Source: Thermotoga neapolitana DSM 4359
GTDB taxonomy: Bacteria > Thermotogota > Thermotogae > Thermotogales > Thermotogaceae
Direction: 5' to 3'
Length of the DNA: 64,000 nt
Assembly (NCBI RefSeq): GCF_000018945.1
Contig: NC_011978.1
Coordinates: 1,458,729 to 1,522,728, forward strand
The notes under the pieces were generated by a model, which saw nothing but the letters and a program-made list of their open reading frames with translations, was not told where the DNA came from and made no database searches. This document shows, piece after piece, positions 1 to 64,000 of the stretch. Each line of letters begins with the position of its first letter. Positions within the stretch are counted from its first letter, which is position 1. The position numbers and the translations under genes were made by a program.

Positions 1-2869
1 CTATGAAACTCCACGGTCTTCTGAACGTTTCTTCGAGCACATCGGCCTTGTGGTTTGCCTCTATCAAGTTGAAGAGTGTGTTGGTGAGAACAAGTTTCAG
101 TTCGTTCTTTCCGTCGTGAAGGTTGTCTGTGATCTCCACCATGAACGGTTCCCAGAAGAGACTTCCCACGAATTTTTCGTTCAAAAACACCTCCACCGAC
201 GCGGCCCTCACGCTGTTCAGTTTGAGAAAGTACCTTCTTTTCGGGTCTTTTTTCATCTCGAAGGTCTTCCTCAGAGTGAAAGAGCCCACATAAAACGGGT
301 ATCCACTCCGTGTGATATCCTTGTGGTCTGGTGTTTTTGGAGCATCGATCACGTACTTTGTTTCGTCCACGTTCACAAGGGAGAATTTCCCAACAAGATA
401 GATCGTTTCCACTTCCGTGGGTCTGTGATTTTCGGGATTTTTCACCCTCTCGTGGCAGCCTGGTCCTGTGATGTTGTTACTCTTTTTTCCTTCCAGAACG
501 ACAATGTTTTTCCCCACCTGAACAAGTTCTGTAATGTCCATCTTTCCGAAGTTCACATCCAGGAAACACTCCTCCTCGGTGAAAGTGCAACCCTTCTTTT
601 TGAACACCGCTTCGTGGCCGTTCACCGTGATTCTGTCAAGATTCTCCGCACACTCAACAACGAGAAAGAGCTTTTCTGGTTTTTCCCTGATCTCGAACGA
701 ATACACCACTCCGAACGGTGTTCCTTCTGGCAGTCTGTAGAACTCGTACCAGATCTTCGAAACGTACTCATCCCTGAAGACCTTCCCGTCTGCTTCGAAC
801 ATGTCTACCCTGTCCACAGGCAGCACGTTGAAACCGTTCATCTCTGTTTCGAACTCAGAAAACGCCATTTCAAGTTCGAATTCTCTTTTCAAAGTCACCC
901 CCGTTGAAATCACGCTTCTTCTCTGTGACGGAATCTCTTCGTCCGTTACCCAGATCAAAAGGCTCGATGCCGGGTGCATGGTGAACTCTCTTTCGCTGAA
1001 CTCCACCACAGCAAAGTCAAAGATGTCGATCGCGTAAATGTGTCTTTTTTCCTCCTTCAGATTCAACTGGCAGTGCACTTCCCGGTTGATGTCCGTGTTC
1101 GCAAGAAAGATGATGTATGAGCCGTTCTCAAGCAACCTCTTCTGTGCAATCACAGATTTTGCGTTCTTTCCGGTCTTTTTGTCTATGACCTCGACGGCAG
1201 CCACATCCCTGAGTGAATCGATAAGACCCTGAAGATCTTCAAAAACACGTGCTCTTTTGAGGAACTCCGGCTTTTCTTTTCTTCCTTCCACCCTTTCCGG
1301 GAAGAAGTTTCCATCTTTCAGGACAAGGATCTTACCACCGTTTTTTGAAAACTCGTTCAAAAGATCCACCGTTGAGCGTCTCAAGTTCAGCAGGGGAGGT
1401 ACCAGAACGATATCGTACTCACAGTTTCCCACCACAAGTTTTTCTCCGCTCACCCTTCCGTGTTTCGAAAGGATCGTCTCATCGCCAAAGTGGAAATCTA
1501 TTTTGTTTGAGACGAGTTCTTTCACGGTCCTGTCGAAGGATTCGTTGAGTTTGTCGATCTCGTCGTCGAACTTCGAATAAACACACCAGGCAGAGGTGAT
1601 CGGATGGATCATCAGCACCTTCACTTCTCTCTTTCCCTGTGTCATCAGGTAGTTCAATCTGGCGAGGTAGTCAGAGAAGCGCTTTTCGTTCTTCCACCAG
1701 GGCTGTTGATAGAACAGGTTCGGTGGGTAGTCTCTTTTTCTTTCTCCCCTCATCGAGTAGAGGCTGAGGTGTGGATTTATGTAGGTGATCCCAAGGACAG
1801 CCTGCCAGTCTGCAATCCACTTTCTGTGGAGGAAACTCACGTGCTGACCCGTGGTTCCGAACGTTTCACAGAGCACCCATTTCTTTCTCAACTGTTCCGC
1901 CACCGATGAGACCTGCTTTATCGTGATCACCTGTTCAAGATGACGTGCGAGTTTGTCAACTCCCGGTATCTGCATGTATTCGTAGTGTGGCATCGCAGCC
2001 CCTATCCATTCGACCTGGCCCCTGAGCGTGTCTTCGGCCATGTAGTGGCCCGTCATGGAGATACCGTTTTCCTCGCACCACTTCGCATATGGTATCGTGA
2101 AATTTTCGATGAAGAGTTCAGTTGCAACATCGAAGAAGTCGTACCGCACCTTCATGTAGTCCTTCGTGTTGAAAAATAGCTCTTCAAAGTGTTCCCTGAT
2201 GTCGTATCCCTTTCTTTTCAAGAACTCCTCCGGGAATCGATCCGTCCAGGGAAGGGTAGGAATTTCCGGGTAATGAACTCTCAGATAGGTGGGTTCGTCA
2301 GTGAAGATCCCAGGGATCGAAGAGCCAAAGAACTCACCACACACCTTTCTGTACTTCTCGTGGGTCGATCTGATGAAGGCTTCAGTGACCTTCTTCGAGA
2401 GAAGATCCACGTAGCAGGTCCCGTTGAACCAGGGATCTCCCAGTTTCATCGTGCGCTTCACAACGAAAAGTTCTTCATTTCCTCTTTCTATCCTTTTCAA
2501 GATCTCGTCGCCTGGTTCGATCTGCTCTTTCTTCAAAAGTACAAGAAACCTGTGGCGGTATTCATCACTTTCGAGAGGAACGATTCCACCGGCAAATCCA
2601 GAAGGCCACTTGTCCTCGTCGTAAAGCCAGGCCAGCATTCCAAGTTTTCTAGCATGCTCAGCACACCTTTTCACAAGGGCCATCCATTCATCGGAGAGGT
2701 ATTCCGTCACAAGCCCCACCCTCGAGTGCATGAAGAAACCGCCGTATCCCTTTTCGCACATCTCGTCTATCTGCCTCAGGAGTTCTTCTTCGCACAGTTT
2801 GTCGTTCCAGCTCCAGAAAGGTGCGGGCCTGTACCACACTCCAGGGTTTTCCAGATCCTTCAGGTTCAC
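1..2869 (-). CDS. alpha-L-rhamnosidase-like glycoside hydrolase, GH106 type (C-terminus outside window)
   Basis: The minus-strand frame stays open from a GTG start at 2869 to the window edge, giving about 956 residues without a stop. The start codon overlaps the rhaB stop (GTGTGA), so it is the last visible gene of the rhamnose operon and translationally coupled. The N-terminus carries PFWSWND and, around residues 83-91, YDEDKWPSG, followed by TDEP, all typical of the large GH106 rhamnosidases. The C-terminal part looks like beta-sandwich accessory domains. I see no signal peptide, so it probably acts in the cytoplasm on imported rhamnosides, releasing L-rhamnose for RhaA/B/D. Family assignment is from motif recognition; exact substrate linkage is inferred. 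A different GH of the same fold is possible but less likely given the neighbours. Confidence 0.8.
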   Translation of the reverse strand, partial: MNLKDLENPGVWYRPAPFWSWNDKLCEEELLRQIDEMCEKGYGGFFMHSRVGLVTEYLSDEWMALVKRCAEHARKLGMLAWLYDEDKWPSGFAGGIVPLESDEYRHRFLVLLKKEQIEPGDEILKRIERGNEELFVVKRTMKLGDPWFNGTCYVDLLSKKVTEAFIRSTHEKYRKVCGEFFGSSIPGIFTDEPTYLRVHYPEIPTLPWTDRFPEEFLKRKGYDIREHFEELFFNTKDYMKVRYDFFDVATELFIENFTIPYAKWCEENGISMTGHYMAEDTLRGQVEWIGAAMPHYEYMQIPGVDKLARHLEQVITIKQVSSVAEQLRKKWVLCETFGTTGQHVSFLHRKWIADWQAVLGITYINPHLSLYSMRGERKRDYPPNLFYQQPWWKNEKRFSDYLARLNYLMTQGKREVKVLMIHPITSAWCVYSKFDDEIDKLNESFDRTVKELVSNKIDFHFGDETILSKHGRVSGEKLVVGNCEYDIVLVPPLLNLRRSTVDLLNEFSKNGGKILVLKDGNFFPERVEGRKEKPEFLKRARVFEDLQGLIDSLRDVAAVEVIDKKTGKNAKSVIAQKRLLENGSYIIFLANTDINREVHCQLNLKEEKRHIYAIDIFDFAVVEFSEREFTMHPASSLLIWVTDEEIPSQRRSVISTGVTLKREFELEMAFSEFETEMNGFNVLPVDRVDMFEADGKVFRDEYVSKIWYEFYRLPEGTPFGVVYSFEIREKPEKLFLVVECAENLDRITVNGHEAVFKKKGCTFTEEECFLDVNFGKMDITELVQVGKNIVVLEGKKSNNITGPGCHERVKNPENHRPTEVETIYLVGKFSLVNVDETKYVIDAPKTPDHKDITRSGYPFYVGSFTLRKTFEMKKDPKRRYFLKLNSVRAASVEVFLNEKFVGSLFWEPFMVEITDNLHDGKNELKLVLTNTLFNLIEANHKADVLEETFRRPWSFI

Positions 2870-4290
2870 ACTCTCATCCCCTTGTACCTTCTCCATTCTT
2901 CGTACTTTTCGCTCCACAACTCCGGATTCTTCGGCTCGAACATTTTCAACTCAAAGGACTTTCTCACAACTTCTCTTGCCTCGTCGAGATCTTTTATCTC
3001 ACCCATGGCGATGAACTGAACGAGGGCGTTTCCGATGGGCGTTGCATCCACAGGGCCTGCCACCACGATCTTTCCCGTTGCATCGGCAATGAAACTCATC
3101 AGAAGATCGTTCTTCACGGCTCCACCCACTATGTGGATCTTTTCGTACCTTCTACCGGTGAGTTCTTCGATCTGTTCCACGATCCATTTGCTGTTGAACG
3201 CAAGGGACTCGAAGATGAGGCGGGAAATTTCTCCGATTCCCCCCAGTGTTCTCTGTCCTGTCTTTTCAAGATAAGATCTGATTCTCTCCAGCATGTTCCC
3301 GGGGTGAAGAAACTCTTCTCTGTCCGGGTCGAGAAACGCCTGGAAAGAAGGTGCGTTCTCTGCCATCTCCACGATCTCTGAGTAGTTCTTTTTCCACATC
3401 CTGTTGCACTCTTCAAGAAGCCACATACCGGTTGCGTTCTTGAGAAACCTGATCTTTCCGTATCCACCTTCGTTTGTGAAGTTTCTTTCCATCGCCTCTT
3501 CCGTCAGAAGAGGTTCCTCCAGTTCCGTTCCCACAAGAAACCATGTTCCAGAACTGATGTAGATCCCTTCCTCTTCGAACGGCACGGCCACAACGGCGGA
3601 TGCGGTATCGTGGCAGGTGGTGGCGATCACGTTCATTTCCCTTTTTACCCTGCATTTTCCCAGGACGGTACCCGGTGAGACCACCTCCGGGAAGATTTCA
3701 GTGGGAATGGAAAGTTTTTCGAGAAGATCGAACGCCCATCTTTTCTCCGGCACACTGTAGCACTGGGAAGTGCTTGCGATCGTGTACTCACTCACCACCT
3801 CACCGGAAAGCCAGAAGTTGAACACGTCTGGTATCATCAGGATCTTCTTTGCCACTTTCAGGAAAGGATCTTTCGAAAGAACCATCGAGTAGAGCTGATA
3901 GAGGGTGTTTATCTCCATGAACTGTATCCCCGTTCGCTCGAATATGTACTTCTTTGGGATGATATCGAAGACTTTTTCCATAACTCCCTCTGTTCTTATG
4001 TCTCTGTAATGGTACGGAAGGGAGATGAGCCTTCCCCTCTCGTCAAACAGCGCAAAGTCCACACCCCACGTGTCCACTCCCACCGACTGCGTGTCGGAGG
4101 TCTCAAGAACACTCTCTATTTCCTCATAGAATTTCGGAAGATTCCACAAAAAGTGATCTCTGTCTCTTCCCGGAAGGAAAATCCCCTCCGTTCGAAACCT
4201 CTTCAGCTCCCTCACCGTCAACTTTTCCCTCAGTTCCACCTCGTAGATCTTCCCGTTCGTTGCACCAAGATCCACGGCGAGCACCTTCAC
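2866..4290 (-). CDS. rhaB: L-rhamnulokinase
   Basis: A FGGY-family sugar kinase of about 474 residues. It phosphorylates L-rhamnulose at O1 with ATP in the cytoplasm. The N-terminal phosphate-1 loop reads DLGATNGKIY, followed by VGVDTWGVDF, and the C-terminal half contains the ATP-site segment HIVGGAVKNDLL. I prefer the GTG at 4290, which overlaps the rhaD stop (GTGA) and lies 7 bases after GGAGG. An in-frame ATG at 4296 sits directly against the Shine-Dalgarno sequence. It lies between the aldolase and isomerase genes upstream and the rhamnosidase downstream, which fixes rhamnulose rather than xylulose or glycerol as substrate. Confidence 0.92.
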   Translation of the reverse strand: MKVLAVDLGATNGKIYEVELREKLTVRELKRFRTEGIFLPGRDRDHFLWNLPKFYEEIESVLETSDTQSVGVDTWGVDFALFDERGRLISLPYHYRDIRTEGVMEKVFDIIPKKYIFERTGIQFMEINTLYQLYSMVLSKDPFLKVAKKILMIPDVFNFWLSGEVVSEYTIASTSQCYSVPEKRWAFDLLEKLSIPTEIFPEVVSPGTVLGKCRVKREMNVIATTCHDTASAVVAVPFEEEGIYISSGTWFLVGTELEEPLLTEEAMERNFTNEGGYGKIRFLKNATGMWLLEECNRMWKKNYSEIVEMAENAPSFQAFLDPDREEFLHPGNMLERIRSYLEKTGQRTLGGIGEISRLIFESLAFNSKWIVEQIEELTGRRYEKIHIVGGAVKNDLLMSFIADATGKIVVAGPVDATPIGNALVQFIAMGEIKDLDEAREVVRKSFELKMFEPKNPELWSEKYEEWRRYKGMRV

Positions 4291-4997
4291 AACCATCCCT
4301 CCGGAACACCCGTTGGATCCCTTCCAAGGCTGAGCACCCTCAGAAGGATCTCTGCTGCTTTCTCCAGAATCTCAACCCTGTCGTAGGCTTCTGCTACGTC
4401 CTTTCCAAACGCTACAACTCCATGTTTGTCCCACAGGACGGCATCCTTTCCCCGAGCTTTTTCGACGGTTTTCAAACCGAGTTCCACGCTCCCTGGTTTT
4501 TCAAACTCGACAACGGAAATCCCCTGGGGAAAGAAGATGAGAACCTCAGGGTGAATCTTCATCATCTTTGGAAGAAGGTCCTGAAAGTCCTTCAAGTTCA
4601 TCAGAGTGAGGAGGTTTAGCGGGTGTGTGTGAACGATCGCTCTTTTCTCTGAGTTCATCTCCTTGAACCGTGCGTGGATCATGAGATGTGTTGGAAATTC
4701 ACTGGTGGGTTTTCCTTCACCGTGCAGGATTTCATAGTACCTTCCAGGAAGGATGTGAAGAAGACAGATCTTACTTTCATCTTCGAAGATCTCCCTCATT
4801 CTCGACCCTGTAGCCGTGATCAGAAGGTACATCTCAGGGCCGTCGTACTCGAAACCGTACGCCTCCATGGATTTCACTTCATAACTGGATGGTACTTCAT
4901 CGATCCTGACAGAGATGTTTCCCGCGTTCGCCTCAGAAAGACCCTTTACAGCGAGCCAGTAAGCAACCTTTTGAATTTCCTTCACGATCTCCTTCAT
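4287..4997 (-). CDS. rhaD: L-rhamnulose-1-phosphate aldolase (class II)
   Basis: A 236-residue class II aldolase/adducin-family protein that cleaves L-rhamnulose-1-phosphate to dihydroxyacetone phosphate and L-lactaldehyde. The zinc-binding HTHPLNL motif is in the middle (AIVHTHPL), a further His is in the segment DKHGVVAFG, and the N-terminus has the family signature LSEANAGNISVR. Its length is shorter than the E. coli enzyme (about 274). The gene starts at an ATG that overlaps the rhaA stop by four bases and its own end overlaps rhaB, so the three catabolic genes are tightly coupled. L-lactaldehyde disposal genes are not adjacent. Confidence 0.92.
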   Translation of the reverse strand: MKEIVKEIQKVAYWLAVKGLSEANAGNISVRIDEVPSSYEVKSMEAYGFEYDGPEMYLLITATGSRMREIFEDESKICLLHILPGRYYEILHGEGKPTSEFPTHLMIHARFKEMNSEKRAIVHTHPLNLLTLMNLKDFQDLLPKMMKIHPEVLIFFPQGISVVEFEKPGSVELGLKTVEKARGKDAVLWDKHGVVAFGKDVAEAYDRVEILEKAAEILLRVLSLGRDPTGVPEGWL

Positions 4998-6142
4998 CTT
5001 CTCTCTCTCCTTCTTTTCTCCATGTAATTTCCTTCCCTGAACACCTTTATCGGATCTTCTGGAAGGTTCTTTCGTCTTCTGTACTCCCTAAGAAGTGGCC
5101 TCACATCCGTTCGGAAGGCATCCATCAGAGCCTCCTCGGCCTCCACCACATCGCACTTTTTTTGAGCTTCTCTCAGTCGATTTTCATCTATGAGAAGTGC
5201 CTTCGCAAAGAGTTCCTGGGCCATCACGACGGATTGTACCGTTGCGAGGATCTTCGGTTTTGTGATATGTGCCTGATCGAACATGAGAACCACTTTCTTT
5301 GCAAAGTCAGAAAGCTCAGGATCTCTCCAGGCAAAGACGATCTCCTTGAAGATCAAAAACACCTCATATGGGTTTATGGAAGCGATCGTGAGATCGTCAT
5401 CTGCGTACTTTCTGTTGTTCAGGTGAAATCCTCCGAGTTTTCTCTCCGAAAGCAGAGTGGCCACGATGTACTCTATGTTCGTTCCCTGAGCGTGATGTCC
5501 CAGATCGACCAGCACGAGGGCTCGCTCTCCCAGCTTTTCAGCGAGAAGATAACTCGTTCCCCAGTCCGGTATGTCCGTGTGGTAGAAGGCAGGCTCGAAG
5601 AACTTGTACTCTATGAAGAGGTACATATCCTCCGGCATGTTGTCGTAAATGTACTTCAGGGACTCTTCGAGCCTTTTCTTTCTGGAACGGAAATCGTCCT
5701 GACCCGGATAATCCGTTCCGTCTGCAAGCCACAGGCTGATCACTTTCGAGTCCGTTTTCACCGCTATGTCCACACATTCCATCACGTGCGCGATCGCTTT
5801 CTTTCTGATCTTCTCACTGGGATTGGTGAGACTTCCATACTTGTAATCTGGATCCTGGAAGAGATTCGGGTTGATGGCCCCTATCCTCAAACCTTTTTCC
5901 TTTGCAAACTCTTTCAGTTCTTCCCAGTTTTCCACCCTGTCCCATGGAATGTGGAGGGCAACGGAAGGACAACACCCTGTGAGTTCATGAACGAGCGCAG
6001 CATCCTCTATTCGCTCGAAGACGTTGCAGGCCGCTCCTTCTTCGTGAAAGACGGCAAACCTCGTTCCGGCATCGCTGAACGCCCAGGAAGGAAGTTCGAA
6101 TTTCAACTCGTCCAGTTCTCTAAAGATCTCTTCCATGTTCAT
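4994..6142 (-). CDS. rhaA: L-rhamnose isomerase (RhaI type)
   Basis: A 382-residue TIM-barrel sugar isomerase converting L-rhamnose to L-rhamnulose, of the type found in Thermotoga and Pseudomonas stutzeri rather than the E. coli RhaA type. Segments such as SLWLADGTDYPGQ, EYKFFEPAFYHTD, DLGHHAQGTNIE and GGFHLNNRKYADDDL contain the acidic and His metal ligands expected for this family. Candidate starts are ATG 6142 (one-base TGATG overlap with the upstream stop), GTG 6145 and ATG 6136; GGAGG at the end of the upstream gene serves all of them, and I chose 6142. It is the second gene of the minus-strand rhamnose operon. Confidence 0.9.
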   Translation of the reverse strand: MNMEEIFRELDELKFELPSWAFSDAGTRFAVFHEEGAACNVFERIEDAALVHELTGCCPSVALHIPWDRVENWEELKEFAKEKGLRIGAINPNLFQDPDYKYGSLTNPSEKIRKKAIAHVMECVDIAVKTDSKVISLWLADGTDYPGQDDFRSRKKRLEESLKYIYDNMPEDMYLFIEYKFFEPAFYHTDIPDWGTSYLLAEKLGERALVLVDLGHHAQGTNIEYIVATLLSERKLGGFHLNNRKYADDDLTIASINPYEVFLIFKEIVFAWRDPELSDFAKKVVLMFDQAHITKPKILATVQSVVMAQELFAKALLIDENRLREAQKKCDVVEAEEALMDAFRTDVRPLLREYRRRKNLPEDPIKVFREGNYMEKRRRERR

Positions 6143-6486
6143 CACTCCTCCCAGTAACCGATTGTTGTCATCAGGGTGTGATGTTCCTTTCCAACATCAA
6201 GTCGTGAAAGTTGCATAACAACAGGTGTGGTGCTCTCTGCCATGATACTGTAAGGTTTGCATCGGGGAATTCCGAGTTTGTCCAACCTGAGATGAAGACT
6301 TCTTCCTGGAGGGACTTCCACCTCGTGGCTGAGAGGATCTCTGTCTTCAAAGAAGAACCAGATCTTTATCTTCGCGGTCTCCTTGTTTACGTTCATGATG
6401 CACAGTGACTCGTGGGAGGCGAGATAGCCCCTCTTGCCGCACGGAATGTAACCATCAGGGAAGAACCATCTTTTTGCACCGTTCAT
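6142..6486 (-). CDS. ASRT-family (sensory rhodopsin transducer-like) small protein
   Basis: A 114-residue beta-rich protein. Segments FFPDGYIP, LASHESLCIMN, WFFFEDRDPL, VPPGRSLHLRLD and PVVMQLSRLDV align by eye with Anabaena sensory rhodopsin transducer (ISHETVCILN, VPARRTKHVRFN, VPIVVQHTRLD). I know of no rhodopsin in Thermotoga, so the name describes fold only. As first gene of the rhamnose operon, coupled by one base to rhaA, a role in sugar sensing, carbohydrate binding or as an accessory to the isomerase is possible, but that is inference. There is no signal peptide or membrane segment. The start ATG is 110 bases from the divergent deoR gene. Confidence 0.75.
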   Translation of the reverse strand: MNGAKRWFFPDGYIPCGKRGYLASHESLCIMNVNKETAKIKIWFFFEDRDPLSHEVEVPPGRSLHLRLDKLGIPRCKPYSIMAESTTPVVMQLSRLDVGKEHHTLMTTIGYWEE

Positions 6487-6516
6487 TCTTCATCACCTCG
6501 TGGATATGAATTCAAA

Positions 6517-6590
6517 CATAAATTTATCATAAATTAATCACAAAAGTCAACGTTATTTGTGATAAAATCTCTCGAAAGGAAAGGAGGGTG
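6517..6590. promoter_or_regulatory. divergent promoter region with inverted repeat, candidate RhaR operator
   Basis: Between the rhamnose operon and the DeoR gene, ATCACAAA (6537-6544) and TTTGTGAT (6556-6563) form perfect 8-base arms around an 11-base spacer. On the minus strand TTGACT (6550-6545) followed by TGATAA/ATAAAT about 15-17 bases on is a plausible promoter for the rhamnose operon; on the plus strand GATAAAAT precedes deoR. A repressor bound to the repeat would block both. Operator identity is inferred from position only. Confidence 0.55.
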
Positions 6591-6595
6591 GTGAT

Positions 6596-7354
6596 ATGAA
6601 GGAGGAAAGATTGAAGGAGATTCTTGATATCGTTGACAAAAACGGTTTTGTCAGCATGAAGGATCTTCAGGAGAAACTCGGTGTTTCGATGATCACCGTG
6701 AGAAGAGATGTGGCAGAACTGGTGAAGAGGAATCTGGTGAGAAAAGTACACGGCGGTATAAGAAAGGTGAACTACTTCGAGAAGGAAACAGATTTCATGA
6801 GAAGGCTCTCGATAAACAGGGAGGCAAAAGAGAGGATCGCCCAGCTTGCGCTGGACTTTGTGGAGGACAACGACATCATCTTTCTGGACGCAAGCACCAC
6901 TGCACATATCTTTGCAAGGCATCTGGCTTCGTCTCAAAAGTCTGTTCACGTCATCACGAACAATCTACTCACTGCCATGGAACTTTCGAAAAACCCCGGT
7001 ATAAGTGTTGTTCTGCTCACGGGAAAAGTGAACCCGGAGAACCTGGCGGTTGAAGGCTCCCTGACGATAGAGTGTGGGAAGAAGTTCTCTGTGAAAAAAG
7101 CGTTTGTTTCATGCAGAGGCGTGACCGCAGAAGAGGGAACCTACGAAATAAACACGATGGAGATGGGAATAAAGAGGATCTTCGTTGAGAAAGCGGAAGA
7201 GATCTTCGTTCTTGCCGACTTCAGCAAGATAGGAAAAAGATCACTGGCACATCTGATACCCACAGAAAGGATTGACTATCTGATCACAGAAAGAAAGCCC
7301 CCTGAGAATCAGTATGAAATATTCAGGGAAAAAGGTGTGAAAATTGTCCATTGA
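6596..7354 (+). CDS. rhaR: DeoR-family transcriptional regulator of the rhamnose genes
   Basis: A 252-residue DeoR repressor. The N-terminal winged helix (residues about 5-57) includes VSMKDLQEKLGVSMITVRRD, the classic DeoR recognition helix, followed by the linker VRKVHGGI. The C-terminal sensor domain has the phosphosugar-isomerase-like signature: DASTTAHIFAR, ITNNLLTAMEL, LTGKVNPENLAVEG and the closing ADFSKIGKRSLAHL. It probably binds a phosphorylated or free rhamnose intermediate. AAGGAGG lies 8 bases before the ATG. It is divergent from the rhamnose operon and directly upstream of the GH4 gene, with which it is co-transcribed. The symbol is given by context; DNA targets are inferred. 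Confidence 0.88.
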   Translation: MKEERLKEILDIVDKNGFVSMKDLQEKLGVSMITVRRDVAELVKRNLVRKVHGGIRKVNYFEKETDFMRRLSINREAKERIAQLALDFVEDNDIIFLDASTTAHIFARHLASSQKSVHVITNNLLTAMELSKNPGISVVLLTGKVNPENLAVEGSLTIECGKKFSVKKAFVSCRGVTAEEGTYEINTMEMGIKRIFVEKAEEIFVLADFSKIGKRSLAHLIPTERIDYLITERKPPENQYEIFREKGVKIVH

Positions 7355-7368
7355 AAGGAGGAATCCAC

Positions 7369-8769
7369 ATGCCCAACATCGTATTTGTGGGTGCAGGGAG
7401 CGTGAGGTACACGATAAAGTTGGTAGGTGATCTGGCAAAGACAAAAGAGCTATACGGGTCAAGACTGGTTTTGATGGACATCGACGAAGAAAGGCTGAAG
7501 GCAACCTTCACACTCGTGAAGAAGTACCTGAAGGAGTTGAAGGCAGAATATGAGGTGGAAGAGACGACAAGCCTTGAGAAGGCACTTGAAGGGGCAGAGT
7601 TTGTCATCAACACAGCACTCTACAGGGCACCTGGACATGAAGACGGGTACGTGCACTACGAGATCATGAGGGAAGTAGGGGAAAGACACGGTTACTACAG
7701 GGGGATAGACAGCCAGGAGCTGAACATGGTATCGGACTACTACACCCTGAGCAACTACAACCATCTGAAGATGAGCCTCGATATAGCAAAAGCTGTGGAG
7801 AAGATCTCACCGGATGCGTGGATACTGCAGACGGCAAATCCCGTCTTTGAGATCACTCAACTTGTGAAGAGGCTGACGAAGGCGAAGATAGTGGGGTTCT
7901 GCCATGGATACGCACACGTGTTTCACCTTGCGAAGGTGCTTGGGGTAGAACCAGAAGAACTCGACTGGCAGGTAGCAGGGGTAAACCATGCGATATGGCT
8001 GAACAGGTTCAGGTGGAAGGGAGAGGACTTATATCCCAGGCTGGATGAGTGGATAGAGAAGAACGCGTCGAACTGGGAGCCGAAGGGACCATGGGACGTG
8101 GACTTTTCACCTGCTGCGATAGACATGTACAGGTTTTACGGTATGTATCCGATAGGGGACACGGTGAGGAGTGGGACGTGGAAGTACCACTACGATCTTG
8201 AGACGAAGAAGAAGTGGTTCGGAAAGTATGGAGGAATAGACAACGAAGTGGAAAGGCCGAAGTTCTACGAGAGTTTGAGGAAGCAGAGAAAGAGGCTGAT
8301 GGAACTTGCGAAAGAAGTGGAGAAAGATCCGACGATAGAGCTCACGAAGGTATGGCCTGAGGTGTTCACAACAGGAAGTGAAAGTGTAGAGCAGCACATA
8401 CCTTTCATCAACGCCCTTGTGAACGGAAAGAAGGCAAGGCTGGTTTTGAACGTGGAGAACAGAGGGACGATAAAGGGGATACCGGACGATGTGGTTGTGG
8501 AGGTGCCGGTGATAGTGGACAAGGAAGGGATACATCCGGAGAAGATAGAGCCTGATCTTACGGAGAGGGTCAAGAAGTTCTATCTTCTTCCGAGGATTTT
8601 GAGGATGGAATGGGCACTTGAGGCGTTCATCAGTGGTGACAGGAGGGTTCTTGAGGAGATTCTCATCAGAGATCCCAGAACAAAATCCTACGAACAGGTC
8701 GTCGCTGTCATCGAAGATATCCTCAACCTGCCTTTTAACGAGGAAATGAAAAAGCATTATTCAGGATGA
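7369..8769 (+). CDS. GH4 NAD-dependent glycosidase, alpha-glucuronidase/alpha-galacturonidase-like
   Basis: A 466-residue family 4 glycosidase, which uses NAD+, Mn2+ and redox-elimination chemistry. The nucleotide-binding loop is FVGAGSVRYT (residues 6-15). Metal ligands expected in the family are Cys178, within CHGY, and His207, within GVNH. From what I know of the family, the CHG-x tetrapeptide is characteristic of the alpha-glucuronidase group, whereas CNVP and CDMP mark phospho-glycosidases, so an unphosphorylated uronide or alpha-glucoside is the likely substrate. The ATG at 7369 follows AAAGGAGG; the upstream TTG is part of that site. It follows the DeoR gene by 14 bases and is closed by a strong terminator, so it belongs to the rhamnose/uronate regulon. 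Confidence 0.85.
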   Translation: MPNIVFVGAGSVRYTIKLVGDLAKTKELYGSRLVLMDIDEERLKATFTLVKKYLKELKAEYEVEETTSLEKALEGAEFVINTALYRAPGHEDGYVHYEIMREVGERHGYYRGIDSQELNMVSDYYTLSNYNHLKMSLDIAKAVEKISPDAWILQTANPVFEITQLVKRLTKAKIVGFCHGYAHVFHLAKVLGVEPEELDWQVAGVNHAIWLNRFRWKGEDLYPRLDEWIEKNASNWEPKGPWDVDFSPAAIDMYRFYGMYPIGDTVRSGTWKYHYDLETKKKWFGKYGGIDNEVERPKFYESLRKQRKRLMELAKEVEKDPTIELTKVWPEVFTTGSESVEQHIPFINALVNGKKARLVLNVENRGTIKGIPDDVVVEVPVIVDKEGIHPEKIEPDLTERVKKFYLLPRILRMEWALEAFISGDRRVLEEILIRDPRTKSYEQVVAVIEDILNLPFNEEMKKHYSG

Positions 8770-8791
8770 GTTTTTCCTCTCGAAAAACCCC

Positions 8792-8820
8792 AGCGCCCCT
8801 TTCAGCGGGGCGCTTTTTTG
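8792..8820 (+). terminator. rho-independent terminator after GH4 gene
   Basis: AGCGCCCC (8792-8799) and GGGGCGCT (8807-8814) form a perfect 8-base stem with a 7-base loop, followed by a run of T. It ends the deoR-GH4 transcript. Confidence 0.9.
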
Positions 8821-8890
8821 TTGTAAGAGGTTGTAAAAAGAAGAAAACGTGAAATAATCAGATGTAATTGTGAAAAATCGATTCCAGTTG

Positions 8891-8960
8891 ATAGATATCA
8901 GAATTATTTGGTATCAAAATCGTTTGACTTAATTGCGTACTTATTGATACTATATTGATA
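8891..8960 (+). promoter_or_regulatory. promoter and operator-like repeats upstream of the binding-protein gene
   Basis: TTGACT (8924-8929) is followed after 16-18 bases by GATACT/TACTAT (8946-8953), a plausible sigma-A promoter. The stretch repeats TTGATA (8888, 8944 and 8955) and TATCAA (8912, with another at 9002), suggesting a regulator binding to half-sites on both sides of the promoter. The remaining bases between 8821 and 9040 are AT-rich and hold nothing else I can identify. Confidence 0.5.
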
Positions 8961-9040
8961 GTTTTTGGATAATTTTAGTTTGCTTTTTGTGATCTTTGGC
9001 GATATCAATTTCAAATTCAAAACTGGGAGGTGGTGGTACG

Positions 9041-11002
9041 ATGTTGAGAAAGGTCCTGTGGGGTTTCATCACGGTGATCTTTGTGGTTCAAATTCTTGCC
9101 ATTGGGCTCAACGAGATCGTTCCCGGAGAGTATTACAACCTTGCTGATTACGAACGTCTGACGGGAAAGAAGATCACGAAATTCAACGAGGCTCCCATGC
9201 TGAAAGAGATGGTTGAGAAAGGATTGTTACCTCCTGTTGAAGAGAGATTGCCGAAAAATCCTGTTGTGGTGACACCTTATGAGGAAATAGGACAGTACGG
9301 TGGAACGTGGAGACGGGTGTGGTTTGGTTTACCAGATCAACCCAATGTTGACAAAATAGCTGTTGAAAAACTAGTGATGTTCGATAAAACGGGAGGAGTC
9401 ATTCTCCCAAATGTTTTTGAAAAGTGGGAGATCAGTAATGATGGTAGAACATTTACTTTCAAGATAAGGGAAGGGTTAAAATGGTCCGACGGTGTACCGG
9501 TTACCACAGAAGACGTGAGATTCTGGTATGAAGATATATTAATGAACAAAGAATTGACTCCCACAATTCCTACATGGCTAACAGCTGGAGGAAAACCTCT
9601 GAAAATAGAGATTATCGACAAATACACGTTTAAAGTCATCTTTGAAGCACCTTATCCTCTGTTTCTTTACCAGCTGGCATATCAGGGACAGGCTGGGTAT
9701 GTTTTTGTTGTTCCATCTCACTACTTAAAGAATTACCATCCGAAATACGTTTCTCTTGAAAAACTAACGAAAATGGCAAAAGATGAAGGATACGAGTACT
9801 GGTGGCAATTGTTTGGCGCGAGGGGTTCAAATACAAATGCATGGATCACAAATCCAGAGTTACCCGTTCTCTACCCATGGAAGCTGAAAAAGTATTCAGA
9901 TACACAGCTCATCATTGAGAGAAATCCGTATTACTTCAAGATAGATCCTGAAGGGAATCAACTTCCGTACATAGATGAAATTGTATTTTATAGAATACAG
10001 GACAAGCAAATGGCTTTGATGAAGGCCATGGCAGGAGAGGTAGATATGCAGACCAGACATTTTGGAACAGAGCACTTTACTATACTGCTCGAGAACAGAG
10101 AGAAAGGAGGTTACAGAGTACTGAGATAGATCTGGGGTGTTGGTAGTATTGTGACCTTCTATGTGAATCAAAATGTCCAGGACCCGGTCCTCAGGGAAAT
10201 ATTCCAAACCCCGAAATTCAGATATGCCCTTTCGCTGGCAATAAATCGCGAAGAAGTAGCATCCCTGGTTTTCCATAATCTAGGAGAACCACGCCAAGCT
10301 TCACTGATAAGTGGTGTTGCTTTTTATGATCCGGAATGGGAAAAGGCATTTGCAGAGTACGATCCAGAAAGAGCAAATAAGTTATTGGATGAAATGGGCC
10401 TCACAAAACGCGATGAAGAAGGTTATAGGTTGAGGCCGGATGGTAAAAGATTTGAGTTAATAGTGGAGTATTCTGTAACAGATACAGTCGTCGATGTTTT
10501 GGAGATGGTAAAGCAATATTGGGAAAAATTGGGGATCAAAGTGATCTTAAAACCAGAAGAACGATCACTCTACATGACAAGGTGCGAAGCAGGGGAACCT
10601 GAAATAGGTGTGTGGTCTTTTGACAGATGTGCTGCCGTTTTAAGTGATCCTGGAAGATTACTTGGAACCGTCTGGGATGGACCATGGGCACCACTTTACG
10701 CGAGATGGTATATCTCTGGTGGAAAAGCAGGTGAAGAACCACCCGAAGGATCCGACATCAGAAGAATATACGAACTCTGGGATAAGGTCAAAATGACAGT
10801 CGATGAGAAAGAAAGAGACAGGCTCTTCAGAGAAATCATAAACATCCACAAGAAGAACATCTTCTTCATAGGAACCGTTGGAGAACCGATCTGGCCTGTG
10901 GTTGTAAAAGAATACTTCAAAAACGTGCCTGATTCTCCTGAATACGTCTGGGAAAACGAAGGAGATGGCCAGCACGCAGAGCAGTACTACATGGACAAAT
11001 GA
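9041..11002 (+). pseudogene. ABC transporter solute-binding protein (SBP family 5), in-frame stop
   Basis: An oligopeptide/oligosaccharide-type binding protein of about 653 codons interrupted by TAG at 10127-10129. The upstream part (362 residues) starts with a membrane-spanning signal sequence after GGGAGGTGGTGGTACG, and contains GTWRRVWFG, FTFKIREGLKWSDG and PVTTEDVRFWYEDI. The same frame resumes immediately after the stop (IWGVGSIVTFYVNQN, then QTPKFRYALSLAINREE) and runs to 11002, so only one base change (for example TGG to TAG) separates it from an intact gene of normal family length. The 10151 GTG cannot give an exported protein. In T. maritima, as I recall, the equivalent gene is followed by permease and ATPase genes; none is present here, consistent with a decaying transport system. 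Confidence 0.85.
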
Positions 11003-11025
11003 TGGAATCATCAGTGAAAATCGGA

Positions 11026-11054
11026 GGGGGTGGGGTTTCCCACCCCCCTTTTAA
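11026..11054 (+). terminator. hairpin terminator after binding-protein gene
   Basis: GGGGGTGGG (11026-11034) pairs with CCCACCCCC (11039-11047) across a GTTT loop and is followed by CTTTT. It lies between the broken binding-protein gene and the DUF4038 gene, only 15 bases before the next start, so it probably lowers rather than abolishes downstream transcription. Confidence 0.85.
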
Positions 11055-11069
11055 ATGGGAGGGACCAAT

Positions 11070-12242
11070 ATGGAAATTTCCAAGGATTGTTTTGTTCTCA
11101 ACGGTAAAAAGACACTTTATCTGGCTGATACCGCCTGGAGAGGGGTCTATAAGTCTTGTTTCGATGATTGGGTCGAGTATCTTCAAACAAGAAAGAATCA
11201 GGGATTCAACGCCATTCAGATGAATTTCACCCCCTGGGAAGATTACGGAATGATATTGAAAGACAACTTTCTCGATCAGCTCGAAGAAAAAGTCAGAGTG
11301 GTTTTTGAGCTCGGAATGACACCTGTTATAGTCGTTGTCTGGTGTGGTTGTGTTCCCGGAACATGGGCCACAGTTTCTGACACCTCGAACGTTTTACCAA
11401 TACGAATACTTGAGGATTTTGCCAAGGAAGTGGTGAGAAGATTCAACAAGTACAATCCCATCTTCCTTTCAGGCGGAGATGTCGATTTCAGGTCCGGCGA
11501 AGCAATAGAATACTATTCGCTCATCACTAAGACAATAAAAGAAAACACAAACCGTCCAGTCTCTATACATCTTGCTAGGGGATGGACGGATGTACCCAGG
11601 GAAATAGATCAGTACATAGATTTTTACGCATATCAGTCTGGTCACGACAGGCATCACCAGGAACTCACCTGGAAACTCGCTCAAGAGTTTTACAAAAGAG
11701 GAAAACCCGTTATCAACGCCGAGATCTGTTATGAAGGAATTGGGTACAAGAAAGATGGATACAGGTTCAATCCATTCGATGTAAGAAAGGCTTTCTGGCA
11801 GAGCTTCCTTTCTGGTTCTTTTTTTGGAATCGGTTATGGGGCTCACGGAATCTGGAACTGGTGTGAAGTAGCTGGAGAAGAAACCGAAAGACATCTTTCA
11901 TCTTTCACATGGAAGGATGCACTCAGAATGGAAGGAGCAAATGACGTCTGTTTTGCAAGATGGTTGATAGAAAAACTCGATTTCTTCGGTTTAAAACCCT
12001 CTCAAGAGGTTCTCCTGAGTCCGGAAAATTCTGAGATTAGGGTTGCAAGGAATGAAAAAAACTGCATCATCTACGCTCCATTTGCTACCAGGATGGTTCT
12101 TGATATTAATTCAAAAGATATTTGGGGAATAAATATGGAAACTCGAGACGTGTTTGTTCCCAGAGTTGATTTGAAAGATAATCATACAAAGGTGGACATT
12201 CTGAACCATAATTCTGATTCTCTGATCATAATCGAGTACTAA
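11070..12242 (+). CDS. DUF4038-type (apiosidase/GH140-like) putative glycosidase
   Basis: A 390-residue TIM-barrel-like protein with no signal peptide. Its opening (FVLNGKKTLYLADTAWRG) and later segments (GFNAIQMNFTPWED, FLSGGDVDF, PVSIHLARGWTD, YQSGHDRHHQELTW, KPVINAEICYEG, GYGAHGIWNW) are typical of DUF4038 proteins, some of which are GH140 apiosidases; DVD near residue 140 and the E of INAEICYE are candidate catalytic acids. The ATG at 11070 is preferred over 11055 because GGGAGGG lies just upstream of it. It is 12 bases from the beta-glucuronidase gene, so it probably trims a side chain from the same oligosaccharide. Base composition is more AT-rich than the GH2 gene that follows. Exact activity is unknown. 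Confidence 0.7.
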   Translation: MEISKDCFVLNGKKTLYLADTAWRGVYKSCFDDWVEYLQTRKNQGFNAIQMNFTPWEDYGMILKDNFLDQLEEKVRVVFELGMTPVIVVVWCGCVPGTWATVSDTSNVLPIRILEDFAKEVVRRFNKYNPIFLSGGDVDFRSGEAIEYYSLITKTIKENTNRPVSIHLARGWTDVPREIDQYIDFYAYQSGHDRHHQELTWKLAQEFYKRGKPVINAEICYEGIGYKKDGYRFNPFDVRKAFWQSFLSGSFFGIGYGAHGIWNWCEVAGEETERHLSSFTWKDALRMEGANDVCFARWLIEKLDFFGLKPSQEVLLSPENSEIRVARNEKNCIIYAPFATRMVLDINSKDIWGINMETRDVFVPRVDLKDNHTKVDILNHNSDSLIIIEY

Positions 12243-12254
12243 GGGGGTATCAGT

Positions 12255-13946
12255 ATGCTAAAACCAGAGAGCAACACGAAAAGACTTCTCATGAACACAA
12301 CTGGTATTTGGTCCCTCGAAGTGAACGGGAAGGAAAGGCCGATAGCCGTTCCTGGAAGCTGGAACGAACAATACCAGGATCTGTGCTACGAAGAAGGGCC
12401 CTTCACTTACAGAACCATCCTCTATGTTCCGGAAGAACTTTCCAAGAAACACGCCAGGCTTTACTTTTCTGCCGTGAACACAGATTGTGAAGTCTATCTG
12501 AACGAAGAGAAAGTGGGGGAAAACCACATCGGCTATCTTCCCTTCGAGATAGACGTGACAGGGAAGGTGAAGCCAGGAAAGAACGAACTCAAAGTGATTG
12601 TGAAGAACGAGTTGAAGGTGGGAGGCTTTCCTTCAAAAGTACCGGACAGTGGCACACACACGGTGGGATTTTTCGGGAGTTTTCCACCTGCAAATTTTGA
12701 CTTCTTTCCATACGGAGGAATCATAAGACCGGTTCTTGTGGAGTTCACAGATCACTCGAGGATCCTGGATATCCGGGTGGACACAAGCAAGTCTGAACCA
12801 GAAAAGAAACTCGGAAGAGTGAGGGTGAAGGTGGAAGTCTCAGAAGAGGCGATGGGGGAAGAGATGAAAATCAAACTTGGAGAGGTGGAAAAGAAACTCA
12901 AAGTGACAGACAGGTTCATCGAAGAAGAGTTCGTTCTTGATGATGCAAGATTCTGGTGTCCAGAAGATCCTCATCTTTACCCTCTCAGAATAGAGCTCGA
13001 AAAGGACGAGTACATTCTGGACGTTGGAATTCGAACGATCAGCTGGGACGAGAAAAGACTTTACCTGAACGGAAAGCCGATCTTTTTAAAGGGTTTTGGA
13101 AAGCACGAGGAATTTCCCGTTCTGGGACAGGGAACGTTCTATCCCATGATGGTGAAAGATTTCAACCTTTTAAAGTGGATCAACGCAAACTCCTTCAGAA
13201 CATCTCACTATCCTTACAGTGAAGAGTGGCTGGACCTTGCGGATCGACTGGGAATTCTCGTGATAGATGAAGCACCCCATGTTGGTATCACAAGGTATCA
13301 CTACAATCCGGAGACGCAGAAAATTGCAGAAGACAACGTGCAAAGGATGATAGCCAGAGACAAAAACCATCCCAGTGTGATCATGTGGAGTGTGGCGAAC
13401 GAGCCTGAATCCAACCATCCCGATGCAGAAGGTTTCTTCAAAGCTCTCTATGAGACGGCAAAGAAGATGGACAACACTCGTCCTGTTGTCATGGTGAGCA
13501 TGATGGACACGCCGGACGAGAGGACAAGGGATGTGGCTTTGAAGTATTTCGACATCGTCTGTGTGAACAGGTACTACGGATGGTACATCTATCAGGGGAG
13601 GATAGACGAGGGACTGAAAGCGCTGGAAGAGGACATGGAAGAACTCTACAGAAGGCACAAAAAACCCATCTTCGTCACGGAGTTTGGAGCGGATGCGATA
13701 GCAGGTTTCCACTACGATCCACCCCAGATGTTCTCCGAAGAATACCAGGCAGAACTCGTTGAGAAAACGATAAATCTTCTCATGAAAAAAGATTACATCG
13801 TGGGGACGCATGTGTGGGCCTTTGCGGACTTTAAGACACCTCAGAACGTGAGGAGACCCATCCTGAACCACAAAGGTGTCTTCACAAGAGACAGACAGCC
13901 AAAACTGGTTGCCCATGTGTTGAGGAGGTTGTGGAGCGAAAGATAA
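12255..13946 (+). CDS. uidA: beta-glucuronidase, GH2
   Basis: A 563-residue GH2 enzyme with the usual three domains: jelly-roll sugar-binding (about 1-165), immunoglobulin-like (165-260) and TIM barrel (260-563). The acid/base is Glu383 in ANEPES and the nucleophile Glu476 in VTEFGAD. The motif NSFRTSHYPYSEEWLDLADRLGILVIDEAP is the GH2 signature, and length and order match the known T. maritima beta-glucuronidase. It hydrolyses beta-D-glucuronides in the cytoplasm. RBS GGGGGT lies before the ATG. It is 12 bases downstream of the DUF4038 gene and overlaps the DUF2264 gene, forming one operon for a glucuronate-containing oligosaccharide. Specificity for glucuronate over galactose is from overall similarity, not from tested residues. 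Confidence 0.9.
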   Translation: MLKPESNTKRLLMNTTGIWSLEVNGKERPIAVPGSWNEQYQDLCYEEGPFTYRTILYVPEELSKKHARLYFSAVNTDCEVYLNEEKVGENHIGYLPFEIDVTGKVKPGKNELKVIVKNELKVGGFPSKVPDSGTHTVGFFGSFPPANFDFFPYGGIIRPVLVEFTDHSRILDIRVDTSKSEPEKKLGRVRVKVEVSEEAMGEEMKIKLGEVEKKLKVTDRFIEEEFVLDDARFWCPEDPHLYPLRIELEKDEYILDVGIRTISWDEKRLYLNGKPIFLKGFGKHEEFPVLGQGTFYPMMVKDFNLLKWINANSFRTSHYPYSEEWLDLADRLGILVIDEAPHVGITRYHYNPETQKIAEDNVQRMIARDKNHPSVIMWSVANEPESNHPDAEGFFKALYETAKKMDNTRPVVMVSMMDTPDERTRDVALKYFDIVCVNRYYGWYIYQGRIDEGLKALEEDMEELYRRHKKPIFVTEFGADAIAGFHYDPPQMFSEEYQAELVEKTINLLMKKDYIVGTHVWAFADFKTPQNVRRPILNHKGVFTRDRQPKLVAHVLRRLWSER

Positions 13947-15100
13947 TGACGAACGTTCGCCGTTACTGGATCTTTCTTCTTCGAAAGATATGTGAAAAGC
14001 CTCTTGAACTCTGTGCATCCGATCGCTTGAAAGAGTTGATGCCCATAGAGGGAAAAAGGAGCAAGGAGAGGGAGAAATTTGCACCTCTTGAATTACTTGG
14101 TAGAATCCTCTGTGGGCTCTCTCCTTTTCTCGAGTTGAACAAAAAGGCTGTGAACACCGATCTTGAAGAGAAAAGAATAGCTTCCTGGTTATCAGAGCTG
14201 GCGATAAAATCTCTTCGTGTGGCAACCGATCTCGGTTGTAGAAGTTACATGAACTTTAGAGAGGGAAAACAACCTCTGGTCGATTCAGCCTTTCTGGTAG
14301 AGGGCATACTGAGGGCACCGAAAGCGTTGTGGGAAGATCTCGACCCTTCCACAAAGGAAAGATTGATAAAAGAATTGAAGGAAACAAGAAGGATAGAACC
14401 TTACTACTCGAACTGGCTTTTATTTTCCGCTATTATAGAAACTTTTTTCTTCTTTGTGGGTGAGGAATGGGATAGCACAAAGATCGATCTGATACTGAAG
14501 ATCGTAGAAGGATGGTACAAGGGGGACGGGGTTTATGGAGACGGTCCTCACTTTAGGTGGGACTATTACAACAGTTTTGTGATACAGCCAATGCTCATAG
14601 ACGTGCTGAGAATCCTTTCTGAAAGAAAATCAGAGTGGAAAGAACTGTACACGAAAGTTCTCAAACGTGCTCAAAGATACGCCCTTGTTCTTGAGCGAAT
14701 GATCTCTCCTGAAGGAACGTTCCCGATCATCGGTAGATCGATAACCTATAGAACAGGTGTTTTCCATCTCTTGAGTCAGCTTTCTCTTCTTCACCTGCTT
14801 CCACCAGAGCTTAATCCTGCTCAGGTCAGATGTGCCCTCACCACCGTTCTCAGAAGAATCTTTGAACATCCCGCTACGTTCGACGAGAACGGCTGGTTGA
14901 AAATAGGTCTGGTGGGTTCTCAACCATCTCTTGGTGAAGAGTACATCACCACAGGAAGTCTCTATCTTTGTACAACCGTTTTCCTTCCTCTGGGACTTCC
15001 ACCCTCTGATCCTTTTTGGAAAGATCCCTGTGAAAGCTGGACAAACAAAAAGGTATGGGAAGGAGAGGACATTCATCCAGACAAAGCTCTGGAAGATTAA
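13946..15100 (+). CDS. DUF2264 protein (putative uronide-processing glycosidase)
   Basis: A 384-residue alpha/alpha-barrel type protein of the DUF2264 family. Recognisable segments are YYNSFVIQPMLIDVL, GTFPIIGRSITYRTGVFH, and the end PSDPFWKDPCESWTNKKVWEG. Some members of this family have been described as beta-glucuronidases (GH154), which suits its place behind uidA. The ATG at 13946 overlaps the uidA stop (TAATG); a GTG at 13931 two bases after AGGAGG is an alternative start adding five residues. No signal peptide. Catalytic residues cannot be assigned from sequence alone. Confidence 0.75.
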   Translation: MTNVRRYWIFLLRKICEKPLELCASDRLKELMPIEGKRSKEREKFAPLELLGRILCGLSPFLELNKKAVNTDLEEKRIASWLSELAIKSLRVATDLGCRSYMNFREGKQPLVDSAFLVEGILRAPKALWEDLDPSTKERLIKELKETRRIEPYYSNWLLFSAIIETFFFFVGEEWDSTKIDLILKIVEGWYKGDGVYGDGPHFRWDYYNSFVIQPMLIDVLRILSERKSEWKELYTKVLKRAQRYALVLERMISPEGTFPIIGRSITYRTGVFHLLSQLSLLHLLPPELNPAQVRCALTTVLRRIFEHPATFDENGWLKIGLVGSQPSLGEEYITTGSLYLCTTVFLPLGLPPSDPFWKDPCESWTNKKVWEGEDIHPDKALED

Positions 15101-15185
15101 CACACATTAAAACCCTCTGAATAAATCCATTAATTTTCCAGTGATACCATGTCTAAAGTCCAAATGTTCCAGGGAGGAAGCGGGG

Positions 15186-16517
15186 TTGGATCCGAAAATA
15201 AAGAAAGCGCTGAACATATCCATTGTGGAAGGAGCACTCGCTGTTCTCATCAACCAGTTCTTCGGAGGACCTTACCTGACTGGATACTTCCTCTGGATGG
15301 GTGCTTCCAGTTTCTTCATAGGGCTCTTCGGATCTATTCCCTTTCTGGCAAATGCCCTTCAGATCGTCACAGTTTACTTCTCAAACAGGTTGAAAACCAG
15401 AAAACAACTGATAGTTCCTTTGATGTGGACTGCCAGGACTTCGATCACATTGTTTGCTCTGTTTCCTCTTATCAAACACGGACTGTTTCTGGCGTACATT
15501 CTGTACTTCTACATTCAGATCGCTGGAGCCCTTTCCGTTCCCCTGTGGCAGAGCTGGATGTCAGACCTTGTACCCAGAAACATGATAGGAAGCTATTTTG
15601 GTTTCAGGAATCTGATTCACGGACTGGTTCAGATACCTGCCATGTTCGCTGCGGGAGCGATTCTGGACTCTCTGGGAGAGAACTGGAAGGGTTTCAGTGC
15701 GCTGTTTTTCATAGCGGGATCTCTGGGATTTCTGAACGGATACTTCCTGAAAATCCAGTACGAACCCCCATACAGACCAAGAGAAGCCTCTCTTGGATTA
15801 ACGAAAGTAATTGGAATTTTGCTGAAAGAAGAGCATTACAGGAATCTTCTCCTGGGTTTTGCTCTCTGGAATTTTGCTGTCGGTGTTGGAACTGTCTACA
15901 TAAACGTCATGCTCCTGAAAGAAGTCCAGTTCAGTTATCTCCAGATAAGTGTTCTGAACGCGGTGGGAATGTTCATAGGAACACTTTTCCAACCTTTTTG
16001 GGGAAAACTGGGTGACAAATACGGTTTCCAGTACTTTTTAAAACTCTGTCTGTGGGTTCACGCAGCTGTCATCCTGCTCTGGGCACTTACTCCCAGATCC
16101 TTTCTATACGTTTTCTTCCTTCAGGTTATCATAGGTATTTTCGTGACTGCGGGGACAAGTCAGCTCATCTTCTATACCCTCATGTACAGCGTTCCTTCCT
16201 CGCTCAGTGCAGAGGCGTTTTCCGTGTTCAACAGCCTGTCCAATCTCATGCTGTTTGCGGGCTCTCTGACTTCAGGCATCCTCGTTTCCATCCTTGAAAA
16301 CTTTACTCTCCCCTTTGAAATATCCGCTATAAGGCTCACAATGATCATTTCCTTTTTCCTGAGGGCTTTTGCAGCGTACAGGATTTCCAGAATGGACCTT
16401 GGAACCCCGCAGAAAGTCACCCTGGTACAGCTGGTCAGGGAGTCCTTCTTCACGGGTGTTGTTCCCTGGTTGAGGGAGAGATTGAACACCTTGAACATTT
16501 TCAAAAGGAAGCGTTGA
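15186..16517 (+). CDS. MFS transporter
   Basis: A major facilitator of about 443 residues with some 12 hydrophobic segments. The loop GKLGDKYGFQYFLK is a degenerate form of the MFS loop 8-9 motif (GxLxDRxG). I prefer the TTG at 15186, eight bases after GGGAGGAAG; the frame is open upstream to 15141 but those residues lack a start with a good binding site. It sits at the end of the beta-glucuronidase gene group, about 85 bases after DUF2264, and may import a uronate monosaccharide or small oligosaccharide. Substrate unknown. Confidence 0.8.
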   Translation: MDPKIKKALNISIVEGALAVLINQFFGGPYLTGYFLWMGASSFFIGLFGSIPFLANALQIVTVYFSNRLKTRKQLIVPLMWTARTSITLFALFPLIKHGLFLAYILYFYIQIAGALSVPLWQSWMSDLVPRNMIGSYFGFRNLIHGLVQIPAMFAAGAILDSLGENWKGFSALFFIAGSLGFLNGYFLKIQYEPPYRPREASLGLTKVIGILLKEEHYRNLLLGFALWNFAVGVGTVYINVMLLKEVQFSYLQISVLNAVGMFIGTLFQPFWGKLGDKYGFQYFLKLCLWVHAAVILLWALTPRSFLYVFFLQVIIGIFVTAGTSQLIFYTLMYSVPSSLSAEAFSVFNSLSNLMLFAGSLTSGILVSILENFTLPFEISAIRLTMIISFFLRAFAAYRISRMDLGTPQKVTLVQLVRESFFTGVVPWLRERLNTLNIFKRKR

Positions 16518-16521
16518 GACA

Positions 16522-16530
16522 TGGTAAAAT
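16522..16530 (+). promoter_or_regulatory. extended -10 promoter of spoVS
   Basis: TGGTAAAAT is an extended -10 element 36 bases before the spoVS start; no good -35 is visible, which extended -10 promoters do not need. Confidence 0.5.
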
Positions 16531-16565
16531 ACGATTGAGATCACACAACAAAGGGGGTTAGTCAC

Positions 16566-16829
16566 ATGGAAGTACTTAAGGTATCGTCGAAGTCGGATCC
16601 CAACAAGGTCGCTGGTGCCATCGCCGGTGTTGTGAGGGAACACGGAAGGGCAGAGATCCAAGCCATTGGAGCGGGTGCAGTGAACCAGGCAGTGAAGGCC
16701 ATCGCCATCGCTCGGGGGTACCTCGCACCGAGTGGTATCGACCTCGTGTTCGTTCCCGCCTTCACAGATGTAGAAATCGAAAACGAAAAGAGAACCGCCA
16801 TCAAGTTCATAGTCTTTCCAAAAAGCTGA
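16566..16829 (+). CDS. spoVS: SpoVS-family Alba-like protein
   Basis: An 87-residue protein nearly identical in pattern to Bacillus SpoVS: MEVLKVSSKSDPNKVAGAIA at the start, then GRAEIQAIGAGAVNQAVKAIAIARGYLAPSG and the ending KRTAIKFIVFPK. SpoVS proteins share the Alba fold and probably bind nucleic acid; in Bacillus the protein affects sporulation and cell division. Thermotoga does not sporulate, so the name reflects family only. It is a single-gene transcript with its own extended -10 promoter and a terminator that begins at its stop codon. Confidence 0.93.
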   Translation: MEVLKVSSKSDPNKVAGAIAGVVREHGRAEIQAIGAGAVNQAVKAIAIARGYLAPSGIDLVFVPAFTDVEIENEKRTAIKFIVFPKS

Positions 16830-16858
16830 AGGGGAGCAAGAGCTCCCCTTTGTTTTTC
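16829..16858. terminator. bidirectional terminator between spoVS and the flavoprotein gene
   Basis: AAGGGGAGC (16829-16837) pairs with GCTCCCCTT (16842-16850) over an AAGA loop, with T-rich DNA on the right and, for the minus strand, CAGCTTTTT on the left. It serves both converging genes. Confidence 0.85.
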
Positions 16859-18506
16859 ATTCCTCGAGAATTTTCTCTGCTTCTTCTCTGTAGGATTCCA
16901 TAACGTATGGAATACCAGAAATTTCTGCTGCTTCCTTTGTAAGTGCGATGAGGTCTTTTCTGGAGAGGACAGACAGGCTGAACTTTCTTGCACCTGCCAT
17001 GAGTTGTTGCAGACCCGTTTTGAACTTCTGAACAAACGTGTAGACGCCTATGGCACCGAGTGGAAGTTTCTTTACCTCCTCTGACCCGAATCTGTTCCTC
17101 AACTCTTCGTAAGTGATGAAGATCTCTTCCACCGTTTTTCCATACTTTGAAACCGTCTTGGGAAGTTCTCCCTTTTTGAGCCATTCTCCTATGTTCTTTC
17201 CCACCATCGCTGGTATCATCAAAGCTCTTCCCATACAAACTGCTTTCACGTAAGGAGATCCCATCATCAGTGCCTTGAGAACGGCATCTTCCGTCGAAAA
17301 ACCACCGGCTATGGCAATATCGGGAACTCGAATTCCTCTCTTGCTGAGTTTTTCGGCGAACTGATAAGTCAGAGATTCAAGATAGAACGTTGGAATGCCC
17401 CACTCGTTCATCATCGGCCAGGGGCTCATACCCGTTCCACCCGGCGCACCGTCCACGGTGATCAGATCCACCTTTGCTTCGGCTCCGTATCTGAGGGCCA
17501 TCGCAAGGTCCACAGCGGAGTACGCACCCGTCTTCAATGTGATCCTCTTGAAACCAAGACTTCTCAATCTCTCTACTTCCTTCAGGAAAGATTCTTTTGA
17601 AACAAAGCCAAGTCTTGAATGTCTTTCGAATTCCCTGATCTCGCCCTCTTTGAAAGCCTGCTGAACCTCAGGAAGTTCGGGATCTGGCAGGACAATGTAA
17701 CCCCTTCTCTTCAACTCAAGAGCGTCCTCAAGGGACCGCACCTTTATCTCACCGCCGATGCTCTTGGCACCCTGTCCCCACTTGAGTTCTATCGTTTCAA
17801 TACCGTGTTTGTTTATCACGTACTCGGCCACACCTAATCTGGTGTCCTCGACGTTCATCTGAATCAGTATTTCTCCATACTCTCCATCGTGATATCTTTT
17901 GTATATCTCTATCCTTCTGTCCAGTTCCGGAGATTTCTTCACCTTTCTGTTGCTGTCCAGTTCCAGATCCGGATCAACTCCAGCCACGTTCTCTCCGCAG
18001 ACAACCGTTATCCCACTGATGGCAGCTCCCACAGCTATATGTTCCCAGTTTTTCCTGGCGATCTCTGTTGATCCGAGTGCGCCGGTGAAGATGGGTACTT
18101 TCATCTTCACTTTGATGTCCCAGCCGTACTCGGTGGTTGTATCAACGTTTGTGAACACCGCCGTATCCGGTCCCGGTTCCACACCCTCAGGAAGACCCTC
18201 TGCGCCGTGGGCGTATCCAAGTATGTTCAGGTGAGAGTAATCGACAGGATAATCTTTAACCGCCCCGGCCGTGATCTCACCGAACGGTCCCGGATAAAGC
18301 ACTTCCCTTCCTCTGAACGACGCAAGCCAGATCTCACAGCCTCCTGTACAGCCATCGATACATCTGGAACATATTCCGGACACAGGAACAACATCTCTTG
18401 AACGGTTGAAAGTTCCGGTTGCCTCGTTTGCATTTGGCCTTCTCAGGTTTCCCACAACAATCCCCCCTGCATCAGGTATTTTTATGCTTATGCATGGAAT
18501 ATTCAT
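16857..18506 (-). CDS. glutamate synthase-related FMN protein with N-terminal Cys cluster
   Basis: A 549-residue protein with the FMN-binding barrel of the glutamate synthase large subunit (GltB domain 2). The GxG-rich segments ELKWGQGAKSIGG, VDLITVDGAPGGTGMSPWPMMNEWGIP and DIAIAGGFSTEDAVLKALMMGSPYVKAVCMGRA are typical. The N-terminus has Cys46, Cys49, Cys53 and Cys57 (CSRCIDGCTGGC), a likely Fe-S site. It lacks the amidotransferase domain and the C-terminal helix domain of full GltB. It could be part of an archaeal-type split glutamate synthase or a different flavin oxidoreductase. ATG at 18506; monocistronic, convergent with spoVS. Confidence 0.8.
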   Translation of the reverse strand: MNIPCISIKIPDAGGIVVGNLRRPNANEATGTFNRSRDVVPVSGICSRCIDGCTGGCEIWLASFRGREVLYPGPFGEITAGAVKDYPVDYSHLNILGYAHGAEGLPEGVEPGPDTAVFTNVDTTTEYGWDIKVKMKVPIFTGALGSTEIARKNWEHIAVGAAISGITVVCGENVAGVDPDLELDSNRKVKKSPELDRRIEIYKRYHDGEYGEILIQMNVEDTRLGVAEYVINKHGIETIELKWGQGAKSIGGEIKVRSLEDALELKRRGYIVLPDPELPEVQQAFKEGEIREFERHSRLGFVSKESFLKEVERLRSLGFKRITLKTGAYSAVDLAMALRYGAEAKVDLITVDGAPGGTGMSPWPMMNEWGIPTFYLESLTYQFAEKLSKRGIRVPDIAIAGGFSTEDAVLKALMMGSPYVKAVCMGRALMIPAMVGKNIGEWLKKGELPKTVSKYGKTVEEIFITYEELRNRFGSEEVKKLPLGAIGVYTFVQKFKTGLQQLMAGARKFSLSVLSRKDLIALTKEAAEISGIPYVMESYREEAEKILEE

Positions 18507-18581
18507 AGGTTATTATATCAAAAACCAATCTGGATAGAAGAAACAAAACATGGTGTAATATTTATCTTGAGGTGGTACGAA

Positions 18582-19583
18582 GTGATAAGAAAGAACATCG
18601 CCGTTCTGGTGTCTGCAATAGTTTTTATCTTTGTGTTTGGGACCGTGGCGTTCCATCTAACAGAAGGATGGGATCTTTTTGACTCGTTTTTCTTCACCCT
18701 GATCACCATCTCTACGGTGGGATATTCTCTTCCAGAGAGCATCTCTCCTGTAGGGAAGGTGATTGCTTCTGTTCTCATAGGAGCTGGCGTGACGATCGTA
18801 CTGTACGGATTCACCTCGATCACGTCTTTGATAATCGAAGGTCATATTGGAGAATACTTCAAAAGCAGGAGGATAAAGAAGATGATAGACAGATTGACCG
18901 ATCATTTCATAGTGGTGGGGGCAGGAAGAACAGGAAGACACACAACCCTTGAGATAATGAAAGCCAGAAGACCTTTTGTCGTGATAGACGTTTCTGAAGA
19001 AGCGATCAAAAGGCTGGAAGATTTTCTTGGAAAAGAATTCCCCTACGTTGTGGGAGATGCCGTGGAAGAAGAGGTACTCATGAGGGCGGGGGTGGAAAGG
19101 GCAAAGTCCCTCATCGTCACCCTTCCAGACGACGCAAAGAACACTTTTGTTGTTCTCACCGCAAAATCCCTGAATCCCAACCTCGAGATCGTCTCGAGAG
19201 TTTCCGATATGAAAGCCCTCAGCAAGCTCGTCTACGCCGGAGCAGACAAGGTAATAGCCACCTCGGAACTAGCAGGAGTGAGACTTGCTCAGATGGCACT
19301 CAACCCCACCACCATAAGTTTCCTGGATATTCTCTCGTTCGGTGAAGAGTCTTTCAGAATAGAAGAAGTGATGATTCCTCCTGAAAGTCCCATAGCGGGC
19401 AAGACGCTCGGAGAGATAAACCTCTCAAAAAGAGCCGGTACCATCGTCATAGCGATAAGACGTGGTGGAGAGGTGATCTTCAACCCAACGGGTGACACGA
19501 GGATACTTCCCGAAGACAGACTGATGGTGGTTGGAAAGAGCGATCACTTCGAGAAACTCCACAGGCTCATCGAGGAGGGATAG
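18582..19583 (+). CDS. two-TM potassium channel with RCK (TrkA-N and TrkA-C) domains
   Basis: A 333-residue MthK-type channel. Two transmembrane helices (about 6-24 and 55-75) flank a pore loop with selectivity filter T45-V-G-Y-S49 in ITISTVGYS. A Rossmann RCK domain follows (IVVGAGRTGRHTTLEI, then VVGDAVEEEVLMRAGVERAKSLIVTLPDDAKN), then a TrkA-C domain (about 245-333, ending LPEDRLMVVG). It probably conducts K+ under control of a ligand bound to the RCK ring. The GTG at 18582 has GAGGTG seven bases upstream; a TTG at 18567 is in frame but overlaps that site. The filter ends in Ser instead of the usual Gly. It is one base from cutA. Confidence 0.88.
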   Translation: MIRKNIAVLVSAIVFIFVFGTVAFHLTEGWDLFDSFFFTLITISTVGYSLPESISPVGKVIASVLIGAGVTIVLYGFTSITSLIIEGHIGEYFKSRRIKKMIDRLTDHFIVVGAGRTGRHTTLEIMKARRPFVVIDVSEEAIKRLEDFLGKEFPYVVGDAVEEEVLMRAGVERAKSLIVTLPDDAKNTFVVLTAKSLNPNLEIVSRVSDMKALSKLVYAGADKVIATSELAGVRLAQMALNPTTISFLDILSFGEESFRIEEVMIPPESPIAGKTLGEINLSKRAGTIVIAIRRGGEVIFNPTGDTRILPEDRLMVVGKSDHFEKLHRLIEEG

Positions 19584-19584
19584 C

Positions 19585-19890
19585 ATGGTGATCGTGTACT
19601 CCACCTTTCCAAGCGAGGAAAAAGCACTGGAAATTGGAAGAAAGCTCCTTGAAAAGAAACTGATCGCCTGTTTCAACGCGTTTGAGATAAGATCCGGATA
19701 CTGGTGGAAAGATGAAATCGTTGAAGACAGAGAATGGGCAGTTCTCTTCAAGACCAACGAGGAGAATGAAAAGAAGGTTTACGAAGAACTGAAAAAACTT
19801 CACCCTTACGAAGTCCCGGCGATATTCACACTGAAGGTAGAAAACGTTCTTCCGGAGTATTTGAAATGGCTCACGGAATCTGTTCGATGA
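19585..19890 (+). CDS. cutA: divalent-cation tolerance protein CutA1
   Basis: A 101-residue ferredoxin-like trimeric protein of the CutA1 family, matching the structurally known T. maritima protein in length and features. The segments CFNAFEIRSGYWWKDEIVEDREWAVLFKT and LHPYEVPAIFTLKVENVLPEYLKWL are diagnostic. It is linked to copper/divalent-metal tolerance in E. coli, but its biochemical role remains uncertain. GAGGAGGG precedes the ATG, two bases after the channel gene, so the two are co-transcribed. Its last 20 bases overlap the end of the opposing TIGR00725 gene. Confidence 0.95.
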   Translation: MVIVYSTFPSEEKALEIGRKLLEKKLIACFNAFEIRSGYWWKDEIVEDREWAVLFKTNEENEKKVYEELKKLHPYEVPAIFTLKVENVLPEYLKWLTESVR

Positions 19891-20386
19891 TCCTCAGGAC
19901 TTCTTCCACCGTCCAGGCCTGGTGGACCTCCACGATTTTTCTGTTGTCCAGGTATTTTCCCTCTATCAACACCTGAGCGATCCTGTCCGTCCATCCACCA
20001 GTTCCCCTCATCAGGATCACAGGCTTTCCAAGAGCATAGGCACCCAGTATCTCTATCGCCGTTCCTATTTCCCCACCGATCGAAACGACAACGTCCACGT
20101 TCCTCAGAAGAACGAAAGATCTCATCTGAAAATCAAGCCCCGTCTTCACAGCAACGGACAGATGAGGATTTCCTGTTTCTTCATCGGGGAGTATTCCCAC
20201 CACCGTTCCGCCCGACTCTCTGGCACCCTGAGACACCAGTTCCATCACACCGTCTCTTCCACCGTTGAAGATCACAAAACCCTTTTCAGCGAGTTTCATT
20301 CCAAGGTCAAGGCAAAGTTTCCTGAGATCTGACACGGGAGGCCTGTCGATCGGTCCGGAGTATCCCACTACACCGACTCGTTTCAC
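19871..20386 (-). CDS. TIGR00725-family (LOG/MoCo-carrier-like) Rossmann protein
   Basis: A 171-residue protein. GVVGYSGPIDRPPVSD opens a nucleotide-binding fold, NGGRDGVMELVSQGARESGG resembles the GGRxGLM motif of lysine-decarboxylase-like/LOG proteins, and SIGGEIGTAIEILGAYALGKPVI matches the PGGxGTxxE motif with Pro replaced by Ile. These proteins bind nucleotides or cofactors; LOG members are nucleotide phosphoribohydrolases. Precise function is unknown. It is the last gene of the long minus-strand run starting at minC and overlaps the LptB-like gene by four bases. Confidence 0.8.
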   Translation of the reverse strand: MKRVGVVGYSGPIDRPPVSDLRKLCLDLGMKLAEKGFVIFNGGRDGVMELVSQGARESGGTVVGILPDEETGNPHLSVAVKTGLDFQMRSFVLLRNVDVVVSIGGEIGTAIEILGAYALGKPVILMRGTGGWTDRIAQVLIEGKYLDNRKIVEVHQAWTVEEVLRIIEQIP

Positions 20387-21090
20387 GATCCGAGGTACAC
20401 CTCCTTCACGGTTTCGTCTTCCAGAACCTCCTCCGGTCTTCCCTCGGCAAGTATCTTTCCTTTGTAGATGACGTATATTCTGTCTGCGATCTCTGCAAGT
20501 TCGTCCACGTTGTGATCGGTGACAACCACTCCAAAATTCCTTTGTTTCAGTTCAAGGACCATCTTCTGTATTTCCTTGACGGTCTTTGGATCTATCCCAC
20601 TGAAGGGCTCGTCCAGAAGCACAAAAGATGGGTTCAGACACATCATTCTTGCAAGTTCCAGTTTTCTTTTCTCACCACCGGAAAGAAAACTCGCAGGCTG
20701 GTTTTCAAGGGGTTTCAGGTGAAATTCGTGGAGGAGCTGTTCGATCTTCTCTTCCCTCTTTTCTCTGTCTTTTTCGAAAAACCGAAGTACAAGTTCTAAG
20801 TTTTCTCTGACAGTGAGCCCACCGAAAACGGACGTTTCCTGCTGAAGGTAGGTGATTCCAAGTCTTGCTCTCTTGTAGACAGGAAATCTCGTTATGTCAG
20901 TGTTCTCAAAAAAGATCTTTCCGGACGACGGAACCACCACACCGAGTATCATGTTGAAGATGGTGGTCTTCCCGGCACCGTTCGGTCCGAGAAGACCAGT
21001 AACCTCACCCTGATTGAACTCAAGGTTCACCCGATCAACCACAACTCTTTTTCCAAACCTCTTTGTGAGATCCACACACCTCAAAATCAT
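20383..21090 (-). CDS. lptB: LptB-like ABC transporter ATPase
   Basis: A 235-residue ABC ATPase very like LptB, which powers export of envelope lipid from the inner membrane. Walker A is GPNGAGKTT (35-43), the signature is FLSGGEKRKLELAR, Walker B is PSFVLLDEPFSGIDP, and the switch His is in VVVTDHN. The motif TYLQQETSVFGGLTVREN is the Q-loop region typical of LptB. No LptF/LptG-type permease is adjacent. It is translationally coupled to the skp gene upstream (four-base overlap), grouping it with envelope biogenesis. Confidence 0.85.
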   Translation of the reverse strand: MILRCVDLTKRFGKRVVVDRVNLEFNQGEVTGLLGPNGAGKTTIFNMILGVVVPSSGKIFFENTDITRFPVYKRARLGITYLQQETSVFGGLTVRENLELVLRFFEKDREKREEKIEQLLHEFHLKPLENQPASFLSGGEKRKLELARMMCLNPSFVLLDEPFSGIDPKTVKEIQKMVLELKQRNFGVVVTDHNVDELAEIADRIYVIYKGKILAEGRPEEVLEDETVKEVYLGS

Positions 21091-21566
21091 TGCTGGTTTA
21101 TGTAAGCGATCACCTGTTCTGTGATGTCAAAGGCAGGATTTCCGTAAACGACAACCTGATTTGTGAGAACAAGATCGTACCCCATGACGCTCGCGTACTC
21201 CTGGATCTTCTTGACAACTTCGTTCATGATCTCCTGAATCTTTGGCTGGTACTCCGACTTGAGAAGATTTTCGTACTCGGTCTTCTTTGTGAGGATCTCT
21301 TTCTGTTTTGCCTGGATTTCTTCCTGGGGTCTTCCTTCTTCCTGCATCTTTTTCAGTTCGTCTTCCATCTCCTTGAGTTTATTCTGATAAAAAGAGTAAT
21401 CACGTTTGTACTTTTCGTTCAGATCCTTCCACTTTTGATAGTTCTCGGTTGCCTTTTCGATATCCACGTACGCCACTCTGAGAGAAGATCCCGTGGAACT
21501 CTGAGAAACAAGGAGTGTTGCAAGAAGAATTCCCACCAGGACAAGAGGCAAGAACAGCTTTTTCAT
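21087..21566 (-). CDS. skp: OmpH/Skp-like periplasmic chaperone
   Basis: A 159-residue protein with a signal peptide (MKKLFLPLVLVGILLATLLV) and then the Skp pattern: RVAYVDIEKATENY, a long charged coiled coil (about 40-115) and the C-terminal strand YDLVLTNQVVVYGNPAFDITEQVIAYIN. It would hold unfolded outer-membrane proteins in the periplasm under the toga. The ATG at 21566 follows AAAGGAGGAAAAGGT. Genes next to it (LptB-like, ComEA-like, SPOR-like) also concern the envelope. Confidence 0.88.
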   Translation of the reverse strand: MKKLFLPLVLVGILLATLLVSQSSTGSSLRVAYVDIEKATENYQKWKDLNEKYKRDYSFYQNKLKEMEDELKKMQEEGRPQEEIQAKQKEILTKKTEYENLLKSEYQPKIQEIMNEVVKKIQEYASVMGYDLVLTNQVVVYGNPAFDITEQVIAYINQQ

Positions 21567-21580
21567 ACCTTTTCCTCCTT

Positions 21581-22126
21581 TCAAAATGTGATTTTTCCTC
21601 TGATTCTCTCCAGCGTTTTCTCACCGATTCCGGGAACGTTCAGAAGATCCTCGGGAGAAGAGAACGGGCCGTGTTCTTCACGATATTCGATTATGGCCCT
21701 CGCCTTCGCTTCTCCGATGTAGGGCAGTGTCTCCAGTTCCTCCAGGGACGCTGTGTTGACGTTCAATTTTGTGACTTCACTTCTGAAAGGTTGTTCAACT
21801 CCCTCGACGGTCACGTACTTTGAGATCTTCTCCAGCGTCTTTTCACCAATGCCGGAAACGTTCGTTAATTCCTCAACCGTTGAAAACTTTCCGCGTATCC
21901 TTCTGTACTCAACTATTCTCTGGGCTTTCACGGGGCCTATCCCTGGAATGCTCATAAGATCCTCAACGGACGCACTGTTCAAATCAATGGGAAAGGATGT
22001 GACCTTTTGAGGCGGAACATCTTTCTCTTCCTGGTTTCTACCTCGTTCCACGACTATTCCCAGAAGGATGAAGAACACGAGTGCCAGAAGTAGTGCTATC
22101 CTCTGGTGTTCTCGCTTGATCTTCAA
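21581..22126 (-). CDS. ComEA-like membrane protein with two tandem helix-hairpin-helix domains
   Basis: A 181-residue protein: a membrane anchor at residues about 10-26 (IALLLALVFFILLGIVV), then two ComEA-type DNA-binding units, IDLNSASVEDLMSIPGIGPVKAQRIVEYR and LNVNTASLEELETLPYIGEAKARAIIEYR, each followed by a second hairpin (VSGIGEKTLEKI, VPGIGEKTLERI). Typical ComEA has one such unit. It probably binds double-stranded DNA outside the membrane, as in competence. It overlaps the upstream gene by four bases. Confidence 0.85.
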   Translation of the reverse strand: MKIKREHQRIALLLALVFFILLGIVVERGRNQEEKDVPPQKVTSFPIDLNSASVEDLMSIPGIGPVKAQRIVEYRRIRGKFSTVEELTNVSGIGEKTLEKISKYVTVEGVEQPFRSEVTKLNVNTASLEELETLPYIGEAKARAIIEYREEHGPFSSPEDLLNVPGIGEKTLERIRGKITF

Positions 22127-22824
22127 GGAGAGATCAACCCCCCGGCGTATCCAGGGCTGTTTGTTCCGATCCTTTTCATGATGTCGTCCCAGTTGAGTTT
22201 TTCAAAGTACTCCAACGCAAGATTGCGGGTGGGAAACGCCCCCACCACGACGGAGTAATACTTCTTTCCTCCCTTTGTGAAGGCATAGACGTAAGAGGGA
22301 TACCCTGCCACTCTCAGGTCGTAGGCGAGTTCCTTTGAGAGATTTTCCGATACTGTGGTTATCACGAAAACTCCGTAGAGGGACTTTTGGGCAACCTGGG
22401 AAAAGTCATCGAATTCTCCAAGGAGAACGACAGAGTACGTGTCTGTGGACACAGGGGTTATCAGATAGGGAAGGTTTGCCCTTCTGATTATTCTCAGAGC
22501 ATCGTCTTTTTTCACAACAAAGGAGGAAACGGTCTGGTCCTCAGAGACGAAATCGGCCATTTCGTTTCTCAGTTTCTCGTAGTCGAATTCTTCGAATTCT
22601 ACAAGAAGAGGAGTGGGTGGAGGTGTGACCTCAACCGGTACTTTGAGTTCTTCCGGTATGTTCACTTCAACAGGCTTTATCTCCACGATCTCCACCCTCA
22701 CGTTTTTGAGCTGCCACTTCAGATACAGGTTGTAGGATATAAGGGCTATGACGGCGGAAAATATCACAACTATGAGCCAGAAGAGAAACCGGGACTGTCC
22801 CTCAGAGAGGGTTACCCTTGCCAT
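22123..22824 (-). CDS. membrane-anchored envelope protein with SPOR-like C-terminus
   Basis: A 233-residue protein with one transmembrane helix (about 12-31), a proline-rich linker (VPVEVTPPPTPL) and a C-terminal region resembling a SPOR peptidoglycan-binding fold (YSVVLLGEFDDFSQVAQ, GYPSYVYAFTKGGKKYYSVVVGAFPTRNLALEYFEKL). I do not recognise it as a named protein. Its position between peptidase and ComEA-like genes, in a run that begins with minC, suggests a cell-wall or division role; this is inference. Confidence 0.6.
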   Translation of the reverse strand: MARVTLSEGQSRFLFWLIVVIFSAVIALISYNLYLKWQLKNVRVEIVEIKPVEVNIPEELKVPVEVTPPPTPLLVEFEEFDYEKLRNEMADFVSEDQTVSSFVVKKDDALRIIRRANLPYLITPVSTDTYSVVLLGEFDDFSQVAQKSLYGVFVITTVSENLSKELAYDLRVAGYPSYVYAFTKGGKKYYSVVVGAFPTRNLALEYFEKLNWDDIMKRIGTNSPGYAGGLISP

Positions 22825-22827
22825 CTT

Positions 22828-23823
22828 TCACTCCCCCAGATATCTGATCAGAAGTTCCACCGTCCCCTCCACATCTTCTGGACAGACCATCTCACTCGGT
22901 GAATGAACGTACCGTGTGGGAATGGATACGGTCACCGAAGGAATGCCTTCTCTTGTTCTCTGATATCCCATAGCGTTCGTTCCTCCAAAGGTCAGAACTT
23001 CCATCTGGTATTTTATGTTGAATCTTTCCGCAGTTTCAACGAGTTTTTCGAGGATCTTTCTGTTGCTTATGGACGCTCTGTCCTTCACCTTCAAAGCAGG
23101 CCCACCAGAGAGTCTCATGGCGTGTCTTTTCATCGCCTTTGGAGTGTCTGCAGAATCGGTCACGTCTACGACGATGGCTTCGCTTGCCGGGATGTTGTAA
23201 CCGGCAACGGAGGCACCAACGATCCCATCTTCCTCTTGAACGCTGAAGACACCGTAGAGGGTAACGGATGGCTTGATCCTTTTGAAAACCTCCACGATCA
23301 CAGCGCATCCCACTCTGTCATCCATGGCCTTGGAAACGTACTTTCCTGGCAGTTCAGCGAATCCACTGTCATAGACCCCAAAACTACCTATCGGGCAGAT
23401 CTTCTCCGCATCCTCTCGAGACTTTGCTCCAACGTCCACGAAGAGTTTGTCGAAGGAAAGTTTCTTCACGTTTTCCTGCCTTTCCTCGAGCGTTTCACCT
23501 TCCATGCCAGCGACACCAACAACACCGTTTTCAAAGCGGATCCTCTTTCCAAGAAGCATGTAGGGAGAAAGACCTCCCACGGGTTCTATCATCAGAAAAC
23601 CTTTTTCATCTATGTTCGTGACTGCCACACCTATTTCGTCGATGTGCGCGTCAAGGATCACCTTTTTCTCTCCAGATCCCTTCCAGACGATGAGATTTCC
23701 AAGTCCATCCTCCCTGTAACCATCTATGTGCCCTTCGAGTTCTTCCAGAAGAATCTTTTTCACCTCTTCTTCCCGACCGCTGGGTCCAAAAGCTTCCGTT
23801 AACCTCTTGATCAAATCCTTCAT
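22828..23823 (-). CDS. M42 family aminopeptidase/endoglucanase-type metalloprotease (first paralogue)
   Basis: A 331-residue M42 peptidase, which forms large tetrahedral complexes that trim peptides using two metal ions. Ligand motifs are LDAHIDEIG, AMDDRVGC, VQEEDGIVG, VVDVTDSAD and RYVHSPSE. The family was once labelled endoglucanase, but peptidase activity is the known role. The ATG overlaps the stop of the preceding M42 gene by four bases. It is one of three consecutive paralogues. Confidence 0.9.
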   Translation of the reverse strand: MKDLIKRLTEAFGPSGREEEVKKILLEELEGHIDGYREDGLGNLIVWKGSGEKKVILDAHIDEIGVAVTNIDEKGFLMIEPVGGLSPYMLLGKRIRFENGVVGVAGMEGETLEERQENVKKLSFDKLFVDVGAKSREDAEKICPIGSFGVYDSGFAELPGKYVSKAMDDRVGCAVIVEVFKRIKPSVTLYGVFSVQEEDGIVGASVAGYNIPASEAIVVDVTDSADTPKAMKRHAMRLSGGPALKVKDRASISNRKILEKLVETAERFNIKYQMEVLTFGGTNAMGYQRTREGIPSVTVSIPTRYVHSPSEMVCPEDVEGTVELLIRYLGE

Positions 23824-24842
23824 CGAATCACCTCCACGATCTTTCCTTCTTCGACGAGAACTTTCACGAGTTTCATGGTGTTTCTGTAATCGTTCAGGTC
23901 CAGAACAGACTGTGGACTGTGAATGTACCTTGCCGGAACAGAGACAACACCGGCCGGAACTCCATAGGCGGTTCTTGCGTAGCGAGCGGCATCCGTTCCA
24001 CCAGCGCTTCTTCTCTTCATTTGAAATGGAATCCCCATTGTCTTCGCTGTGTCCACAATGGTCTGGAAGATCTTTCCCGGTATCACATAGCCTCTGTGGT
24101 AGAAGGTGATCGCAGGACCGTCACCCAGGTGAGTTGCCCACCTCTGTTTTTCCAGTTCCGGGTTGTCCCCAGCCGTTGTCGTCTCCACGACCAGGGCACA
24201 ATCTGGCTTTATCTGTTCCACCACCACGGCGCTTCCACGAAGTCCTGTCTCTTCCTGGACCGTGAAGGCAAAGTAGGTGTCGCAGGCAGGTTCTACTCCT
24301 TCTTCGAGAATGTCCATGAGAAGAGAACAACCCGCTCTGTCATCGAAGGCCTTTCCCGTTGCCCTTCCGTTTCCCTCCACATAATCACTCACGAAAGCAA
24401 CGTAATCTCCCACAGAGATATGCTTTTCTGCCTCTTCTTTCGAAGAGAATCCAAAATCAATCCTCAGGTTTTCAAATTTCGGGGGTGTCTTTGCTTCCTC
24501 GTTTTGAAGGTGCACGGGTCTGTAACCGATGACCCCCTTTAGATCCTTCACCTGAACGACCTTTCCTGGAAGAATTCGAGGATCCACCCCACCAACGGGT
24601 AGAAACGCTACCTTTCCATCTTTCTCTATCTTGCTCACGATCAGTCCCACTTCGTCCATGTGGGCGGAAACAAGAAGTCTTCTGGAGGAATTCTTTCCCT
24701 TTTTGAAGGCGATGAGATTTCCCATTCTATCGACGAAGAGGTCGTCCACGAAGTTTTCTATCTTTGACCTTATGAACTCTCTGACTCTTTCTTCGTCTCC
24801 GGAGACTCCCGCCATTGTGGAAAGTTCTCTGAGGTACATCAC
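23820..24842 (-). CDS. M42 family aminopeptidase (second paralogue)
   Basis: A 340-residue M42 metallopeptidase. Motifs: VSAHMDEVGL, AFDDRAGCS, VQEETGLRG and RYIHSPQSV. At the position of the metal-bridging Asp it has VVETTTAGD, so the acidic ligand is Glu here rather than Asp as in its neighbours, which may shift metal or substrate preference. It starts at an ATG directly after the stop of the third paralogue and overlaps the first paralogue by four bases. Confidence 0.9.
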   Translation of the reverse strand: MMYLRELSTMAGVSGDEERVREFIRSKIENFVDDLFVDRMGNLIAFKKGKNSSRRLLVSAHMDEVGLIVSKIEKDGKVAFLPVGGVDPRILPGKVVQVKDLKGVIGYRPVHLQNEEAKTPPKFENLRIDFGFSSKEEAEKHISVGDYVAFVSDYVEGNGRATGKAFDDRAGCSLLMDILEEGVEPACDTYFAFTVQEETGLRGSAVVVEQIKPDCALVVETTTAGDNPELEKQRWATHLGDGPAITFYHRGYVIPGKIFQTIVDTAKTMGIPFQMKRRSAGGTDAARYARTAYGVPAGVVSVPARYIHSPQSVLDLNDYRNTMKLVKVLVEEGKIVEVIR

Positions 24843-25841
24843 CTACACCTCCAGTTCGACTGCGATGATGGAGAGCAGCCTTGCCAGTTCTTCGACATCT
24901 CCTGGATCGACCATCTCCACCGGTGTGTGCATGTATTTCAGAGGAATCGAGATTAGAGCGGTCCTTACACCTGCTCGCACAAGTTGAACAAAGTCCGTTT
25001 CCGTCCCGGACCTTCCTCCCACCGCCTCTTTCTGAAGGGAAACGTTGTGTTTCTGAGCGATGAGAGAGATCTTTTGAACGAGCGATCTGTCAACGACAGG
25101 TCCCAGCCCAAGGACGGGTCCCTTTCCCAGTTCTATGTGATCATGAGAGGGCGGTTCTGAAGCGAACGTGACGTCCATCACAACGGCAACATCCGGGTTT
25201 ATTCTGTAAGCCTCCGTAAGCGCTCCAAGACACCCCGTTTCTTCCTGAACGGAGAAAACAAAGTAAACATCCCACGGATGGGAATACCTTCTGAGAAACT
25301 CCAGTGTTTTTATCAGAGAGGCACAGCTTGCCCTGTTGTCAAGGGCCTTTCCAACCACTTTTCCAGCGGCTTCGAAGGATTTTTGGTCTATCACCGCTAC
25401 ATCGCCGATTCGAACGGTACGATCGGAAAGGGAAAGATCGAGGAAAAGCTCATCGAAGGATGGAACCTTCTCTCTGGAGTCCGGTGACTGAAGGTGTGGT
25501 GCAAGCATTCCGATCACACCGAAAGCAACGCCTTCTCTGGTATGAACACGCACCCTCGAGGCACAGACGACCTTTGGATCTACCCCACCAACTGGCTCAA
25601 GACGTGCGAACTCCCCCTCCACCTTCGAGACAACAAAACCTATCTCGTCGACGTGTGCAAAAAAGGCAAGTTTTCCCTTTCCTTCTCCCCTTTTGTATCC
25701 AACCAGACTCCCATGTCCTGTAATTTTCGTCTCATCCACGAAGGGTTTTATGAGTGACTCGATGTAGGAAACAACACTGTCTTCGTAACCTGAGGGACCA
25801 TCGAGATCCGAGAGTTTCATCAAAAGTTCTTTCGTTGTCAA
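24843..25841 (-). CDS. M42 family aminopeptidase (third paralogue)
   Basis: A 332-residue M42 metallopeptidase. Motifs: FFAHVDEIGF, ALDNRASCA, VQEETGCLG, VVMDVTFASE and KYMHTPVEM. I prefer the TTG at 25841, one base after the minC stop and eight bases after AAAGGAG; in-frame TTG 25859 and GTG 25850 lie within or before that binding site. Having three divergent copies in one operon suggests they cover different peptide specificities (for example acidic, basic and neutral N-termini), as reported for M42 sets in Thermococcales; for this organism it is inference. Confidence 0.88.
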   Translation of the reverse strand: MTTKELLMKLSDLDGPSGYEDSVVSYIESLIKPFVDETKITGHGSLVGYKRGEGKGKLAFFAHVDEIGFVVSKVEGEFARLEPVGGVDPKVVCASRVRVHTREGVAFGVIGMLAPHLQSPDSREKVPSFDELFLDLSLSDRTVRIGDVAVIDQKSFEAAGKVVGKALDNRASCASLIKTLEFLRRYSHPWDVYFVFSVQEETGCLGALTEAYRINPDVAVVMDVTFASEPPSHDHIELGKGPVLGLGPVVDRSLVQKISLIAQKHNVSLQKEAVGGRSGTETDFVQLVRAGVRTALISIPLKYMHTPVEMVDPGDVEELARLLSIIAVELEV

Positions 25842-25842
25842 C

Positions 25843-26475
25843 TCATTCACTCCTTTCAAAATCCACTCTATCGAACGGTTCTATCACGATACGGTTTCCT
25901 TTCACATGGGCAATGGATGGAACATTTTCTTCACCTTTTGAGTGGGTGATGAAACCCGCTATCTGGATGAGAGAGGTTTGAAGATCGAGGGCGGCGACAA
26001 CCGCCTGTTCTCCTTCGTTCAGGCCGGCCCGTATATTGCCCTGAGCCTTTCCGAAAACCACCACAGAACCACCGGCGAGAATCTCTGCTCCTTTGTTGAC
26101 GTTTCCAAAAACGATCACATCACCTGAGTGAACAACAGTTTGGCCTGATCTTATGTTTCTCTTTATCACCTTCCCCGTACTCTCCACGGTGGTCCTGGAC
26201 TCCACTCTCACGTCGTTTTCTTTTCCTTCAATGGTGCTTCCGACCAGTATCTGAGAGACCTCAAGGCCGAGTTCTCTGAGACGAGAAACGATTTTCGGTA
26301 TGTCCTGGGAATGCTTGGTGTGGTTTTCGATCATGAGGGATATTCTGTCTCCCTTCGCAAAGAACCCCCCCATCTGGGTGACACGCGAGGTGATTTCGTT
26401 CAGCACCTCTTCGAGGTTCTGGTAATCTCTTATCAGGAGGATGAGCCCTTCCTTCGTCATCTTAAAATCTATCAT
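25843..26475 (-). CDS. minC: septum site-determining protein MinC
   Basis: A 210-residue division inhibitor, as in T. maritima. The N-terminal FtsZ-inhibiting domain (about 1-95) is followed by the right-handed beta-helix C-domain with the MinC signature RSGQTVVHSGDVIVFGNVNKGAEILAGGSVVVFGKAQGNIRAG and the MinD-contact end, GEQAVVAALDLQTSLIQIAG. It blocks FtsZ ring assembly away from midcell. No minD or minE is adjacent. It is the first gene of a nine-gene minus-strand run; its promoter must lie in the 58-base gap shared with the divergent hydrolase gene. Confidence 0.95.
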   Translation of the reverse strand: MIDFKMTKEGLILLIRDYQNLEEVLNEITSRVTQMGGFFAKGDRISLMIENHTKHSQDIPKIVSRLRELGLEVSQILVGSTIEGKENDVRVESRTTVESTGKVIKRNIRSGQTVVHSGDVIVFGNVNKGAEILAGGSVVVFGKAQGNIRAGLNEGEQAVVAALDLQTSLIQIAGFITHSKGEENVPSIAHVKGNRIVIEPFDRVDFERSE

Positions 26476-26533
26476 GCTCTCACCTCTCTTTAGATTCTAT
26501 CACGTTTAAAATATTGATCGGAGGTGTTGAAAC

Positions 26534-27391
26534 GTGAAACTGGTCACGTTCCCGGCTTCTTACAGTCCCATCGTGGAAGAAAGCAAAACCGTGCGGGTTT
26601 ACGTCTTCGAGCCAGAAAGGATAGATCACAACCTGATCTTCGTTCACGGCATCGGAAACGGAAACATTCCGTATCTTCTCTGGTTCGGAGAAAGGTTCAA
26701 GGAACACAATATAAAGACCTGGTTCCTTGTTCTTCCCTATCACGAAAAGAGAGCACCTGAAGGTTGGACCGGTGGTGAACCCTTCTATCATCCATCACCG
26801 GCCTACTGTGTTGAAAGATTCGATGAGGCAGTCCAGGATGTGATCGATCTGGTGGATCTGATAAGGAAAGAAAACGACAGACCCATATCAACGATGGGAT
26901 TCAGTTTCGGAGGTATGATAACAACCATCGCCCTTGCACGGGAAAAACGCATAGAAAAAGGAATCATCTGCTGTTCCGGTGGAGACTGGCGCTGGATAAA
27001 CTGGTACTCTCCGTACACGAAGAAACTGAGAGACCTCTACAGAGAGAAGGGAAACGAATTCGGTTGCAGATCAGAGAAAGACTGCATCAAAAACAGAGGA
27101 AACACCCTGGAAGTGATAAAAAGCTTTGAATCCATCGAAGACATCAGAAAGAAGCCTCCTGTTTTCTGTTACTTCTACGATCCTGCTTCTTTTGCTCCCT
27201 TTGTTGAGCAAAAGGTCCTCTTCTTCTGGGCGTTGTTTGATCGTGTGATACCGTATCGATCTTATGCGACTCTTCACAGTCTTCTGAAAAACAAAAAGAC
27301 CGTCTTTTTGCCGGCAGGCCACAAGAGTTCTTACTTCTTCAGGCGATACATCGCAAGGAAAGTGGTTCGCTTTTTAAAAGATGATGAATGA
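26534..27391 (+). CDS. alpha/beta hydrolase (esterase/dienelactone-type)
   Basis: A 285-residue hydrolase. HGIGNGN forms the oxyanion-side loop, the nucleophile is Ser124 in GFSFGG, and the C-terminal part has a candidate Asp (FDRVIPYRSY) and His (PAGHKSS). There is no signal peptide. The GTG start follows GGAGGTGTTGAAAC. Substrate is unknown. It is alone on its strand, divergent from minC, and its last 18 bases overlap the end of the permease gene on the other strand. Confidence 0.75.
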   Translation: MKLVTFPASYSPIVEESKTVRVYVFEPERIDHNLIFVHGIGNGNIPYLLWFGERFKEHNIKTWFLVLPYHEKRAPEGWTGGEPFYHPSPAYCVERFDEAVQDVIDLVDLIRKENDRPISTMGFSFGGMITTIALAREKRIEKGIICCSGGDWRWINWYSPYTKKLRDLYREKGNEFGCRSEKDCIKNRGNTLEVIKSFESIEDIRKKPPVFCYFYDPASFAPFVEQKVLFFWALFDRVIPYRSYATLHSLLKNKKTVFLPAGHKSSYFFRRYIARKVVRFLKDDE

Positions 27392-28639
27392 GTAGAGTGT
27401 CGCAACGATGAAAGGTATGAACATGTAACTCCACGCTGTTTTTAAAAACTCTTTGAAACTCACAGTGTGGTGCGTGTACCTTTCCAGAAGAGAAAGTCCG
27501 ACTATGTTCTGGACGGCCCCAAGGGGGGTCAGGTTCGTTCCAAGGTTTGCCGAAGCAGCGTACACCCACCACAGCGATGTGGGAAATCCCTGTGAGATGA
27601 GGATTTTCAACGTGGGGGCAAGGATCAGAGTGGCGGGAACCGCACTTAAGAAGGCGTTGGCAAAAATGGAAAACCAGACGACAACAAGAACGAAGAGGTA
27701 TTCGTTGAAGGAAAAGATCTTGAAGAAATTTGCCAGTGCTTCCATGGCTCCTATCTTCTCCAGAGAGTAGGAGATGATGAAAAGTCCCACGTAGAAAAAT
27801 AGTGAATCCCAGTCCACACCTTCAGACACCTTCTCGAAGTTCCTTCCAAGTAGGAGAAGAAGAACACAGGCGGCGATGAGGGCGATCAGAGAGAGTTCTA
27901 CCTCCACAACAGAGTGAAGACCGAACATGACAAGCGTTGAAAAAAAGACGATCAGGGATTTTTTAAGAACCGCAGGATCTGTTATCGACCTTTTTGGATC
28001 GACGTTCATGAGGTTTTTCAACTTCTCTTTTGCCTTTTCATCGATGTGTATGTACCTTTTGAACAGGAAGAAAACGATCACAAAAACAAGGACAGCAACG
28101 GGTCCCATGTTCTTTAGAAAATCGTTGAAACTCAGGCCACTGATCGATCCAAGGACGATGTTCAGTGGGCTACCGATGAGCGTGGACATCCCACCGATGT
28201 TGTCAACGAATATCGCAAAGAGGAAGAACGGAACAGGGTTCACTTCCATCGTGTCGAGGATCAAGAAAAGAACAGGTGAAAGAAGGATGATGGTGATCAG
28301 ATTGTCGAGGAAGGCGGATGTCAGGGCGGTGAGTATCATGAGAAAGCCAAACAGAAGCCAGAACCTTCCCCTCGAGATCCTGATGGCGGAGATGGCCAGA
28401 TACTCGAAAAATCCCGTTCCTTTCAGGATGTGAACGATGATCATCATGCCAAGAAGGAGTCCCAGTGTGTTGAAATCGACGACTTCACCTATGTTTCGAA
28501 GGTCCAAGCCTTCAACGATGCGTATGGCCATGAGGACGAGCGCTATAAGAAGGGTCACAACGGATCTGGCAACTTTTCCGAATATGATGAAATAATAGGC
28601 AAGAATCGCAAACGTTAGCACAAGCAGTGCTTCGTTCAT
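27374..28639 (-). CDS. ArsB/NhaD-superfamily ion transporter
   Basis: A 421-residue membrane protein with about 11 hydrophobic segments and the ion-transporter (IT) superfamily features: MMIIVHILKGTGFFEYLAI, FLDNLITIILLSPVLFLILD, VDNIGGMSTLIGSPLNIVLGS and a repeat-related ASANLGTNLTPLGAVQNIVGL. These two re-entrant loops (DN..T and NLGTN..P) mark the CitM/ArsB/NhaD group. The ion or organic anion is unknown; no arsenic genes are nearby. It starts at ATG 28639 and is transcribed away from the his operon. Confidence 0.82.
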   Translation of the reverse strand: MNEALLVLTFAILAYYFIIFGKVARSVVTLLIALVLMAIRIVEGLDLRNIGEVVDFNTLGLLLGMMIIVHILKGTGFFEYLAISAIRISRGRFWLLFGFLMILTALTSAFLDNLITIILLSPVLFLILDTMEVNPVPFFLFAIFVDNIGGMSTLIGSPLNIVLGSISGLSFNDFLKNMGPVAVLVFVIVFFLFKRYIHIDEKAKEKLKNLMNVDPKRSITDPAVLKKSLIVFFSTLVMFGLHSVVEVELSLIALIAACVLLLLLGRNFEKVSEGVDWDSLFFYVGLFIISYSLEKIGAMEALANFFKIFSFNEYLFVLVVVWFSIFANAFLSAVPATLILAPTLKILISQGFPTSLWWVYAASANLGTNLTPLGAVQNIVGLSLLERYTHHTVSFKEFLKTAWSYMFIPFIVATLYSFIIF

Positions 28640-28723
28640 CTTCTTCGCCTCCTTGACATGGGATTATTCTAGCACCGGTTTTTTTAAAAGAATTATTCAA
28701 AACGGTGAATTTCCTAACAAAAA

Positions 28724-28732
28724 TGGTAGAAT
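28724..28732 (+). promoter_or_regulatory. extended -10 promoter of the his operon
   Basis: TGGTAGAAT is an extended -10 element placing transcription start a few bases before the leader peptide region at about 28740. No clear -35. Confidence 0.6.
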
Positions 28733-28755
28733 AAGACTCAAAGGAGCGATGAAGC

Positions 28756-28851
28756 ATGAGGATTCAAAGGAGAATCATAAAAATGTTTGCTTCTATACAC
28801 CATCATCACCGCTTCGGCCCGGCGGTTTCTCCACCGGGAGTTTGGCGGTGA
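28756..28851 (+). CDS. hisL: his operon leader peptide
   Basis: A 31-codon frame (or 22 codons from the in-frame ATG at 28783) that contains four consecutive histidine codons, CAC CAT CAT CAC, at 28798-28809 and ends with TGA at 28849. AAGGAG (28741) serves the first ATG and AAAGGAG (28766) the second. It directly precedes a G+C-rich region and a strong terminator before hisZ. This is the layout of a ribosome-mediated attenuator: ribosomes stalling at His codons when charged tRNA-His is scarce would favour read-through. The arrangement is seen directly in the sequence; regulation is inferred from the well-known enterobacterial his leader. Confidence 0.85.
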   Translation: MRIQRRIIKMFASIHHHHRFGPAVSPPGVWR

Positions 28852-28895
28852 GAAATCGTACGGGCCACGTCGAAAAGACGTGGCCCTTTTGTTTA
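28815..28895 (+). terminator. his attenuator: competing hairpins and terminator
   Basis: The terminator is GGGCCACGTC (28862-28871), loop GAAAA, GACGTGGCCC (28877-28886) and TTTT. Upstream, CCCGG (28818-28822) can pair with CCGGG (28834-28838), next to the His codons; CACCG (28832-28836) can pair instead with CGGTG (28846-28850); and GGCCCG (28816-28821) is complementary to CGGGCC (28861-28866), the 5' arm of the terminator. These pairings are mutually exclusive, as required for attenuation. Confidence 0.8.
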
Positions 28896-28904
28896 TTCGA
28901 GGAG

Positions 28905-29738
28905 GTGGACTTCTTGGATTTCGAAAAGGTGATTTCCTTCTACAGAAAAGCCTCAAAGGTTGGTTACGCACCTTTTTTCTCTCCTGCCTTTGAGAAAATG
29001 GAAAGTGTGTCCGGTGAAAGTGACTTTTTCCTTGACAGAAAAGGGAATCTCTATCGTGTGCGGAGTGATTTCACAAAATCTGTGCTAAATCATAGAAAAA
29101 AACAGGCTTTCACTTCCAAAATGAAAGTGTGGTACGCGGACTTCGTCTACAGATATTTCGGAGAAGAGATGGTGGCGGAGTATCAACTCGGCCTTGAAAA
29201 CATTCCAAGAGAATCCCTCAACGATACGTTCGAGGTGCTCGAGATCATAACAGAAAGTGTGCTTGAGATGTTCACCGGGCCACTGATAGTGGAAATAGGT
29301 CACACGAAGGTCTATGAAGATTTGCTGAGGACCGTCCCAAAGGATATTCACGAGAAGGTGCTCAATCTGATCGACACAAAGAACCTCGCGGAGATAGAGT
29401 TCCTTTCTCGAATGAAAGGTATCGATCTTTCTCGAATAGAAAAGATCATAGAGGACAGCATATACAGACGATCTCCCGAAAACCTTGAGGGGATGAATCT
29501 TCCCTCTTCTGTGAAAGAAGACCTCCTTTCCGTTTCTTCCTTCCTTCAGCGAAGATTTCCGAGTGTCCTTGTTGAAGTGGATCTCACTCTGGCAAGGACC
29601 ATAGAGGAGTACAGCGGTGTGATCTTCACCATCTATGACACATCGGCCTCCAAACTCGTGGCAGCCGGCGGTGAGTATTCGATAAACGGAGAAAAGGGTG
29701 TGGGAGGATCCATCTTTCTGGAGGGGAAAACATGTTGA
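28905..29738 (+). CDS. hisZ: ATP phosphoribosyltransferase regulatory subunit HisZ
   Basis: A 277-residue HisRS-like protein lacking the synthetase catalytic motifs; it binds the short HisG and carries the allosteric histidine site. DFEKVISFYRKASKVGYAPFFSPAFEKM and FLDRKGNLYRVRSDFTKSVLNH match T. maritima HisZ. The GTG at 28905 gives the same N-terminus (MDFLDFEKV) as I recall for that protein; TTG 28914, eight bases after GGAGG, is an alternative start. The frame is also open upstream through the leader region, but that is not a real extension. It overlaps hisG by seven bases. Confidence 0.92.
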   Translation: MDFLDFEKVISFYRKASKVGYAPFFSPAFEKMESVSGESDFFLDRKGNLYRVRSDFTKSVLNHRKKQAFTSKMKVWYADFVYRYFGEEMVAEYQLGLENIPRESLNDTFEVLEIITESVLEMFTGPLIVEIGHTKVYEDLLRTVPKDIHEKVLNLIDTKNLAEIEFLSRMKGIDLSRIEKIIEDSIYRRSPENLEGMNLPSSVKEDLLSVSSFLQRRFPSVLVEVDLTLARTIEEYSGVIFTIYDTSASKLVAAGGEYSINGEKGVGGSIFLEGKTC

Positions 29739-30358
29739 AACTCGCGATTCCAAAAGGAAGACTCGAAGAAAAGGTAATGGAGTTGCTCAAAAAAGCAGGA
29801 TACACTTTCCAAAAAGAGTCCTCCATCCTTCGTGAAGGAGAGGACGTAACCTGCTTCATGGTGAGACCGTTTGACGTTCCGACGTATCTCACCTACGGAG
29901 TAGCGGATATAGGTTTTTGTGGCACGGACGTGCTCCTTGAGAAGGAAACAAGCCTCATACAGCCGTTCTTCATCCCAACGAACGTGAGCAGGATGGTGCT
30001 GGCAGGGCCGAAAGGAAAGAAGATTCCAGAGGGCGAAAAGAGAATAGCCACCAAGTTTCCAAACATCACAAGAAGGTACTGTGAATCCAGGGGCTGGCAC
30101 TGCAAGATCATACCGCTGAAAGGATCCGTGGAACTTGCACCAATAGCCGGGCTTTCCGATCTCATCGTCGATATCACAGAAACGGGAAGAACCCTCCGGG
30201 AGAACGATCTTGAAGTCCTCGATGAAATATTCATCATAAGAACCCACGTTGTGGTGAATCCCGTGAGTTACAGAACGAAAAGAGAAGAAGTGATCTCCTT
30301 TCTGGAAAAACTCCAGGAGGTGATGAAAAATGATAATCATGAGAAATCCCACCGATGA
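29732..30358 (+). CDS. hisG: ATP phosphoribosyltransferase catalytic subunit, short form
   Basis: A 208-residue short-type HisG that makes N1-(5'-phosphoribosyl)-ATP, the first step of histidine synthesis. It lacks the C-terminal regulatory domain of long HisG and so needs HisZ. Motifs: AIPKGRLEEKVMELL, YGVADIGFCGTD, and the PRPP loop GLSDLIVDITETGRTLREN. ATG 29732 lies inside the end of hisZ, and the gene end overlaps hisD by 29 bases. Confidence 0.96.
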   Translation: MLKLAIPKGRLEEKVMELLKKAGYTFQKESSILREGEDVTCFMVRPFDVPTYLTYGVADIGFCGTDVLLEKETSLIQPFFIPTNVSRMVLAGPKGKKIPEGEKRIATKFPNITRRYCESRGWHCKIIPLKGSVELAPIAGLSDLIVDITETGRTLRENDLEVLDEIFIIRTHVVVNPVSYRTKREEVISFLEKLQEVMKNDNHEKSHR

Positions 30359-31616
30359 GGACATTCTGAAACTCCTTGAGAGAAGAATGAAGGCCGCCTC
30401 AGAAGTGGAAGAGATCGTCAAGGAGATCATAAAAAGGGTGAAAAACGAAGGGGACAGAGCCCTCGAAGAGTATCTGAAGCGTTTTGAAAAATACCCTCTT
30501 AGCGTGAGAGAACTTCTTGTCTCAGAAGAAGAAATGGCAGAAGTGAGTGTAGAGAAAGATTTCATCGAAACCGTGAAAATCGTGATAGAGGATCTGAAAG
30601 AGTTCCATCAAAGGCAGAAAGAGACTTCCTTTTTCTTCACAACCGATGGTGGAAGTTTTCTTGGCGAGATGGTGGTTCCTCTTGAGAGCGTTGGGATATA
30701 CGTTCCCGGAGGAAAAGTCCCGTACTTTTCCACCCTTCTCATGTGCGCCGTTCCTGCCATTGTGGCAGGTGTTGAAAGAATCGTCGTCACCACTCCACCC
30801 GATGAGAAGGGAAAAGTGTCCCCTTACATCCTGAAGGTGTGTGAAATTCTGGGTCTGAAAGAGATCTACAAGATGGGAGGAGCACATGCGATTGCTGCCC
30901 TCTCTTACGGAACAGAGACGGTGAAACCCGTTGACAAGATCGTGGGACCGGGTGGGGTTTTTGTTACACTCGCGAAGAAACTCGTTTATGGAGACGTGGG
31001 GATCGATTCCATAGCGGGTCCAAGTGAGATCACGATAATCACAGACGGAAGCATTCCTTTAGACTTTGTGGCAGCGGATTTTCTGTCCCAGGCTGAACAC
31101 GATGAAAACGCCATGAGCGTGGTCATAACGACCTCGAAAGAAGTTTTCGAGAAACTTCCAGGGGTCATAGAAGAGCATCTTCAATCCCTTCCTGAAGAGA
31201 GAAGGAAAACCGCCGAGATATCCACGAGCAACTTCGGAATCATCGTATTCACCGACGATCTGAAAAGGGCCTTTGAGATCTCCAACCTCATCGCCCCAGA
31301 ACATCTGGAAATACTCGTGGAAAAACCCTTCGAAGTTCTGAGTTATGTGAAGAACGCAGGTTCCGTGTTCCTTGGAAGGTACACCTGCGAATCCGTGGGA
31401 GACTACGGTGCGGGGCCAAACCATGTGCTTCCCACGTTCAGGTCCGCAAGGTTTTCTTCTGGACTCAGGGTTTCTGATTTCACAAAGAAGATCTTCGTCA
31501 CCCACTTTTCCGAGGAAGATTTCAAGAAGAAAAGTGTGCTCTACTCCAGAATGGCACGATGGGAAGGCTTTGAGGCACACGCGAGGGCTGTGGACGTGAG
31601 GAGGGAATCGCTGTGA
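30330..31616 (+). CDS. hisD: histidinol dehydrogenase
   Basis: A 428-residue zinc enzyme oxidising L-histidinol to L-histidine in two NAD+ steps. Motifs: [60 protein letters not shown], and [14 protein letters not shown] with the zinc-binding Gln/His. Later [17 protein letters not shown] provides further ligands. AGGAGGTGATG precedes ATG 30330; a second ATG at 30339 is possible. It overlaps both hisG and hisC. Confidence 0.96.
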
Positions 31617-32620
31617 ATCCCGTTGATCTGATCATAAAAAGGGCTTACCCGTACGAGACAGAGAAGAGAGACAGGATCTACCTCGCCCTGAACGAAAATC
31701 CGTTTCCCTTTCCGAAAGAACTCACAGAGGAGGTCTTCAGAAAACTCGAAGGCGACAAGATGAGAATATATTACGATTCTCCGGACGAAGAACTCATCGA
31801 AAAGATTCTTGAATATCTCGATGCCGATTTTTTGAGAGAGAATAACGTGTCGATCGGAAACGGTGCCGACGAGATCATATACGTGATGATGCTCATGTTC
31901 GAACGAGCGGTTTTCTTCCCCCCCACCTACAGCTGTTACAGAATTTTCGCGAAGGCGGTTGGTGCAAAGTACCTCGAAATTCCTCTCACGAAGTATCTGA
32001 AAATACCAGAAGTCGATGTTGGAGAGGGAGACGTTGTCTTCATCCCAAATCCCAACAATCCAACGGGTCATGTCTTCGAAAGGGAGGAGATCGAAAAGAT
32101 CCTGAAAAAAGGAGCGTTCGTTGCTCTGGATGAAGCCTACTACGAATTCCATGGAGAAAGCTACATCGACCTTTTGAAAGAGTACGAAAATCTTGCCATC
32201 ATCAGGACATTTTCCAAGGCGTTTTCTCTCGCTGCTCAGAGGATCGGATACGTCATCTCCTCTGAAAAGTTCATCGACGCGTACAACAGAGTGAGACTGC
32301 CGTTCAACGTGAGTTACGTCTCCCAGACCTTTGCGAAGGTGGCGCTGGAACACATCGATATCTTCAAAGAGCGGATAGAATACATCGTCTCGGAGAGGGA
32401 GAGAATGAAAAAAGCACTGAAGGAGCTGAACTATTCCATTTCCGACTCGCGCGGGAACTTCGTTTTCATATTCATGGACAGAAAAGAGCAGAACAAACTG
32501 ATAGAACAGCTCCGGCAGAAGAACATAGCAGTTCGAAGTTTCAGAGAAGGTGTTAGAATCACTATCGGAAAAAGAGAAGAGAACGAAACTATTCTGAAAG
32601 AACTGGAGGTGTTCAGATGA
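31613..32620 (+). CDS. hisC: histidinol-phosphate aminotransferase
   Basis: A 335-residue fold-type I PLP aminotransferase converting imidazole-acetol phosphate and glutamate to histidinol phosphate. The PLP-Lys is in [15 protein letters not shown], phosphate contacts are in GNGADEIIY, and the PNPNNPTGH and LDEAYYEF motifs are present. The GTG start overlaps the hisD stop (GTGA). Confidence 0.96.
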
Positions 32621-33204
32621 CGGTGGAAAGGATAGAAAACGGTGTCATTGTTCAAAGAAACACGAAGGAGATAGAGATCTCCATAACACTGGACACGGTT
32701 CACGGAAAACTCGAAGGAAGCACCGGTGTGAACTTCTTCGATCATCTTTTGAACACTTTCTGTCACTATTCGGGACTGGGTCTCAGGGTGAGCACCTGTG
32801 AGAGCAAAGACGGTATCCTTCACCATCTGATAGAGGACTTTGGAATCTCCCTGGGACAGGCGTTCAGGGAGCTCTTCGACTACACGAAGGTGAAAAGGTT
32901 CGGCGAGGCCTCCGTTCCTATGAACGAGGCGCTCATAGGATGTTACGTGGATCTCTCTGGAAGGCCCTTCTTCCAGAAGAATTTTGAATTCTCCGTGGAG
33001 AAGATAGAGGACATGCCCGTTGAAGGTTTCGAGGAGTTCATGAACGGCTTTGTCAACCATGCAAGGATCACAGTTCACTTCTTCAAGTTCTTTGGAAAGA
33101 ACGACCATCACATCTCCGAATCTGCCATGAAGTCCTTTGGGCTTGCAATCGCCCGTGCACTGGAAAGATCGGACACCAGAACCACCAAGGGTGTGATAGA
33201 TTGA
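32617..33204 (+). CDS. hisB: imidazoleglycerol-phosphate dehydratase, monofunctional
   Basis: A 195-residue IGPD without the N-terminal histidinol-phosphatase domain found in E. coli HisB. Manganese-binding motifs are [25 protein letters not shown], and [23 protein letters not shown] overlaps the hisC stop (ATGA). Confidence 0.96.
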
Positions 33205-33806
33205 GGATCGGAATAATTGCCGTTGGCCCCGGCAACATCATGAACCTCTACCGAGGAGTGAAAAGAGCGGCCGAGGGCCTTGAAAACGTCTCCATAGATC
33301 TGGTAGAAAATCCTCAGAAAGATCTGTACGACCTTCTCTTCATTCCCGGTGTTGGGCACTTTGGAGAAGGAATGAGAAGGTTGAAAGAAAACGGCCTGAT
33401 CGACTTCATAGAAGAACACGTGGAAGACGGAAAGTACGTTGTCGGTGTCTGTCTTGGTATGCAACTTTTGTTCGAAGAAAGCGAAGAGGCACCGGGTGTG
33501 AGAGGGCTTTCCCTGATAGATGGAAACGTTGTGAAACTGAAAAGCAAAAGACTTCCCCACATGGGATGGAACGAGGTGATCTTCAAGGACACCTTTCCGA
33601 GCGGATACTATTACTTCGTTCACACTTACAGGGTCGTGTGTGAAAAGGACTACGTTCTGGGAACGACAGAGTACGACGGGGAGATCTTTCCTTCATCCGT
33701 CAGAAAAGGAAAAATACTCGGTTTCCAGTTCCATCCGGAGAAGAGTTCGAAGATAGGAAAGAAACTCCTCAGGAAGGTGATCGAATGCTCGTCATCCCGG
33801 CCATAG
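33201..33806 (+). CDS. hisH: imidazole glycerol phosphate synthase, glutaminase subunit
   Basis: A 201-residue class I glutamine amidotransferase supplying ammonia to HisF. It starts with TTG overlapping the hisB stop (TTGA). The nucleophile Cys is in [13 protein letters not shown] and the catalytic His/Glu pair is in GFQFHPEKS. The oxyanion-strand segment is [12 protein letters not shown]. It overlaps hisA by 22 bases. Confidence 0.96.
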
Positions 33807-34531
33807 ACCTGTACAGAAAAAAGGTCGTGAGGATGGTCAAGGGTAAAAAGGAAAACACGATATTCTACGAGAAGGATCCCATTGAACTTGTGGAAAAACT
33901 CGTCGAGGAGGGATTTTCTCTCATCCACGTGGTGGATCTTTCAAGAGCCATAGAGGAAAGCGATGAAAACCTGCCGGTTCTGGAAAAACTCTCATCCTAT
34001 GCCGATCACATTCAAATCGGCGGTGGAATAAGGATACTGGAGTACGCAAAAAAACTCCTCGGAATGGGATTCAGAAGACAGATCGTGAGTTCAAAGGTGC
34101 TGGAAGATCCCTCTTTCCTGAAGAAGTTAAAAGAAATCGGAGTGAATCCAGTCTTCAGTCTCGACACAAGAGAAGGGAAGGTGGCGTTCAAGGGCTGGCT
34201 GGATGAAAAAGACATCGATCCTGTTTTTCTTGTGAACAGATTGAAAGAGTTCGGCCTTGAAGAGATCGTCCACACGGAGATAGAAAAGGATGGCACCCTG
34301 AAAGAGCACGATTTCTCTCTGACGGAAAGGATCGCCCTGGAAACGGGTGTGAAAGTGATAGCAGCGGGTGGTATCTCCTCAGAACGTTCCCTAGAGGAGG
34401 CTCTTGAGGTCCACAGAAGAACGAACGGTCTTTTGAAGGGTGTGATCGTGGGAAGAGCGTTTCTGGAAGGCACCCTCACAGTCGAGGTGATGAAAAGGTA
34501 TGCTTGCCAAGAGAATAATAGCGTGTCTTGA
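33785..34531 (+). CDS. hisA: ProFAR isomerase
   Basis: A 248-residue (beta-alpha)8 barrel that isomerises ProFAR to PRFAR by an Amadori rearrangement. Catalytic Asp is Asp8 in IPAIDLYR and the second is in HTEIEKDGT (Thr-Glu-Ile-Glu-Lys-Asp); phosphate motifs are IGGGIR and AAGGISS. By memory T. maritima HisA ends at VMKRYAR (241 residues); here the frame runs on about seven residues, giving a 32-base overlap with hisF. Confidence 0.95.
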
Positions 34532-35261
34532 TGTGAAAGATGGTCGCGTGGTGAAGGGTACGAACTTTGAAAACCTCAGAGACAGCGGAGATCCCGTTGA
34601 ACTGGGAAAGCTTTACTCCGAGATAGGAATAGACGAACTCGTCTTTCTGGACATCACCGCGTCTGTGGAAAAGAGAAAAACGATGCTCGAACTGGTGGAG
34701 AAGGTGGCAGAACAGATCGACATTCCCTTCACTGTGGGTGGAGGAATACACGATTTCGAAACGGCATCGGAACTCATCCTCAGAGGTGCGGACAAAGTGA
34801 GTATCAACACCGCTGCGGTGGAAAAACCGGATCTCATCACCAGGATCGCCGAAACCTTCGGAAGCCAGGCGGTCGTTGTGGCGATAGATGCAAAGAGGAT
34901 GGACGGTGATTTCATCGTCTTCACCTACTCGGGAAAGAAAAACACCGGTATTCTCCTCTCGGACTGGGTCCGTGAGGTGGAAAGAAGGGGAGCCGGAGAG
35001 ATACTTCTCACCAGCATCGACAGAGACGGTACGAAAATGGGATACGACACGGAGATGATCGAATTCGTAAGACCGCTGACGAACCTTCCCATCATCGCTT
35101 CGGGTGGTGCGGGAAAGATGGAGCATTTTCTTGAGGCGTTCCGGGCCGGTGCGGATGCTGCACTTGCGGCGTCTGTGTTTCATTTCAGAGAGATCGATGT
35201 GATGGAACTCAAAAGATTTCTCAGAGAAAACGGTGTGAACGTGAGATTGGAGGGAATGTGA
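34500..35261 (+). CDS. hisF: imidazole glycerol phosphate synthase, cyclase subunit
   Basis: A 253-residue (beta-alpha)8 barrel closely matching T. maritima HisF. Catalytic Asp11 is in [13 protein letters not shown] and Asp130 in LTSIDRDGT; phosphate motifs TVGGGI and [10 protein letters not shown] are intact. It condenses PRFAR with ammonia from HisH to imidazole glycerol phosphate and AICAR. The start lies 32 bases inside hisA. Confidence 0.97.
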
Positions 35262-35851
35262 TGGAACTCTATCCCGTGGTGGTTCAGGAGAGAACAACCG
35301 GCGAGGTGCTGATGCTCGCTTACGCGAACAGAGAGGCTCTGGAACTCACGAAGAAAACGGGATACGCTCACTTCTTCTCCAGAGAAAGACAAAAGATCTG
35401 GAAAAAGGGAGAGACCTCTGGAAACACCATGAGGGTTGTGGAAATAAGGAGAGACTGCGATGATGATGCGTACCTTTATATCGTGGACTTTCCGGAGGAG
35501 AAGGTGGCGTGCCACACAGGAAACAGGTCCTGCTTCTTCAAGGTGGAACACAGATTCGAAGAGACAGGCTCTCCCACCTTCTGGCTTGAGCTGTACAGAC
35601 TGGTGAGAGAAAGAAAAGAAGAGATGCCAGAGGGGTCCTACACCGCAAAACTCTTTAAAGAAGGAAAGGGAAAGATCGCAAAGAAGTTCGGAGAAGAAGC
35701 AATCGAGGTGATAACTGGCTACCTTCAAAACGACAGGGAAAACCTCGTCTGGGAGATAGCCGACATGGTGTATCACCTCACGGTCCTCATGGTCGAGGCG
35801 GGGATCACCGTTCAGGATGTGATGAAGGAACTGGAAAAGAGAAGAAAGTGA
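35258..35851 (+). CDS. hisIE: bifunctional phosphoribosyl-AMP cyclohydrolase / phosphoribosyl-ATP pyrophosphatase
   Basis: A 197-residue fusion. The N-terminal HisI domain (about 1-110) has [11 protein letters not shown] and [10 protein letters not shown] zinc/metal sites; the HisE domain (about 112-197) has [26 protein letters not shown] and [11 protein letters not shown]. It carries out steps two and three of the pathway. It is the last gene; its TGA is immediately followed by the complement of the opposing wecB stop, so no terminator can lie between them. Confidence 0.96.
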
Positions 35852-36991
35852 TCAGCCAAACTCTTCCGGAGGATCGGAAAGTCCAAATTCGTGCAAAATC
35901 GCCTTCACGATACGATCTGATGCTTTTCCGTCTCCAAAAGGGTTCACCGCCCCCCGTGCCATCTTCTGGTAGAGTCCTTCATCGGTGAGGAGTCGTTCTG
36001 CGATCTCGAATATCCTTTCTTCTTCCACACCACCGAGGACGGCAACACCCGCCTCTATAGCCTCGGGCCTTTCTGTCTCCCTTCGAAGTACGATGACCGG
36101 CTTTCCAAGGGCCGGGGCTTCCTCTTGTATCCCACCAGAATCCGTCATGATGAGATAGCATCTTGCCATCAGATTGTGCATGTCTATCACGTTCACCGGA
36201 TCGATCAAAAGCACCCTTTCCGTGTCTCCGAGGATTGGAAACACGATCTCCCTGACGGCGGGGTTCATGTGAACCGGATAGATCACCTTCACATCGTCGA
36301 ACCTCTCAACGATTCTCTTCACCGCCCTGCATATGTTCTTCAGGGGTTCTCCTATGTTTTCTCTTCTGTGTGAGGTGAGAAGGATGTATCTTGCAGAAGA
36401 GAAATCCTCATTTCTGAGAACGGGATTTTCAAAGACGTAATTGTCCCTCACGGTGTACCTGAGGGCGTCGATCACCGTGTTTCCCGTCACGTAGATCTTT
36501 CCCATAACGTTTTCCTTCAAAAGATTCTCTCTGTTCCTCTTCGTGGGAGCAAAATGCAGAGTTGCAAGAACGCCAGTGAGCCTTCTGTTGATCTCTTCAG
36601 GAAAAGGTGAGTACCTGTCGTTCGTTCTCAGCCCCGCTTCGACATGGCCAACGGGTATTCTGTGATAGAAGGCTGCAAGCGCCCCGACGAACGTGGTCGT
36701 TGTGTCTCCCTGAACCAGAACAACGTCGGGCTTCACCTCTTCAATCAGGTTATAGAGGCCAGAAAGGGCGTTCACCGTTATATCTGAGAGGGTCTGCCTT
36801 TCTTTCATGATGTTCAGGTCGTAGTCCGGTTCTATGTTGAAGACCTCGAGCACCTGATCGAGCATCTCCCTGTGCTGGGCCGTCACACAGACAACACTCT
36901 CCACGTTTGACTCTTTCTCGAGTTTTTTCACCAGTGGAGCCATCTTTATTGCCTCGGGCCTTGTGCCGAAAATGCTGAGAACTCTGATCAC
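35852..36991 (-). CDS. wecB: UDP-N-acetylglucosamine 2-epimerase (non-hydrolysing)
   Basis: A 379-residue epimerase making UDP-ManNAc from UDP-GlcNAc. Motifs: FGTRPEAIKMAPLVKKLE, TAQHREMLDQVLEVF, VLVQGDTTTTFVGALAAFY, HVEAGLRTNDRYSPFPEE, and the C-terminal MTDSGGIQEEAPALGKPVIVLRRETERPE. The GTG start follows AGGAGGTGTAGAAC. It feeds cell-wall polysaccharide synthesis, together with the divergent manC gene. Confidence 0.95.
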   Translation of the reverse strand: MIRVLSIFGTRPEAIKMAPLVKKLEKESNVESVVCVTAQHREMLDQVLEVFNIEPDYDLNIMKERQTLSDITVNALSGLYNLIEEVKPDVVLVQGDTTTTFVGALAAFYHRIPVGHVEAGLRTNDRYSPFPEEINRRLTGVLATLHFAPTKRNRENLLKENVMGKIYVTGNTVIDALRYTVRDNYVFENPVLRNEDFSSARYILLTSHRRENIGEPLKNICRAVKRIVERFDDVKVIYPVHMNPAVREIVFPILGDTERVLLIDPVNVIDMHNLMARCYLIMTDSGGIQEEAPALGKPVIVLRRETERPEAIEAGVAVLGGVEEERIFEIAERLLTDEGLYQKMARGAVNPFGDGKASDRIVKAILHEFGLSDPPEEFG

Positions 36992-37004
36992 GTTCTACAC
37001 CTCC

Positions 37005-37017
37005 TGTTAAAATTGTA
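37005..37017. promoter_or_regulatory. overlapping divergent -10 elements of wecB and manC
   Basis: In the 43-base gap, TAAAAT (37008-37013, plus strand) and TACAAT (37017-37012, minus strand) are -10-like and share two bases. Both -35 regions would fall inside the neighbouring coding sequences or leader, so simultaneous use of both promoters seems impossible. Confidence 0.5.
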
Positions 37018-37034
37018 CACGAGGAGGTGAAACG

Positions 37035-38042
37035 GTGAAAGCACTGATCCTGGCTGGAGGATCTGGAGAAAGATTCTGGCCTTTTTCCACTCCGGAAACT
37101 CCAAAACAGTTCCTCAAACTTTTCGGTGACAAAAGTCTCATAAGGTGGACATTCGAGCGCGTTTTGAAAAGGCTCGACCCGAAAGACGTGATCGTTGTAA
37201 CCCACAGAGACTACGTCGAAAGAACAAAAGAAGAACTTCCAGAACTTCCACCGGAGAACATCATCGCAGAACCACTGAAGAAGAACACCGCCCCTGCGTG
37301 CTTTGTTGGAACAAAACTTGCCGAAGACGATGAGCCCGTTCTGGTCCTGCCGGCAGATCACAGAATTTCCGATGTGGAGAAGTTCTGGGAAACTATGGAG
37401 AAAGCCCTCGATGCCGTGGAAAAGTATGGAGGTCTCTTCACGTTCGGAATCGTTCCGACAAGACCGGAGACCGGCTACGGATACATAGAAGTTGGGAAAG
37501 AACTGGAAGATGGCGTGCACGAGGTTGCTCAGTTCAGGGAAAAACCCGATCTTGAGACTGCAAAGAGATTCCTGGAGAGTGGAAGGTTCCTCTGGAATAG
37601 TGGGATGTTTCTCTGGAAGGCAAAAGAATTCATCGAGGAGGTAAAGGTTTGTGAACCTGCCATATACGAACACCTGAAGGATGTGGATCCGAGGGATTTC
37701 GAAGCGATGAAGAAAGCCTACGAGAAAGTACCATCGATCAGTGTGGACTACGCGGTCATGGAAAGGTCAAAGAAGGTTCGCGTTGTGAAAGCAGATTTTG
37801 AGTGGTCCGACGTTGGGAACTGGTCCTCGGTGAGAGAGATAGAGGGTTACACAGAGGAATCGGAGAATGTGGTACTCGTGGACAGCGAACGTGTCTTCGT
37901 GAAACCCCATGACAAACCAATAGCCATCGTGGGTCTTTCGGATGTGATCGTGATCGACACTCCCAACGGGATATTGATCTGCAAAGAAGAACACGCACAG
38001 AAAGTGAGGGAAGTGGTCAGGAAACTCTTTCGTACCTCCTGA
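37035..38042 (+). CDS. manC: mannose-1-phosphate guanylyltransferase
   Basis: A 335-residue nucleotidyltransferase forming GDP-mannose. N-terminal LAGGSGERFWPFSTPETPKQFLKLFG is the signature, followed by EPLKKNTAPAC, VLPADHRI, and ETGYGYIEVG; EKP in FREKPDLETA and the WNSGMFLWKA motif are typical. It has only the transferase domain (no C-terminal phosphomannose isomerase domain). The GTG follows AGGAGGTGAAACG. Its last 26 bases overlap the MFS gene on the other strand. Confidence 0.94.
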   Translation: MKALILAGGSGERFWPFSTPETPKQFLKLFGDKSLIRWTFERVLKRLDPKDVIVVTHRDYVERTKEELPELPPENIIAEPLKKNTAPACFVGTKLAEDDEPVLVLPADHRISDVEKFWETMEKALDAVEKYGGLFTFGIVPTRPETGYGYIEVGKELEDGVHEVAQFREKPDLETAKRFLESGRFLWNSGMFLWKAKEFIEEVKVCEPAIYEHLKDVDPRDFEAMKKAYEKVPSISVDYAVMERSKKVRVVKADFEWSDVGNWSSVREIEGYTEESENVVLVDSERVFVKPHDKPIAIVGLSDVIVIDTPNGILICKEEHAQKVREVVRKLFRTS

Positions 38043-39126
38043 GAAAGAGAAAGACGAGAAGAGAAACGACCATAGGAACCAGTCCAAAGATTCTGTACGC
38101 ACCGATCATACCAAGGCTTTCTGCGAGTATTCCACCGGTGGACGATCCAACGAACGGCCCTATTCCCATGGCGATCCAGAAGTATTTTTGTGCTCTGATC
38201 CTTGCGGGACCGAACGTGCGAATGAGTGACATCATGGAGTAATAGATCACGATGTAGGTCCAGCCCTGAAGCAACTGCACCATCAGGAGAGAAGACGGAG
38301 AATTCGCCATGGTAACGAGAAGATTCCTGAGACCAACAACGAACACCCCTGACGAGAGCAAGAAACCCACACCGAGTTTTCCCACGATCTCATCGGCCCA
38401 TAGAAGAAACGGTGTCTCCGTGATGGCCATCAAAGAAAGTGCTAGACTCGCAAGAGAGACATCGTATCCCCTCTCTTCTATCAGAACGGGCAGAAAAACG
38501 AAGTTGAAGTTGTTTGCAGCTATACCAAAGATCACCACCGGAAGAAGAAGCCAGAAGAAGATCGGCAAGGGCTTTTTGCTCCTGCTCTTTTCTTCGTCTC
38601 CCAGTTCAACCTCGTCCACTTTCTTCAAAACAAAAAAGGTGAGTATCATGAGAGATGCAAAGACAACGAATATCACAACGTATCCTATTCTGATCAATGC
38701 ACTCATCAACAGTGCCGTGAAAGAAAAACCGAACGTTCCAAAGAGTCTGATCCTGCCGTAGTTCATCCTCGACTGGTGCGTGATGTCTACGATCACAGAC
38801 TCTGCAAGAGGCGCCGTTGCTGAAAAGAAAAAGGCAAAGATCGCCATGAAGAGAAGCTTCACATAGAACTCTTCGAAGAGAAAAAGGCCCCACAGAAGAA
38901 ATCCAGCGGACAGGATTACTCTTTTCAACCAGTTCACTCTTCCAATAGCGGAGGCGATCTCGAAATTCAGGTGATTTGCATAAAGAGAGGAGATGGGCAT
39001 GATTGCCATCAAAAGGCCGATCTGAGACTTTGCAAGTCCCTCGCTTGCGAGGAATTGGCTCAAAAGTGAATAAACTGCCATCGATCCGTACACGAGAAAT
39101 TCTATCGATACGAGTCTGTATCGCAC
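38017..39126 (-). CDS. MFS transporter, LacY/NHS-like
   Basis: A 369-residue transporter with about 12 hydrophobic segments. ASEGLAKSQIGLLMAIMPISS, HQSRMNYGRIRLFGTFGFSFTALL (the RxRLWGSxGF-like motif of the LacY/nucleoside group) and GLVPMVVSLLVFLFLRRYER are seen. The GTG at 39126 is preferred because GAGGAGG lies six bases upstream; upstream open codons have no good start. Substrate unknown; possibly a sugar or nucleoside symporter. Confidence 0.8.
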   Translation of the reverse strand: MRYRLVSIEFLVYGSMAVYSLLSQFLASEGLAKSQIGLLMAIMPISSLYANHLNFEIASAIGRVNWLKRVILSAGFLLWGLFLFEEFYVKLLFMAIFAFFFSATAPLAESVIVDITHQSRMNYGRIRLFGTFGFSFTALLMSALIRIGYVVIFVVFASLMILTFFVLKKVDEVELGDEEKSRSKKPLPIFFWLLLPVVIFGIAANNFNFVFLPVLIEERGYDVSLASLALSLMAITETPFLLWADEIVGKLGVGFLLSSGVFVVGLRNLLVTMANSPSSLLMVQLLQGWTYIVIYYSMMSLIRTFGPARIRAQKYFWIAMGIGPFVGSSTGGILAESLGMIGAYRIFGLVPMVVSLLVFLFLRRYERVS

Positions 39127-39201
39127 AGAATCCCTCCTCGCACAGGAAAGATTGTAGCACGATGATTCGCATTCAGAACTTTTCAGTTCTGTGAGAAACA
39201 G

Positions 39202-39245
39202 TTGAAAGTACCTCCAGTCTGTAGTAAAATAAATTTGGACCAAAT
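39202..39245 (+). promoter_or_regulatory. promoter with palindrome at the start site of the glutaredoxin gene
   Basis: TTGAAA (39202-39207), 17 bases, TAAAAT (39225-39230) is a good sigma-A promoter. ATTTGG-A-CCAAAT (39233-39245) is a near-perfect palindrome covering the expected transcription start, a natural repressor site. Confidence 0.6.
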
Positions 39246-39268
39246 AGGTAGAAAATGGAGGTGAAAAG

Positions 39269-39511
39269 GTGCAGCACCTGAAAATTAAAATCTACACGAC
39301 GCCGACCTGTCCATACTGTAGAAAGGCAAAAGAGTACTTCAGATCCCTGGGATTGAAATTCAAAGAGGTGGATGTTACGAAGAATCCAAGAGAAGCAGAA
39401 CTCATGGTGAAAAAGACGGGACAGATGGGAGTTCCCGTGATCGAAATCGGAAACAAGATAGTCATCGGATTCGACAAGGCAAAGATCGACAGACTCCTTG
39501 GAATATCTTAA
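39269..39511 (+). CDS. glutaredoxin-like protein
   Basis: An 80-residue thioredoxin-fold protein with the redox motif CPYC (in YTTPTCPYCRKAKEYF), the cis-Pro segment MGVPVIEIG and the glutathione-like site VIGFDKAKIDRLL. It is short enough to be NrdH/Grx3 type. It probably exchanges electrons with thioredoxin reductase rather than glutathione. GTG start seven bases after GGAGGT. Monocistronic, with its own promoter and terminator. Confidence 0.9.
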   Translation: MQHLKIKIYTTPTCPYCRKAKEYFRSLGLKFKEVDVTKNPREAELMVKKTGQMGVPVIEIGNKIVIGFDKAKIDRLLGIS

Positions 39512-39535
39512 GCGGGGACAGCCCCGCTTTACTCT
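39510..39535. terminator. terminator between glutaredoxin and tetR genes
   Basis: AAGCGGGG (39510-39517), loop ACAG, CCCCGCTT (39522-39529), followed by TACTCTTT. It begins at the glutaredoxin stop and ends at the tetR stop, so it may act for both. Confidence 0.75.
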
Positions 39536-40134
39536 TTCAACATGCCCCTCTTTACGATCTTCAGCATCACTTTCACTTCCTCAACAAGGTTTCTGGTATC
39601 TTTCTTCAACTGATCTGGCCTTCCCTGATAGGTTCTGAGATAAATCTCTTCAAACCCCTTGAAAAACCACATCAGAAATTTCAGCGCCACTTCTTCAGTT
39701 ACACCTTCTGCTAGTTTCAGGTCCTCCAGTTTCTCTCTCACAAAACCGAAGAACTTTCCCTGTGCTTTTTCAAGATCGGAGAGGATCTTTCTTCTCAGAT
39801 TCTCGTTTACACCAACAAGCGTCACCAGAAAGTCCGTCTCCTCGGGATGGTTTGCAGAATACTCCAGTTTTTTCTCCATCCACTTTTCCATGAAGTCGAA
39901 GATATCTCTGTTTTTGTTTTCCCTCAAGAAATTCTCAAACTCTCCCTGAAGTTTCTCAACGACGTACCTGTAAGCCTGATGGTAGAGATTTTCTTTACTT
40001 TTGAAGTGATGAAAGATCAAACCCTTGGCCACCCCCGCTCTTTCTGCGATCTCATCGGTTGTGGCCCTTTCATATCCTCTTTTTCCGAACACCTCTATCG
40101 CTGCTTTCAATATCGCTTCTTTCTTCGACAACAC
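39529..40134 (-). CDS. TetR-family regulator (TM1030-like)
   Basis: A 201-residue TetR repressor. The N-terminal helix-turn-helix is ILKAAIEVFGKRGYERATTDEIAERAGVAKGLIFHHFKSKENLYHQAY; the C-terminal half is a ligand-binding helical bundle. It resembles T. maritima TM1030 by memory. GTG at 40134 (four bases after GGAGG) or TTG 40131 are likely starts. It is the last gene of the ABC exporter operon and probably represses that operon through the two palindromes at 41827-41873. Confidence 0.92.
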   Translation of the reverse strand: MLSKKEAILKAAIEVFGKRGYERATTDEIAERAGVAKGLIFHHFKSKENLYHQAYRYVVEKLQGEFENFLRENKNRDIFDFMEKWMEKKLEYSANHPEETDFLVTLVGVNENLRRKILSDLEKAQGKFFGFVREKLEDLKLAEGVTEEVALKFLMWFFKGFEEIYLRTYQGRPDQLKKDTRNLVEEVKVMLKIVKRGMLKE

Positions 40135-40144
40135 GATCCCTCCA

Positions 40145-40936
40145 TCAGACGAGGATGTCCTTTCGTGAGAAAAAAGCAACTGTGATGATCAAAAGTGATA
40201 CATTCACCAGCGCAAAGAAGAGCCCGGAGTATTCAGGAAATCCATATCTTATGATCTTTGAAGGGTCTGCGTAAGAGAAGGGGGTGAAGTACTTCAAAAA
40301 TTCAGCAGAATCTGTGAGTTTTGAGATCATATTCAGCACGTACAGAACGAAGGTTGTGCCAAGACCGAGTGAAAGGGCGTTGTCTGATCTCAGGGCACCC
40401 ACAAGAAAAGAGATGTTCATGAGGGTAATGTGAAGTATCGTCTGACTGAGAGCGAAAACGGTGAATCTACCTATCTCCACGGGAGATGAACTGTAGGCGT
40501 TTGCAAAGAAAAACAGACTCGTGAACAAAAGCACGTCAAAAATGAGGATGTGTATCAGTGACGAGGCAAATTTCGACAGGACCACTTCGTACCTTGTGAT
40601 GGGTTTTGAGAGGAGAAACTCCATGGTCTTTTCGTTTTCTTCCCTTGAGATGCTTCTCACTCCGGTCAGGGACGCAAAAACTCCTCCCACAAGTGTCACA
40701 TAGATACTCGACACCATCGCAAGATAGTTCATGATGTTGGAAAAGTCCATATCCTCCAGCCCAAAGAGTTTCACAAAGGCTTTCGGCATGACTCTTATCC
40801 ATCTGGTTATGAGCTCTGTTTCTTTTGCCATGCTTGGATAGAACGCAGCGTACATGAACTGAAGAAGTATCAAGACAATCGTCCACGCGAGTGTACTTTT
40901 TATGTATCTCTTCAAATCCCATCTGAGAACGTTCAT
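40145..40936 (-). CDS. ABC-2 type exporter permease
   Basis: A 263-residue membrane protein with six hydrophobic segments and the ABC-2 permease segment GVFASLTGVRSISREENEKTMEFLLSKPITRYEVVLSKF. The ATG overlaps the ATPase gene by four bases. Together with that ATPase it would form a drug or lipid exporter controlled by the following TetR gene; the partner ATPase gene is frameshifted here, so function in this strain is doubtful. Confidence 0.88.
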   Translation of the reverse strand: MNVLRWDLKRYIKSTLAWTIVLILLQFMYAAFYPSMAKETELITRWIRVMPKAFVKLFGLEDMDFSNIMNYLAMVSSIYVTLVGGVFASLTGVRSISREENEKTMEFLLSKPITRYEVVLSKFASSLIHILIFDVLLFTSLFFFANAYSSSPVEIGRFTVFALSQTILHITLMNISFLVGALRSDNALSLGLGTTFVLYVLNMISKLTDSAEFLKYFTPFSYADPSKIIRYGFPEYSGLFFALVNVSLLIITVAFFSRKDILV

Positions 40937-41813
40937 TTCTCTCCCTCCCTGTAGTAGGACATGAAGATCTCCTCAAGAGAAGGTTCCTCCACCCAGAAAT
41001 CAGATGGTTTCAATCTCTGAAGAATTTCTATGAGTTTCTCTGTTGTTCCAGAGAAAAGAAACTCCGCAACGCTGTTTTCGATCTTCAGGTGAACCACTTC
41101 AGGGAGTTTCTCCAGCATCTCAAAGTTTCCCTCTCTGATCCTTACTACCTTGTACTTTTCTTTCTTAAGGTTCTCCACACTTTCTATCTTGACGATCCTT
41201 CCGTTCTTTATCATCGCAACCCGATCGCAGAGTCTCTCGACCTCGCTGAGTATGTGGGAAGAGAAGAAGATCGTGGTGCCTCTTTCTTTCTCCTCCTTCA
41301 AGATCTCGAAGAATGTGCTCTGAACGATGGGATCAAGGCCGTTCGTTGGCTCATCCAGGATGAGAAGTTTTGGCCTGTGCATCAGAGCCTGAACGATCGC
41401 TACCTTCTTTCTGTTTCCCATGGAAAGTTCTCTGATACGTTTTCCCGTGTCCAGCGAAAAGATGTTGCATAGTTTTTTCACGTAGCTCTCATCAACGCTT
41501 TCGTAAAAACTCGATGAGTACCTGAGAAACTCCTCCACCGTCACCTCGGGATAGAAACTCACCTCTCCTGGAATGTAACCAACACCCTTTCTGATCTCTT
41601 TTCCTTCTTTCACAACATCCCTGCCGAATATGCTGGCACGACCGGACGTCGGAAAGATTAGACCAAGAAGCAGTCTTATTGTGGTGGTCTTCCCGGCACC
41701 GTTTGGCCGATGAAACCGAATATCTCTCCCTCTTCAACCGAAAAGGTCACACCTTCTACACCTCGGGACTTTCCGTAGTACTTGGTGAGATTTTCTGCCT
41801 CGATCACAGGCAT
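40933..41813 (-). pseudogene. ABC transporter ATPase, frameshift in Walker A
   Basis: The gene begins at ATG 41813 after GGGAGGTGTGAAC (MPVIEAENLTKYYGKSRGVEGVTFSVEEGEIFGFIG) but at about 41705-41708 one G (C on the coding strand) appears to be missing. With an extra C the coding strand reads GGC CCA AAC GGT GCC GGG AAG ACC, the expected Walker A GPNGAGKT; as given it shifts to another frame. The remaining frame from 41613 down to 40933 keeps the signature LSMGNRKKVAIVQAL, Walker B LLILDEPTNGLDP and the H-loop FFSSHI, but cannot bind ATP. Either a real null mutation or a single-base sequencing error in a G run. Confidence 0.85.
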
Positions 41814-41826
41814 GTTCACACCTCCC

Positions 41827-41873
41827 TGACTGTCTGGTCAGTCACATCGTATCATGAATTGACTAATGAGTCA
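41827..41873 (-). promoter_or_regulatory. twin TetR operators and promoter of the ABC exporter operon
   Basis: TGAC-N6-GTCA occurs twice, at 41827-41840 and 41860-41873, with centres 33 bases apart (about three helical turns). On the minus strand TTGACT (41874-41869), 17 bases, TACGAT (41851-41846) is a good promoter; one operator covers the -35 and the other lies just downstream of the start site. Confidence 0.7.
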
Positions 41874-41934
41874 ATCTTGAAAGAAAAGTCCAATTTGTCT
41901 CTCCATTGATTTAGCAGTTTTCAATGTACATTAC

Positions 41935-43365
41935 TTAATTTCTCTTACTCGGTTTCTTCCAGAGATTTTCATACGGTATATCCGTTACTTCCTCACACAT
42001 CTTTTTCACTTCATCGTTGACTGACGACTTGTCACCTGTTTCTTTAAGCCTTTTCAGTTCCTGCACCAGAACTCTGTGAATCTCAGGGGTTATCTTATAT
42101 TTAAAGGAAAAGATAATACCAATCAGTATTAAAGCGATTGGGACGTACGAGACCAGAATCTTCATTCCTAGCAACGTTTGTGGTGTTTGAGAGACATTGG
42201 GTGTATATCCTATCAAGTCAAGCGCAACTCCTATCATAAAGAGTGTGAAAGCCTGCACAAGTTTCCTTATGAGGGTCATCATTCCTGAGTAAAGTCCAGC
42301 CCTGTTTTCCGATGTTATAAGTTCGTCCACATCAGCAACTGTTGGAAGCATAGCCCATGGAATCATAACTCCTGCCGAGAGGCCAGCCCCGATAATGACG
42401 CAGTCTATCAGAATGAGAGATGTGGGAGAGTTTGATGACAGGAATGATAGTAGGATCATTCCTGCTCCCCACAAAGAAAGACCGGTTCTATACGCTACAG
42501 CTTGTCCAAACACATTTGATATTCTGACATACAAAGGTAAGAAAATTATCTGTGTTATAAGAACACTTCCCATGGCAAGCGAAAACATATGTTCTTTGTT
42601 AAGATAATATGTTAGATAGTATATCAATAGAGCCATCATTATGTCCATAGCAGTGTAAGCCGATATGTACATGGCAATATGTGTTCTGAAAACCCTGTTT
42701 TTGAAGACAGAAAATAAATTTCCGGAAACCTTTTGGATTGTTCCTGTCCTTGTCTCTTCTTTTGTTCCCAGGAAAACGAACAACCACGGAGAAGCATATA
42801 TGATACCGAAGATTATTCCCATCCTGAAATAGCCTTCGGCAGGAGTACTGGCTGAGTCGACAATAAGTTTTGGTATTGTTCCAGAAATCAAAGCAGAAAG
42901 CTGAGAAAAAATCATCCTCGCTCCAGAAAGCCTTGTTCTAATTCGATAATCTCTACTCATATCTGCAACTAGGGCACTGTACGGTACCATGACCATTGTA
43001 TAAACAGTGGAAAAGAAGATATACGCAAATAAATAGTACAGGAAAGTTCGAATTTGAGATTCTGAGATGAAAGGATACCAGAGAATAGAAAAGCTTATGA
43101 ATATGGGAATTATACCTATTAAGAAATAGATTCTTCTTCTTCCAAAACGAGATTTTGTGTTGTCGGAAATGTAACCCATCAATGGATCAGAAAGAGCATC
43201 CCATATCTTTCCAACAATCAAAACAAGTCCTGCCAGGGTTGGGTTTAATCCTACGATGTCAGTCAAAAATAGCAGAAATAAGGTTCCTATTACAACAAAG
43301 GATCCACCCCCAAAAATGTCTCCTAGACCATAGAGAAGGATGTTCTTGAATCCTACTTTCTTCAT
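41935..43365 (-). CDS. GPH-family sugar:cation symporter (MelB/YihO/YihP-like)
   Basis: A 476-residue transporter with 12 hydrophobic segments. GKIWDALSDPLMGYISDNTKSRFGRRRIYFLIG (with cation-site DALSDPLMG), VPYSALVADMSRDYRIRTRLSGARM and AGVMIPWAMLPTVADVDE are the GPH family hallmarks. E. coli sulfoquinovose importers YihO and YihP belong to this family, as do melibiose and xyloside carriers. AAAGGAGGATTGGC precedes the ATG. It is divergent from the ABC transporter operon across a 228-base regulatory gap and probably shares the GntR control. Whether it takes up the same substrate or an intermediate is unknown. Confidence 0.85.
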   Translation of the reverse strand: MKKVGFKNILLYGLGDIFGGGSFVVIGTLFLLFLTDIVGLNPTLAGLVLIVGKIWDALSDPLMGYISDNTKSRFGRRRIYFLIGIIPIFISFSILWYPFISESQIRTFLYYLFAYIFFSTVYTMVMVPYSALVADMSRDYRIRTRLSGARMIFSQLSALISGTIPKLIVDSASTPAEGYFRMGIIFGIIYASPWLFVFLGTKEETRTGTIQKVSGNLFSVFKNRVFRTHIAMYISAYTAMDIMMALLIYYLTYYLNKEHMFSLAMGSVLITQIIFLPLYVRISNVFGQAVAYRTGLSLWGAGMILLSFLSSNSPTSLILIDCVIIGAGLSAGVMIPWAMLPTVADVDELITSENRAGLYSGMMTLIRKLVQAFTLFMIGVALDLIGYTPNVSQTPQTLLGMKILVSYVPIALILIGIIFSFKYKITPEIHRVLVQELKRLKETGDKSSVNDEVKKMCEEVTDIPYENLWKKPSKRN

Positions 43366-43407
43366 GCCAATCCTCCTTTCTTTATAAATTAGTTACAGTA
43401 CTTATGT

Positions 43408-43557
43408 TCTCCGGTATACAAGTATTACAAATTTTTCCCATTAAAGTCAACCGTTAACAAACAGACATTATTCAACCCTATTTCGTCACAATTTCCACCG
43501 ATAGGTAATAATAGATTAAAACAACACTTGACAAACTGGTATTACCAAATATATAAT
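43408..43557 (+). promoter_or_regulatory. consensus promoter of the catabolic operon with GntR operator in the spacer
   Basis: TTGACA (43528-43533), 18 bases, TATAAT (43552-43557) is a perfect -35/-10 pair. TGGT-ATT-ACCA (43537-43547), a perfect palindrome, sits in the spacer. A related site, CCGGTATACAAG, lies at 43411-43422 in the leader of the divergent symporter gene, and TTGGTAT/ATACCAA half-sites also occur at 55261-55279 before gntR. Repression by the GntR protein is inferred from these shared sequences. Other bases of the 43366-43593 gap show nothing more. Confidence 0.7.
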
Positions 43558-43593
43558 TAGAAACGATCTGATCCTATTCAAGGGGGGATTAGC

Positions 43594-44859
43594 ATGAGAC
43601 AGCTGAAGTTTTTCCTGGTAATTCTTCTGGTATTGGGAGTTGTTGGAGTTTCCACAACGTTGAGGGTGCTACTCTGGGATGATGCTATGACACGAGCTCT
43701 TAAAGCAGGATTGGATGAATTTGAAAAGAAAACAGGGATCAAGGTCGAACTCGAGTTAATTCCCAGCGGTTCAATGCTTCAGAAAACTCTTCTGAGTGTT
43801 ACTCTTGAAAACTCCGATTATGACCTTGTGGCCGTCGATGAACCGAATATTCCTATGGTGGCTCCTTTGTTACTTCCTCTTTCTGAGTGGCCCAGCACCA
43901 AGTTCTATGCTCAACCGGACATGAACGATATCATGCCACTGGCTCTTGAGGCAGGGAAATGGAGAGGGCAATTCATGGGTCTACCGGTCAATGCGAACAT
44001 CTATGTTTGGCTGACGAGAAAAGATATCATCGAAAAGTACAAAGACGAGTTCAAAGCAGAGTATGGGTATGAAATGAAGGTACCAGAAACTCTTCAGGAA
44101 CTTCTTGATATGTCGAAATTCCTCGCAAAGAAAGGAATTTACGGGTGGGCTCCATTCACAAAACCGACAGAAGGCAGCACGTGTGAAGCTATTTGGATGT
44201 TCAGAAGTTTTGGAACAAAGGTACTGGAAGTAACAGAAGATGGCTACAAAATTGTCTTGGATAAAGAGAAAGCAGTCCAGGCCATCGAATTCTACAAAGA
44301 GTTACTGAAGTACGCTCCAAAAGGAGCACTCGACTATGGACATTCAGAGAGAATGGCAGCTTTTTCACAGGGGCAGGTTTTTTCCATGTTCAACTGGCCT
44401 GCTCTGATACCAGATCTGGAAAATCCAGACAAATCACTTGTCGCTGGGAAAATAATCTACTCGGCTCCTCCTGCTGGTCCTGCTGGCAGAGCAGCTGTAA
44501 GGGGTGCCTGGATCGTTGGTATTCCTAAAGCTGCAAAAAATAAAGAAGCAGCTGCTGAATTCGCTTACTGGTGGATGGATTTAGAGACACAAAGGAAACT
44601 TATACCCGAAGGCATGACACCTGCGAGAGCTTCCTTGTTACTTGATCCAGAGCTTCAGAAAGAAAGACCATGGTTTGCTGGAATCTATGAATCTCTCAAA
44701 TATGCTGTTGAAAGACCGAGATTTGAGCACTATCCAGAGGTTTCTCAGGTAATAAGAATTTACTGGCTCAAAGCCATTTCTGGAGAACTTCCAGCTGAAC
44801 TGGCTGTGGACAGGATGGTGATTGGTATTGAAAACCTCCTTAAGAAATACGGTTATTAA
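43594..44859 (+). CDS. ABC sugar-binding protein (SBP family 1)
   Basis: A 421-residue extracytoplasmic binding protein. Signal peptide at residues 1-20 (FFLVILLVLGVVGVS), mature start TLRVLLWDDAMTRALKAGLDEFEKKTGIKVE, then YDLVAVDEP, FMGLPVNANIYVWLTRKD and ERMAAFSQGQVFSMFNWPAL, typical of family 1 (MalE-like) proteins. It has no Cys for lipid attachment. First gene of the catabolic operon, expected to be the most abundant product. The ligand is probably the glycoside cleaved by the GH31 enzyme at the end of the operon, but no ligand residue can be assigned. Confidence 0.9.
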   Translation: MRQLKFFLVILLVLGVVGVSTTLRVLLWDDAMTRALKAGLDEFEKKTGIKVELELIPSGSMLQKTLLSVTLENSDYDLVAVDEPNIPMVAPLLLPLSEWPSTKFYAQPDMNDIMPLALEAGKWRGQFMGLPVNANIYVWLTRKDIIEKYKDEFKAEYGYEMKVPETLQELLDMSKFLAKKGIYGWAPFTKPTEGSTCEAIWMFRSFGTKVLEVTEDGYKIVLDKEKAVQAIEFYKELLKYAPKGALDYGHSERMAAFSQGQVFSMFNWPALIPDLENPDKSLVAGKIIYSAPPAGPAGRAAVRGAWIVGIPKAAKNKEAAAEFAYWWMDLETQRKLIPEGMTPARASLLLDPELQKERPWFAGIYESLKYAVERPRFEHYPEVSQVIRIYWLKAISGELPAELAVDRMVIGIENLLKKYGY

Positions 44860-45733
44860 ACCAAAGAGGAAGGGGCTTCGCCCCTTCCTCATGTTCATAA
44901 CGCCAACACTACTGGTGATAGCTTTTATACTCATTTACCCTGTTTTCTACGTGTTGCTTCTTTCTTTCACAAACAGACAACTTTTGTTCCTTGGAAACGT
45001 GAAATTTGTAGGATTTCAAAACTACCTGACAATGTTCAGAGATGCTGATTTCTGGCATTCGCTCTGGTTACAGTTGGGATTCATTGTCGTTGCTTTACCG
45101 GTGGAGCTTATCATAGGTTTCTTCGTAGCGCTGCTCTTTAACAGAGAATTTCCTTTTTCAAAACTTTTGCGATCGTTGCTCATGCTCCCTGTTTTTGTCA
45201 TCCCCGTTCTTTCTGGATTGACCTGGAGACTGATGTTGCAACCAGATTATGGAGTTCTAGCTGCTTTCTTCCAGAGTTTGTCAATTGGTCCTGAAGCGTG
45301 GTTAGCAGACAAAACTTTTGCATACATAGCGGTTATATTACAGGACATATGGAGAATGTGGCCTTTCATGTTCATGATGATATACGCGGGTTTGTCTTCA
45401 CTTCCAGCAGAGTACATAGAAGCGGCACTCATAGATGGGGCGAACTTTTTCCAAAGAGTTTTTTACATTATCATCCCATTCTTGAAACCAGTTCTTGCCA
45501 TAGCTTTCCTCTTGAGACTAATAGATGCTTTGAGGATCTTTTCCGAAATTTATGTAATGACCTATGGGGGGCCTTCAAACGCAACAATGCTTCTTTCTCT
45601 GTACATACACAAGCAAGCCTTCGAGTTTGGGAATATATCCTACGCATCTGCAATAGGTACGTTCTTGATGATCATATCTCTTGCTATCTCCTATTTCATT
45701 GTTAAAAAAGGATTGCGTGGTGAAACAGCATGA
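44822..45733 (+). CDS. ABC sugar permease, MalF type
   Basis: A 303-residue inner-membrane permease with six transmembrane helices; the EAA loop is EYIEAALIDGANFFQRVFYIIIPFLKP. Start is uncertain: TTG 44822 or TTG 44828, both inside the end of the binding-protein gene and weakly preceded by AGGATGGTGA, give the expected basic N-terminus (KTSLRNTVIKPKRKGLRP); ATG 44891 would remove it and has no binding site. A strong hairpin (44866-44890) lies in this N-terminal coding stretch. It partners the next gene. Confidence 0.88.
   Translation: MVLKTSLRNTVIKPKRKGLRPFLMFITPTLLVIAFILIYPVFYVLLLSFTNRQLLFLGNVKFVGFQNYLTMFRDADFWHSLWLQLGFIVVALPVELIIGFFVALLFNREFPFSKLLRSLLMLPVFVIPVLSGLTWRLMLQPDYGVLAAFFQSLSIGPEAWLADKTFAYIAVILQDIWRMWPFMFMMIYAGLSSLPAEYIEAALIDGANFFQRVFYIIIPFLKPVLAIAFLLRLIDALRIFSEIYVMTYGGPSNATMLLSLYIHKQAFEFGNISYASAIGTFLMIISLAISYFIVKKGLRGETA
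44866..44890 (+). repeat. strong hairpin between binding-protein and permease genes
   Basis: GAGGAAGGGGC (44866-44876) and GCCCCTTCCTC (44880-44890) form an 11-base perfect stem with a TTC loop, seven bases after the binding-protein stop. There is no T run, so it is not a full terminator; it may protect the 3' end of the upstream message from exonucleases, or attenuate. Confidence 0.85.
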
Positions 45734-46548
45734 AAAGAAGGTTGATCGGATGGATACTGTTTATTGTAGCTCTTGCAATAGTTGCAATTGAATTGTTTCC
45801 CATACTGATAATTATCCTGAACGGTTTTAAAAAGGATATAGACATATGGAGCAGAAACCCGTTTTATTTCAAACCTACTCTTTCCAGCTATAAGAAAGTG
45901 TTTGAAAACGAAGATTTTGTAAGAGGTTTGAAGAATTCTTTAATTGCTGCGAGTATTTCTTCATTTGTCTCGGTGTTTTTCGGATCCATGGCCTCCTACG
46001 GACTGTCCAGATACAGATTCAAAATCAACGATTGGCTGATCTTTCTTCTTCTGTTGTTGCGCATGGTCCCTCAAATAACACTGTCTCTTCCTTTTTACAT
46101 CATATTCAAGAAGATGGGGCTAAGTGACAACATCTTAGGTTTGTCTCTTGCTCACATAAGCTTCAATTTACCATATTCCGTAGCTCTGCTGCTACCTTTC
46201 TTTGAAGGAATACCACGCGATTATGAAGAGGCAGCAAAAATCGATGGATGCAGGGATTTTCAAATTTACTGGAAAATATTCTTCCCATTGGCATCAGCGG
46301 GAATAGTGGTTGCAGCAGTTTTCACCTTTTTGATGTCCTGGAACGAATTCATTTACGCTCTTGTATTAACCGGTGTGAGGGCAAAAACAGCTCCCGTGGC
46401 GGTTAATGGTTTCTTGGGGCAGTATGCGCCCCTGTGGGGACAACTTTCGGCGGCTGGAACAATTATGCTTATTCCTGTGTTTGCAATCACTTTGGGATTT
46501 CAAAGATACATAATAAAAGGATTATCGGCTGGTGGAATAAAGGGATAA
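45730..46548 (+). CDS. ABC sugar permease, MalG type
   Basis: A 272-residue permease with six transmembrane helices, overlapping the upstream permease by four bases. The EAA loop is DYEEAAKIDGCRDFQIYWKIFFPLASAG, and the C-terminus ends with QRYIIKGLSAGGIKG, as in MalG/LacG types. No ATPase gene is present in the operon, so the pair must use a shared MsmK-like ATPase encoded elsewhere. Confidence 0.9.
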   Translation: MKRRLIGWILFIVALAIVAIELFPILIIILNGFKKDIDIWSRNPFYFKPTLSSYKKVFENEDFVRGLKNSLIAASISSFVSVFFGSMASYGLSRYRFKINDWLIFLLLLLRMVPQITLSLPFYIIFKKMGLSDNILGLSLAHISFNLPYSVALLLPFFEGIPRDYEEAAKIDGCRDFQIYWKIFFPLASAGIVVAAVFTFLMSWNEFIYALVLTGVRAKTAPVAVNGFLGQYAPLWGQLSAAGTIMLIPVFAITLGFQRYIIKGLSAGGIKG

Positions 46549-46566
46549 ACAAGGAGGTGTTTGAGG

Positions 46567-47229
46567 ATGAAATTTTTCCTGGACAGTGCCAATCTTGAAG
46601 AGATAAAGTATGCCATCAAAAAATGGAAAATCGACGGTATAACAACCAATCCCAGGCATCTCATGGTAGCGGGAATGACTGTAGAAGATTTCGCCAGAGA
46701 GGTAAAAGAACTCGTTGAAGGCACTCACATAACGGTTAGCTTGGAAGTGAATCCTCATTTAGAAGATCCCAAGGAGATCGTTGATCAGGCTACTTCGTTG
46801 GCATCTCTTTCGAACAATTTTGTAATAAAGATACCAGCCACCGAAAGTGGTTTTGAAGCATTAGCGGAGTTATCTTCGAAAGGAGTAAAAGTTAACATAA
46901 CACTCGTTTTCAACTTGGTACAAGCGTTGCAAGCGGCAAGACTTGGTGCTTACTACATAAGTCCGTTCGTTGGATGGAGGGAAGAAAGAGGAGAATTAAA
47001 TACTGATTTTATAAATCAAATTGTCAAAGCAGTAAAAGGTTATGGTTACAGTTCCCAAATAATCGTAGCGGCCGTTAGATCTGCAAAACATTTTGTGGAA
47101 GCAGCACTAGCAGGAGCGGATATTGTAACAGCGGGTTTTCAGGTGTACAAACGGGCCTTTGATAATCCTTACACCCGCATGGGACTCCAGATATTCTCTG
47201 ATGCCTGGAACAGTATATACGGGAGGTGA
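46567..47229 (+). CDS. FSA/TalC-type transaldolase, candidate sulfofructose transaldolase
   Basis: A 220-residue single-domain (beta-alpha)8 enzyme of the small transaldolase/fructose-6-phosphate aldolase family. Schiff-base Lys88 is in FVIKIPATESG, with Asp6 (FLDSAN), Asn28 in GITTNP and the strand ITLVFNLVQALQAARLGAYYISPFVG. Unusual points: Arg30 follows TTNP where Thr or Ser is normal, the Arg of SPFVGR is Trp137, and the phosphate Ser of AASxR is Ala169 (VAAVR). In the known sulfo-TAL pathway such an enzyme moves a glycerone unit from sulfofructose to glyceraldehyde-3-P, releasing sulfolactaldehyde; this function here is inferred from neighbours. ATG 46567, nine bases after AAGGAGG. Confidence 0.85.
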   Translation: MKFFLDSANLEEIKYAIKKWKIDGITTNPRHLMVAGMTVEDFAREVKELVEGTHITVSLEVNPHLEDPKEIVDQATSLASLSNNFVIKIPATESGFEALAELSSKGVKVNITLVFNLVQALQAARLGAYYISPFVGWREERGELNTDFINQIVKAVKGYGYSSQIIVAAVRSAKHFVEAALAGADIVTAGFQVYKRAFDNPYTRMGLQIFSDAWNSIYGR

Positions 47230-47236
47230 TCTATAA

Positions 47237-47521
47237 ATGAAGGTAGATTTCCTGGTTCACAAAGCTGGTGATGATGTGGGAGTGGCCGTGCGAGACATAT
47301 CTAAGGGAGAGAAAATCAAAGGAAAGACACTGGAAGGAGAGATTTTCTATGAATTGGAAGCAAAAGAAGATATTCCCCTTGGGCACAAAATAGCGTTGAG
47401 GGATATTAAAGAGGGAGAGAAAGTAAAAGAATACGGGGAGATAATCGGCAGGGCAACAAAAGACATATCGAAAGGATCTCATGTCCATGTTCATAACATT
47501 CGAAGTCTGCGATGGGGGTGA
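47237..47521 (+). CDS. suyA: SAF-domain small subunit, SuyA-like (sulfolactate sulfo-lyase alpha) or UxaA N-terminal type
   Basis: A 94-residue SAF-domain protein. DDVGVAVRDISKGEKI, KEDIPLGHKIALRDIKEGEKVKEYGEIIG and the final GSHVHVHNIRSLRW match the N-terminal domain of altronate dehydratase UxaA and the separate small subunit of (R)-sulfolactate sulfo-lyase. In altronate and galactarate dehydratases this domain is usually fused to the large domain; separate subunits are normal for SuyAB. It is four bases from the large-subunit gene. The symbol is a hypothesis based on the split and on the partner's residues. Confidence 0.65.
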   Translation: MKVDFLVHKAGDDVGVAVRDISKGEKIKGKTLEGEIFYELEAKEDIPLGHKIALRDIKEGEKVKEYGEIIGRATKDISKGSHVHVHNIRSLRWG

Positions 47522-47525
47522 TACG

Positions 47526-48680
47526 ATGGAAAGAACAATTCTAGGTTATGTCAGAGAGAATGGCAAAGTGGGTGTTAGAAACTATGTCCTTCTGTTACCT
47601 GTGGATGATATTTCGAATGCTGTTGTGGAAGCCGTTGAAAAATCCGTGGCTGGCACGCTGGCTCTTCCTCATCCTTATGGAAGACTGCAGTTTGGTAAGG
47701 ACCTAGAGCTGTTCTTTAAAACCTTGATAGGAACTGGTTCCAATCCTAACGTTGCAGCCGTTGTGGTGGTTGGAATAGAGCCAAAGTGGACTCATAGAGT
47801 AGCAGATGAAATTGCAAAGACTGGTAAACCGGTTGAAGCCTTCTGGGTGGAGGGAAGCGGCCAACTGAAAACTATAGAAAGGGTGTCAAGAGTAGCTGTG
47901 AAAATGGTTGAGGATGCAACCAATTTGAAAAGAGAGCCAGTTGATATAAGTGAACTCATAATCAGTTTAAAATGTGGGGAATCTGATACAACTTCAGGTT
48001 TGGGTGCAAACAGAGTTGTTGGGAGATTTACAGAGAGGTTTTTGGAAATAGGTGGAACTGTGCTCTTCGGTGAAACTACGGAGCTAACGGGGGCCGAGCA
48101 TATCATAGCATCCAGGTTCAAGAGAGAAGAAGATAGAGAAAAATTCATGCAAATTTTCAACGAATATCAGGAACTTATAAAATCACAGGGAGTGGATCTT
48201 CTGGGATCACAGCCAACAGAGGGGAACATAGCGGGTGGATTGAGCACGATAGAGGAAAAGGCTCTTGGAAACATACAAAAAATAGGCAATGCGAAGATAG
48301 ATGGTGCTCTAGACTTTCTTGAAGAAATACCTGGTAAAGGACTTTACTTCATGAACACATCCTCCGCAGCCGCAGAGGCTGTGACACTGTTTGCGGCAGC
48401 AGGTGCCGTTATTCACCTCTTCCCAACAGGACAAGGTAACCCCATAGGCAATCCCATTATACCTGTTGTGAAAATAACAGCAAATCCAAAGACCGCTCAG
48501 GTTATGTCAGAACACATCGATGTCGATGTTTCCCAGGTTTTAACAGAAGGAATGAGCATCGATGAAGCTGCTGACAAACTATGGCAAAGAGTGATTGAAA
48601 CAGCCAATGGTCGAATGGTAAGAGCAGAAATACTGAATCACAAAGAATTTGTTCTCACAAAACTTTACAGGAGTGCCTAA
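47526..48680 (+). CDS. suyB: SuyB-like large subunit, candidate (R)-sulfolactate sulfo-lyase beta
   Basis: A 384-residue homologue of the C-terminal domain of UxaA/GarD. It lacks two cysteines that altronate dehydratase has in YGCSQ and GLGCENN: here these are YGRLQF (Arg53) and GIEPKW (83-88). It keeps a third Cys150 in LKCGESDTTSGLGANRVVG, where UxaA has CGGSD, and then has FGETTELTGAEH (181-192). These changes fit the SuyB branch as I recall it, where the enzyme eliminates sulfite from sulfolactate to give pyruvate, better than a sugar-acid dehydratase. ATG 47526 follows GGGGGTGATACG; the frame is open upstream into suyA. An unknown hydroxyacid dehydratase is the alternative. Confidence 0.65.
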   Translation: MERTILGYVRENGKVGVRNYVLLLPVDDISNAVVEAVEKSVAGTLALPHPYGRLQFGKDLELFFKTLIGTGSNPNVAAVVVVGIEPKWTHRVADEIAKTGKPVEAFWVEGSGQLKTIERVSRVAVKMVEDATNLKREPVDISELIISLKCGESDTTSGLGANRVVGRFTERFLEIGGTVLFGETTELTGAEHIIASRFKREEDREKFMQIFNEYQELIKSQGVDLLGSQPTEGNIAGGLSTIEEKALGNIQKIGNAKIDGALDFLEEIPGKGLYFMNTSSAAAEAVTLFAAAGAVIHLFPTGQGNPIGNPIIPVVKITANPKTAQVMSEHIDVDVSQVLTEGMSIDEAADKLWQRVIETANGRMVRAEILNHKEFVLTKLYRSA

Positions 48681-48682
48681 AA

Positions 48683-49927
48683 ATGGTGATAACCGTTCCA
48701 TATGGAAAGGGCCATTTATCACTGGAATTTCCAGAAAATTTAAAAGTAGATGTTTTGCAAAGCAGAAGAAGCAGCATTCCCTCTTTAGGAGAAGATAAAA
48801 TAAACACCGAAATCAAGAAAAATCTGGAAAAACTGGCGATTTCAGCAAAAATCGTAGGTGTGGCGATACCAGATCAAACAAGGCCAAACATCTCGGAAAA
48901 GATATTGCCTTTCCTCGTAAAGGTTTTACTTGAAAAGGATGCCAAAGAAGTGCGAATTTGCATCGGAACAGGTCTACACAGAAATCCAACAGAGGATGAA
49001 ATACGAAAATTGATACCTTTGCACAGAAACGAAAGGATAAAAGTTTATATAAACAACGCACTTGACAAAAAGAGTTTATCTTTCCTAGGTCACACAAGAT
49101 TCGGTACTCCCGTTTGGATCATGAAACATTTCGCAGAATCCGATATAAAAATCGCCGTTTCTGTGGTTGAAGAACATCAATTTGCCGGTTTCTCCGGTGG
49201 AGCAAAAGCGGTCGCTATAGGGCTGGGCGGTGAGGAAACGATTTCCGGGAACCATTCAAAAATGAAATTCCAGAGAGCTAAAATGGGTGTTATCGATGGA
49301 AATCCTGTCAGGGAAGAAATCGATGAAATAGGTGAAATGGTTGGACTGGATCTTCTTATTAACTCTGTTCTGAATGAGAAAAAAGAGATCATAGGTCTTT
49401 TTGTGGGGGAGCATCCCCATTCCCATAGGATGGCGTGTGAGTTTGTAAAGAAAATCAGTGGAATTCCTGTGAAGAGGCTTTATGATCTTGTGGTAGTATC
49501 CCCTGGTGGCTATCCGAGGGATATTGATCTATACCAATCTCAAAAAGCACTTGCTGTTGCACAGGAGTTCTGTAAACCCGGGGGAACCATTGTCCTTTTG
49601 GCAGAGTGTTCGAAAGGATTCGGCGATGAGGGCGGGTATGTCCCTGTTCTGGAGAGAGCACGTTCTCCAGAAGAAGTGATTGAAAACTTCGACTTTAGTA
49701 ATTTCAAAGTAGGACCTCACAAGGCTTTTTTAATAGCACAGACCCTCATCAAATGTAGGGTTAAAATCTTATCAACATTACCTGCTGAGAGGTTGAGAAA
49801 CATGTTCTTTGAACCCATAGTGAACTTCGAAGAAGCTATAAAAGAAATAGAGCCAAAATCGTCTGTTTGTGTCATACCAAATGCTTCGCAAATCATACCT
49901 GTTCAGGGGAAGGAGGAGAAACTATGA
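48683..49927 (+). CDS. LarA-family nickel-pincer 2-hydroxyacid racemase homologue
   Basis: A 414-residue homologue of lactate racemase LarA, which uses a nickel-pincer nucleotide covalently bound to Lys. LarA residues His108, His174, Lys184 and His200 correspond exactly in spacing to His99 (GTGLHR), His165 (VEEHQF), Lys175 (SGGAK) and His191 (SGNH) here. DQTRP (64-68) matches the substrate/cofactor DxxR motif. Cofactor genes larB, larC and larE are not in this window. Between suyB and the aldehyde dehydrogenase, the natural proposal is a sulfolactate racemase supplying the R isomer to SuyAB; lactate or another 2-hydroxyacid remains possible. ATGA overlap with the next gene. Confidence 0.85.
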   Translation: MVITVPYGKGHLSLEFPENLKVDVLQSRRSSIPSLGEDKINTEIKKNLEKLAISAKIVGVAIPDQTRPNISEKILPFLVKVLLEKDAKEVRICIGTGLHRNPTEDEIRKLIPLHRNERIKVYINNALDKKSLSFLGHTRFGTPVWIMKHFAESDIKIAVSVVEEHQFAGFSGGAKAVAIGLGGEETISGNHSKMKFQRAKMGVIDGNPVREEIDEIGEMVGLDLLINSVLNEKKEIIGLFVGEHPHSHRMACEFVKKISGIPVKRLYDLVVVSPGGYPRDIDLYQSQKALAVAQEFCKPGGTIVLLAECSKGFGDEGGYVPVLERARSPEEVIENFDFSNFKVGPHKAFLIAQTLIKCRVKILSTLPAERLRNMFFEPIVNFEEAIKEIEPKSSVCVIPNASQIIPVQGKEEKL

Positions 49928-51342
49928 AAATGCTGGTTGCGGGCAGATGGGTTGATAGAGATGAAAAGATAGAGGTCTTGAATCCTTATGATGGAAGTTT
50001 AGTCGATACGGTTCCAGTTGCCTCGGAAGAGGATATAGAAGAAGCAATAAGCAAAGCTGTTGAAGGTGCAAAGATCATGAAAAGGATGCCTATCTGGAAG
50101 CGGGTTGAGATTCTTGAGAAAACCTCAGAGCTTCTCAAGGAAAGATACAAGGAAATCGCTGTTCTTCTGGTCAAGGAATCTGGGAAAACCATAAGAGAAG
50201 CAGAAGCAGAAGTCCTCAGAACTGCTGAACTCTTCAGGATGTCTGCGGAAGAAGCAAAAAGGATTCATGGTGAAACGCTTCCTTTTGATTCATTGAAAGG
50301 TTCTGAAAGAAAAAGGGGCTATTTTGTGAGAGAACCGGTTGGAATCGTTGCCGCAATTGTTCCATTCAACGTTCCTCTTGCCCTCTGCGCCCATAAGGTT
50401 GGCCCAGCTATAGCAGCAGGGAACGCTGTGATTATAAAGCCCCCAACCCAGGATCCTCTTACGAACCTGGTTTTAGGGGAAATCTTACTTGAAGCGGGAA
50501 TGCCTTCAGAAGCGGTCAGTATCTTGACGGGACCTGGAAGCAGAGTAGGAACCCCTATAGTAAGAGATGAAAGAATCAGGATGGTAAGTTTCACAGGCAG
50601 CGTTCCTGTGGGAAAAACCATTATGAAAAATGTTGGCTTGAAGAAAGTATCCATGGAATTGGGTTCAAACAGCCCTCTCATTGTAACTGAAACTGGTAAC
50701 TTAGAAAAAGCCGTGAAAGCAACCGTTTCGGGTGGTTTTTCGCTTGCCGGTCAGGTCTGCATTTCCGTTCAGAGAGTCTATGTTCACAAAAAGGTTTTCA
50801 ACGATTTTGTTGATCTCCTCATAGAGGAGGTAAAGAAGATAAAAGTGGGAGATCCTATGTCTAGGGATACCGACATGGGACCGGTCATCGATGAACCGAA
50901 TGCTTTGAGAATAGAAAGCTGGATAAAAGAAGCCGTCGATAAGGGCGCAAAACTTGCCATCGGAGGAGAGCGTAACTATACCTTGATATCTCCTACCGTT
51001 CTCCTTGAGGTTCCGAAAGATACCAAGATCATGACCGAGGAACTGTTTGGGCCAGCCGTTGCTGTAAATTCTTTCGAAGTTTTTGAAGAAGCTCTCGAAG
51101 AAGCCAACTCAACAAAATATGGCCTTCAGGTGGGTGTCTTCACTTCAAAGATAGATGAAGCGTTTGAGGCAATCGAAAAACTCGAATTTGGAGGAGTTTT
51201 GATAAATGAAGGACCAAGGTACAGGGCAGATTTCATGCCTTATGGTGGCTATAAAGAAAGCGGTATAGGAAGAGAAGGTATCAAATTCGCCATAGAAGAG
51301 ATGACAGAGATAAAGACCGTCATCTTTGATTTGAGGGAGTGA
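49924..51342 (+). CDS. aldehyde dehydrogenase, candidate sulfolactaldehyde dehydrogenase
   Basis: A 472-residue NAD(P)-dependent aldehyde dehydrogenase of the lactaldehyde/GAPN-like group. Catalytic Cys279 is in SLAGQVCISVQR and general-base Glu245 in SMELGSNSP; IVPFNVPLALCAHKVGPAIAAGNAVIIKPP forms the cofactor site, and FTGSVPVGKTI is the NAD motif. In sulfoglycolysis such enzymes oxidise sulfolactaldehyde to sulfolactate; lactaldehyde oxidation is the main alternative. ATG 49924 after AAGGAGGAG overlaps the LarA-like gene; codons upstream in the same frame lie inside that gene. Confidence 0.85.
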   Translation: MKMLVAGRWVDRDEKIEVLNPYDGSLVDTVPVASEEDIEEAISKAVEGAKIMKRMPIWKRVEILEKTSELLKERYKEIAVLLVKESGKTIREAEAEVLRTAELFRMSAEEAKRIHGETLPFDSLKGSERKRGYFVREPVGIVAAIVPFNVPLALCAHKVGPAIAAGNAVIIKPPTQDPLTNLVLGEILLEAGMPSEAVSILTGPGSRVGTPIVRDERIRMVSFTGSVPVGKTIMKNVGLKKVSMELGSNSPLIVTETGNLEKAVKATVSGGFSLAGQVCISVQRVYVHKKVFNDFVDLLIEEVKKIKVGDPMSRDTDMGPVIDEPNALRIESWIKEAVDKGAKLAIGGERNYTLISPTVLLEVPKDTKIMTEELFGPAVAVNSFEVFEEALEEANSTKYGLQVGVFTSKIDEAFEAIEKLEFGGVLINEGPRYRADFMPYGGYKESGIGREGIKFAIEEMTEIKTVIFDLRE

Positions 51343-51347
51343 TTAAC

Positions 51348-52685
51348 TTGATCAACCTCATTCTTGTTCCATCGGTGAGAAGTACTTATGAAGTTTCAGA
51401 AGGAAGAAGAATATTCAATGAAGAACTAGAAAATTTGCAAAAGATGCAAGATATAAATTGGTTTTACCCAAGCGATGTTATAGAATACACCGAAAATCTT
51501 GAAGCGTTTCTTAATAAAATGCGCAAAGAGGACATCGACGGAATTGTGTTAATGAGTGCGACTTTTCATTTGGGAGACATAGCCCTCCTCCTCGCTCAGA
51601 AATTTTATGACGTACCCATTCTATGCTGGGCTGTTCCTGAACCGCCCTATTCTTCTGAGGGAAGAGTTAGACTAAACTCACTCGTTGGGGCACATCTGGA
51701 TGTATCGAACCTCAAAAAGATTGGAAAAAAAGACGTTGAGTTTGTATATGGATCATCAAAGAGTGAACATTTTCAAGAAAAATTCATCGAATGGATCAAC
51801 ATCATAAAAATCAACAAGACTTTAAAAGGTGCAAAAATAGGGCTAGTTGGAGGTCATGCAAAGACTTTTCTCAACATCGACGTGTATGAACCTCTTCTTC
51901 TCAAAGAGATTGGAGTAACAGTGGAACACATTCCTTTGAGCTTCGTTTTTAATTTAAACCTTGACAGAAATTCCATTGAAAATTTGAAAGAGGAAATTGA
52001 GAAAACCTACGACACTGAAAAATTGAATGAAGACAAGAAAAGCAAGGTATGTAAGTTGATCGTTTCTTTTAAACGAATACTTGAAACAGGCAAATTCAGC
52101 GCGCTGGCCGTAAGATGCTGGCCTGAATTTGCATCGTATTACGGCATTTCACCGTGTGCTGCTATGGCCTGGAATATGGCACAGGGTTCTATTCTAAGCT
52201 GCGAAGGGGATGTTCTTGGGGCAGTAACAATGTTAATGCTCAAGGCAATAGGCTGTAAAGACATGTATCTAGCGGACATCAGCCAGATCATAGAAAAAGA
52301 TTCCTCCCTTTTAATGTGGCATTGTGGGGTTGCTCCTCATACGCTTTGGGATGGTGTATCCAAAAAATCCCTGGAGACTTATTTTGCTGGTGGAAAAGGT
52401 GTAACAACTGATTTCGTTCTTAAACCAGGACATGTGACCATTGTTCGTCTTGACCATACAGATAATGAATGGAGGCTTTTCATAACCGAAGGTGAAGCCG
52501 TTCACACAAAGCAAGAGTTAAAGGGAACCTATGTGAAAGTGCGCGTTAAAGATCCTCTAAAACTTGTGGATACCCTCATCGAAAATGGATTCCCACACCA
52601 TGTTGTCCTTGGATACGGATCTTTCACAAGAAGCCTTATCAAGTTTGCAAAAACAAAAGGTTGGAGGGTTGTAAGTGATGATTAA
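51348..52685 (+). CDS. FucI/AraA-fold sugar isomerase-like protein
   Basis: A 445-residue member of the fucose/arabinose isomerase superfamily (COG2407-like). Segments: DIDGIVLMSATFHLGDIALLLAQ, CWAVPEPP, KIGLVGGHAKTFLNIDVYEP, LAVRCWPEFASYYGISPCAAMAWN, SCEGDVLGAVTMLMLKAIG and MWHCGVAPHTLW, with Glu and His residues placed as in this family's Mn site. It is the only aldose-ketose isomerase in the cluster, so it probably forms the ketose used by the transaldolase (sulfofructose from sulfoquinovose if the pathway proposal holds). TTG 51348, eight bases after GAGGGAG, is the preferred start. It overlaps the GH31 gene by eight bases. Confidence 0.82.
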   Translation: MINLILVPSVRSTYEVSEGRRIFNEELENLQKMQDINWFYPSDVIEYTENLEAFLNKMRKEDIDGIVLMSATFHLGDIALLLAQKFYDVPILCWAVPEPPYSSEGRVRLNSLVGAHLDVSNLKKIGKKDVEFVYGSSKSEHFQEKFIEWINIIKINKTLKGAKIGLVGGHAKTFLNIDVYEPLLLKEIGVTVEHIPLSFVFNLNLDRNSIENLKEEIEKTYDTEKLNEDKKSKVCKLIVSFKRILETGKFSALAVRCWPEFASYYGISPCAAMAWNMAQGSILSCEGDVLGAVTMLMLKAIGCKDMYLADISQIIEKDSSLLMWHCGVAPHTLWDGVSKKSLETYFAGGKGVTTDFVLKPGHVTIVRLDHTDNEWRLFITEGEAVHTKQELKGTYVKVRVKDPLKLVDTLIENGFPHHVVLGYGSFTRSLIKFAKTKGWRVVSDD

Positions 52686-54594
52686 GCACGAAATAAAGGG
52701 AAATCAATTCTACGTTGCTGTAAATGATCACATACTGATATCTTCAAAGAATATATGGGAAGGATTTGGTAAGGAAAGGATCAAAGAATACCATGGCCAC
52801 TTCACCATAAAATCAACTGTAAAAGAATATTACCCTTTTAAAGGTAGTATAGAATTGGTATCTGAAAACCCCTTTGAAATTCACATAAAATCTTCCAGAG
52901 ACATCAACAGGCTGCTGATAAAAACTGAATTGGCGAAAGATGAAGTAATATTTGGTGGAGGAGAACAGTATAGTGAGTTGAATCTTAAGGGCAAAAGATT
53001 TCCTCTGTTCGTTCAGGAACAGGGTGTGGGAAGAGGTAAGAATCTGATTTCACTTCTAGCCTACCTGAAAAAAGTTAGAGGTTCGTGGTACAGCACTTAC
53101 TTTCCCCAGCCTGTTTTTTTCTCCAATAAAGGGTATGGTATCGTATTCAAAACCTACGCTCCTATGATCGTTGATTTGAGAAAAAATATTGCCTTGTTCG
53201 AAATATGGAGTAACGAGTGCAACATAATCGTTTTGTCCGGAACATTAGAGGAAATGGTAAGAGATTTATTCAAAATTTTCGGGGGCGCTTTTGATTACGA
53301 AGACTGGATGTTCGGTGTCTGGTTGGCTTCTCAAGGTGGAACGGAGAATATTGAACGCATTATAAAGACTGCGAGAGAATGGAATATCCCTGTTCATGCC
53401 GTATGGGCGCAAGATTGGTGTGGAAAAGTGTATACCAAATTCGGGAGACAGGTATTTTGGAACTGGGAGTACGATAAAGAAGACTATCACGATCTACCTG
53501 AGTATATCAAAAAGTGGCACGAAGAGGGTATTCGTTTCTTGGGTTACATAAATCCGTTCCTTAATAAAGAAGGGAACCTATACAAAGAAGCTCTGGAGAA
53601 AGGATATTTAGTGAAAAAAAAGGATGGAAGCGTATATGACATAGTAGTGACTACCTTCCCAGCGGGTCTTATAGATCTGAGCAATCCAGATGCGTTTGAG
53701 TGGTACAAATCAATAATTCTAAACAACATGATATCAATAGGAATGGATGGATGGATGGCAGACTTCGGAGAATATTTGCCAATGGATGCCGTGTTGAAAT
53801 ATTCCAGTGGAAAGGAGTATCACAACAAATACCCTGTGGAATGGGCCAGGTTAAACTTCGAAGCAGTAAAAGCATCTTCAAAAAAGGTGGTCTATTTTAT
53901 GCGCGCTGGATTTTTGGGATCCACTAGATTCTGTCCAGCCTTCTGGACAGGTGATCAGAATGTAGATTGGTCGTTCAGCGATGGTTTGCCAACCGTAATT
54001 CCTGCTATGACGAGTTCTAGCCTCTGTGGAGTTCGACACATACACTTCGACATAGGAGGATACACATCCTTGTTCTGGATGAAGCGAACACCAGAGCTGT
54101 TTATGAGATGGACAGAAATAGCAGCCTTTTCCCCCGTTATGCGAACACACCAGACCAACCGTCCCGTGTCAAACATACAGTTCGATTCTAATCATGACAT
54201 ATTAAGACACTTTTCTAAGATGGCTAATATGCACGTTCTTTTGATAGATTATCTGAAGGTAGAATTCAAAAAAGCTATAGATGAGAATCTACCTGTTGTA
54301 AAACACCTAGCTTTGAACTATCCAGAGGATCCTGAGTCCTGGCAGATAAAGTATCAGTATCTACTGGGGAATGATATCTTGGTTGCACCTGTACTGAAGA
54401 AGAAAACAAGAAAGTGGAAGGTTTTTCTTCCAAGAAGGGAAAAATGGGTACATCTTTGGACAGAAAAGATGTTCTCTGGAGGATGGATAGAGATTGATGC
54501 TCCTCTTGGAGAACCACCTGTTTTCGTAAGACTTGGTTCTGAATTTCTAGAAAAAATACTTGCTGCATCGAGAGATGTTCAGGAATTAAGATGA
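52678..54594 (+). CDS. GH31 alpha-glycosidase of the YihQ sulfoquinovosidase type
   Basis: A 638-residue GH31 enzyme that aligns by eye along its whole length with E. coli YihQ: FGGGEQYSELNLKGKRFPLF, EQGVGRGKN, ASQGGTE, VWAQDWCG, DGWMADFGEYLP, WTGDQNVDWSFSDGL, HFDIGGYTSLF and MRTHQTNRP. The nucleophile is Asp362 and the acid/base Asp426. Of the five sulfonate-pocket residues of YihQ (QQRWY), Gln219, Gln245, Trp261 and Tyr462 are kept with equal spacing, but the Arg301 position is Gln258 (an Arg precedes it). So it may hydrolyse sulfoquinovosides with altered binding, or another 6-modified alpha-glycoside. No signal peptide, so intracellular. ATG 52678 or GTG 52675. Its last 16 bases overlap the opposing gntR gene. 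Confidence 0.9.
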   Translation: MIKHEIKGNQFYVAVNDHILISSKNIWEGFGKERIKEYHGHFTIKSTVKEYYPFKGSIELVSENPFEIHIKSSRDINRLLIKTELAKDEVIFGGGEQYSELNLKGKRFPLFVQEQGVGRGKNLISLLAYLKKVRGSWYSTYFPQPVFFSNKGYGIVFKTYAPMIVDLRKNIALFEIWSNECNIIVLSGTLEEMVRDLFKIFGGAFDYEDWMFGVWLASQGGTENIERIIKTAREWNIPVHAVWAQDWCGKVYTKFGRQVFWNWEYDKEDYHDLPEYIKKWHEEGIRFLGYINPFLNKEGNLYKEALEKGYLVKKKDGSVYDIVVTTFPAGLIDLSNPDAFEWYKSIILNNMISIGMDGWMADFGEYLPMDAVLKYSSGKEYHNKYPVEWARLNFEAVKASSKKVVYFMRAGFLGSTRFCPAFWTGDQNVDWSFSDGLPTVIPAMTSSSLCGVRHIHFDIGGYTSLFWMKRTPELFMRWTEIAAFSPVMRTHQTNRPVSNIQFDSNHDILRHFSKMANMHVLLIDYLKVEFKKAIDENLPVVKHLALNYPEDPESWQIKYQYLLGNDILVAPVLKKKTRKWKVFLPRREKWVHLWTEKMFSGGWIEIDAPLGEPPVFVRLGSEFLEKILAASRDVQELR

Positions 54595-55248
54595 TCAAGA
54601 ATGTTTTTATAATGCTTTTCTATGGATTCAATTAGACGCTTTTTGTCGTTTGAGATTATAGAACGAAGGATCTCTTCATGGATTTCTATTGATCTTTTTT
54701 GATAATCCGAATCAGCGAGATAGTCCTTTTTCAATACGTACCAGACACGGCTTTTCATATAATCTAGCAGGTTTTCCATCAGGTGGAAAATTATAGAATT
54801 TCTTGCTGCTTTAGCATAAACTTTATGAAACATAACATCTGACTCTGTTAAAGCACGAAATTTTTTCTGTTCGAAGTACTCTTTCATCAAAGAAAGATGA
54901 TGTTCCATGTCCTGAATCATTTGAAGCGAAAAGTTTGAAATGTAAAATTCTGCTATAGCTTTGTCTAAAAATTCGCGCGCAATTATCAACTCATCCAAAT
55001 CATAGGCTAGAAGTTTGGATTGCTTGTTTTTCCTCTGAAGGTATTTTTATTACGTAGTTACCACTACCCCTTCTGCTTTTTATAATACCCGAAGCCTTAA
55101 GGAAACTAAGAGCCTCTCTAACAATTATACGAGACGCTCCTATTTTTTCACACAATTCCCTTTCGGGTGGTAGACGATCTCCTTCTTTAAGATTCATTTC
55201 TCTTATCAACCTTTCTATTTCTTTTACCGTTTCATGAACCTTGGACAC
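54579..55248 (-). pseudogene. GntR/FadR-family regulator, frameshifted between domains
   Basis: The N-terminal frame (GTG 55248, seven bases after GGAGG) encodes a GntR winged helix: EGDRLPPERELCEKIGASRIIVREALSFLKASGIIKSRRGSGNYVI. It ends at a stop at 55002-55000. The FCD ligand-binding domain continues in the next frame (ELIIAREFLDKAIAEF to KHYKNILDHL). Removing one A from the five-A run near 55030 would join both parts into a normal 220-residue FadR-type regulator. Expected role is ligand-released repression of the adjacent catabolic operon. Either a recent mutation, which could make the operon constitutive, a programmed slip on the A run, or a sequencing error. The HTH part alone could still bind DNA weakly. 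Confidence 0.82.
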
Positions 55249-55260
55249 AAACACCCCTCC

Positions 55261-55279
55261 TTGGTATTGATTATACCAA
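55261..55279 (-). promoter_or_regulatory. inverted repeat overlapping the gntR -10 element
   Basis: TTGGTAT-TGATT-ATACCAA is a perfect inverted repeat; on the minus strand it contains TATAAT, a full -10, just before the gntR ribosome binding site. This fits autoregulation. Its half-site resembles the palindrome inside the catabolic operon promoter. Confidence 0.65.
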
Positions 55280-55325
55280 CAGGTATGAGTATTTCTCAGA
55301 ATTTGGAAAAAGTAAAGAACGAATC

Positions 55326-55880
55326 CTAGTAAAACAAAAACTGTGGGTACATCCTGACTTCTGTAGAAGGTGTTATCACAATATCCTTTGAGGTGTAGAT
55401 ATAGACCGACCAGAAATACTCCTTGCCGGAGACTTCTATCATTGGAATTGAAAAGAACGTCTTTGTCCCATCTTCTGTTGTTCCTTCGATTGTGATGGCA
55501 TAAACATTCTCCACAAATTCAGGTTTGTTAGCAAGACTCCAGGGAATGGCTCTGCTGCTCAGTTCTTCAACAGAGATCACACTGCAACTGGTGAGTGTGG
55601 AAGGTGTCGTTAGATCGTAAACCAATATCTCACTACTGGAAAGGACCATATCTACAACTTCTGAGTCGCTTGCATCGCTCTCTGGAACGTAGATGATTTC
55701 TCTCAAAAGATCGTAACTGGCAGGACTGGTTTCCAGTTCATCAACAATATCCATAGTTTGATCCAGCAGCTCCTGTGCCTTCTGTTTGATTCCTTCTTCC
55801 ACGATGATACCCACAACTCCTGTGCAGCCGGCAAGGACTATCAAGAAGGCCATAACAGCTATCAACAAATTCTTTCGCAT
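55326..55880 (-). CDS. lipoprotein of unknown function
   Basis: A 184-residue protein with a lipoprotein signal: basic start (MRKNLLIAVMAF) and lipobox LAGC near residue 18. The mature part, rich in acidic and Ser/Thr residues with a helix (EEGIKQKAQELLDQTMDIVDELE) and beta segments, matches no family I recognise. GGGGGTG precedes ATG 55880. It is divergent from the VWA protein gene, with about 100 bases between them, and may share its promoter region. Confidence 0.7.
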   Translation of the reverse strand: MRKNLLIAVMAFLIVLAGCTGVVGIIVEEGIKQKAQELLDQTMDIVDELETSPASYDLLREIIYVPESDASDSEVVDMVLSSSEILVYDLTTPSTLTSCSVISVEELSSRAIPWSLANKPEFVENVYAITIEGTTEDGTKTFFSIPMIEVSGKEYFWSVYIYTSKDIVITPSTEVRMYPQFLFY

Positions 55881-55981
55881 AGAAAACACCCCCTCATCAG
55901 TTTAATCGATTATAACACATCTTTTGTTTTTTGTTATCAAAGGAGTAGAATACAGTTACTCACACCCGAGGGGGGATTCTT

Positions 55982-58456
55982 ATGTGTAGAATGATCGTTC
56001 TGTCGTTTGTCTTTCTCTCCTGCTTTTTGTTTTCCTATGAAATCGAGATTGAAAATTTTGAAATCTGGGATCGCGACGGATTGATGAACTCTATCTGGTG
56101 TGCTGTCAGCGTCGAAGATGGTGGCACCTTTGTAAGAAACCTGAATCTTAAAGACTTCGAGTTGATAGAGACTGCATATGGCAGGGATGAAGAACTTCTT
56201 TTTTCAAAGAAGGTGCGCTTCGACAACTTCTATTATCAGTTTAACGGAGATGGATTTTGGGAGAAATCCGTGAATTCCGATGAACTCGATATCGTGTTTC
56301 TGATAGACAAAACAGGTTCGATGGAGGACCACATAGAATCCATCAAAAGACAGCTCAAAAACTTTCTGGACAGACTCATGAAGATAGGAACAGACTTCAG
56401 GATTGTGATCGCCGAGTACGGTGTGGAAGATGAACCTGAATGGCCAAGTGGGGCAGGAGTGGACACTTTTTATGATTCTGTTATGTTCGAGGAGATAAGC
56501 AGAGAAATAGAAGAAATAGGTACGGGAGGCGAAGGATGGGATCTAACATGGGCGTACGATGCCTTTCTCTGGGCTTTGAATCTGGACTGGCGCGAAAGCG
56601 CCAGAAAAATCGTGGTGATCATCACCGACGTTTATGTGGATTCCGTCTTCGGTCCAAACTGGTACTACACCTCTGGCTGTAACACCTCGATGCGCGCCGT
56701 GGATCTTGCGTTGAAAGAAAGTGGTATCCACCTTTACTACTGTCAGCCTTCAGAGGAAAACATGGCGGAAACAGAACTTTTCGAAAGTTACTCTCCGCAG
56801 GTGAACCCAAAAGTCAAAGAATCTAACTTTGATTTTCTGGAAAAGAGAAACGATCATGTTAAGAGGTTGTCCTGGCCCTTTGATCAAAGTGAGATTCAGC
56901 TGGAAAATTTACCAGTAATCGACTCGAAATACTATTTTGCCTGGTTCAGCGACTGGAGTGAATACAATTTTGTGAGCAAAGTAGAAGTCAAAATCAGGCT
57001 GATTGGAACAAGTGATTTTTCATCCTTTGTTTATTATCCCCTCGAAAACCCTGACGGGACAAAAACAAACATCGTGTCCGAGAAAATTAGCTTTGTAATA
57101 AAAGATGAGGCTGGTTTCGGCATGCTTGGAAGCGACAACGTATGGGTTTTCTTTTACAAAGTGATGGGGAACACCAGCAGAATGGATACCGTCGGAGCGA
57201 TGTATCAGATCTCTGATAAAAACGGAAAGATAGACATTGGAAGAAGACAGCCCGGGAGGTACTACTACATCCTTTACGCCAGCGGGCAACCTAGTGATGC
57301 CTACCATCAACTTCGATACACTTCCAGAGGATGGGTCGATATAGGACCAAAAGCAGCAACTCCAACAGAGATCGTTGCCTACACCTGGGGAAGCAAGGCA
57401 GAGATCTACAAAGCGTACGGTCTTCTGGAAGAACTGAGAAACCTTGAGATCGCACGTGAAGGTATAAAACATTATGTTCAGGAGGCCAGTGAATGGGTTT
57501 CAAATCTGGAAAGAAATGGAATCACACTTGTGGAAATGGAAGCACTAAAGAGGTTCAACACAGGGCTTGCTGCAATCGTGAACTGTGCAGGATATGCCTG
57601 TGTGATCCAGAATAAAGCAAGCGATGATGCGGTGGAAATAGCCCAGAAAGTCTCGGACATGATAAGAAAAGCAGAAGATGTCGTCAGCAAACTGGAATCT
57701 GCAAGGCATCTCATAATGAAAGCGGTGAACACTTTCATTGACATAATAACAGGAAACTGGGGCGGTGCAGCGATGAATTTGACGATAGAAGAGGTGATAG
57801 ATCGGTTTGTCACCTACGTCAAAGACGACCTTCTGAACGATATCATGAGTCTTGTAGAAGAAAAACTTGCGGAAGTTATAAGAAATCCAGATGTGGTGGT
57901 TGACTTTTTCAAAACCCGCGTGAAAGAGTGGGTTAAGGAAAAACTCTCTCCCGAACAAATAAGCAAAAGTGCGTACAACTTTGTCGGCGAAGAACTTGTT
58001 TACAACAGATTCACCTCTCACATCGAAGAACAGCTGAGAGTGCTCCTTTTATACTCAAAGGACCTGGTGGAAAAGAACCAGGACAAATACTGGAACTTTG
58101 ATGAACGTTCAAAACTCATGAGAAAAAGCTTTGAAGAGATGCGATACGATATCATGTCAGATCTGTTCGAGATTTCCTATGAATCTCTTTCCAGACAGGA
58201 CTCCGTGGACAACTGGGCGGATGCTCTTCAGGTATTCAAAGACACGATTCCTCTGATAGTAGAATTTCTGGAGCTTTTCGAGGTTCGCTATCCAGAACTT
58301 TCCGATGTGAAGAAAGCTCTGGAGACTCTTGCAGACGCCCTTAACACGATTAATGCGATGACACGAACGTACGAGATGGCGTTGAAAATAGATCATCTGA
58401 CAACACTCACTGAAAGAGCCCAGAAGATAGCAGCTGAAGTGTACAGGTACAAGTAG
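55982..58456 (+). CDS. large exported von Willebrand factor A-domain protein
   Basis: An 824-residue protein with a short signal peptide (MIVLSFVFLSCFLFSY). A VWA domain (about 100-285) carries the MIDAS motif Asp109-K-T-G-Ser113 and a later VVIITDV strand, so it probably binds metal and a protein partner. A beta-rich middle part follows, then a long helical C-terminal half (about 500-824) with EAA-rich and amphipathic helices and one weakly hydrophobic stretch. I recognise no enzyme domain. GAGGGGGG precedes the ATG. Divergent from the lipoprotein gene; likely an envelope or surface protein. Function unknown. Confidence 0.75.
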   Translation: MCRMIVLSFVFLSCFLFSYEIEIENFEIWDRDGLMNSIWCAVSVEDGGTFVRNLNLKDFELIETAYGRDEELLFSKKVRFDNFYYQFNGDGFWEKSVNSDELDIVFLIDKTGSMEDHIESIKRQLKNFLDRLMKIGTDFRIVIAEYGVEDEPEWPSGAGVDTFYDSVMFEEISREIEEIGTGGEGWDLTWAYDAFLWALNLDWRESARKIVVIITDVYVDSVFGPNWYYTSGCNTSMRAVDLALKESGIHLYYCQPSEENMAETELFESYSPQVNPKVKESNFDFLEKRNDHVKRLSWPFDQSEIQLENLPVIDSKYYFAWFSDWSEYNFVSKVEVKIRLIGTSDFSSFVYYPLENPDGTKTNIVSEKISFVIKDEAGFGMLGSDNVWVFFYKVMGNTSRMDTVGAMYQISDKNGKIDIGRRQPGRYYYILYASGQPSDAYHQLRYTSRGWVDIGPKAATPTEIVAYTWGSKAEIYKAYGLLEELRNLEIAREGIKHYVQEASEWVSNLERNGITLVEMEALKRFNTGLAAIVNCAGYACVIQNKASDDAVEIAQKVSDMIRKAEDVVSKLESARHLIMKAVNTFIDIITGNWGGAAMNLTIEEVIDRFVTYVKDDLLNDIMSLVEEKLAEVIRNPDVVVDFFKTRVKEWVKEKLSPEQISKSAYNFVGEELVYNRFTSHIEEQLRVLLLYSKDLVEKNQDKYWNFDERSKLMRKSFEEMRYDIMSDLFEISYESLSRQDSVDNWADALQVFKDTIPLIVEFLELFEVRYPELSDVKKALETLADALNTINAMTRTYEMALKIDHLTTLTERAQKIAAEVYRYK

Positions 58457-58518
58457 AAAGCGAACACTGTTTCGCTCAAGGTTATATTTTTAAATAAATA
58501 ATTGCCTGTGTCTTTTCC

Positions 58519-58527
58519 TGTTATAAT
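58519..58527 (+). promoter_or_regulatory. extended -10 promoter of the chemoreceptor gene
   Basis: TG-T-TATAAT lies 47 bases before the chemoreceptor start and is a consensus extended -10 element. A weak hairpin (AGCGAA/TTTCGCT, about 58459-58477) just after the VWA gene may end the upstream transcript. Confidence 0.55.
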
Positions 58528-58573
58528 TTTTTCGTCGCGGCATACATATCAACAGAGGAGGTGTGATTCGATT

Positions 58574-60571
58574 ATGAAAAACTTGCCGGTTTTCTGGAAG
58601 ATTTTTCTCTCGATACTCCTGATCATAGTTGTTCTGGTAGGTGTTTCCACCTATTTTATTCTCGACAAAAGAGCGCATGTCATGAAATCATCTGAAGATA
58701 CTCTCTTGTCACAGGCTGTGAACAGTGCCGATATATTTTGGAATTTCATACGTGGCTATACGCAGCTTGCCGATCTGCTTGCAAGCAACGAAAACGTGAA
58801 AGGCGCTTTTGAAAATGCAAACAACGAAGAAGAATGGATGATAAAGTTGTTCAGATCCGTTGTGAAGTCCTACCCTGACATTACTTTTGTTTACGCTGGT
58901 TATAGGGACAAAAGGATGTACCTCATACCAGAAACCGAACTCCCGGCAGGGTACGATCCAACTCAAAGACCATGGTACAAAAGCGCTGTTTCCAATCCCG
59001 ACAGAGTTGTGATAACCGATCCATACGCAGATGCTGCCACCGGCCAGACAATAATAACCGTTGCCAGAGCCATTAAAACAGATGGCAACATTGTCGGTGT
59101 GGTTGGAATCGACTTTGACATCTCAAGGCTCTCCGAGACGATTTTTGCGAATTCAAAGAAACTCGGTTATGAAAGTGGTGTGATAAACGAGAGAGGAATA
59201 GTTGTTCTCCACTCAAATCCAGAACTGGTTGGGCTCGATGTTTCTGGCACAGATTTCTACAGGAACTGGTCATCAAAAGGAGAACGTGGTGTTTCAAGGT
59301 TCAGATATGAAAAATTCAGTTCGGATTATCTGATAGCGGGTTTCAGAAGGCTCGAAAACGGCTGGATCTTTTTCAACACTGTGCCTGAAAGCGTATTGAT
59401 GTCCAGCGTGAACAGAGATCTTCTGACAACATCGATCTCTGTTGGCGGAATTATCGTGGTTGTCCTGATCCTTGCCACGATGATTTCAAGAAGATACATC
59501 GCTCATCCCATATCCTTGATGGCAAAAGTTTCGGAGAAAATTGCATCTGGAGATCTCACCGTCCAGTTCGATTACAAAAGTCGCGATGAATTGGGAAAAC
59601 TGTCCAATGCTCTGAACCATATGGTGAATGCTTTGAAGGGGCTTGTGATCCAGATTCACGAAGAAGCCAAACTCCTGAAGGACGCTGCCTCGCAGGTTGC
59701 GGCTGCGTCTGAAGAAACAAGCGCAACTGTAGAAGAACTTTCTGCCCAAATAGACACGGTGAATTCCAACGTGAACAACGCTTCTGCTGCAATAGAAGAA
59801 ATGACGAGTGGAGTAGAAGAAGTTGCAGCGAGTGCTCAGAACGTTGCCAACTCCTCCCAGCGTCTCAACGAAGAGGCAAGTAAAGTGAATGAGTTGATCA
59901 AAGAAGGGCAGAAGGCTATTGAGAACATATCGAACATCATATCCCAGACCAGAGAGAAGGCCAACACGACTTCAAGTGTAGTTGACAGACTATCTGAAAG
60001 CGCAAAGAACATTGGTGAAATAGTTGAAACAATAAACTCCATAGCAGAACAGACGAATCTCCTTGCTCTGAACGCAGCAATAGAGGCAGCACGTGCAGGA
60101 GAAGCCGGAAGAGGTTTTGCGGTAGTTGCAGATGAAATCAGAAAACTTGCCGAGGAAAGCAGGAATGCCACTCAGAACATAACGGAAATACTCAAAGGTA
60201 TAATGGAAGAAAGCTTGCAGGCAAAATCCGCAACAGATGAGACAGTTCAAATAGTCGAGCAGGCCTCTCAGCAGTCTGAGATCGTGAGTGAAAAGTTCAA
60301 GATGATACTCGAAAGCATCACCAACATGTCACATATGATAGAAAGCCTTGCTGCCAGTGCTCAGGAACAGAGTGCGGCTTCCGAAGAAATGAGTAGCGCA
60401 ATGGACGGTGCCAGTAAGTCCATGCTGAACATCGTCGATCAAATGAACGAGGTAACAGAGTCTGTAAGACAGCAAGCAGAAACTATAGCGAACATAGCAA
60501 AAACTGCTGAAAAACTCGATGAAATGGCCGAAAGACTCGTTGAATCTGTGAGCAGATTGAAGGTGGAATGA
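58574..60571 (+). CDS. methyl-accepting chemotaxis protein with dCache-type sensor
   Basis: A 665-residue chemoreceptor. TM1 is at about 7-31 and TM2 at about 286-305, enclosing a periplasmic dCache-type domain ([53 protein letters not shown]), which in other receptors binds amino acids or carboxylates. A HAMP domain follows ([38 protein letters not shown]), then the signalling hairpin with the conserved tip [38 protein letters not shown]. Glu/Gln pairs in flanking helices are likely methylation sites. ATG 58574 with GGAGGTG upstream. Ligand unknown. Confidence 0.93.
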
Positions 60572-60573
60572 AT

Positions 60574-60600
60574 AAAAAGGGGGTCCCACCCCCTTTTTTA
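60574..60600. terminator. bidirectional terminator after the chemoreceptor gene
   Basis: AAAAAGGGGGT (60574-60584), loop CCC, ACCCCCTTTTT (60588-60598) with T/A runs on both sides. It ends both the chemoreceptor gene and the opposing hypothetical gene. Confidence 0.9.
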
Positions 60601-61581
60601 TTCGGCAAGTTCCGTTATGATAACAAAGCCTTCCTGGAGGTACTGAACTCCAATGATCAGTCCTCTTTCATCCAGAGCGGCTCTGAAACACTCCTGACCG
60701 TTGAAATAAACAACGCTGTCCACACCGTACTCACCCTGCTCGTTCTGCCAGACAAAACCTATCTCCGGTATTTCCAGGATCACATCTTTTTCCAGAAGTT
60801 CTGAATGTATGTAGAAAGGACCAAACGAGGGAACTCCCATTATCTCAGCAGGAATGGACATCCCGGAAGAATACTGAATGAGTCTGTAGATCAAAATGCT
60901 TCCCTGAGTGTTCAAAAGTTCGTAGCTGACGCTGCCTGCGGGAGTAGTCATTCCATATGCAGAAACGTAAATGCTGTAGGTGTGGTTTTCCTGAGAAACA
61001 GGTGGAAAGTCCTCGATATCTGGCCAGTCGATGTAAAAGTGTTTCAAATACTGGCTTTGCACCACGCTGGATCCCTCACGCTCTCTGACAAGATACTGAA
61101 ACCTTTGCACAAGCCCTTCGTCCGACACCCAGATGTCTGTAGAAGATACATCATCTTCTATACCTACCCAGATGGAGTTCTCTGAGACACGACCACCTCT
61201 CACTACAATTCCTTGCTGGGCAAGCATACCAGCCTGGTCAAGCAAATCCTGGATCGCACCAGGATGTAAAAATACCATAAGGGGCATTACTCTGATGGGC
61301 TGTATCATTACTTCATAGGTGGAAAGAGATACGAGAATGAGGAATTCAATGCCATACACCCTGTTGTTTTCCACATTCGTGACGACGTCGATCCTGAAAC
61401 CACTTCCCGAAGCAGCACTTCCTCCAGCAGAGCGGATACCACCTTCGTACTGATAGACCACAACCAGACCGGGCCTGACCCACTCAGGAACAGGGTATTC
61501 TCCTGGAAGAAGGAGTGAAAGATCTGCCTGGGCAAAGGCTGCAACCACCGCAAAGACCATCAGAACACCAAACAGTTTCAT
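60598..61581 (-). CDS. exported protein of unknown function
   Basis: A 327-residue protein with a clear signal peptide (MKLFGVLMVFAVVAAFAQA). The rest is beta-rich with many YEV/VYxYEGG-type strands and a Gly/Ser-rich loop (SAGGSAASGSGF). It matches no family I recognise; it resembles periplasmic beta-proteins without catalytic motifs. It overlaps the VanZ-like gene by four bases, suggesting joint expression of two envelope proteins. Confidence 0.7.
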   Translation of the reverse strand: MKLFGVLMVFAVVAAFAQADLSLLLPGEYPVPEWVRPGLVVVYQYEGGIRSAGGSAASGSGFRIDVVTNVENNRVYGIEFLILVSLSTYEVMIQPIRVMPLMVFLHPGAIQDLLDQAGMLAQQGIVVRGGRVSENSIWVGIEDDVSSTDIWVSDEGLVQRFQYLVREREGSSVVQSQYLKHFYIDWPDIEDFPPVSQENHTYSIYVSAYGMTTPAGSVSYELLNTQGSILIYRLIQYSSGMSIPAEIMGVPSFGPFYIHSELLEKDVILEIPEIGFVWQNEQGEYGVDSVVYFNGQECFRAALDERGLIIGVQYLQEGFVIITELAE

Positions 61582-62093
61582 ACTATCCCCCCCTTACTGT
61601 TTTTCACACTCAACTCCACAACGATCCGCACCAGGAAAGCAAGCGCCATCCCAAACATCGCTCCGTTCATGTCGATGATCACATCGTAGAGAGAAGAACC
61701 TCTACCATGGAAACTCTGATTGTACTCGTCCAGAACGGCAATCAGAGTGGGAAGAGAAATCCCCATCAATACAGAAAACACGTACTTTCTGATGTAGGAA
61801 TAACTGAGGAAAAACGAAAAGATCCCCATGATGAAGTACAATCCAAAGTGGGCCGACTTTCTCACAAGATCCTCCCCGGAGGGCTTCTTTTCCGGAAACC
61901 ACCATTTCTCCAGAAAACTTCTCAAATTCCTGTACCATTCCGTTTGAGTGAAATCCAGAACACCGTCCAGTCTTTTGAGAATCATGTAAACAACTCTGGA
62001 CTGCCTTCCGGAAACATCGGGAGGCTGTGAGGAAAAATAAAAAACAAGCACCACCCAGATCGAAGCAAGAAGAAGCAAAAGAATCTTTCTCAC
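61578..62093 (-). CDS. VanZ-like membrane protein
   Basis: A 171-residue protein with four hydrophobic segments. The family pattern is clear: N-terminal helix ending FYFSSQPP, RKSAHFGLYFIMGIFSF, and ISLPTLIAVLDEYNQSFHGRGSSLYDVIIDMNGAMFG. VanZ proteins are linked with glycopeptide tolerance in enterococci, but most family members have no known role; no resistance genes are nearby. ATG start, operon with the exported protein that follows. Confidence 0.85.
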   Translation of the reverse strand: MRKILLLLLASIWVVLVFYFSSQPPDVSGRQSRVVYMILKRLDGVLDFTQTEWYRNLRSFLEKWWFPEKKPSGEDLVRKSAHFGLYFIMGIFSFFLSYSYIRKYVFSVLMGISLPTLIAVLDEYNQSFHGRGSSLYDVIIDMNGAMFGMALAFLVRIVVELSVKNSKGGIV

Positions 62094-62145
62094 ACCACCA
62101 CCTCAAATGAAATTTTATCATCGCTTTCCATCCTTGATAAATAAA

Positions 62146-62154
62146 TGTTAAAAT
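62146..62154 (+). promoter_or_regulatory. extended -10 promoter of the esterase gene
   Basis: TG-T-TAAAAT lies 37 bases before the esterase start in a short AT-rich gap. Confidence 0.5.
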
Positions 62155-62190
62155 ATTGTTGTCTTTAAAAACATCAGGGGAGGTGTCTTC

Positions 62191-62952
62191 ATGAACTTTC
62201 CTCGTTGCAGAACCGTGAGAAAATCCCTACCCATTTTCCTTGAAGGTGGAAGTGAAGGGGTTCTCTTCATTCATGGATACACCGGATCTCCCCACGACTT
62301 TGAATATATGGCACAAGAAGTGAACAGAGCAGGCTTTACGGTCTCCGTGCCGAGACTGCCGGGACATGGAACGTGCGGCGAGGATTTCTTGCTGTCTTCT
62401 GCAAAGGACTGGTTGAGACGGGCGTTCGATGCGTATTACGATCTGAGTGCGATCTGCGAAAGGGTACACGTCGTGGGCCTTTCGATGGGTGGTGTGATCG
62501 CTCTGATCCTTGCTTCTCAGATGAACCCTCCAAAACTGGTCACGCTTGCTGCTGCAACACACGTTTTCGACAAAAGAATAGTCCTCACACCTCTTCTGAA
62601 ACTCTTTTCAAAGAAGATGCCAAGGGAAAACACAGAAAGGTACGATGATCCAGATATTGAATACTTGAGAAAAGAATACTGGTCCTACAACTGGCCAAAA
62701 CAGGCAGCAGAGCTCTACAAACTCATGAAACTGGCAAGAAAAAGTGTTTCAAAGATCACATCAGACACTCTCGTCGTCGCAGCAAGAAACGACAACATGG
62801 TTCCCATGAAGGCAGCCGAGTTCATATACAACAACATCAGATCAGAAAAGAGGAAGCTTCTTGTTTTTGAAAAATCCGGTCACGTTCTGAGCAACGATGT
62901 GGAAAAGGAAGATGTCACCAGAGCAGTTATCGAGTGGCTGAAGGGGGAATGA
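62191..62952 (+). CDS. carboxylesterase/thermostable lipase-like alpha/beta hydrolase
   Basis: A 253-residue hydrolase similar to Geobacillus Est30-type carboxylesterases. The oxyanion loop is FIHGYTGSPHDFEYM, nucleophile Ser98 in VVGLSMGG, catalytic Asp in VVAARNDNMVP and His in EKSGHVLSND. No signal peptide, so cytoplasmic. GGGGAGGTG precedes the ATG. The stop overlaps the start of the MFS gene. Confidence 0.88.
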   Translation: MNFPRCRTVRKSLPIFLEGGSEGVLFIHGYTGSPHDFEYMAQEVNRAGFTVSVPRLPGHGTCGEDFLLSSAKDWLRRAFDAYYDLSAICERVHVVGLSMGGVIALILASQMNPPKLVTLAAATHVFDKRIVLTPLLKLFSKKMPRENTERYDDPDIEYLRKEYWSYNWPKQAAELYKLMKLARKSVSKITSDTLVVAARNDNMVPMKAAEFIYNNIRSEKRKLLVFEKSGHVLSNDVEKEDVTRAVIEWLKGE

Positions 62953-64000
62953 AAATGGCAGTTATATTCATTCTGATTCTCATGGTTCTACTGAACGCGG
63001 ATCAGATGGTGATGTCTCCAAACATAGGAGCGATAGAACAGGAATTCAACATCACGGATGCTCAGATAGGTCTCGTTGCTTCGTCTTTCACGGTGATAGG
63101 AGCCCTTGTGAGTCTCGTATGGGGGTACCTCGCCGACAGATACAGCAGAAAAAACCTGCTCATCTACTCCATTCTTGTCGGTGAGATTCCCTGTCTCATG
63201 AGCGCATTTTCTCATTCTTACGGTGAACTCTTTTTCTGGAGAGCACTCACCGGAATAGGTGTGGGAGCGTCCTTCCCCATCGTTTATTCGATGATAGGAG
63301 ACATGTTCGACGAAGTGAAGAGAGGAAAAGTCGTGGCTCTCATATCTTCTGCGATCTCCATAGGAAGTGTTCTTGGAATGATCGTTGGAGGCTTTTTGGG
63401 ACCGAAATACGGCTGGAGAGTTCCCTTCATCGTGGTTTCTGTTCCAAACATCGCCCTTGCGATTTTATCCATTTTCGTTCTGAAAGAACCAAGAAGAGGT
63501 GCTTTTGAAAAAGGAATTGGAGAGCTCGTTCAATCTGGGTATGAGTACCCGAAAGCACCAAAACTCTCTGATTACGCAAAACTCGTGAAGGTGAAAACGA
63601 ATCTTCTTCTGTTCTTTCAGGGCATAGCAGGGACGATTCCCTGGGGTGCCATTCCTTATTTTCTCGTGGAATTCTTCAGAAGAGAAAGAGGTCTTTCGGT
63701 GGAGACGGCCACCCTCGTTTTCCTCGTGTTCGGTCTTGGAAATATCGTGGGGATCATCCTTGGAGGGCTGTGGGGAGCGAGCATCTACGTGAAATCCAGA
63801 CCATTCCTACCGCTGTTTTGCTCGATCACAACCGCTCTTGGAACTTTCTTCACTGTTATGACCCTGGACTACATGGGAAGTCTTCTCGTGCTCATGTTAC
63901 TTGGTTTCGTTGCTTCTTTCACCGCGAGCCTCACGGGCCCGAACGTGAAGTTCATGCTCTTGAACGTCAACGAACCCCAGGAGAGGGGAAGAATATTCTC
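62949..64000 (+). CDS. MFS transporter (spinster/sialic-acid-like type), C-terminus outside window
   Basis: The frame is open to the right edge, about 350 residues. It has the MFS motif WGYLADRYSRKNLLIYSILVGEIPCLMSAFS after the second helix and YGELFFWRALTGIGVGASFPIVYSMIGDMF, followed by GGFLGPKYGWRVPFIVVSVPN. Organisation resembles spinster-like sphingolipid or general anion MFS proteins. The ATG at 62949 overlaps the esterase stop (ATGA). Substrate unknown. Confidence 0.85.
   Translation, partial: MKMAVIFILILMVLLNADQMVMSPNIGAIEQEFNITDAQIGLVASSFTVIGALVSLVWGYLADRYSRKNLLIYSILVGEIPCLMSAFSHSYGELFFWRALTGIGVGASFPIVYSMIGDMFDEVKRGKVVALISSAISIGSVLGMIVGGFLGPKYGWRVPFIVVSVPNIALAILSIFVLKEPRRGAFEKGIGELVQSGYEYPKAPKLSDYAKLVKVKTNLLLFFQGIAGTIPWGAIPYFLVEFFRRERGLSVETATLVFLVFGLGNIVGIILGGLWGASIYVKSRPFLPLFCSITTALGTFFTVMTLDYMGSLLVLMLLGFVASFTASLTGPNVKFMLLNVNEPQERGRIF

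Follow-up and report, generated by a model that had tools for sequence, protein, structure and literature searches.

In E. coli and Salmonella, the his operon is preceded by hisL, a short frame with seven consecutive His codons, which is followed by mutually exclusive antiterminator and terminator structures. E. coli hisL precedes the long-form hisG gene. An earlier note on the DNA analyzed here had described attenuation with a His leader as classically known from γ-proteobacteria. His leaders are not confined to this group, since candidate His attenuators with three to five consecutive His codons, an antiterminator and a terminator have been published upstream of the his operons of the Bacillus cereus group, Peptostreptococcaceae and Erysipelotrichales in the Firmicutes (PMC9413887). 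The classical trp attenuators of Proteobacteria and Actinobacteria are based on a complementary triple, namely the strand after the regulatory codons, the 5' arm of the terminator and the 3' arm of the terminator (PMC1262725). In an Rfam-based scan that included 11 Thermotogales genomes, amino acid attenuators were called probably γ-proteobacterial in origin, with very few transfers (PMC3766115), and Thermotogae genomes were also included in another study, where the attenuator motifs were described from other groups (PMC8632094). A literature search for attenuators of the Thermotogota found no paper. The Thermotogales are reportedly named in the abstract of Vitreschak et al. 2004 (FEMS Microbiol Lett 234:357) among the groups with candidate amino acid attenuators, and the Thermotoga His leader may be one of those candidates; covariation across the phylum and the other specificities reported below were beyond the reach of the genomes known in 2004.

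Here we report a sequence and computational analysis of a leader region upstream of the his operon of Thermotoga neapolitana, which contains a His-codon frame and mutually exclusive, covarying hairpins that are conserved among the Thermotogota. The region lies in a 64,000-nucleotide stretch (G000:C1:1458729-1522728; hereafter the window) of a genome assembled as a single contig of 1,884,562 bases. Judged from its sequence, it is very probably a histidine-specific, ribosome-mediated transcription attenuator of the hisZ-G-D-C-B-H-A-F-IE operon. It resembles hisL of E. coli and Salmonella in having a short frame with consecutive His codons and exclusive antiterminator and terminator structures 5' of a his operon and would work by a like logic; it differs in having four His codons rather than seven, a longer leader peptide, fewer hairpins, a His-codon strand that pairs with the stop-codon segment, and, compared with E. 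coli, an operon that begins with hisZ and a short hisG. The Firmicutes candidates share the consecutive His codons, the antiterminator and terminator, and the position 5' of his operons; they belong to another phylum and were compared by description (PMC9413887). The complementary triple of the classical trp attenuators is also present, with His in place of Trp codons and with the regulatory-codon strand pairing here with the stop-codon segment (PMC1262725).

The his leader region and operon of T. neapolitana

All features described here are on the + strand, and their positions are those of the window. The leader frame (28756-28851) encodes the 31-aa peptide MRIQRRIIKMFASIHHHHRFGPAVSPPGVWR* from an ATG at 28756 to a TGA at 28849-28851 and has homologous or analogous leaders in related genomes; its four regulatory His codons, CAC CAT CAT CAC, occupy positions 28798-28809. 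The His codon run alone is unremarkable, as the four-His string CAYCAYCAYCAY occurs 19 times in the T. neapolitana genome, and the significance of the leader thus comes from the combination of features and their conservation. The frame is preceded at a distance of 9 nt from its ATG by the Shine-Dalgarno sequence AAAGGAG (28740-28746), which is kept in the Thermotoga relatives. Further upstream, an extended -10 promoter element, TGGTAGAAT (28724-28732), is located approximately 7 nt 5' of a presumed transcription start near 28739, and similar -10 elements are found at the equivalent upstream place in most related leaders.

Ten nucleotides 3' of the leader stop codon begins an intrinsic terminator, GGGCCACGUC-GAAAA-GACGUGGCCC followed by TTTTGTTTA, whose hairpin (28862-28886; ten pairs, eight of them G-C; -21.2 kcal/mol) is extended by a T-rich tail to 28894. 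The antiterminator (-33.6 kcal/mol) pairs 28816-28836 with 28846-28866; at its outer end, GGCCCG (28816-28821), located 6 nt past the last His codon, pairs with CGGGCC (28861-28866). Positions 28862-28866 are common to the antiterminator and the terminator, which are therefore mutually exclusive. In a third structure, hairpin A (28803-28853), the His codons (28803-28813) are paired with the sequence surrounding the stop codon of the leader (28844-28853) and enclose a small hairpin (28818-28825/28831-28838). Hairpin A is found in the minimum-energy folds of the window leader and of nearly all related Thermotoga-type leaders; it has positions 28846-28853 in common with the antiterminator and excludes it.

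Comparison with shuffled sequences showed that the fold of the whole window leader is exceptionally stable (z = -5.84; matched by none of 200 shuffles). When only the sequence upstream of the fixed terminator arm was shuffled, none of 300 dinucleotide shuffles reached the energy of the window antiterminator, and at most one of 300 did so for each of 24 Thermotogota His leaders tested; folding energy served as the statistic in these tests, the count of paired terminator-arm bases having discriminated poorly for the GC-rich Thermotoga leaders. The short frame with four consecutive His codons, the mutually exclusive hairpins with a strong terminator before hisZ, and the complementarity of GGCCCG to the 5' arm of the terminator had all been described in the earlier note, and the frame and codon positions, the folds, the shared segment and the shuffle tests bear them out.

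No match to the Rfam His_leader family (RF00514), to the T-box covariance model or to riboswitches was found at the site, either at the gathering score over the window or at scores up to E = 5 for positions 28640-28960. A weak match of the leader to a CRISPR repeat in Rfam (E 0.07) was below the cut-off and was taken as chance.

The first gene of the downstream operon, hisZ (28914-29738, start codon TTG), encodes the HisRS-like regulatory subunit of ATP phosphoribosyltransferase and adjoins hisG; its product matched Pfam PF13393 (E 3.1e-22) and, under the curated NCBIfam cut-off, TIGR00443 (E 1.5e-23). The short-form hisG (29732-30358) matched TIGR00070 above the cut-off, and hisD, hisC, hisB, hisH, hisA, hisF and hisIE follow in one row with overlapping or abutting ends (30330-35851). 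The hisZ start codon is located 62 nt past the leader stop codon, and the hisZ Shine-Dalgarno sequence lies outside the hairpins. In two Thermotoga genomes, G001 (L007, L011) and G006 (L008, L012), a TnpB (IS605-type) element of approximately 1.4 kb is located between the his terminator and hisZ, and the attenuator is thus separated from the operon there.

Conservation and covariation among the Thermotogota

The earlier note had made its attenuator reading dependent on whether the leader and its His codons recur in relatives. We found hisG in 34 of 103 Thermotogota genomes, and in 29 of these 34, representing six of eight families, hisZ or hisG is preceded by a His leader and a terminator of like geometry, the His runs being recognized by script and by eye. 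The leader-bearing genomes comprise all seven Thermotoga genomes, G010, five genomes of family f2, two of f3, one each of f5 (G042) and f7 (G045), and twelve of f10, where three leaders (G078, G094, G095) have only two His codons. No recognizable His leader was found in the other five hisG-containing genomes (G024, G041, G100-G102). A covariance model constructed from 15 leaders identified the Thermotoga-type leader in 16 genomes (E < 1e-16), and a Petrotoga-type model finds its own separate set. In a HisG-alignment profile search of the genome contigs, the matches were mostly Firmicutes. A Petrotoga-type His leader, L101 (G098:C153:823-985), was observed in a fragmented genome classed in f3, which may reflect assembly contamination or gene transfer; in another genome the His leader is doubled around a run of N (L021, G020:C10), most likely a scaffolding artefact.

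Among the Thermotoga relatives, the first, third and fourth His positions vary between CAC and CAT only, whereas at the second, one species has Cys and another has Phe. The tip of the antiterminator reads GGCCCG, GACCCG or GCCCCG in the three main groups, and its partner strands read CGGGCC, CGGGUC and AGGGGC, respectively. The variable base forms a G-C, A-U or C-G pair in the antiterminator, and the same base forms a C-G, U-A or G-C pair in the terminator; covariation of this kind, over three strands, is evidence for the two alternative folds simultaneously. In the antiterminator alignment, 95.6% of cells are paired, compared with at most 57.8% when the alignment is slid; in the terminator alignment of 15 sequences, 100% of cells are paired, with three doubly changed pairs, compared with at most 60%. 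The antiterminator strands of f10 (CGUGRCCG/CGGUCACG) and of f7 (GCACCG/CGGUGC) are unrelated in sequence to those of Thermotoga. The geometry in both families is that of Thermotoga, with an antiterminator that begins shortly past the His codons and takes the 5' arm of the terminator, and every leader retains a strong terminator and its T-rich tail. The recurrence of the leader and its His codons, together with the covariation of the alternative hairpins, did not refute the reading of the note, and the interpretation of the leader as a His attenuator is supported.

Candidate leaders with other amino acid specificities

The weak matches of the His covariance model turned out to represent further leaders, which carry cognate codons and share the antiterminator geometry. 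From these sequences, it is probable that leader-peptide transcription attenuation serves the Thermotogota as a general means of amino acid sensing, of which the window His leader is one member. The proposed repertoire includes Arg (argG, argJ), Lys (dapF-dapA, aspartate kinase) and Met (metQ, metH) specificities that are not known to have been described for bacterial leader-peptide attenuators, as well as leaders that mix Arg, Lys and His codons and precede genes for ABC transporters and a permease.

The argG leaders of six genomes contain two or three Arg codons (NIRRRxKxRWV), and the argJ leaders of nine f10 genomes contain three (NNDRRRPCSRWIISTG). Throughout these leaders (L188, L189, L220-L241) Arg is kept across CGN/AGR exchange, and an antiterminator and a terminator follow; the arrangement looks like an arginine leader-peptide attenuator. 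We know of no bacterium in which such an attenuator has been described, and a literature search found neither a paper on attenuation by an Arg leader nor any account of leader-peptide attenuators for Arg, Lys or Met in bacteria. Elsewhere, the Met and Lys pathways are associated with riboswitches, and the Arg pathway with T-boxes (PMC1262725).

Trp leaders (L187, L191, L266, L275-L290) were identified with WWW before trpB2 and with WW or WWW before trpE in f5, f8 and f10, and a further candidate was found in f11. A Trp leader before trpE was sought in Thermotoga as well: there is none in the T. neapolitana genome, and WW-containing frames are present in three other Thermotoga genomes, so that the Thermotogales case of Vitreschak et al. 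2004 is not pinned to trp.

The same hairpin design follows Lys-rich leaders, which precede dapF-dapA and aspartate kinase genes, and leaders of mixed Arg-Lys-His content (RKHHVK, RKHIK), which precede amino acid ABC transporter and permease genes (L197, L086, L194, L198, L200, L201 and L082 for the two types). Leaders with HHH, RHHSR or RKHHVK precede genes for family-3 solute-binding proteins, and MIMC leaders with neighbouring Met codons precede metQ (L192) and a metH operon (L190).

Several further leaders were noted. MIMC leaders also occur as L185, L186 and, in T. neapolitana outside the window, L184 (G000:C1:1756405-1756517, minus strand), where the next gene encodes an unnamed 170-aa protein and is possibly methionine-related. 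In L195 (G079:C1), NNQPEP codons are combined with the common hairpin design ahead of a citrate synthase gene, and the leader is possibly Gln/Glu/Pro-sensing; nearby, HHH and RHHSR leaders stand before two genes for family-3 solute-binding proteins. A VVYIVLIL leader with this hairpin design is located before an amidohydrolase gene (L079, L081).

For 11 of 12 of these other leaders, no more than 3 of 300 shuffles reached the antiterminator energy; only the Trp leader L266 departed from this (18/300). In a second shuffle set of Arg and Trp leaders, most were reached by at most 8 of 200, with weaker values for L226 (17/200), L230 (63/200), L266 (25/200) and L284 (27/200). An Rfam scan of 15 leader loci gave no match at any leader.

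Proposed mechanism, alternatives and implications

The mechanism that we propose is ribosome-mediated transcription attenuation, for which "translational" attenuation, the term of the earlier note, is the wrong name. RNA polymerase would start near 28739, and a ribosome coupled to it near 80 °C would initiate the leader at 28756. At a plentiful level of charged His-tRNA, the ribosome would reach the stop codon (28849-28851), where its footprint (approximately 28831-28861) would cover the inner antiterminator and end just 5' of the terminator, allowing the terminator to form and transcription to stop. When charged His-tRNA is scarce, the ribosome would stall at the first His codons and keep the His-codon strand off 28844-28853; the antiterminator (28816-28836/28846-28866) would then form once transcribed and capture the 5' arm of the terminator, resulting in read-through into hisZ. 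An untranslated leader would lead to termination by default.

Constrained folding was used to follow these states, with ribosome footprints and 80 °C energies that are approximations. The probability of the completed terminator was ~1.0 at 37 °C and 0.97 at 80 °C in the ribosome-free RNA, and 1.0 and 0.97, respectively, with a ribosome at the stop codon (footprint end ~28861). When the ribosomal A site was placed at His15 or His16 and the 3' arm of the terminator was not yet made, the antiterminator had a probability of 0.99 at 37 °C and 0.95-0.96 at 80 °C; at equilibrium with the complete terminator, the corresponding values were 0.20-0.83 and 0.34-0.62. Since the preference for the antiterminator at equilibrium is partial after terminator completion, the model needs kinetic trapping. 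In the same analysis, a stall at His17 or His18 would place the ribosome over the antiterminator strand; the greatest effect is thus expected from the first two His codons. The TnpB elements of G001 and G006 and the five hisG-containing genomes that have no recognizable leader also weigh against the model.

The RNA switch might be real yet be read by something other than the ribosome, such as a protein, a metabolite or, as in T-boxes, a tRNA, with the CAY run being kept because it is paired with UGAUGGUGG around the stop codon, not for histidine. The His codons do form one strand of hairpin A in the Thermotoga-type leaders, and the CAC/CAT exchange is compatible with G-C/G-U pairing. Such a reader is nevertheless improbable, given that the His codons are retained in the f5, f7 and f10 leaders despite a different RNA context and pairing, that the arg, trp and lys sister leaders carry Arg, Trp and Lys codons at the equivalent place, with Arg kept through CGN/AGR exchange, and that Rfam gave no T-box or riboswitch match at the leader. 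The leader could also act mainly on translation, with re-initiation or coupling raising or lowering hisZ initiation rather than changing termination, a reading favoured by the distance of 62 nt between the leader stop and the hisZ start and by a general proposal of re-initiation from leader genes (PMC4833913); the strong T-tailed terminator of every leader and a hisZ Shine-Dalgarno sequence outside the hairpins make this very unlikely. That a constitutive terminator merely follows a chance short frame, with no regulation, is hardly credible: the genome contains 19 four-His strings, and hairpins resembling terminators are common, but the phylum-wide conservation, the covariation of both exclusive folds and the shuffle tests contradict it, and there would be little point in placing a constitutive terminator directly ahead of an essential biosynthetic operon.

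With the leader understood as a His-specific transcription attenuator, a control system known mainly from relatives of E. coli is retained across a distantly related phylum whose members are mostly thermophiles. The presence of the leader in the Thermotogota is by itself no demonstration of great age. The operon start with hisZ and a short hisG, compared with the long hisG of E. coli, argues against a simple transfer from γ-proteobacteria, and the origin may be ancient or convergent. As the strand sequences are wholly changed between families and the pairing logic is kept, these leaders provide a natural data set on whether attenuation is ancient or was repeatedly invented. If the proposed mechanism is true, the coupling of ribosome and RNA polymerase persists near 80 °C, and RNA hairpins retain their ability to switch at this temperature. 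The Arg, Lys, Met, Trp and mixed-codon leaders, if they function likewise, would widen the range of amino acids sensed by attenuation, and their codons would predict the substrates of uncharacterized transporters.

Follow-up and report, generated by a model that had tools for sequence, protein, structure and literature searches.

The question raised by this locus is how a sulfoquinovose pathway that forms one enantiomer of sulfolactate can feed a lyase that prefers the other. Sulfoquinovose is a plant sulfur-sugar and among the most abundant organosulfur compounds, and the sulfo-TAL pathway makes (S)-sulfolactate. SuyAB, however, prefers (R)-sulfolactate (PMC9594981). The sulfo-TAL clusters of Thermotogae and Chloroflexi hold an (R)-specific SuyAB, suggesting complete use of the sulfoquinovose carbon (PMC9594981), and the join between the expected (S)-sulfolactate and the (R)-specific lyase in these clusters is not stated in that work. 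Elsewhere, the dehydrogenases SlcC and ComC together reportedly act as a sulfolactate racemase (PMC9594981, PMC12421959), the only solution to this step known to date, which agrees with the statement, in a preliminary description of this locus made from the sequence alone, that known bacteria bridge the two enantiomers by two dehydrogenases. The same description proposed that a LarA homologue encoded at 48683-49927 of the window (the whole 64,000-nucleotide stretch of DNA analyzed here) is a sulfolactate racemase. We consider it likely (probability about 0.82) that this protein is a nickel-pincer-nucleotide (NPN)-dependent sulfolactate racemase. What is shown, and supports the claim, is the makeup and order of the cluster, the residues of the active site, the genes for the cofactor, the conservation and clade of the protein, and the replacement of its gene by slcC/comC; catalysis, substrate, stereochemical direction, and sulfonate contacts are inferred.

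Gene cluster surrounding larA

The cluster runs, in order, through an ABC sugar importer, a transaldolase, suyA, suyB, larA, an aldehyde dehydrogenase, an SftI-like isomerase, and a GH31 enzyme, all on the forward strand. The importer comprises a sugar-binding protein (43594-44859; Pfam SBP_bac_8) and two permeases (44822-45733 and 45730-46548), all three of which are kept in related clusters. The transaldolase (46567-47229) is assigned to the 6-deoxy-6-sulfofructose (SqvA/SftT) type, with BmSF-TAL as its best PDB match at 233 bits and the next transaldolase, 1vpx, at 158 bits. It is followed by suyA (47237-47521), which encodes the 94-aa small subunit of the sulfo-lyase and was missing from the genes listed in the preliminary description, and by suyB (47526-48680), which encodes the large subunit of the (R)-sulfolactate sulfo-lyase. 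SuyB and SuyA are 59% and 39% identical, respectively, to a Cupriavidus pinatubonensis pair encoded near hpsN/hpsO, and the identities of SuyB matches fall from 57 to 59% to 40% and below with nothing between. The SuyAB assignment is thus one of homology to a sulfonate degradation locus, and the (R)-sulfolactate-specific lyase activity is taken from the literature (PMC9594981). Downstream of larA lie a proposed sulfolactaldehyde dehydrogenase (49924-51342; Pfam Aldedh, 528 bits), for which none of the specific models shown in the profile search exceeded its cut-off, a sulfoquinovose isomerase-like protein of the SftI/SqvD type (51339-52685), whose sole NCBIfam match, SftI, is weak (262 bits; cut-off, 700), and a GH31 sulfoquinovosidase (52675-54594) that scores 831 bits against a cut-off of 553 with the YihQ-type model PRK10426 and has YihQ and other solved sulfoquinovosidases among its best PDB matches. 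The position of larA between suyB and the aldehyde dehydrogenase gene, as claimed earlier, held: its ATG lies 2 bp after the end of suyB and its stop codon overlaps the start of the dehydrogenase gene (ATGA), which amounts to tight packing. With the transaldolase and sulfoquinovosidase assigned and the isomerase match below its cut-off, the cluster is likely a complete one of the sulfo-TAL sulfoquinovose type, an inference from sequence. No sulfite-handling gene was identified within it.

Both edges of the cluster are on the reverse strand. One carries a GPH-family (MelB-like) sugar symporter (41935-43365; TIGR00792, 243.5 bits against a cut-off of 231), which adjoins the cluster in relatives too, and the other the FCD domain of a GntR-type regulator (54579-54998) whose helix-turn-helix domain is in another frame. 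The regulator is accordingly split (54579-55260), whereas it occupies one frame in the relative L056; either a frameshift or a sequencing error is possible. YihQ has an Arg in its sulfonate-binding motif; at that position the GH31 protein has a Gln preceded by Arg, and Arg/Lys-Gln occurs in all of the Thermotogota relatives checked.

Protein identity, cofactor supply, and substrate pocket

The 414-aa product of larA carries both domains of the superfamily, Lar_N (143.5 bits against a Pfam cut-off of 23.3) and LarA_C (57.3 bits against 25). Its AlphaFold model has a mean pLDDT of 92.6, and the best fold match of that model is lactate racemase 5huq (Z of 50.4; root mean square deviation of 1.8 over 410 residues). 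In LarA, residues D72, H108, H174, and K298 are catalytic and R75, K184, and H200 bind NPN (PMC7583248, whose residue numbering is used here for LarA). Alignment to LarA showed that the Thermotoga homologue has the complete catalytic set (D64, H99, H165, and K288) and the complete NPN-binding set (R67, K175, and H191). The earlier claim that His99, His165, Lys175, and His191 are kept at exact spacing held, as the spacings of 66, 10, and 16 are identical to those of LarA His108, His174, Lys184, and His200; calling all four active-site residues required amendment, since His99 and His165 are catalytic and Lys175 and His191 are cofactor ligands. The genome also encodes larC, larB, and larE as one operon (genome positions 1579124-1581879), all scoring over their model cut-offs, so that an absence of cofactor genes, which would have counted against the proposal, was not observed. 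With the two domains, the catalytic and cofactor residues, and larBCE all present, the protein is a member of the LarA superfamily; a bound cofactor and racemase activity are inferred.

These data also bear on the possibility that the protein is catalytically dead or performs a different NPN-linked reaction. Some LarA homologues lack a catalytic His and maybe perform other chemistry (PMC12611868). Here, however, the four catalytic and three cofactor residues are intact in the Thermotoga protein and in 26 suyB-linked relatives, and larC, larB, and larE are in the genome, and this explanation is all but excluded. The genome holds a second LarA homologue, near 224505-224990, which is 29% identical to the first over about 209 residues. 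It is of the GntE2 gluconate 2-epimerase type, and its gluconate-type neighborhood, unlike the sulfoquinovose cluster, resembles that of GntE2, an epimerase known from T. maritima (PMC7583248); with the protein described here it shares the LarA superfamily and the larCBE supply.

Family models place the protein in LarAH5: it passed the NCBIfam "malate racemase" model NF052595 (483.4 bits against a cut-off of 462), with a 64% identical relative (G002) falling just below that cut-off at 459.6, and it failed both the Mar2-type (LarAH6) model NF052593 (363 bits against 500) and the lactate racemase model NF033504 (289 bits against 460). In group 5, the residue following the catalytic His is described as Gln or His, and the helix 14 region as carrying a G-H-K-type motif (PMC7583248). 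The Thermotoga protein shows both traits, in Q166 and in G344-P345-H346-K347, the motif being matched to the published description rather than to individual positions of the published logo. The substrate-side residues are Q166, F167, Q287, H346, and K347. The substitution of LarA F175 by Q166 and of W358-T359 by H346-K347 means that the hydrophobic lactate pocket is not kept, F167 excepted, and provides the extra basic residues at the substrate pocket for which the preliminary description had recommended looking. By alignment, the basic pair occupies the position of Mar2 K351, the presumed contact for the substrate's second acid group, the carboxylate of malate (PMC7583248). By analogy, a natural reading, though an inferred one, is that the sulfonate is held where Mar2 holds that second carboxylate.

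The pocket speaks to two further alternatives. The main rival is that the enzyme is a malate racemase serving D-/L-malate metabolism and lies in a sulfoquinovose cluster by chance. In its favor are the passing score with the LarAH5 "malate racemase" model and the correspondence of H346-K347 and Q287 to the malate-side K351 and Q293 of Mar2. Against it, the Mar2-type model failed, the Tyr-Lys of the Mar2 loop is replaced by Gln-Phe, the only LarAH5 enzyme with kinetics in the literature consulted (Mar1) has a KM of 55 mM for malate, and the Thermotoga cluster contains no malate gene; together with the evidence on conservation given below, these points make it unlikely. Alternatively, the enzyme may racemize or epimerize a different 2-hydroxy acid (lactate, glycerate, tartrate, or a sulfonate not yet identified) in a side branch that serves the cluster. 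Promiscuity is frequent among LarA homologues (PMC11770544), and related Chloroflexota LarAs are paired with a different lyase. However, F175, F176, W358, and T359 of the LarA pocket are lost except for the counterpart F167, the lactate racemase model failed, and the single obvious chiral mismatch in the cluster would be filled by sulfolactate racemization. We regard this second alternative as very unlikely.

Conservation of the suyAB-larA association and its replacement by two dehydrogenases

Among the genomes surveyed, 26 had suyA-suyB and larA together: 3 Thermotoga genomes, 4 from another Thermotogota family, 18 Chloroflexota, and 1 Archaeoglobus. These represent 26 distinct loci, defined by a true SuyB (at least 52% identity) within 6 kb of LarA, and larA and suyB are on the same strand in every one. 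Besides the present genome, one other Thermotoga genome has the entire cluster and another has part of it on a 4.3-kb contig (LarA 64 to 65% and SuyB 94 to 95% identical). The order transaldolase-suyA-suyB-larA-aldehyde dehydrogenase-isomerase-GH31 is kept in the four genomes of the other family, for which the between-family identities are 38 to 43% for LarA and 73 to 75% for SuyB. True SuyB was found in 15 of 400 Chloroflexota genomes, one of which has suyA-suyB-larA right after the transaldolase gene, and searching 396 genomes of the same Chloroflexota class for LarA added 17 more in which larA lies near a true suyB. Adjacency of suyB and larA is thus kept in Thermotogota and Chloroflexota, and the persistence of this link across two Thermotogota families and the Chloroflexota argues against a malate racemase that lies in the cluster by chance. 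In Archaeoglobus, larA and suyB are 5.8 kb apart. A scan of viral contigs turned up no relative. As a separate observation, the LarA of these clusters diverges far more quickly than their SuyB: identity is 64% against 94% in the genus, and 38 to 43% against 73 to 75% between families.

The suyB-linked LarAs were not resolved in a quick tree; a subsequent, more careful tree of 45 sequences placed those of Thermotogota, Chloroflexota, and Archaeoglobus, together with Chloroflexota kin, in one clade (support, 95/89). Lactate racemase and the Mar2 clade (support, 100/99) fall outside it, and the separate placement of Mar2 is a further point against the malate reading. In all 26 suyB-linked LarAs, Gln follows the catalytic His, and the region of LarA W358-T359 carries a G-x-His-Lys motif. 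Nevertheless, substrates may vary within the clade, a possibility raised because some Chloroflexota members adjoin a different GD_AH lyase and because the Archaeoglobus locus has fumarase- and fumarate-reductase-like genes. The Archaeoglobus larA cluster contains a comC-like gene in addition to these, and its content fits malate as a substrate too; the fumarase- and fumarate-reductase-like genes beside this relative are the remaining evidence for the malate reading.

The strongest new evidence for a role in sulfolactate metabolism is that larA undergoes nonorthologous replacement by slcC/comC. Most Chloroflexota sulfo-TAL/SuyAB clusters without larA have an SlcC-type 2-hydroxyacid dehydrogenase and a PF02615 (ComC-type) protein after suyB, in the place of larA. 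Within 9 kb of suyB, LarA alone was present in 25 cases, both LarA and a dehydrogenase in 1 (Archaeoglobus), ComC and/or SlcC alone in 12, and neither in 4, so that slcC/comC was present in 1 of 26 larA clusters against 12 of 16 larA-free clusters (Fisher P = 2e-6). This P value is uncorrected for relatedness and many of the loci were found through LarA; it is therefore description more than test. A PF02615 (ComC) gene is absent genomewide from the seven Thermotogota genomes with the cluster, from the Thermotogae metagenome-assembled genome G106, and from the Chloroflexota genome G194. The claim of absence extends to the whole genome only for the Thermotogota, G194, and five others, and is confined to the cluster for the remaining Chloroflexota with larA and suyB. 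Genomewide exclusion of ComC from Chloroflexota was considered and dropped, as 12 of the 17 further larA- and suyB-containing genomes have PF02615 genes elsewhere, outside the cluster.

Two further sets of loci are notable. In Archaeoglobus, a relative, one Chloroflexota genome, and one Desulfobacterales genome, two-subunit fumarase-like genes are found close to suyAB (loci L077 at 4152-8102, L243, L145, and L149 at 10998-12659), with a fumarate-reductase-like gene beside them in L077, L243, and L145. In addition, some Chloroflexota LarAs (L187, L190, L196, L199, L205, L210, L212, L222, L224, L226, and L230) lie beside a SuyA-like protein and a distinct SuyB paralogue, a GD_AH lyase of the dehydratase family that is about 35% identical to SuyB and 70 to 100% identical among its own members. 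A transaldolase and an aldehyde dehydrogenase are also present in two of these paralogue loci. Together, the loci suggest a general module of LarA and a GD_AH lyase.

Proposed mechanism and relation to known enzymes

In the proposed pathway, the GH31 enzyme would free sulfoquinovose, which would then be isomerized; the transaldolase would split the isomerized sugar to yield (S)-sulfolactaldehyde, and the aldehyde dehydrogenase would oxidize this to (S)-sulfolactate. The LarA homologue would then take a hydride from C2 of sulfolactate onto its NPN cofactor, with H99 and H165 serving as the acid/base pair, to form bound sulfopyruvate, and return of the hydride to the opposite face would give (R)-sulfolactate. 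H346 and K347, and probably also Q166, are predicted to grip the sulfonate as Mar2 grips the second carboxylate of malate. SuyAB would convert (R)-sulfolactate to pyruvate and sulfite, drawing racemization forward. Racemization of sulfolactate in this way would fill the one obvious chiral mismatch of the cluster, a step filled elsewhere by slcC/comC. A possible conflict is inhibition of LarA by sulfite, since the titles of PDB entries 6c1w, 8ezf, and 8ezh record sulfite binding at the cofactor of LarA and sulfite is a product of SuyAB. The SlcC and ComC system of Chromohalobacter and Paracoccus has the same proposed net reaction and the same place, between sulfolactaldehyde oxidation and SuyAB, but it employs two NAD(P)-dependent dehydrogenases, passes through free sulfopyruvate, and consists of proteins unrelated to LarA.

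Searches of open-licence PubMed Central literature found no single-enzyme sulfolactate racemase and no LarA paper linking sulfolactate and racemase. The fold and mechanism are known, and what is likely new, by inference, is the substrate and the position in the pathway. If the proposal is correct, a one-enzyme nickel racemase closes the gap between the S and R forms in these clusters, the substrate range of nickel-pincer enzymes is extended to a sulfonate, and the anaerobic breakdown of sulfoquinovose includes a nickel-dependent step. It would also supply a plausible native substrate for LarAH5 and a direct prediction for Mar1, which has already been purified and assayed.

Mar1, the LarAH5 enzyme of Desulfitobacterium hafniense, belongs to the same NCBI family model as the Thermotoga protein and shares the Gln/His and G-H-K-type traits of group 5, but it was assayed on malate, and sulfolactate is not mentioned in that study (PMC7583248). 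Its authors doubt that malate is native, given the 55 mM KM (PMC7583248), and its kcat/KM of about 390 per M per s compares with 630,000 for the malate racemase LarAH62 (PMC11770544; the column headed LarAH27, citing the 2020 study, we take to be Mar1, as its value equals that of Mar1). Sulfolactate is the sulfonate analogue of malate, from which it differs only in having a sulfonate in place of a carboxylate, and D. hafniense can use sulfolactate as an electron acceptor (PMC12890257). A bolder reading is that the LarAH5 enzymes, Mar1 included, are mainly sulfolactate racemases, with malate turnover at a KM of 55 mM a side activity toward the carboxylate analogue, and that anaerobes commonly reach (R)-sulfolactate by a one-enzyme nickel route. 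We put this extension at slightly less than even odds.

Two relatives of known structure resemble the Thermotoga protein only in part. LarA lactate racemase (PDB 5huq and 6c1w) shares its fold (Z of 50.4) and its catalytic and cofactor residues but differs in the pocket, where F175, F176, W358, and T359 stand against Q166, F167, H346, and K347. Mar2 (LarAH6; PDB 6d6z and 7s91) likewise shares the fold, the catalytic and cofactor residues, and the Lys presumed to contact the substrate's second acid group, but it is only about 31% identical in structural alignment, belongs to a separate clade, and has Tyr-Lys in the loop where the Thermotoga protein has Gln-Phe. Mar2-like larA genes also occur in another family of the order to which Thermotoga belongs, where they lie directly 3' of a SuyAB-like pair that is only 37 to 41% identical to SuyB (L058 and L060-L065).

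Follow-up and report, generated by a model that had tools for sequence, protein, structure and literature searches.

Does a GH31 enzyme that lacks the arginine with which sulfoquinovosidases (SQases) grip the sulfonate still act on sulfoquinovosides? The question is raised by the last gene of an operon in the heat-loving bacterium Thermotoga neapolitana, analyzed here in a stretch of 64,000 nucleotides (the window). A first-pass annotation offered two explanations, either a new way of binding the sulfonate or another 6-modified substrate such as a 6-deoxyglucoside. Throughout, we take Arg301 of Escherichia coli YihQ to be the sulfonate-contacting arginine of SQases and Tyr508 of the same enzyme to contact the sulfonate through water.

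The GH31 gene and its pocket residues

The gene, which was identified by its open reading frame and by Pfam, NCBIfam and structure matches, and the residues discussed below are as follows. Pocket and catalytic residues were assigned by alignment.

52675..54594, + strand, GH31 sulfoquinovosidase-like gene (start GTG 52675 or ATG 52678)
52996..52998, + strand, Arg108 (YihQ Pro145), covaries with residue 301, candidate relocated cation
53332..53334, + strand, Gln220 (YihQ Gln262), codon CAA
53410..53412, + strand, Gln246 (YihQ Gln288), codon CAA
53446..53451, + strand, Arg258-Gln259 (YihQ Lys300-Arg301), codons AGA at 53446 and CAG at 53449, the Arg to Gln change
53458..53460, + strand, Trp262 (YihQ Trp304), codon TGG
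53557..53559, + strand, Phe295 (YihQ Tyr337), covaries with residue 301
53644..53661, + strand, V324-V-T-T-F-P329 loop (YihQ E366-F-G-E-F-Y371), covaries with residue 301
53761..53763, + strand, catalytic nucleophile Asp363 (YihQ D405)
53953..53955, + strand, catalytic acid/base Asp427 (YihQ D472)
54061..54063, + strand, Tyr463 (YihQ Tyr508), codon TAC at 54061

The protein has 639 amino acids if translated from the GTG at 52675 and 638 from the ATG at 52678; residues are numbered here from the GTG, one higher than in the first-pass annotation. Pfam matches comprised the GH31 barrel and the C-terminal domain. The strong overall similarity to YihQ claimed earlier is borne out by the NCBIfam model PRK10426 (YihQ), which scored 831 bits against a cut-off of 553, and by the best sequence matches in the PDB, all of them SQases (E down to 2e-154). 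The AlphaFold2 model (pLDDT 93) reached Z scores of 54-55 to solved SQases versus about 40 or less to other GH31 structures, and in a tree rooted with YicI as the outgroup the protein grouped within the YihQ-like clade and not with the remaining GH31 proteins (support 100). The neutral residue at position 301 would suit an ordinary alpha-glucosidase, or a GH31 enzyme of broad specificity, that sits by chance in a sulfoglycolysis operon. However, the window protein keeps the SQase-specific QDWxGxxxTxFG insertion, which YicI and those other GH31 proteins of the genome that were tested lack, and the window gene is the only YihQ-clade GH31 in the T. neapolitana genome, so that such an enzyme is hardly credible.

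The alignment with YihQ is gap-free around the pocket. Both catalytic aspartates are kept, and Gln262, Gln288, Trp304 and Tyr508 have the counterparts that had been named before (Gln219, Gln245, Trp261 and Tyr462 in ATG numbering). The alignment and the codons AGA and CAG also confirmed the claimed replacement of Arg301, a residue common to all the solved SQase structures that were aligned, by Gln259 (formerly Gln258), with Arg258 (formerly Arg257) just before it. This arginine is the counterpart of YihQ Lys300, a variable position occupied by K, R, Y, S or Q in homologues. Two ways in which the replacement might prove illusory had been put forward. A read error at the glutamine codon is ruled out by the presence of glutamine in all 12 members of the window's clade, the window included, and a point change peculiar to the T. 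neapolitana genome is ruled out by Gln301 in many homologues. Entry of Arg258 into the Arg301 site through a register shift is unlikely because the alignment has no gap, position 300 is Tyr or Ser in further clades with Gln301, and the hairpin strands have the same register in the predicted models (257-260 in the window protein, 299-302 in YihQ).

Spread of Gln301 and the positions that change with it

A homologue of the GH31 gene was found in 29 of 103 Thermotogota genomes, one in each; residue 301 was Gln in 26 and Arg in three. In the window's clade, whose members are 50-70% identical, Gln was found in 12 of 12. As to the earlier question whether an Arg-Gln swap is fixed in Thermotogota, the glutamine is fixed within this clade but not in the phylum as a whole, and there is no swap as such, Arg258 being the Lys300 counterpart. 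Nor is the glutamine as rare as had been implied: 108 sampled homologues, from Thermotogota and from wider-scan loci of several phyla, had Arg in 62 cases and Gln in 46, proportions that are no census since the sample is biased to relatives of the query. The residue switches only two or three times on the tree. The Arg set includes YihQ and its near relatives, and the Gln set falls into several deep branches, from Thermotogota, Spirochaetota and Clostridia (Lachnospiraceae and others). Judged from these sequences, Gln301 is a deep lineage character. The outgroup gives no ancestral state for the position, since YicI and the other GH31 proteins lack the insertion that bears residue 301. A further Gln-type branch, in which the glutamine is not preceded by a basic residue, comes from Clostridia of rumen and gut (Butyrivibrio, Roseburia, Lachnospiraceae; L101, L103, L111, L118 and similar loci), which combine Gln301 with Tyr at position 300 and an SF-transaldolase-type gene alongside.

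The columns most closely tied to residue 301 are YihQ positions 366-371 and Tyr337, which becomes Phe. Most Arg types have (E/D)FGEFY as the loop; Gln types have V/I-V-T-T-F-P or a near variant of it, and in them the acids at 366 and 369 are lost along with Arg301. With the loss of one arginine and two acids the local charge would be no more negative. Thr326 of the window protein aligns with YicI Trp380, and YihQ Trp304 and Tyr333 align with YicI Trp315 and Trp345. Trp345 and Trp380 of YicI presumably line the -1 subsite, so the loop at 366-371, with Thr326, probably borders the sugar. Shared ancestry accounts for much of the covariation, which is no independent sign of contact because no more than two or three switches of the residue underlie it. 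Mixed sequences are few; L062, for example, has Arg301 with Phe337 and a non-FGE loop. Two Spirochaetota and Lokiarchaeota homologues, L062 (9839-11824, Phe) and L079 (10001-11974, Met), have Arg301 with a non-canonical 366-371 loop and lack Tyr337, and may be transitional forms linking the two kinds of pocket.

Taken with the operon described below, these features make it probable that the protein is a retaining alpha-sulfoquinovosidase with a second, so far uncharacterized, pocket type, in which Arg301 and the acidic loop (Glu366, Glu369) would have been jointly exchanged for Gln259 and a neutral Thr-Thr-Phe-Pro loop. Sulfonate binding would fall to Gln259 and Trp262, to the Thr326/Thr327 loop and, via water as in YihQ, to Tyr463, perhaps aided by Arg108 or Arg258. 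A special case of this proposal, its probability contained in that of the whole, is a moved cation, with Lys/Arg at YihQ position 145 (Arg108 in the window) or Arg258 taking over from Arg301. Position 145 is Lys or Arg in 89% of Gln301 homologues versus 8% of Arg301 homologues; however, it comes before the N-terminal domain's active-site loop. Similarly, position 300 is basic throughout the window's clade (clade A) but is Tyr or Ser in the other Gln301 clades. We therefore consider a moved cation rather unlikely.

The known GH31 SQases YihQ (E. coli), SmoI (A. tumefaciens), SftG (E. rectale) and BmSQase share with the window protein the fold, the catalytic Asp pair, the QDWxG...FG insertion and the operon setting. 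The Gln/Gln/Trp/Tyr pocket is also common to the window protein and known SQases, the A. tumefaciens type having Lys/Glu for Gln/Gln. The window protein differs from all four in having Gln for Arg301, a TTFP loop for (D/E)FGEFY, Phe for Tyr337 and a basic residue at 145. Against its assignment as an SQase stand the presence of Arg301 in all aligned solved SQases and the fact that co-location is no proof of substrate.

The operon and its putative pathway

The genes upstream of the GH31 gene, from the transporter through the isomerase, all run in one direction.

43594..46548, + strand, ABC sugar transporter: binding protein and two permeases
46561..47229, + strand, sulfofructose-transaldolase-like protein with the SF-transaldolase signature
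47237..47521, + strand, SuyA-type SAF-domain subunit
47481..48680, + strand, SuyB-type sulfolactate sulfo-lyase large subunit, similar to SuyB of sulfonate degraders
48683..49927, + strand, LarA-type nickel racemase (LarAH5 family by NCBIfam), proposed sulfolactate racemase
49921..51342 (from 49867 by the ORF finder), + strand, SlaB-like sulfolactaldehyde dehydrogenase
51339..52685, + strand, SftI/SqvD-like sulfoquinovose isomerase, fucose isomerase family (NCBIfam SftI)

The only model that matched the isomerase was NCBIfam SftI (E 7e-78), at 262 bits, below its cut-off of 700. The transaldolase scored 233 bits against BmSF-TAL, a solved sulfofructose transaldolase, versus 159 bits against the T. 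maritima transaldolase, and has in common with BmSF-TAL the segments TTNPRH, E(V/I)NPHL and VGW(K/R)E. SuyB is 59% identical to a protein encoded beside hpsN/hpsO in Cupriavidus pinatubonensis (next tier, 40%), and the lyase has the Suy layout of a split SAF subunit and a GD_AH subunit. The aldehyde dehydrogenase is 42-45% identical to those of Bacillus sulfo-TAL clusters, with which it has FNV and a His in common. Sulfolactaldehyde dehydrogenases in which the sulfonate-binding Arg/Arg pair is replaced by His/Asn are a precedent for the exchange of such arginines (PMC10599462); at those positions the window enzyme keeps the His and has Ser for Asn.

Two neighbors lie on the opposite strand. 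A GPH-family sugar symporter gene (41935-43365, - strand) points away from the operon; its like is found beside many of the related clusters, and this one could be a second sulfosugar carrier. On the 3' side of the operon, a GntR/FCD regulator (54579-55518, - strand) is split over two frames, its DNA-binding part ending near 55000 and its FCD part lying in the other frame at 54579-55046. A relative in L036 is intact (13632-14297), and the window copy looks frameshifted, whether really or through a sequencing error.

We infer from this gene set a pathway in which GH31 would free sulfoquinovose, the sugar of plant sulfolipid, from glycosides of sulfolipid origin (for example, sulfoquinovosyl glycerol), and the isomerase would convert the sugar to sulfofructose. 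The transaldolase would then yield sulfolactaldehyde and fructose 6-phosphate, the dehydrogenase would oxidize sulfolactaldehyde to (S)-sulfolactate, LarA would turn this into (R)-sulfolactate, and SuyAB would cleave the latter to pyruvate and sulfite. The pathway itself is not new: sulfo-TAL clusters with SuyAB are already published in Thermotogae and Chloroflexi, with isomerase, transaldolase, SuyAB and GH31 in one operon as in the window (PMC9594981). Those descriptions, given at the family level, mention neither a LarA racemase nor a Gln301 pocket (PMC9594981).

The LarA step is the one that departs from them. SuyAB requires (R)-sulfolactate and sulfoglycolysis gives the S form, a gap that other bacteria bridge with two dehydrogenases, SlcC and ComC (PMC12421959, PMC9594981). 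The best model for the window LarA was NCBIfam LarAH5, malate racemase (483 bits, cut-off 462), and LarC is present in the T. neapolitana genome. The prototype of the same model, LarAH5/Mar1 of Desulfitobacterium hafniense, is weak on malate (0.39 versus 185 per s per mM for Mar2; PMC7583248), and D. hafniense is reported to use sulfolactate as an electron acceptor (PMC12890257). Since malate is the carboxylate analogue of sulfolactate, it is a reasonable proposal that the window LarA is a one-step sulfolactate racemase acting in place of SlcC/ComC. No LarA sulfolactate racemase was found in the literature searched. At 38% identity or more, LarA occurred only in genomes of the window's clade among Thermotogota. 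It is not a fixed member of the pathway, being missing between SuyB and the dehydrogenase in the Pseudothermotoga-like clusters L036, L039 and L046.

The operon also bears on the second explanation offered at the outset. With a 6-deoxy-alpha-glucoside (quinovoside) as substrate, 6-deoxyfructose would be split to lactaldehyde, this would be oxidized to lactate, and LarA would be a lactate racemase. The missing sulfonate-binding arginine, the LarA family and the best match of the aldehyde dehydrogenase, a lactaldehyde dehydrogenase model under its cut-off, would all fit. However, a SuyAB-type lyase needs a leaving group at C3 and lactate offers nothing to eliminate, LarA matches best the model for a dicarboxylate (malate), not a lactate, racemase, the transaldolase carries the SF-transaldolase signature, and sulfo-TK clusters surround other Gln301 clades. 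A quinovosidase is thus very unlikely, and of the two early explanations the new mode of sulfonate binding is favored by the operon context.

The association extends to other genomes. SuyB and the SF-type transaldolase occur in an identical set of 14 of the 103 Thermotogota genomes, and each of the 14 also belongs to the 29 that carry the GH31 gene (Fisher p 1e-9, a value that overstates the association as the genomes are kin). When loci with at least 12 kb of context were counted (38 Gln301, 59 Arg301), an isomerase plus a transaldolase/transketolase lay near 31 of the 38 Gln301 genes and 20 of the 59 Arg301 genes; at least one of the two was present at 37 of the 38 Gln301 loci. Among the other Arg301 loci many come from enterobacteria, and E. 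coli K-12 has sulfo-EMP genes beside yihQ. Almost every transaldolase next to a Gln301 or Arg301 gene had the SF-transaldolase signature, L072 being the exception. In the sulfo-TK clusters of Thermotogota (transketolase, RpiB-like isomerase, iron alcohol dehydrogenase) the GH31 residue is Arg (L050, L060) or Gln (L048-L058). Because both sit in like clusters, Arg and Gln types seem interchangeable within one kind of pathway. An anionic alpha-glucoside with some other 6-substituent (glucose 6-sulfate, say, or a different sulfosugar) that is processed alike downstream would fit the alteration of the whole pocket loop and not a single residue, and the lyase might eliminate sulfate as well as sulfite. 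The transaldolase signature, however, is common to the solved SF-transaldolase and the Arg301 clusters, and the two residue types occupy like clusters; we give such a substrate only a small chance. Sulfoquinovose is preferred over a 6-deoxy sugar because of the sulfo-TAL/SuyAB operon and because other Gln301 genes lie in sulfo-TAL or sulfo-TK clusters.

Sulfonate recognition with and, possibly, without the arginine

The literature searched, which comprised papers other than the primary reports on SQases and their structures and those on GH31 subfamilies, contained no report of a Gln-type pocket in SQases and no assayed Gln301 enzyme, kinetics or ligand structure. A parallel exists in GH188 enzymes, where a sulfonate-pocket residue has likewise changed in a clade still found within sulfosugar clusters; unlike the window GH31, they have a different fold, an NAD-dependent mechanism and a backbone rather than a side chain that binds (PMC11465081).

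If the assignment is correct, the published SQase motifs with Arg301 would cover only one of two pocket designs, and motif-based surveys would miss or mis-annotate the Gln301 enzymes of Thermotogota, Spirochaetota and gut and rumen Clostridia. The T. neapolitana enzyme would offer a thermostable, easily tested case of sulfonate recognition without the usual arginine, and its operon a definite candidate for an enzyme that racemizes sulfolactate in a single step. More tentatively, a large and widespread class of SQases may bind the sulfonate without arginine, through a neutral, hydrogen-bonding Gln/Trp/Thr-Thr pocket, and in Thermotoga this class may feed a pathway with a nickel-pincer sulfolactate racemase.
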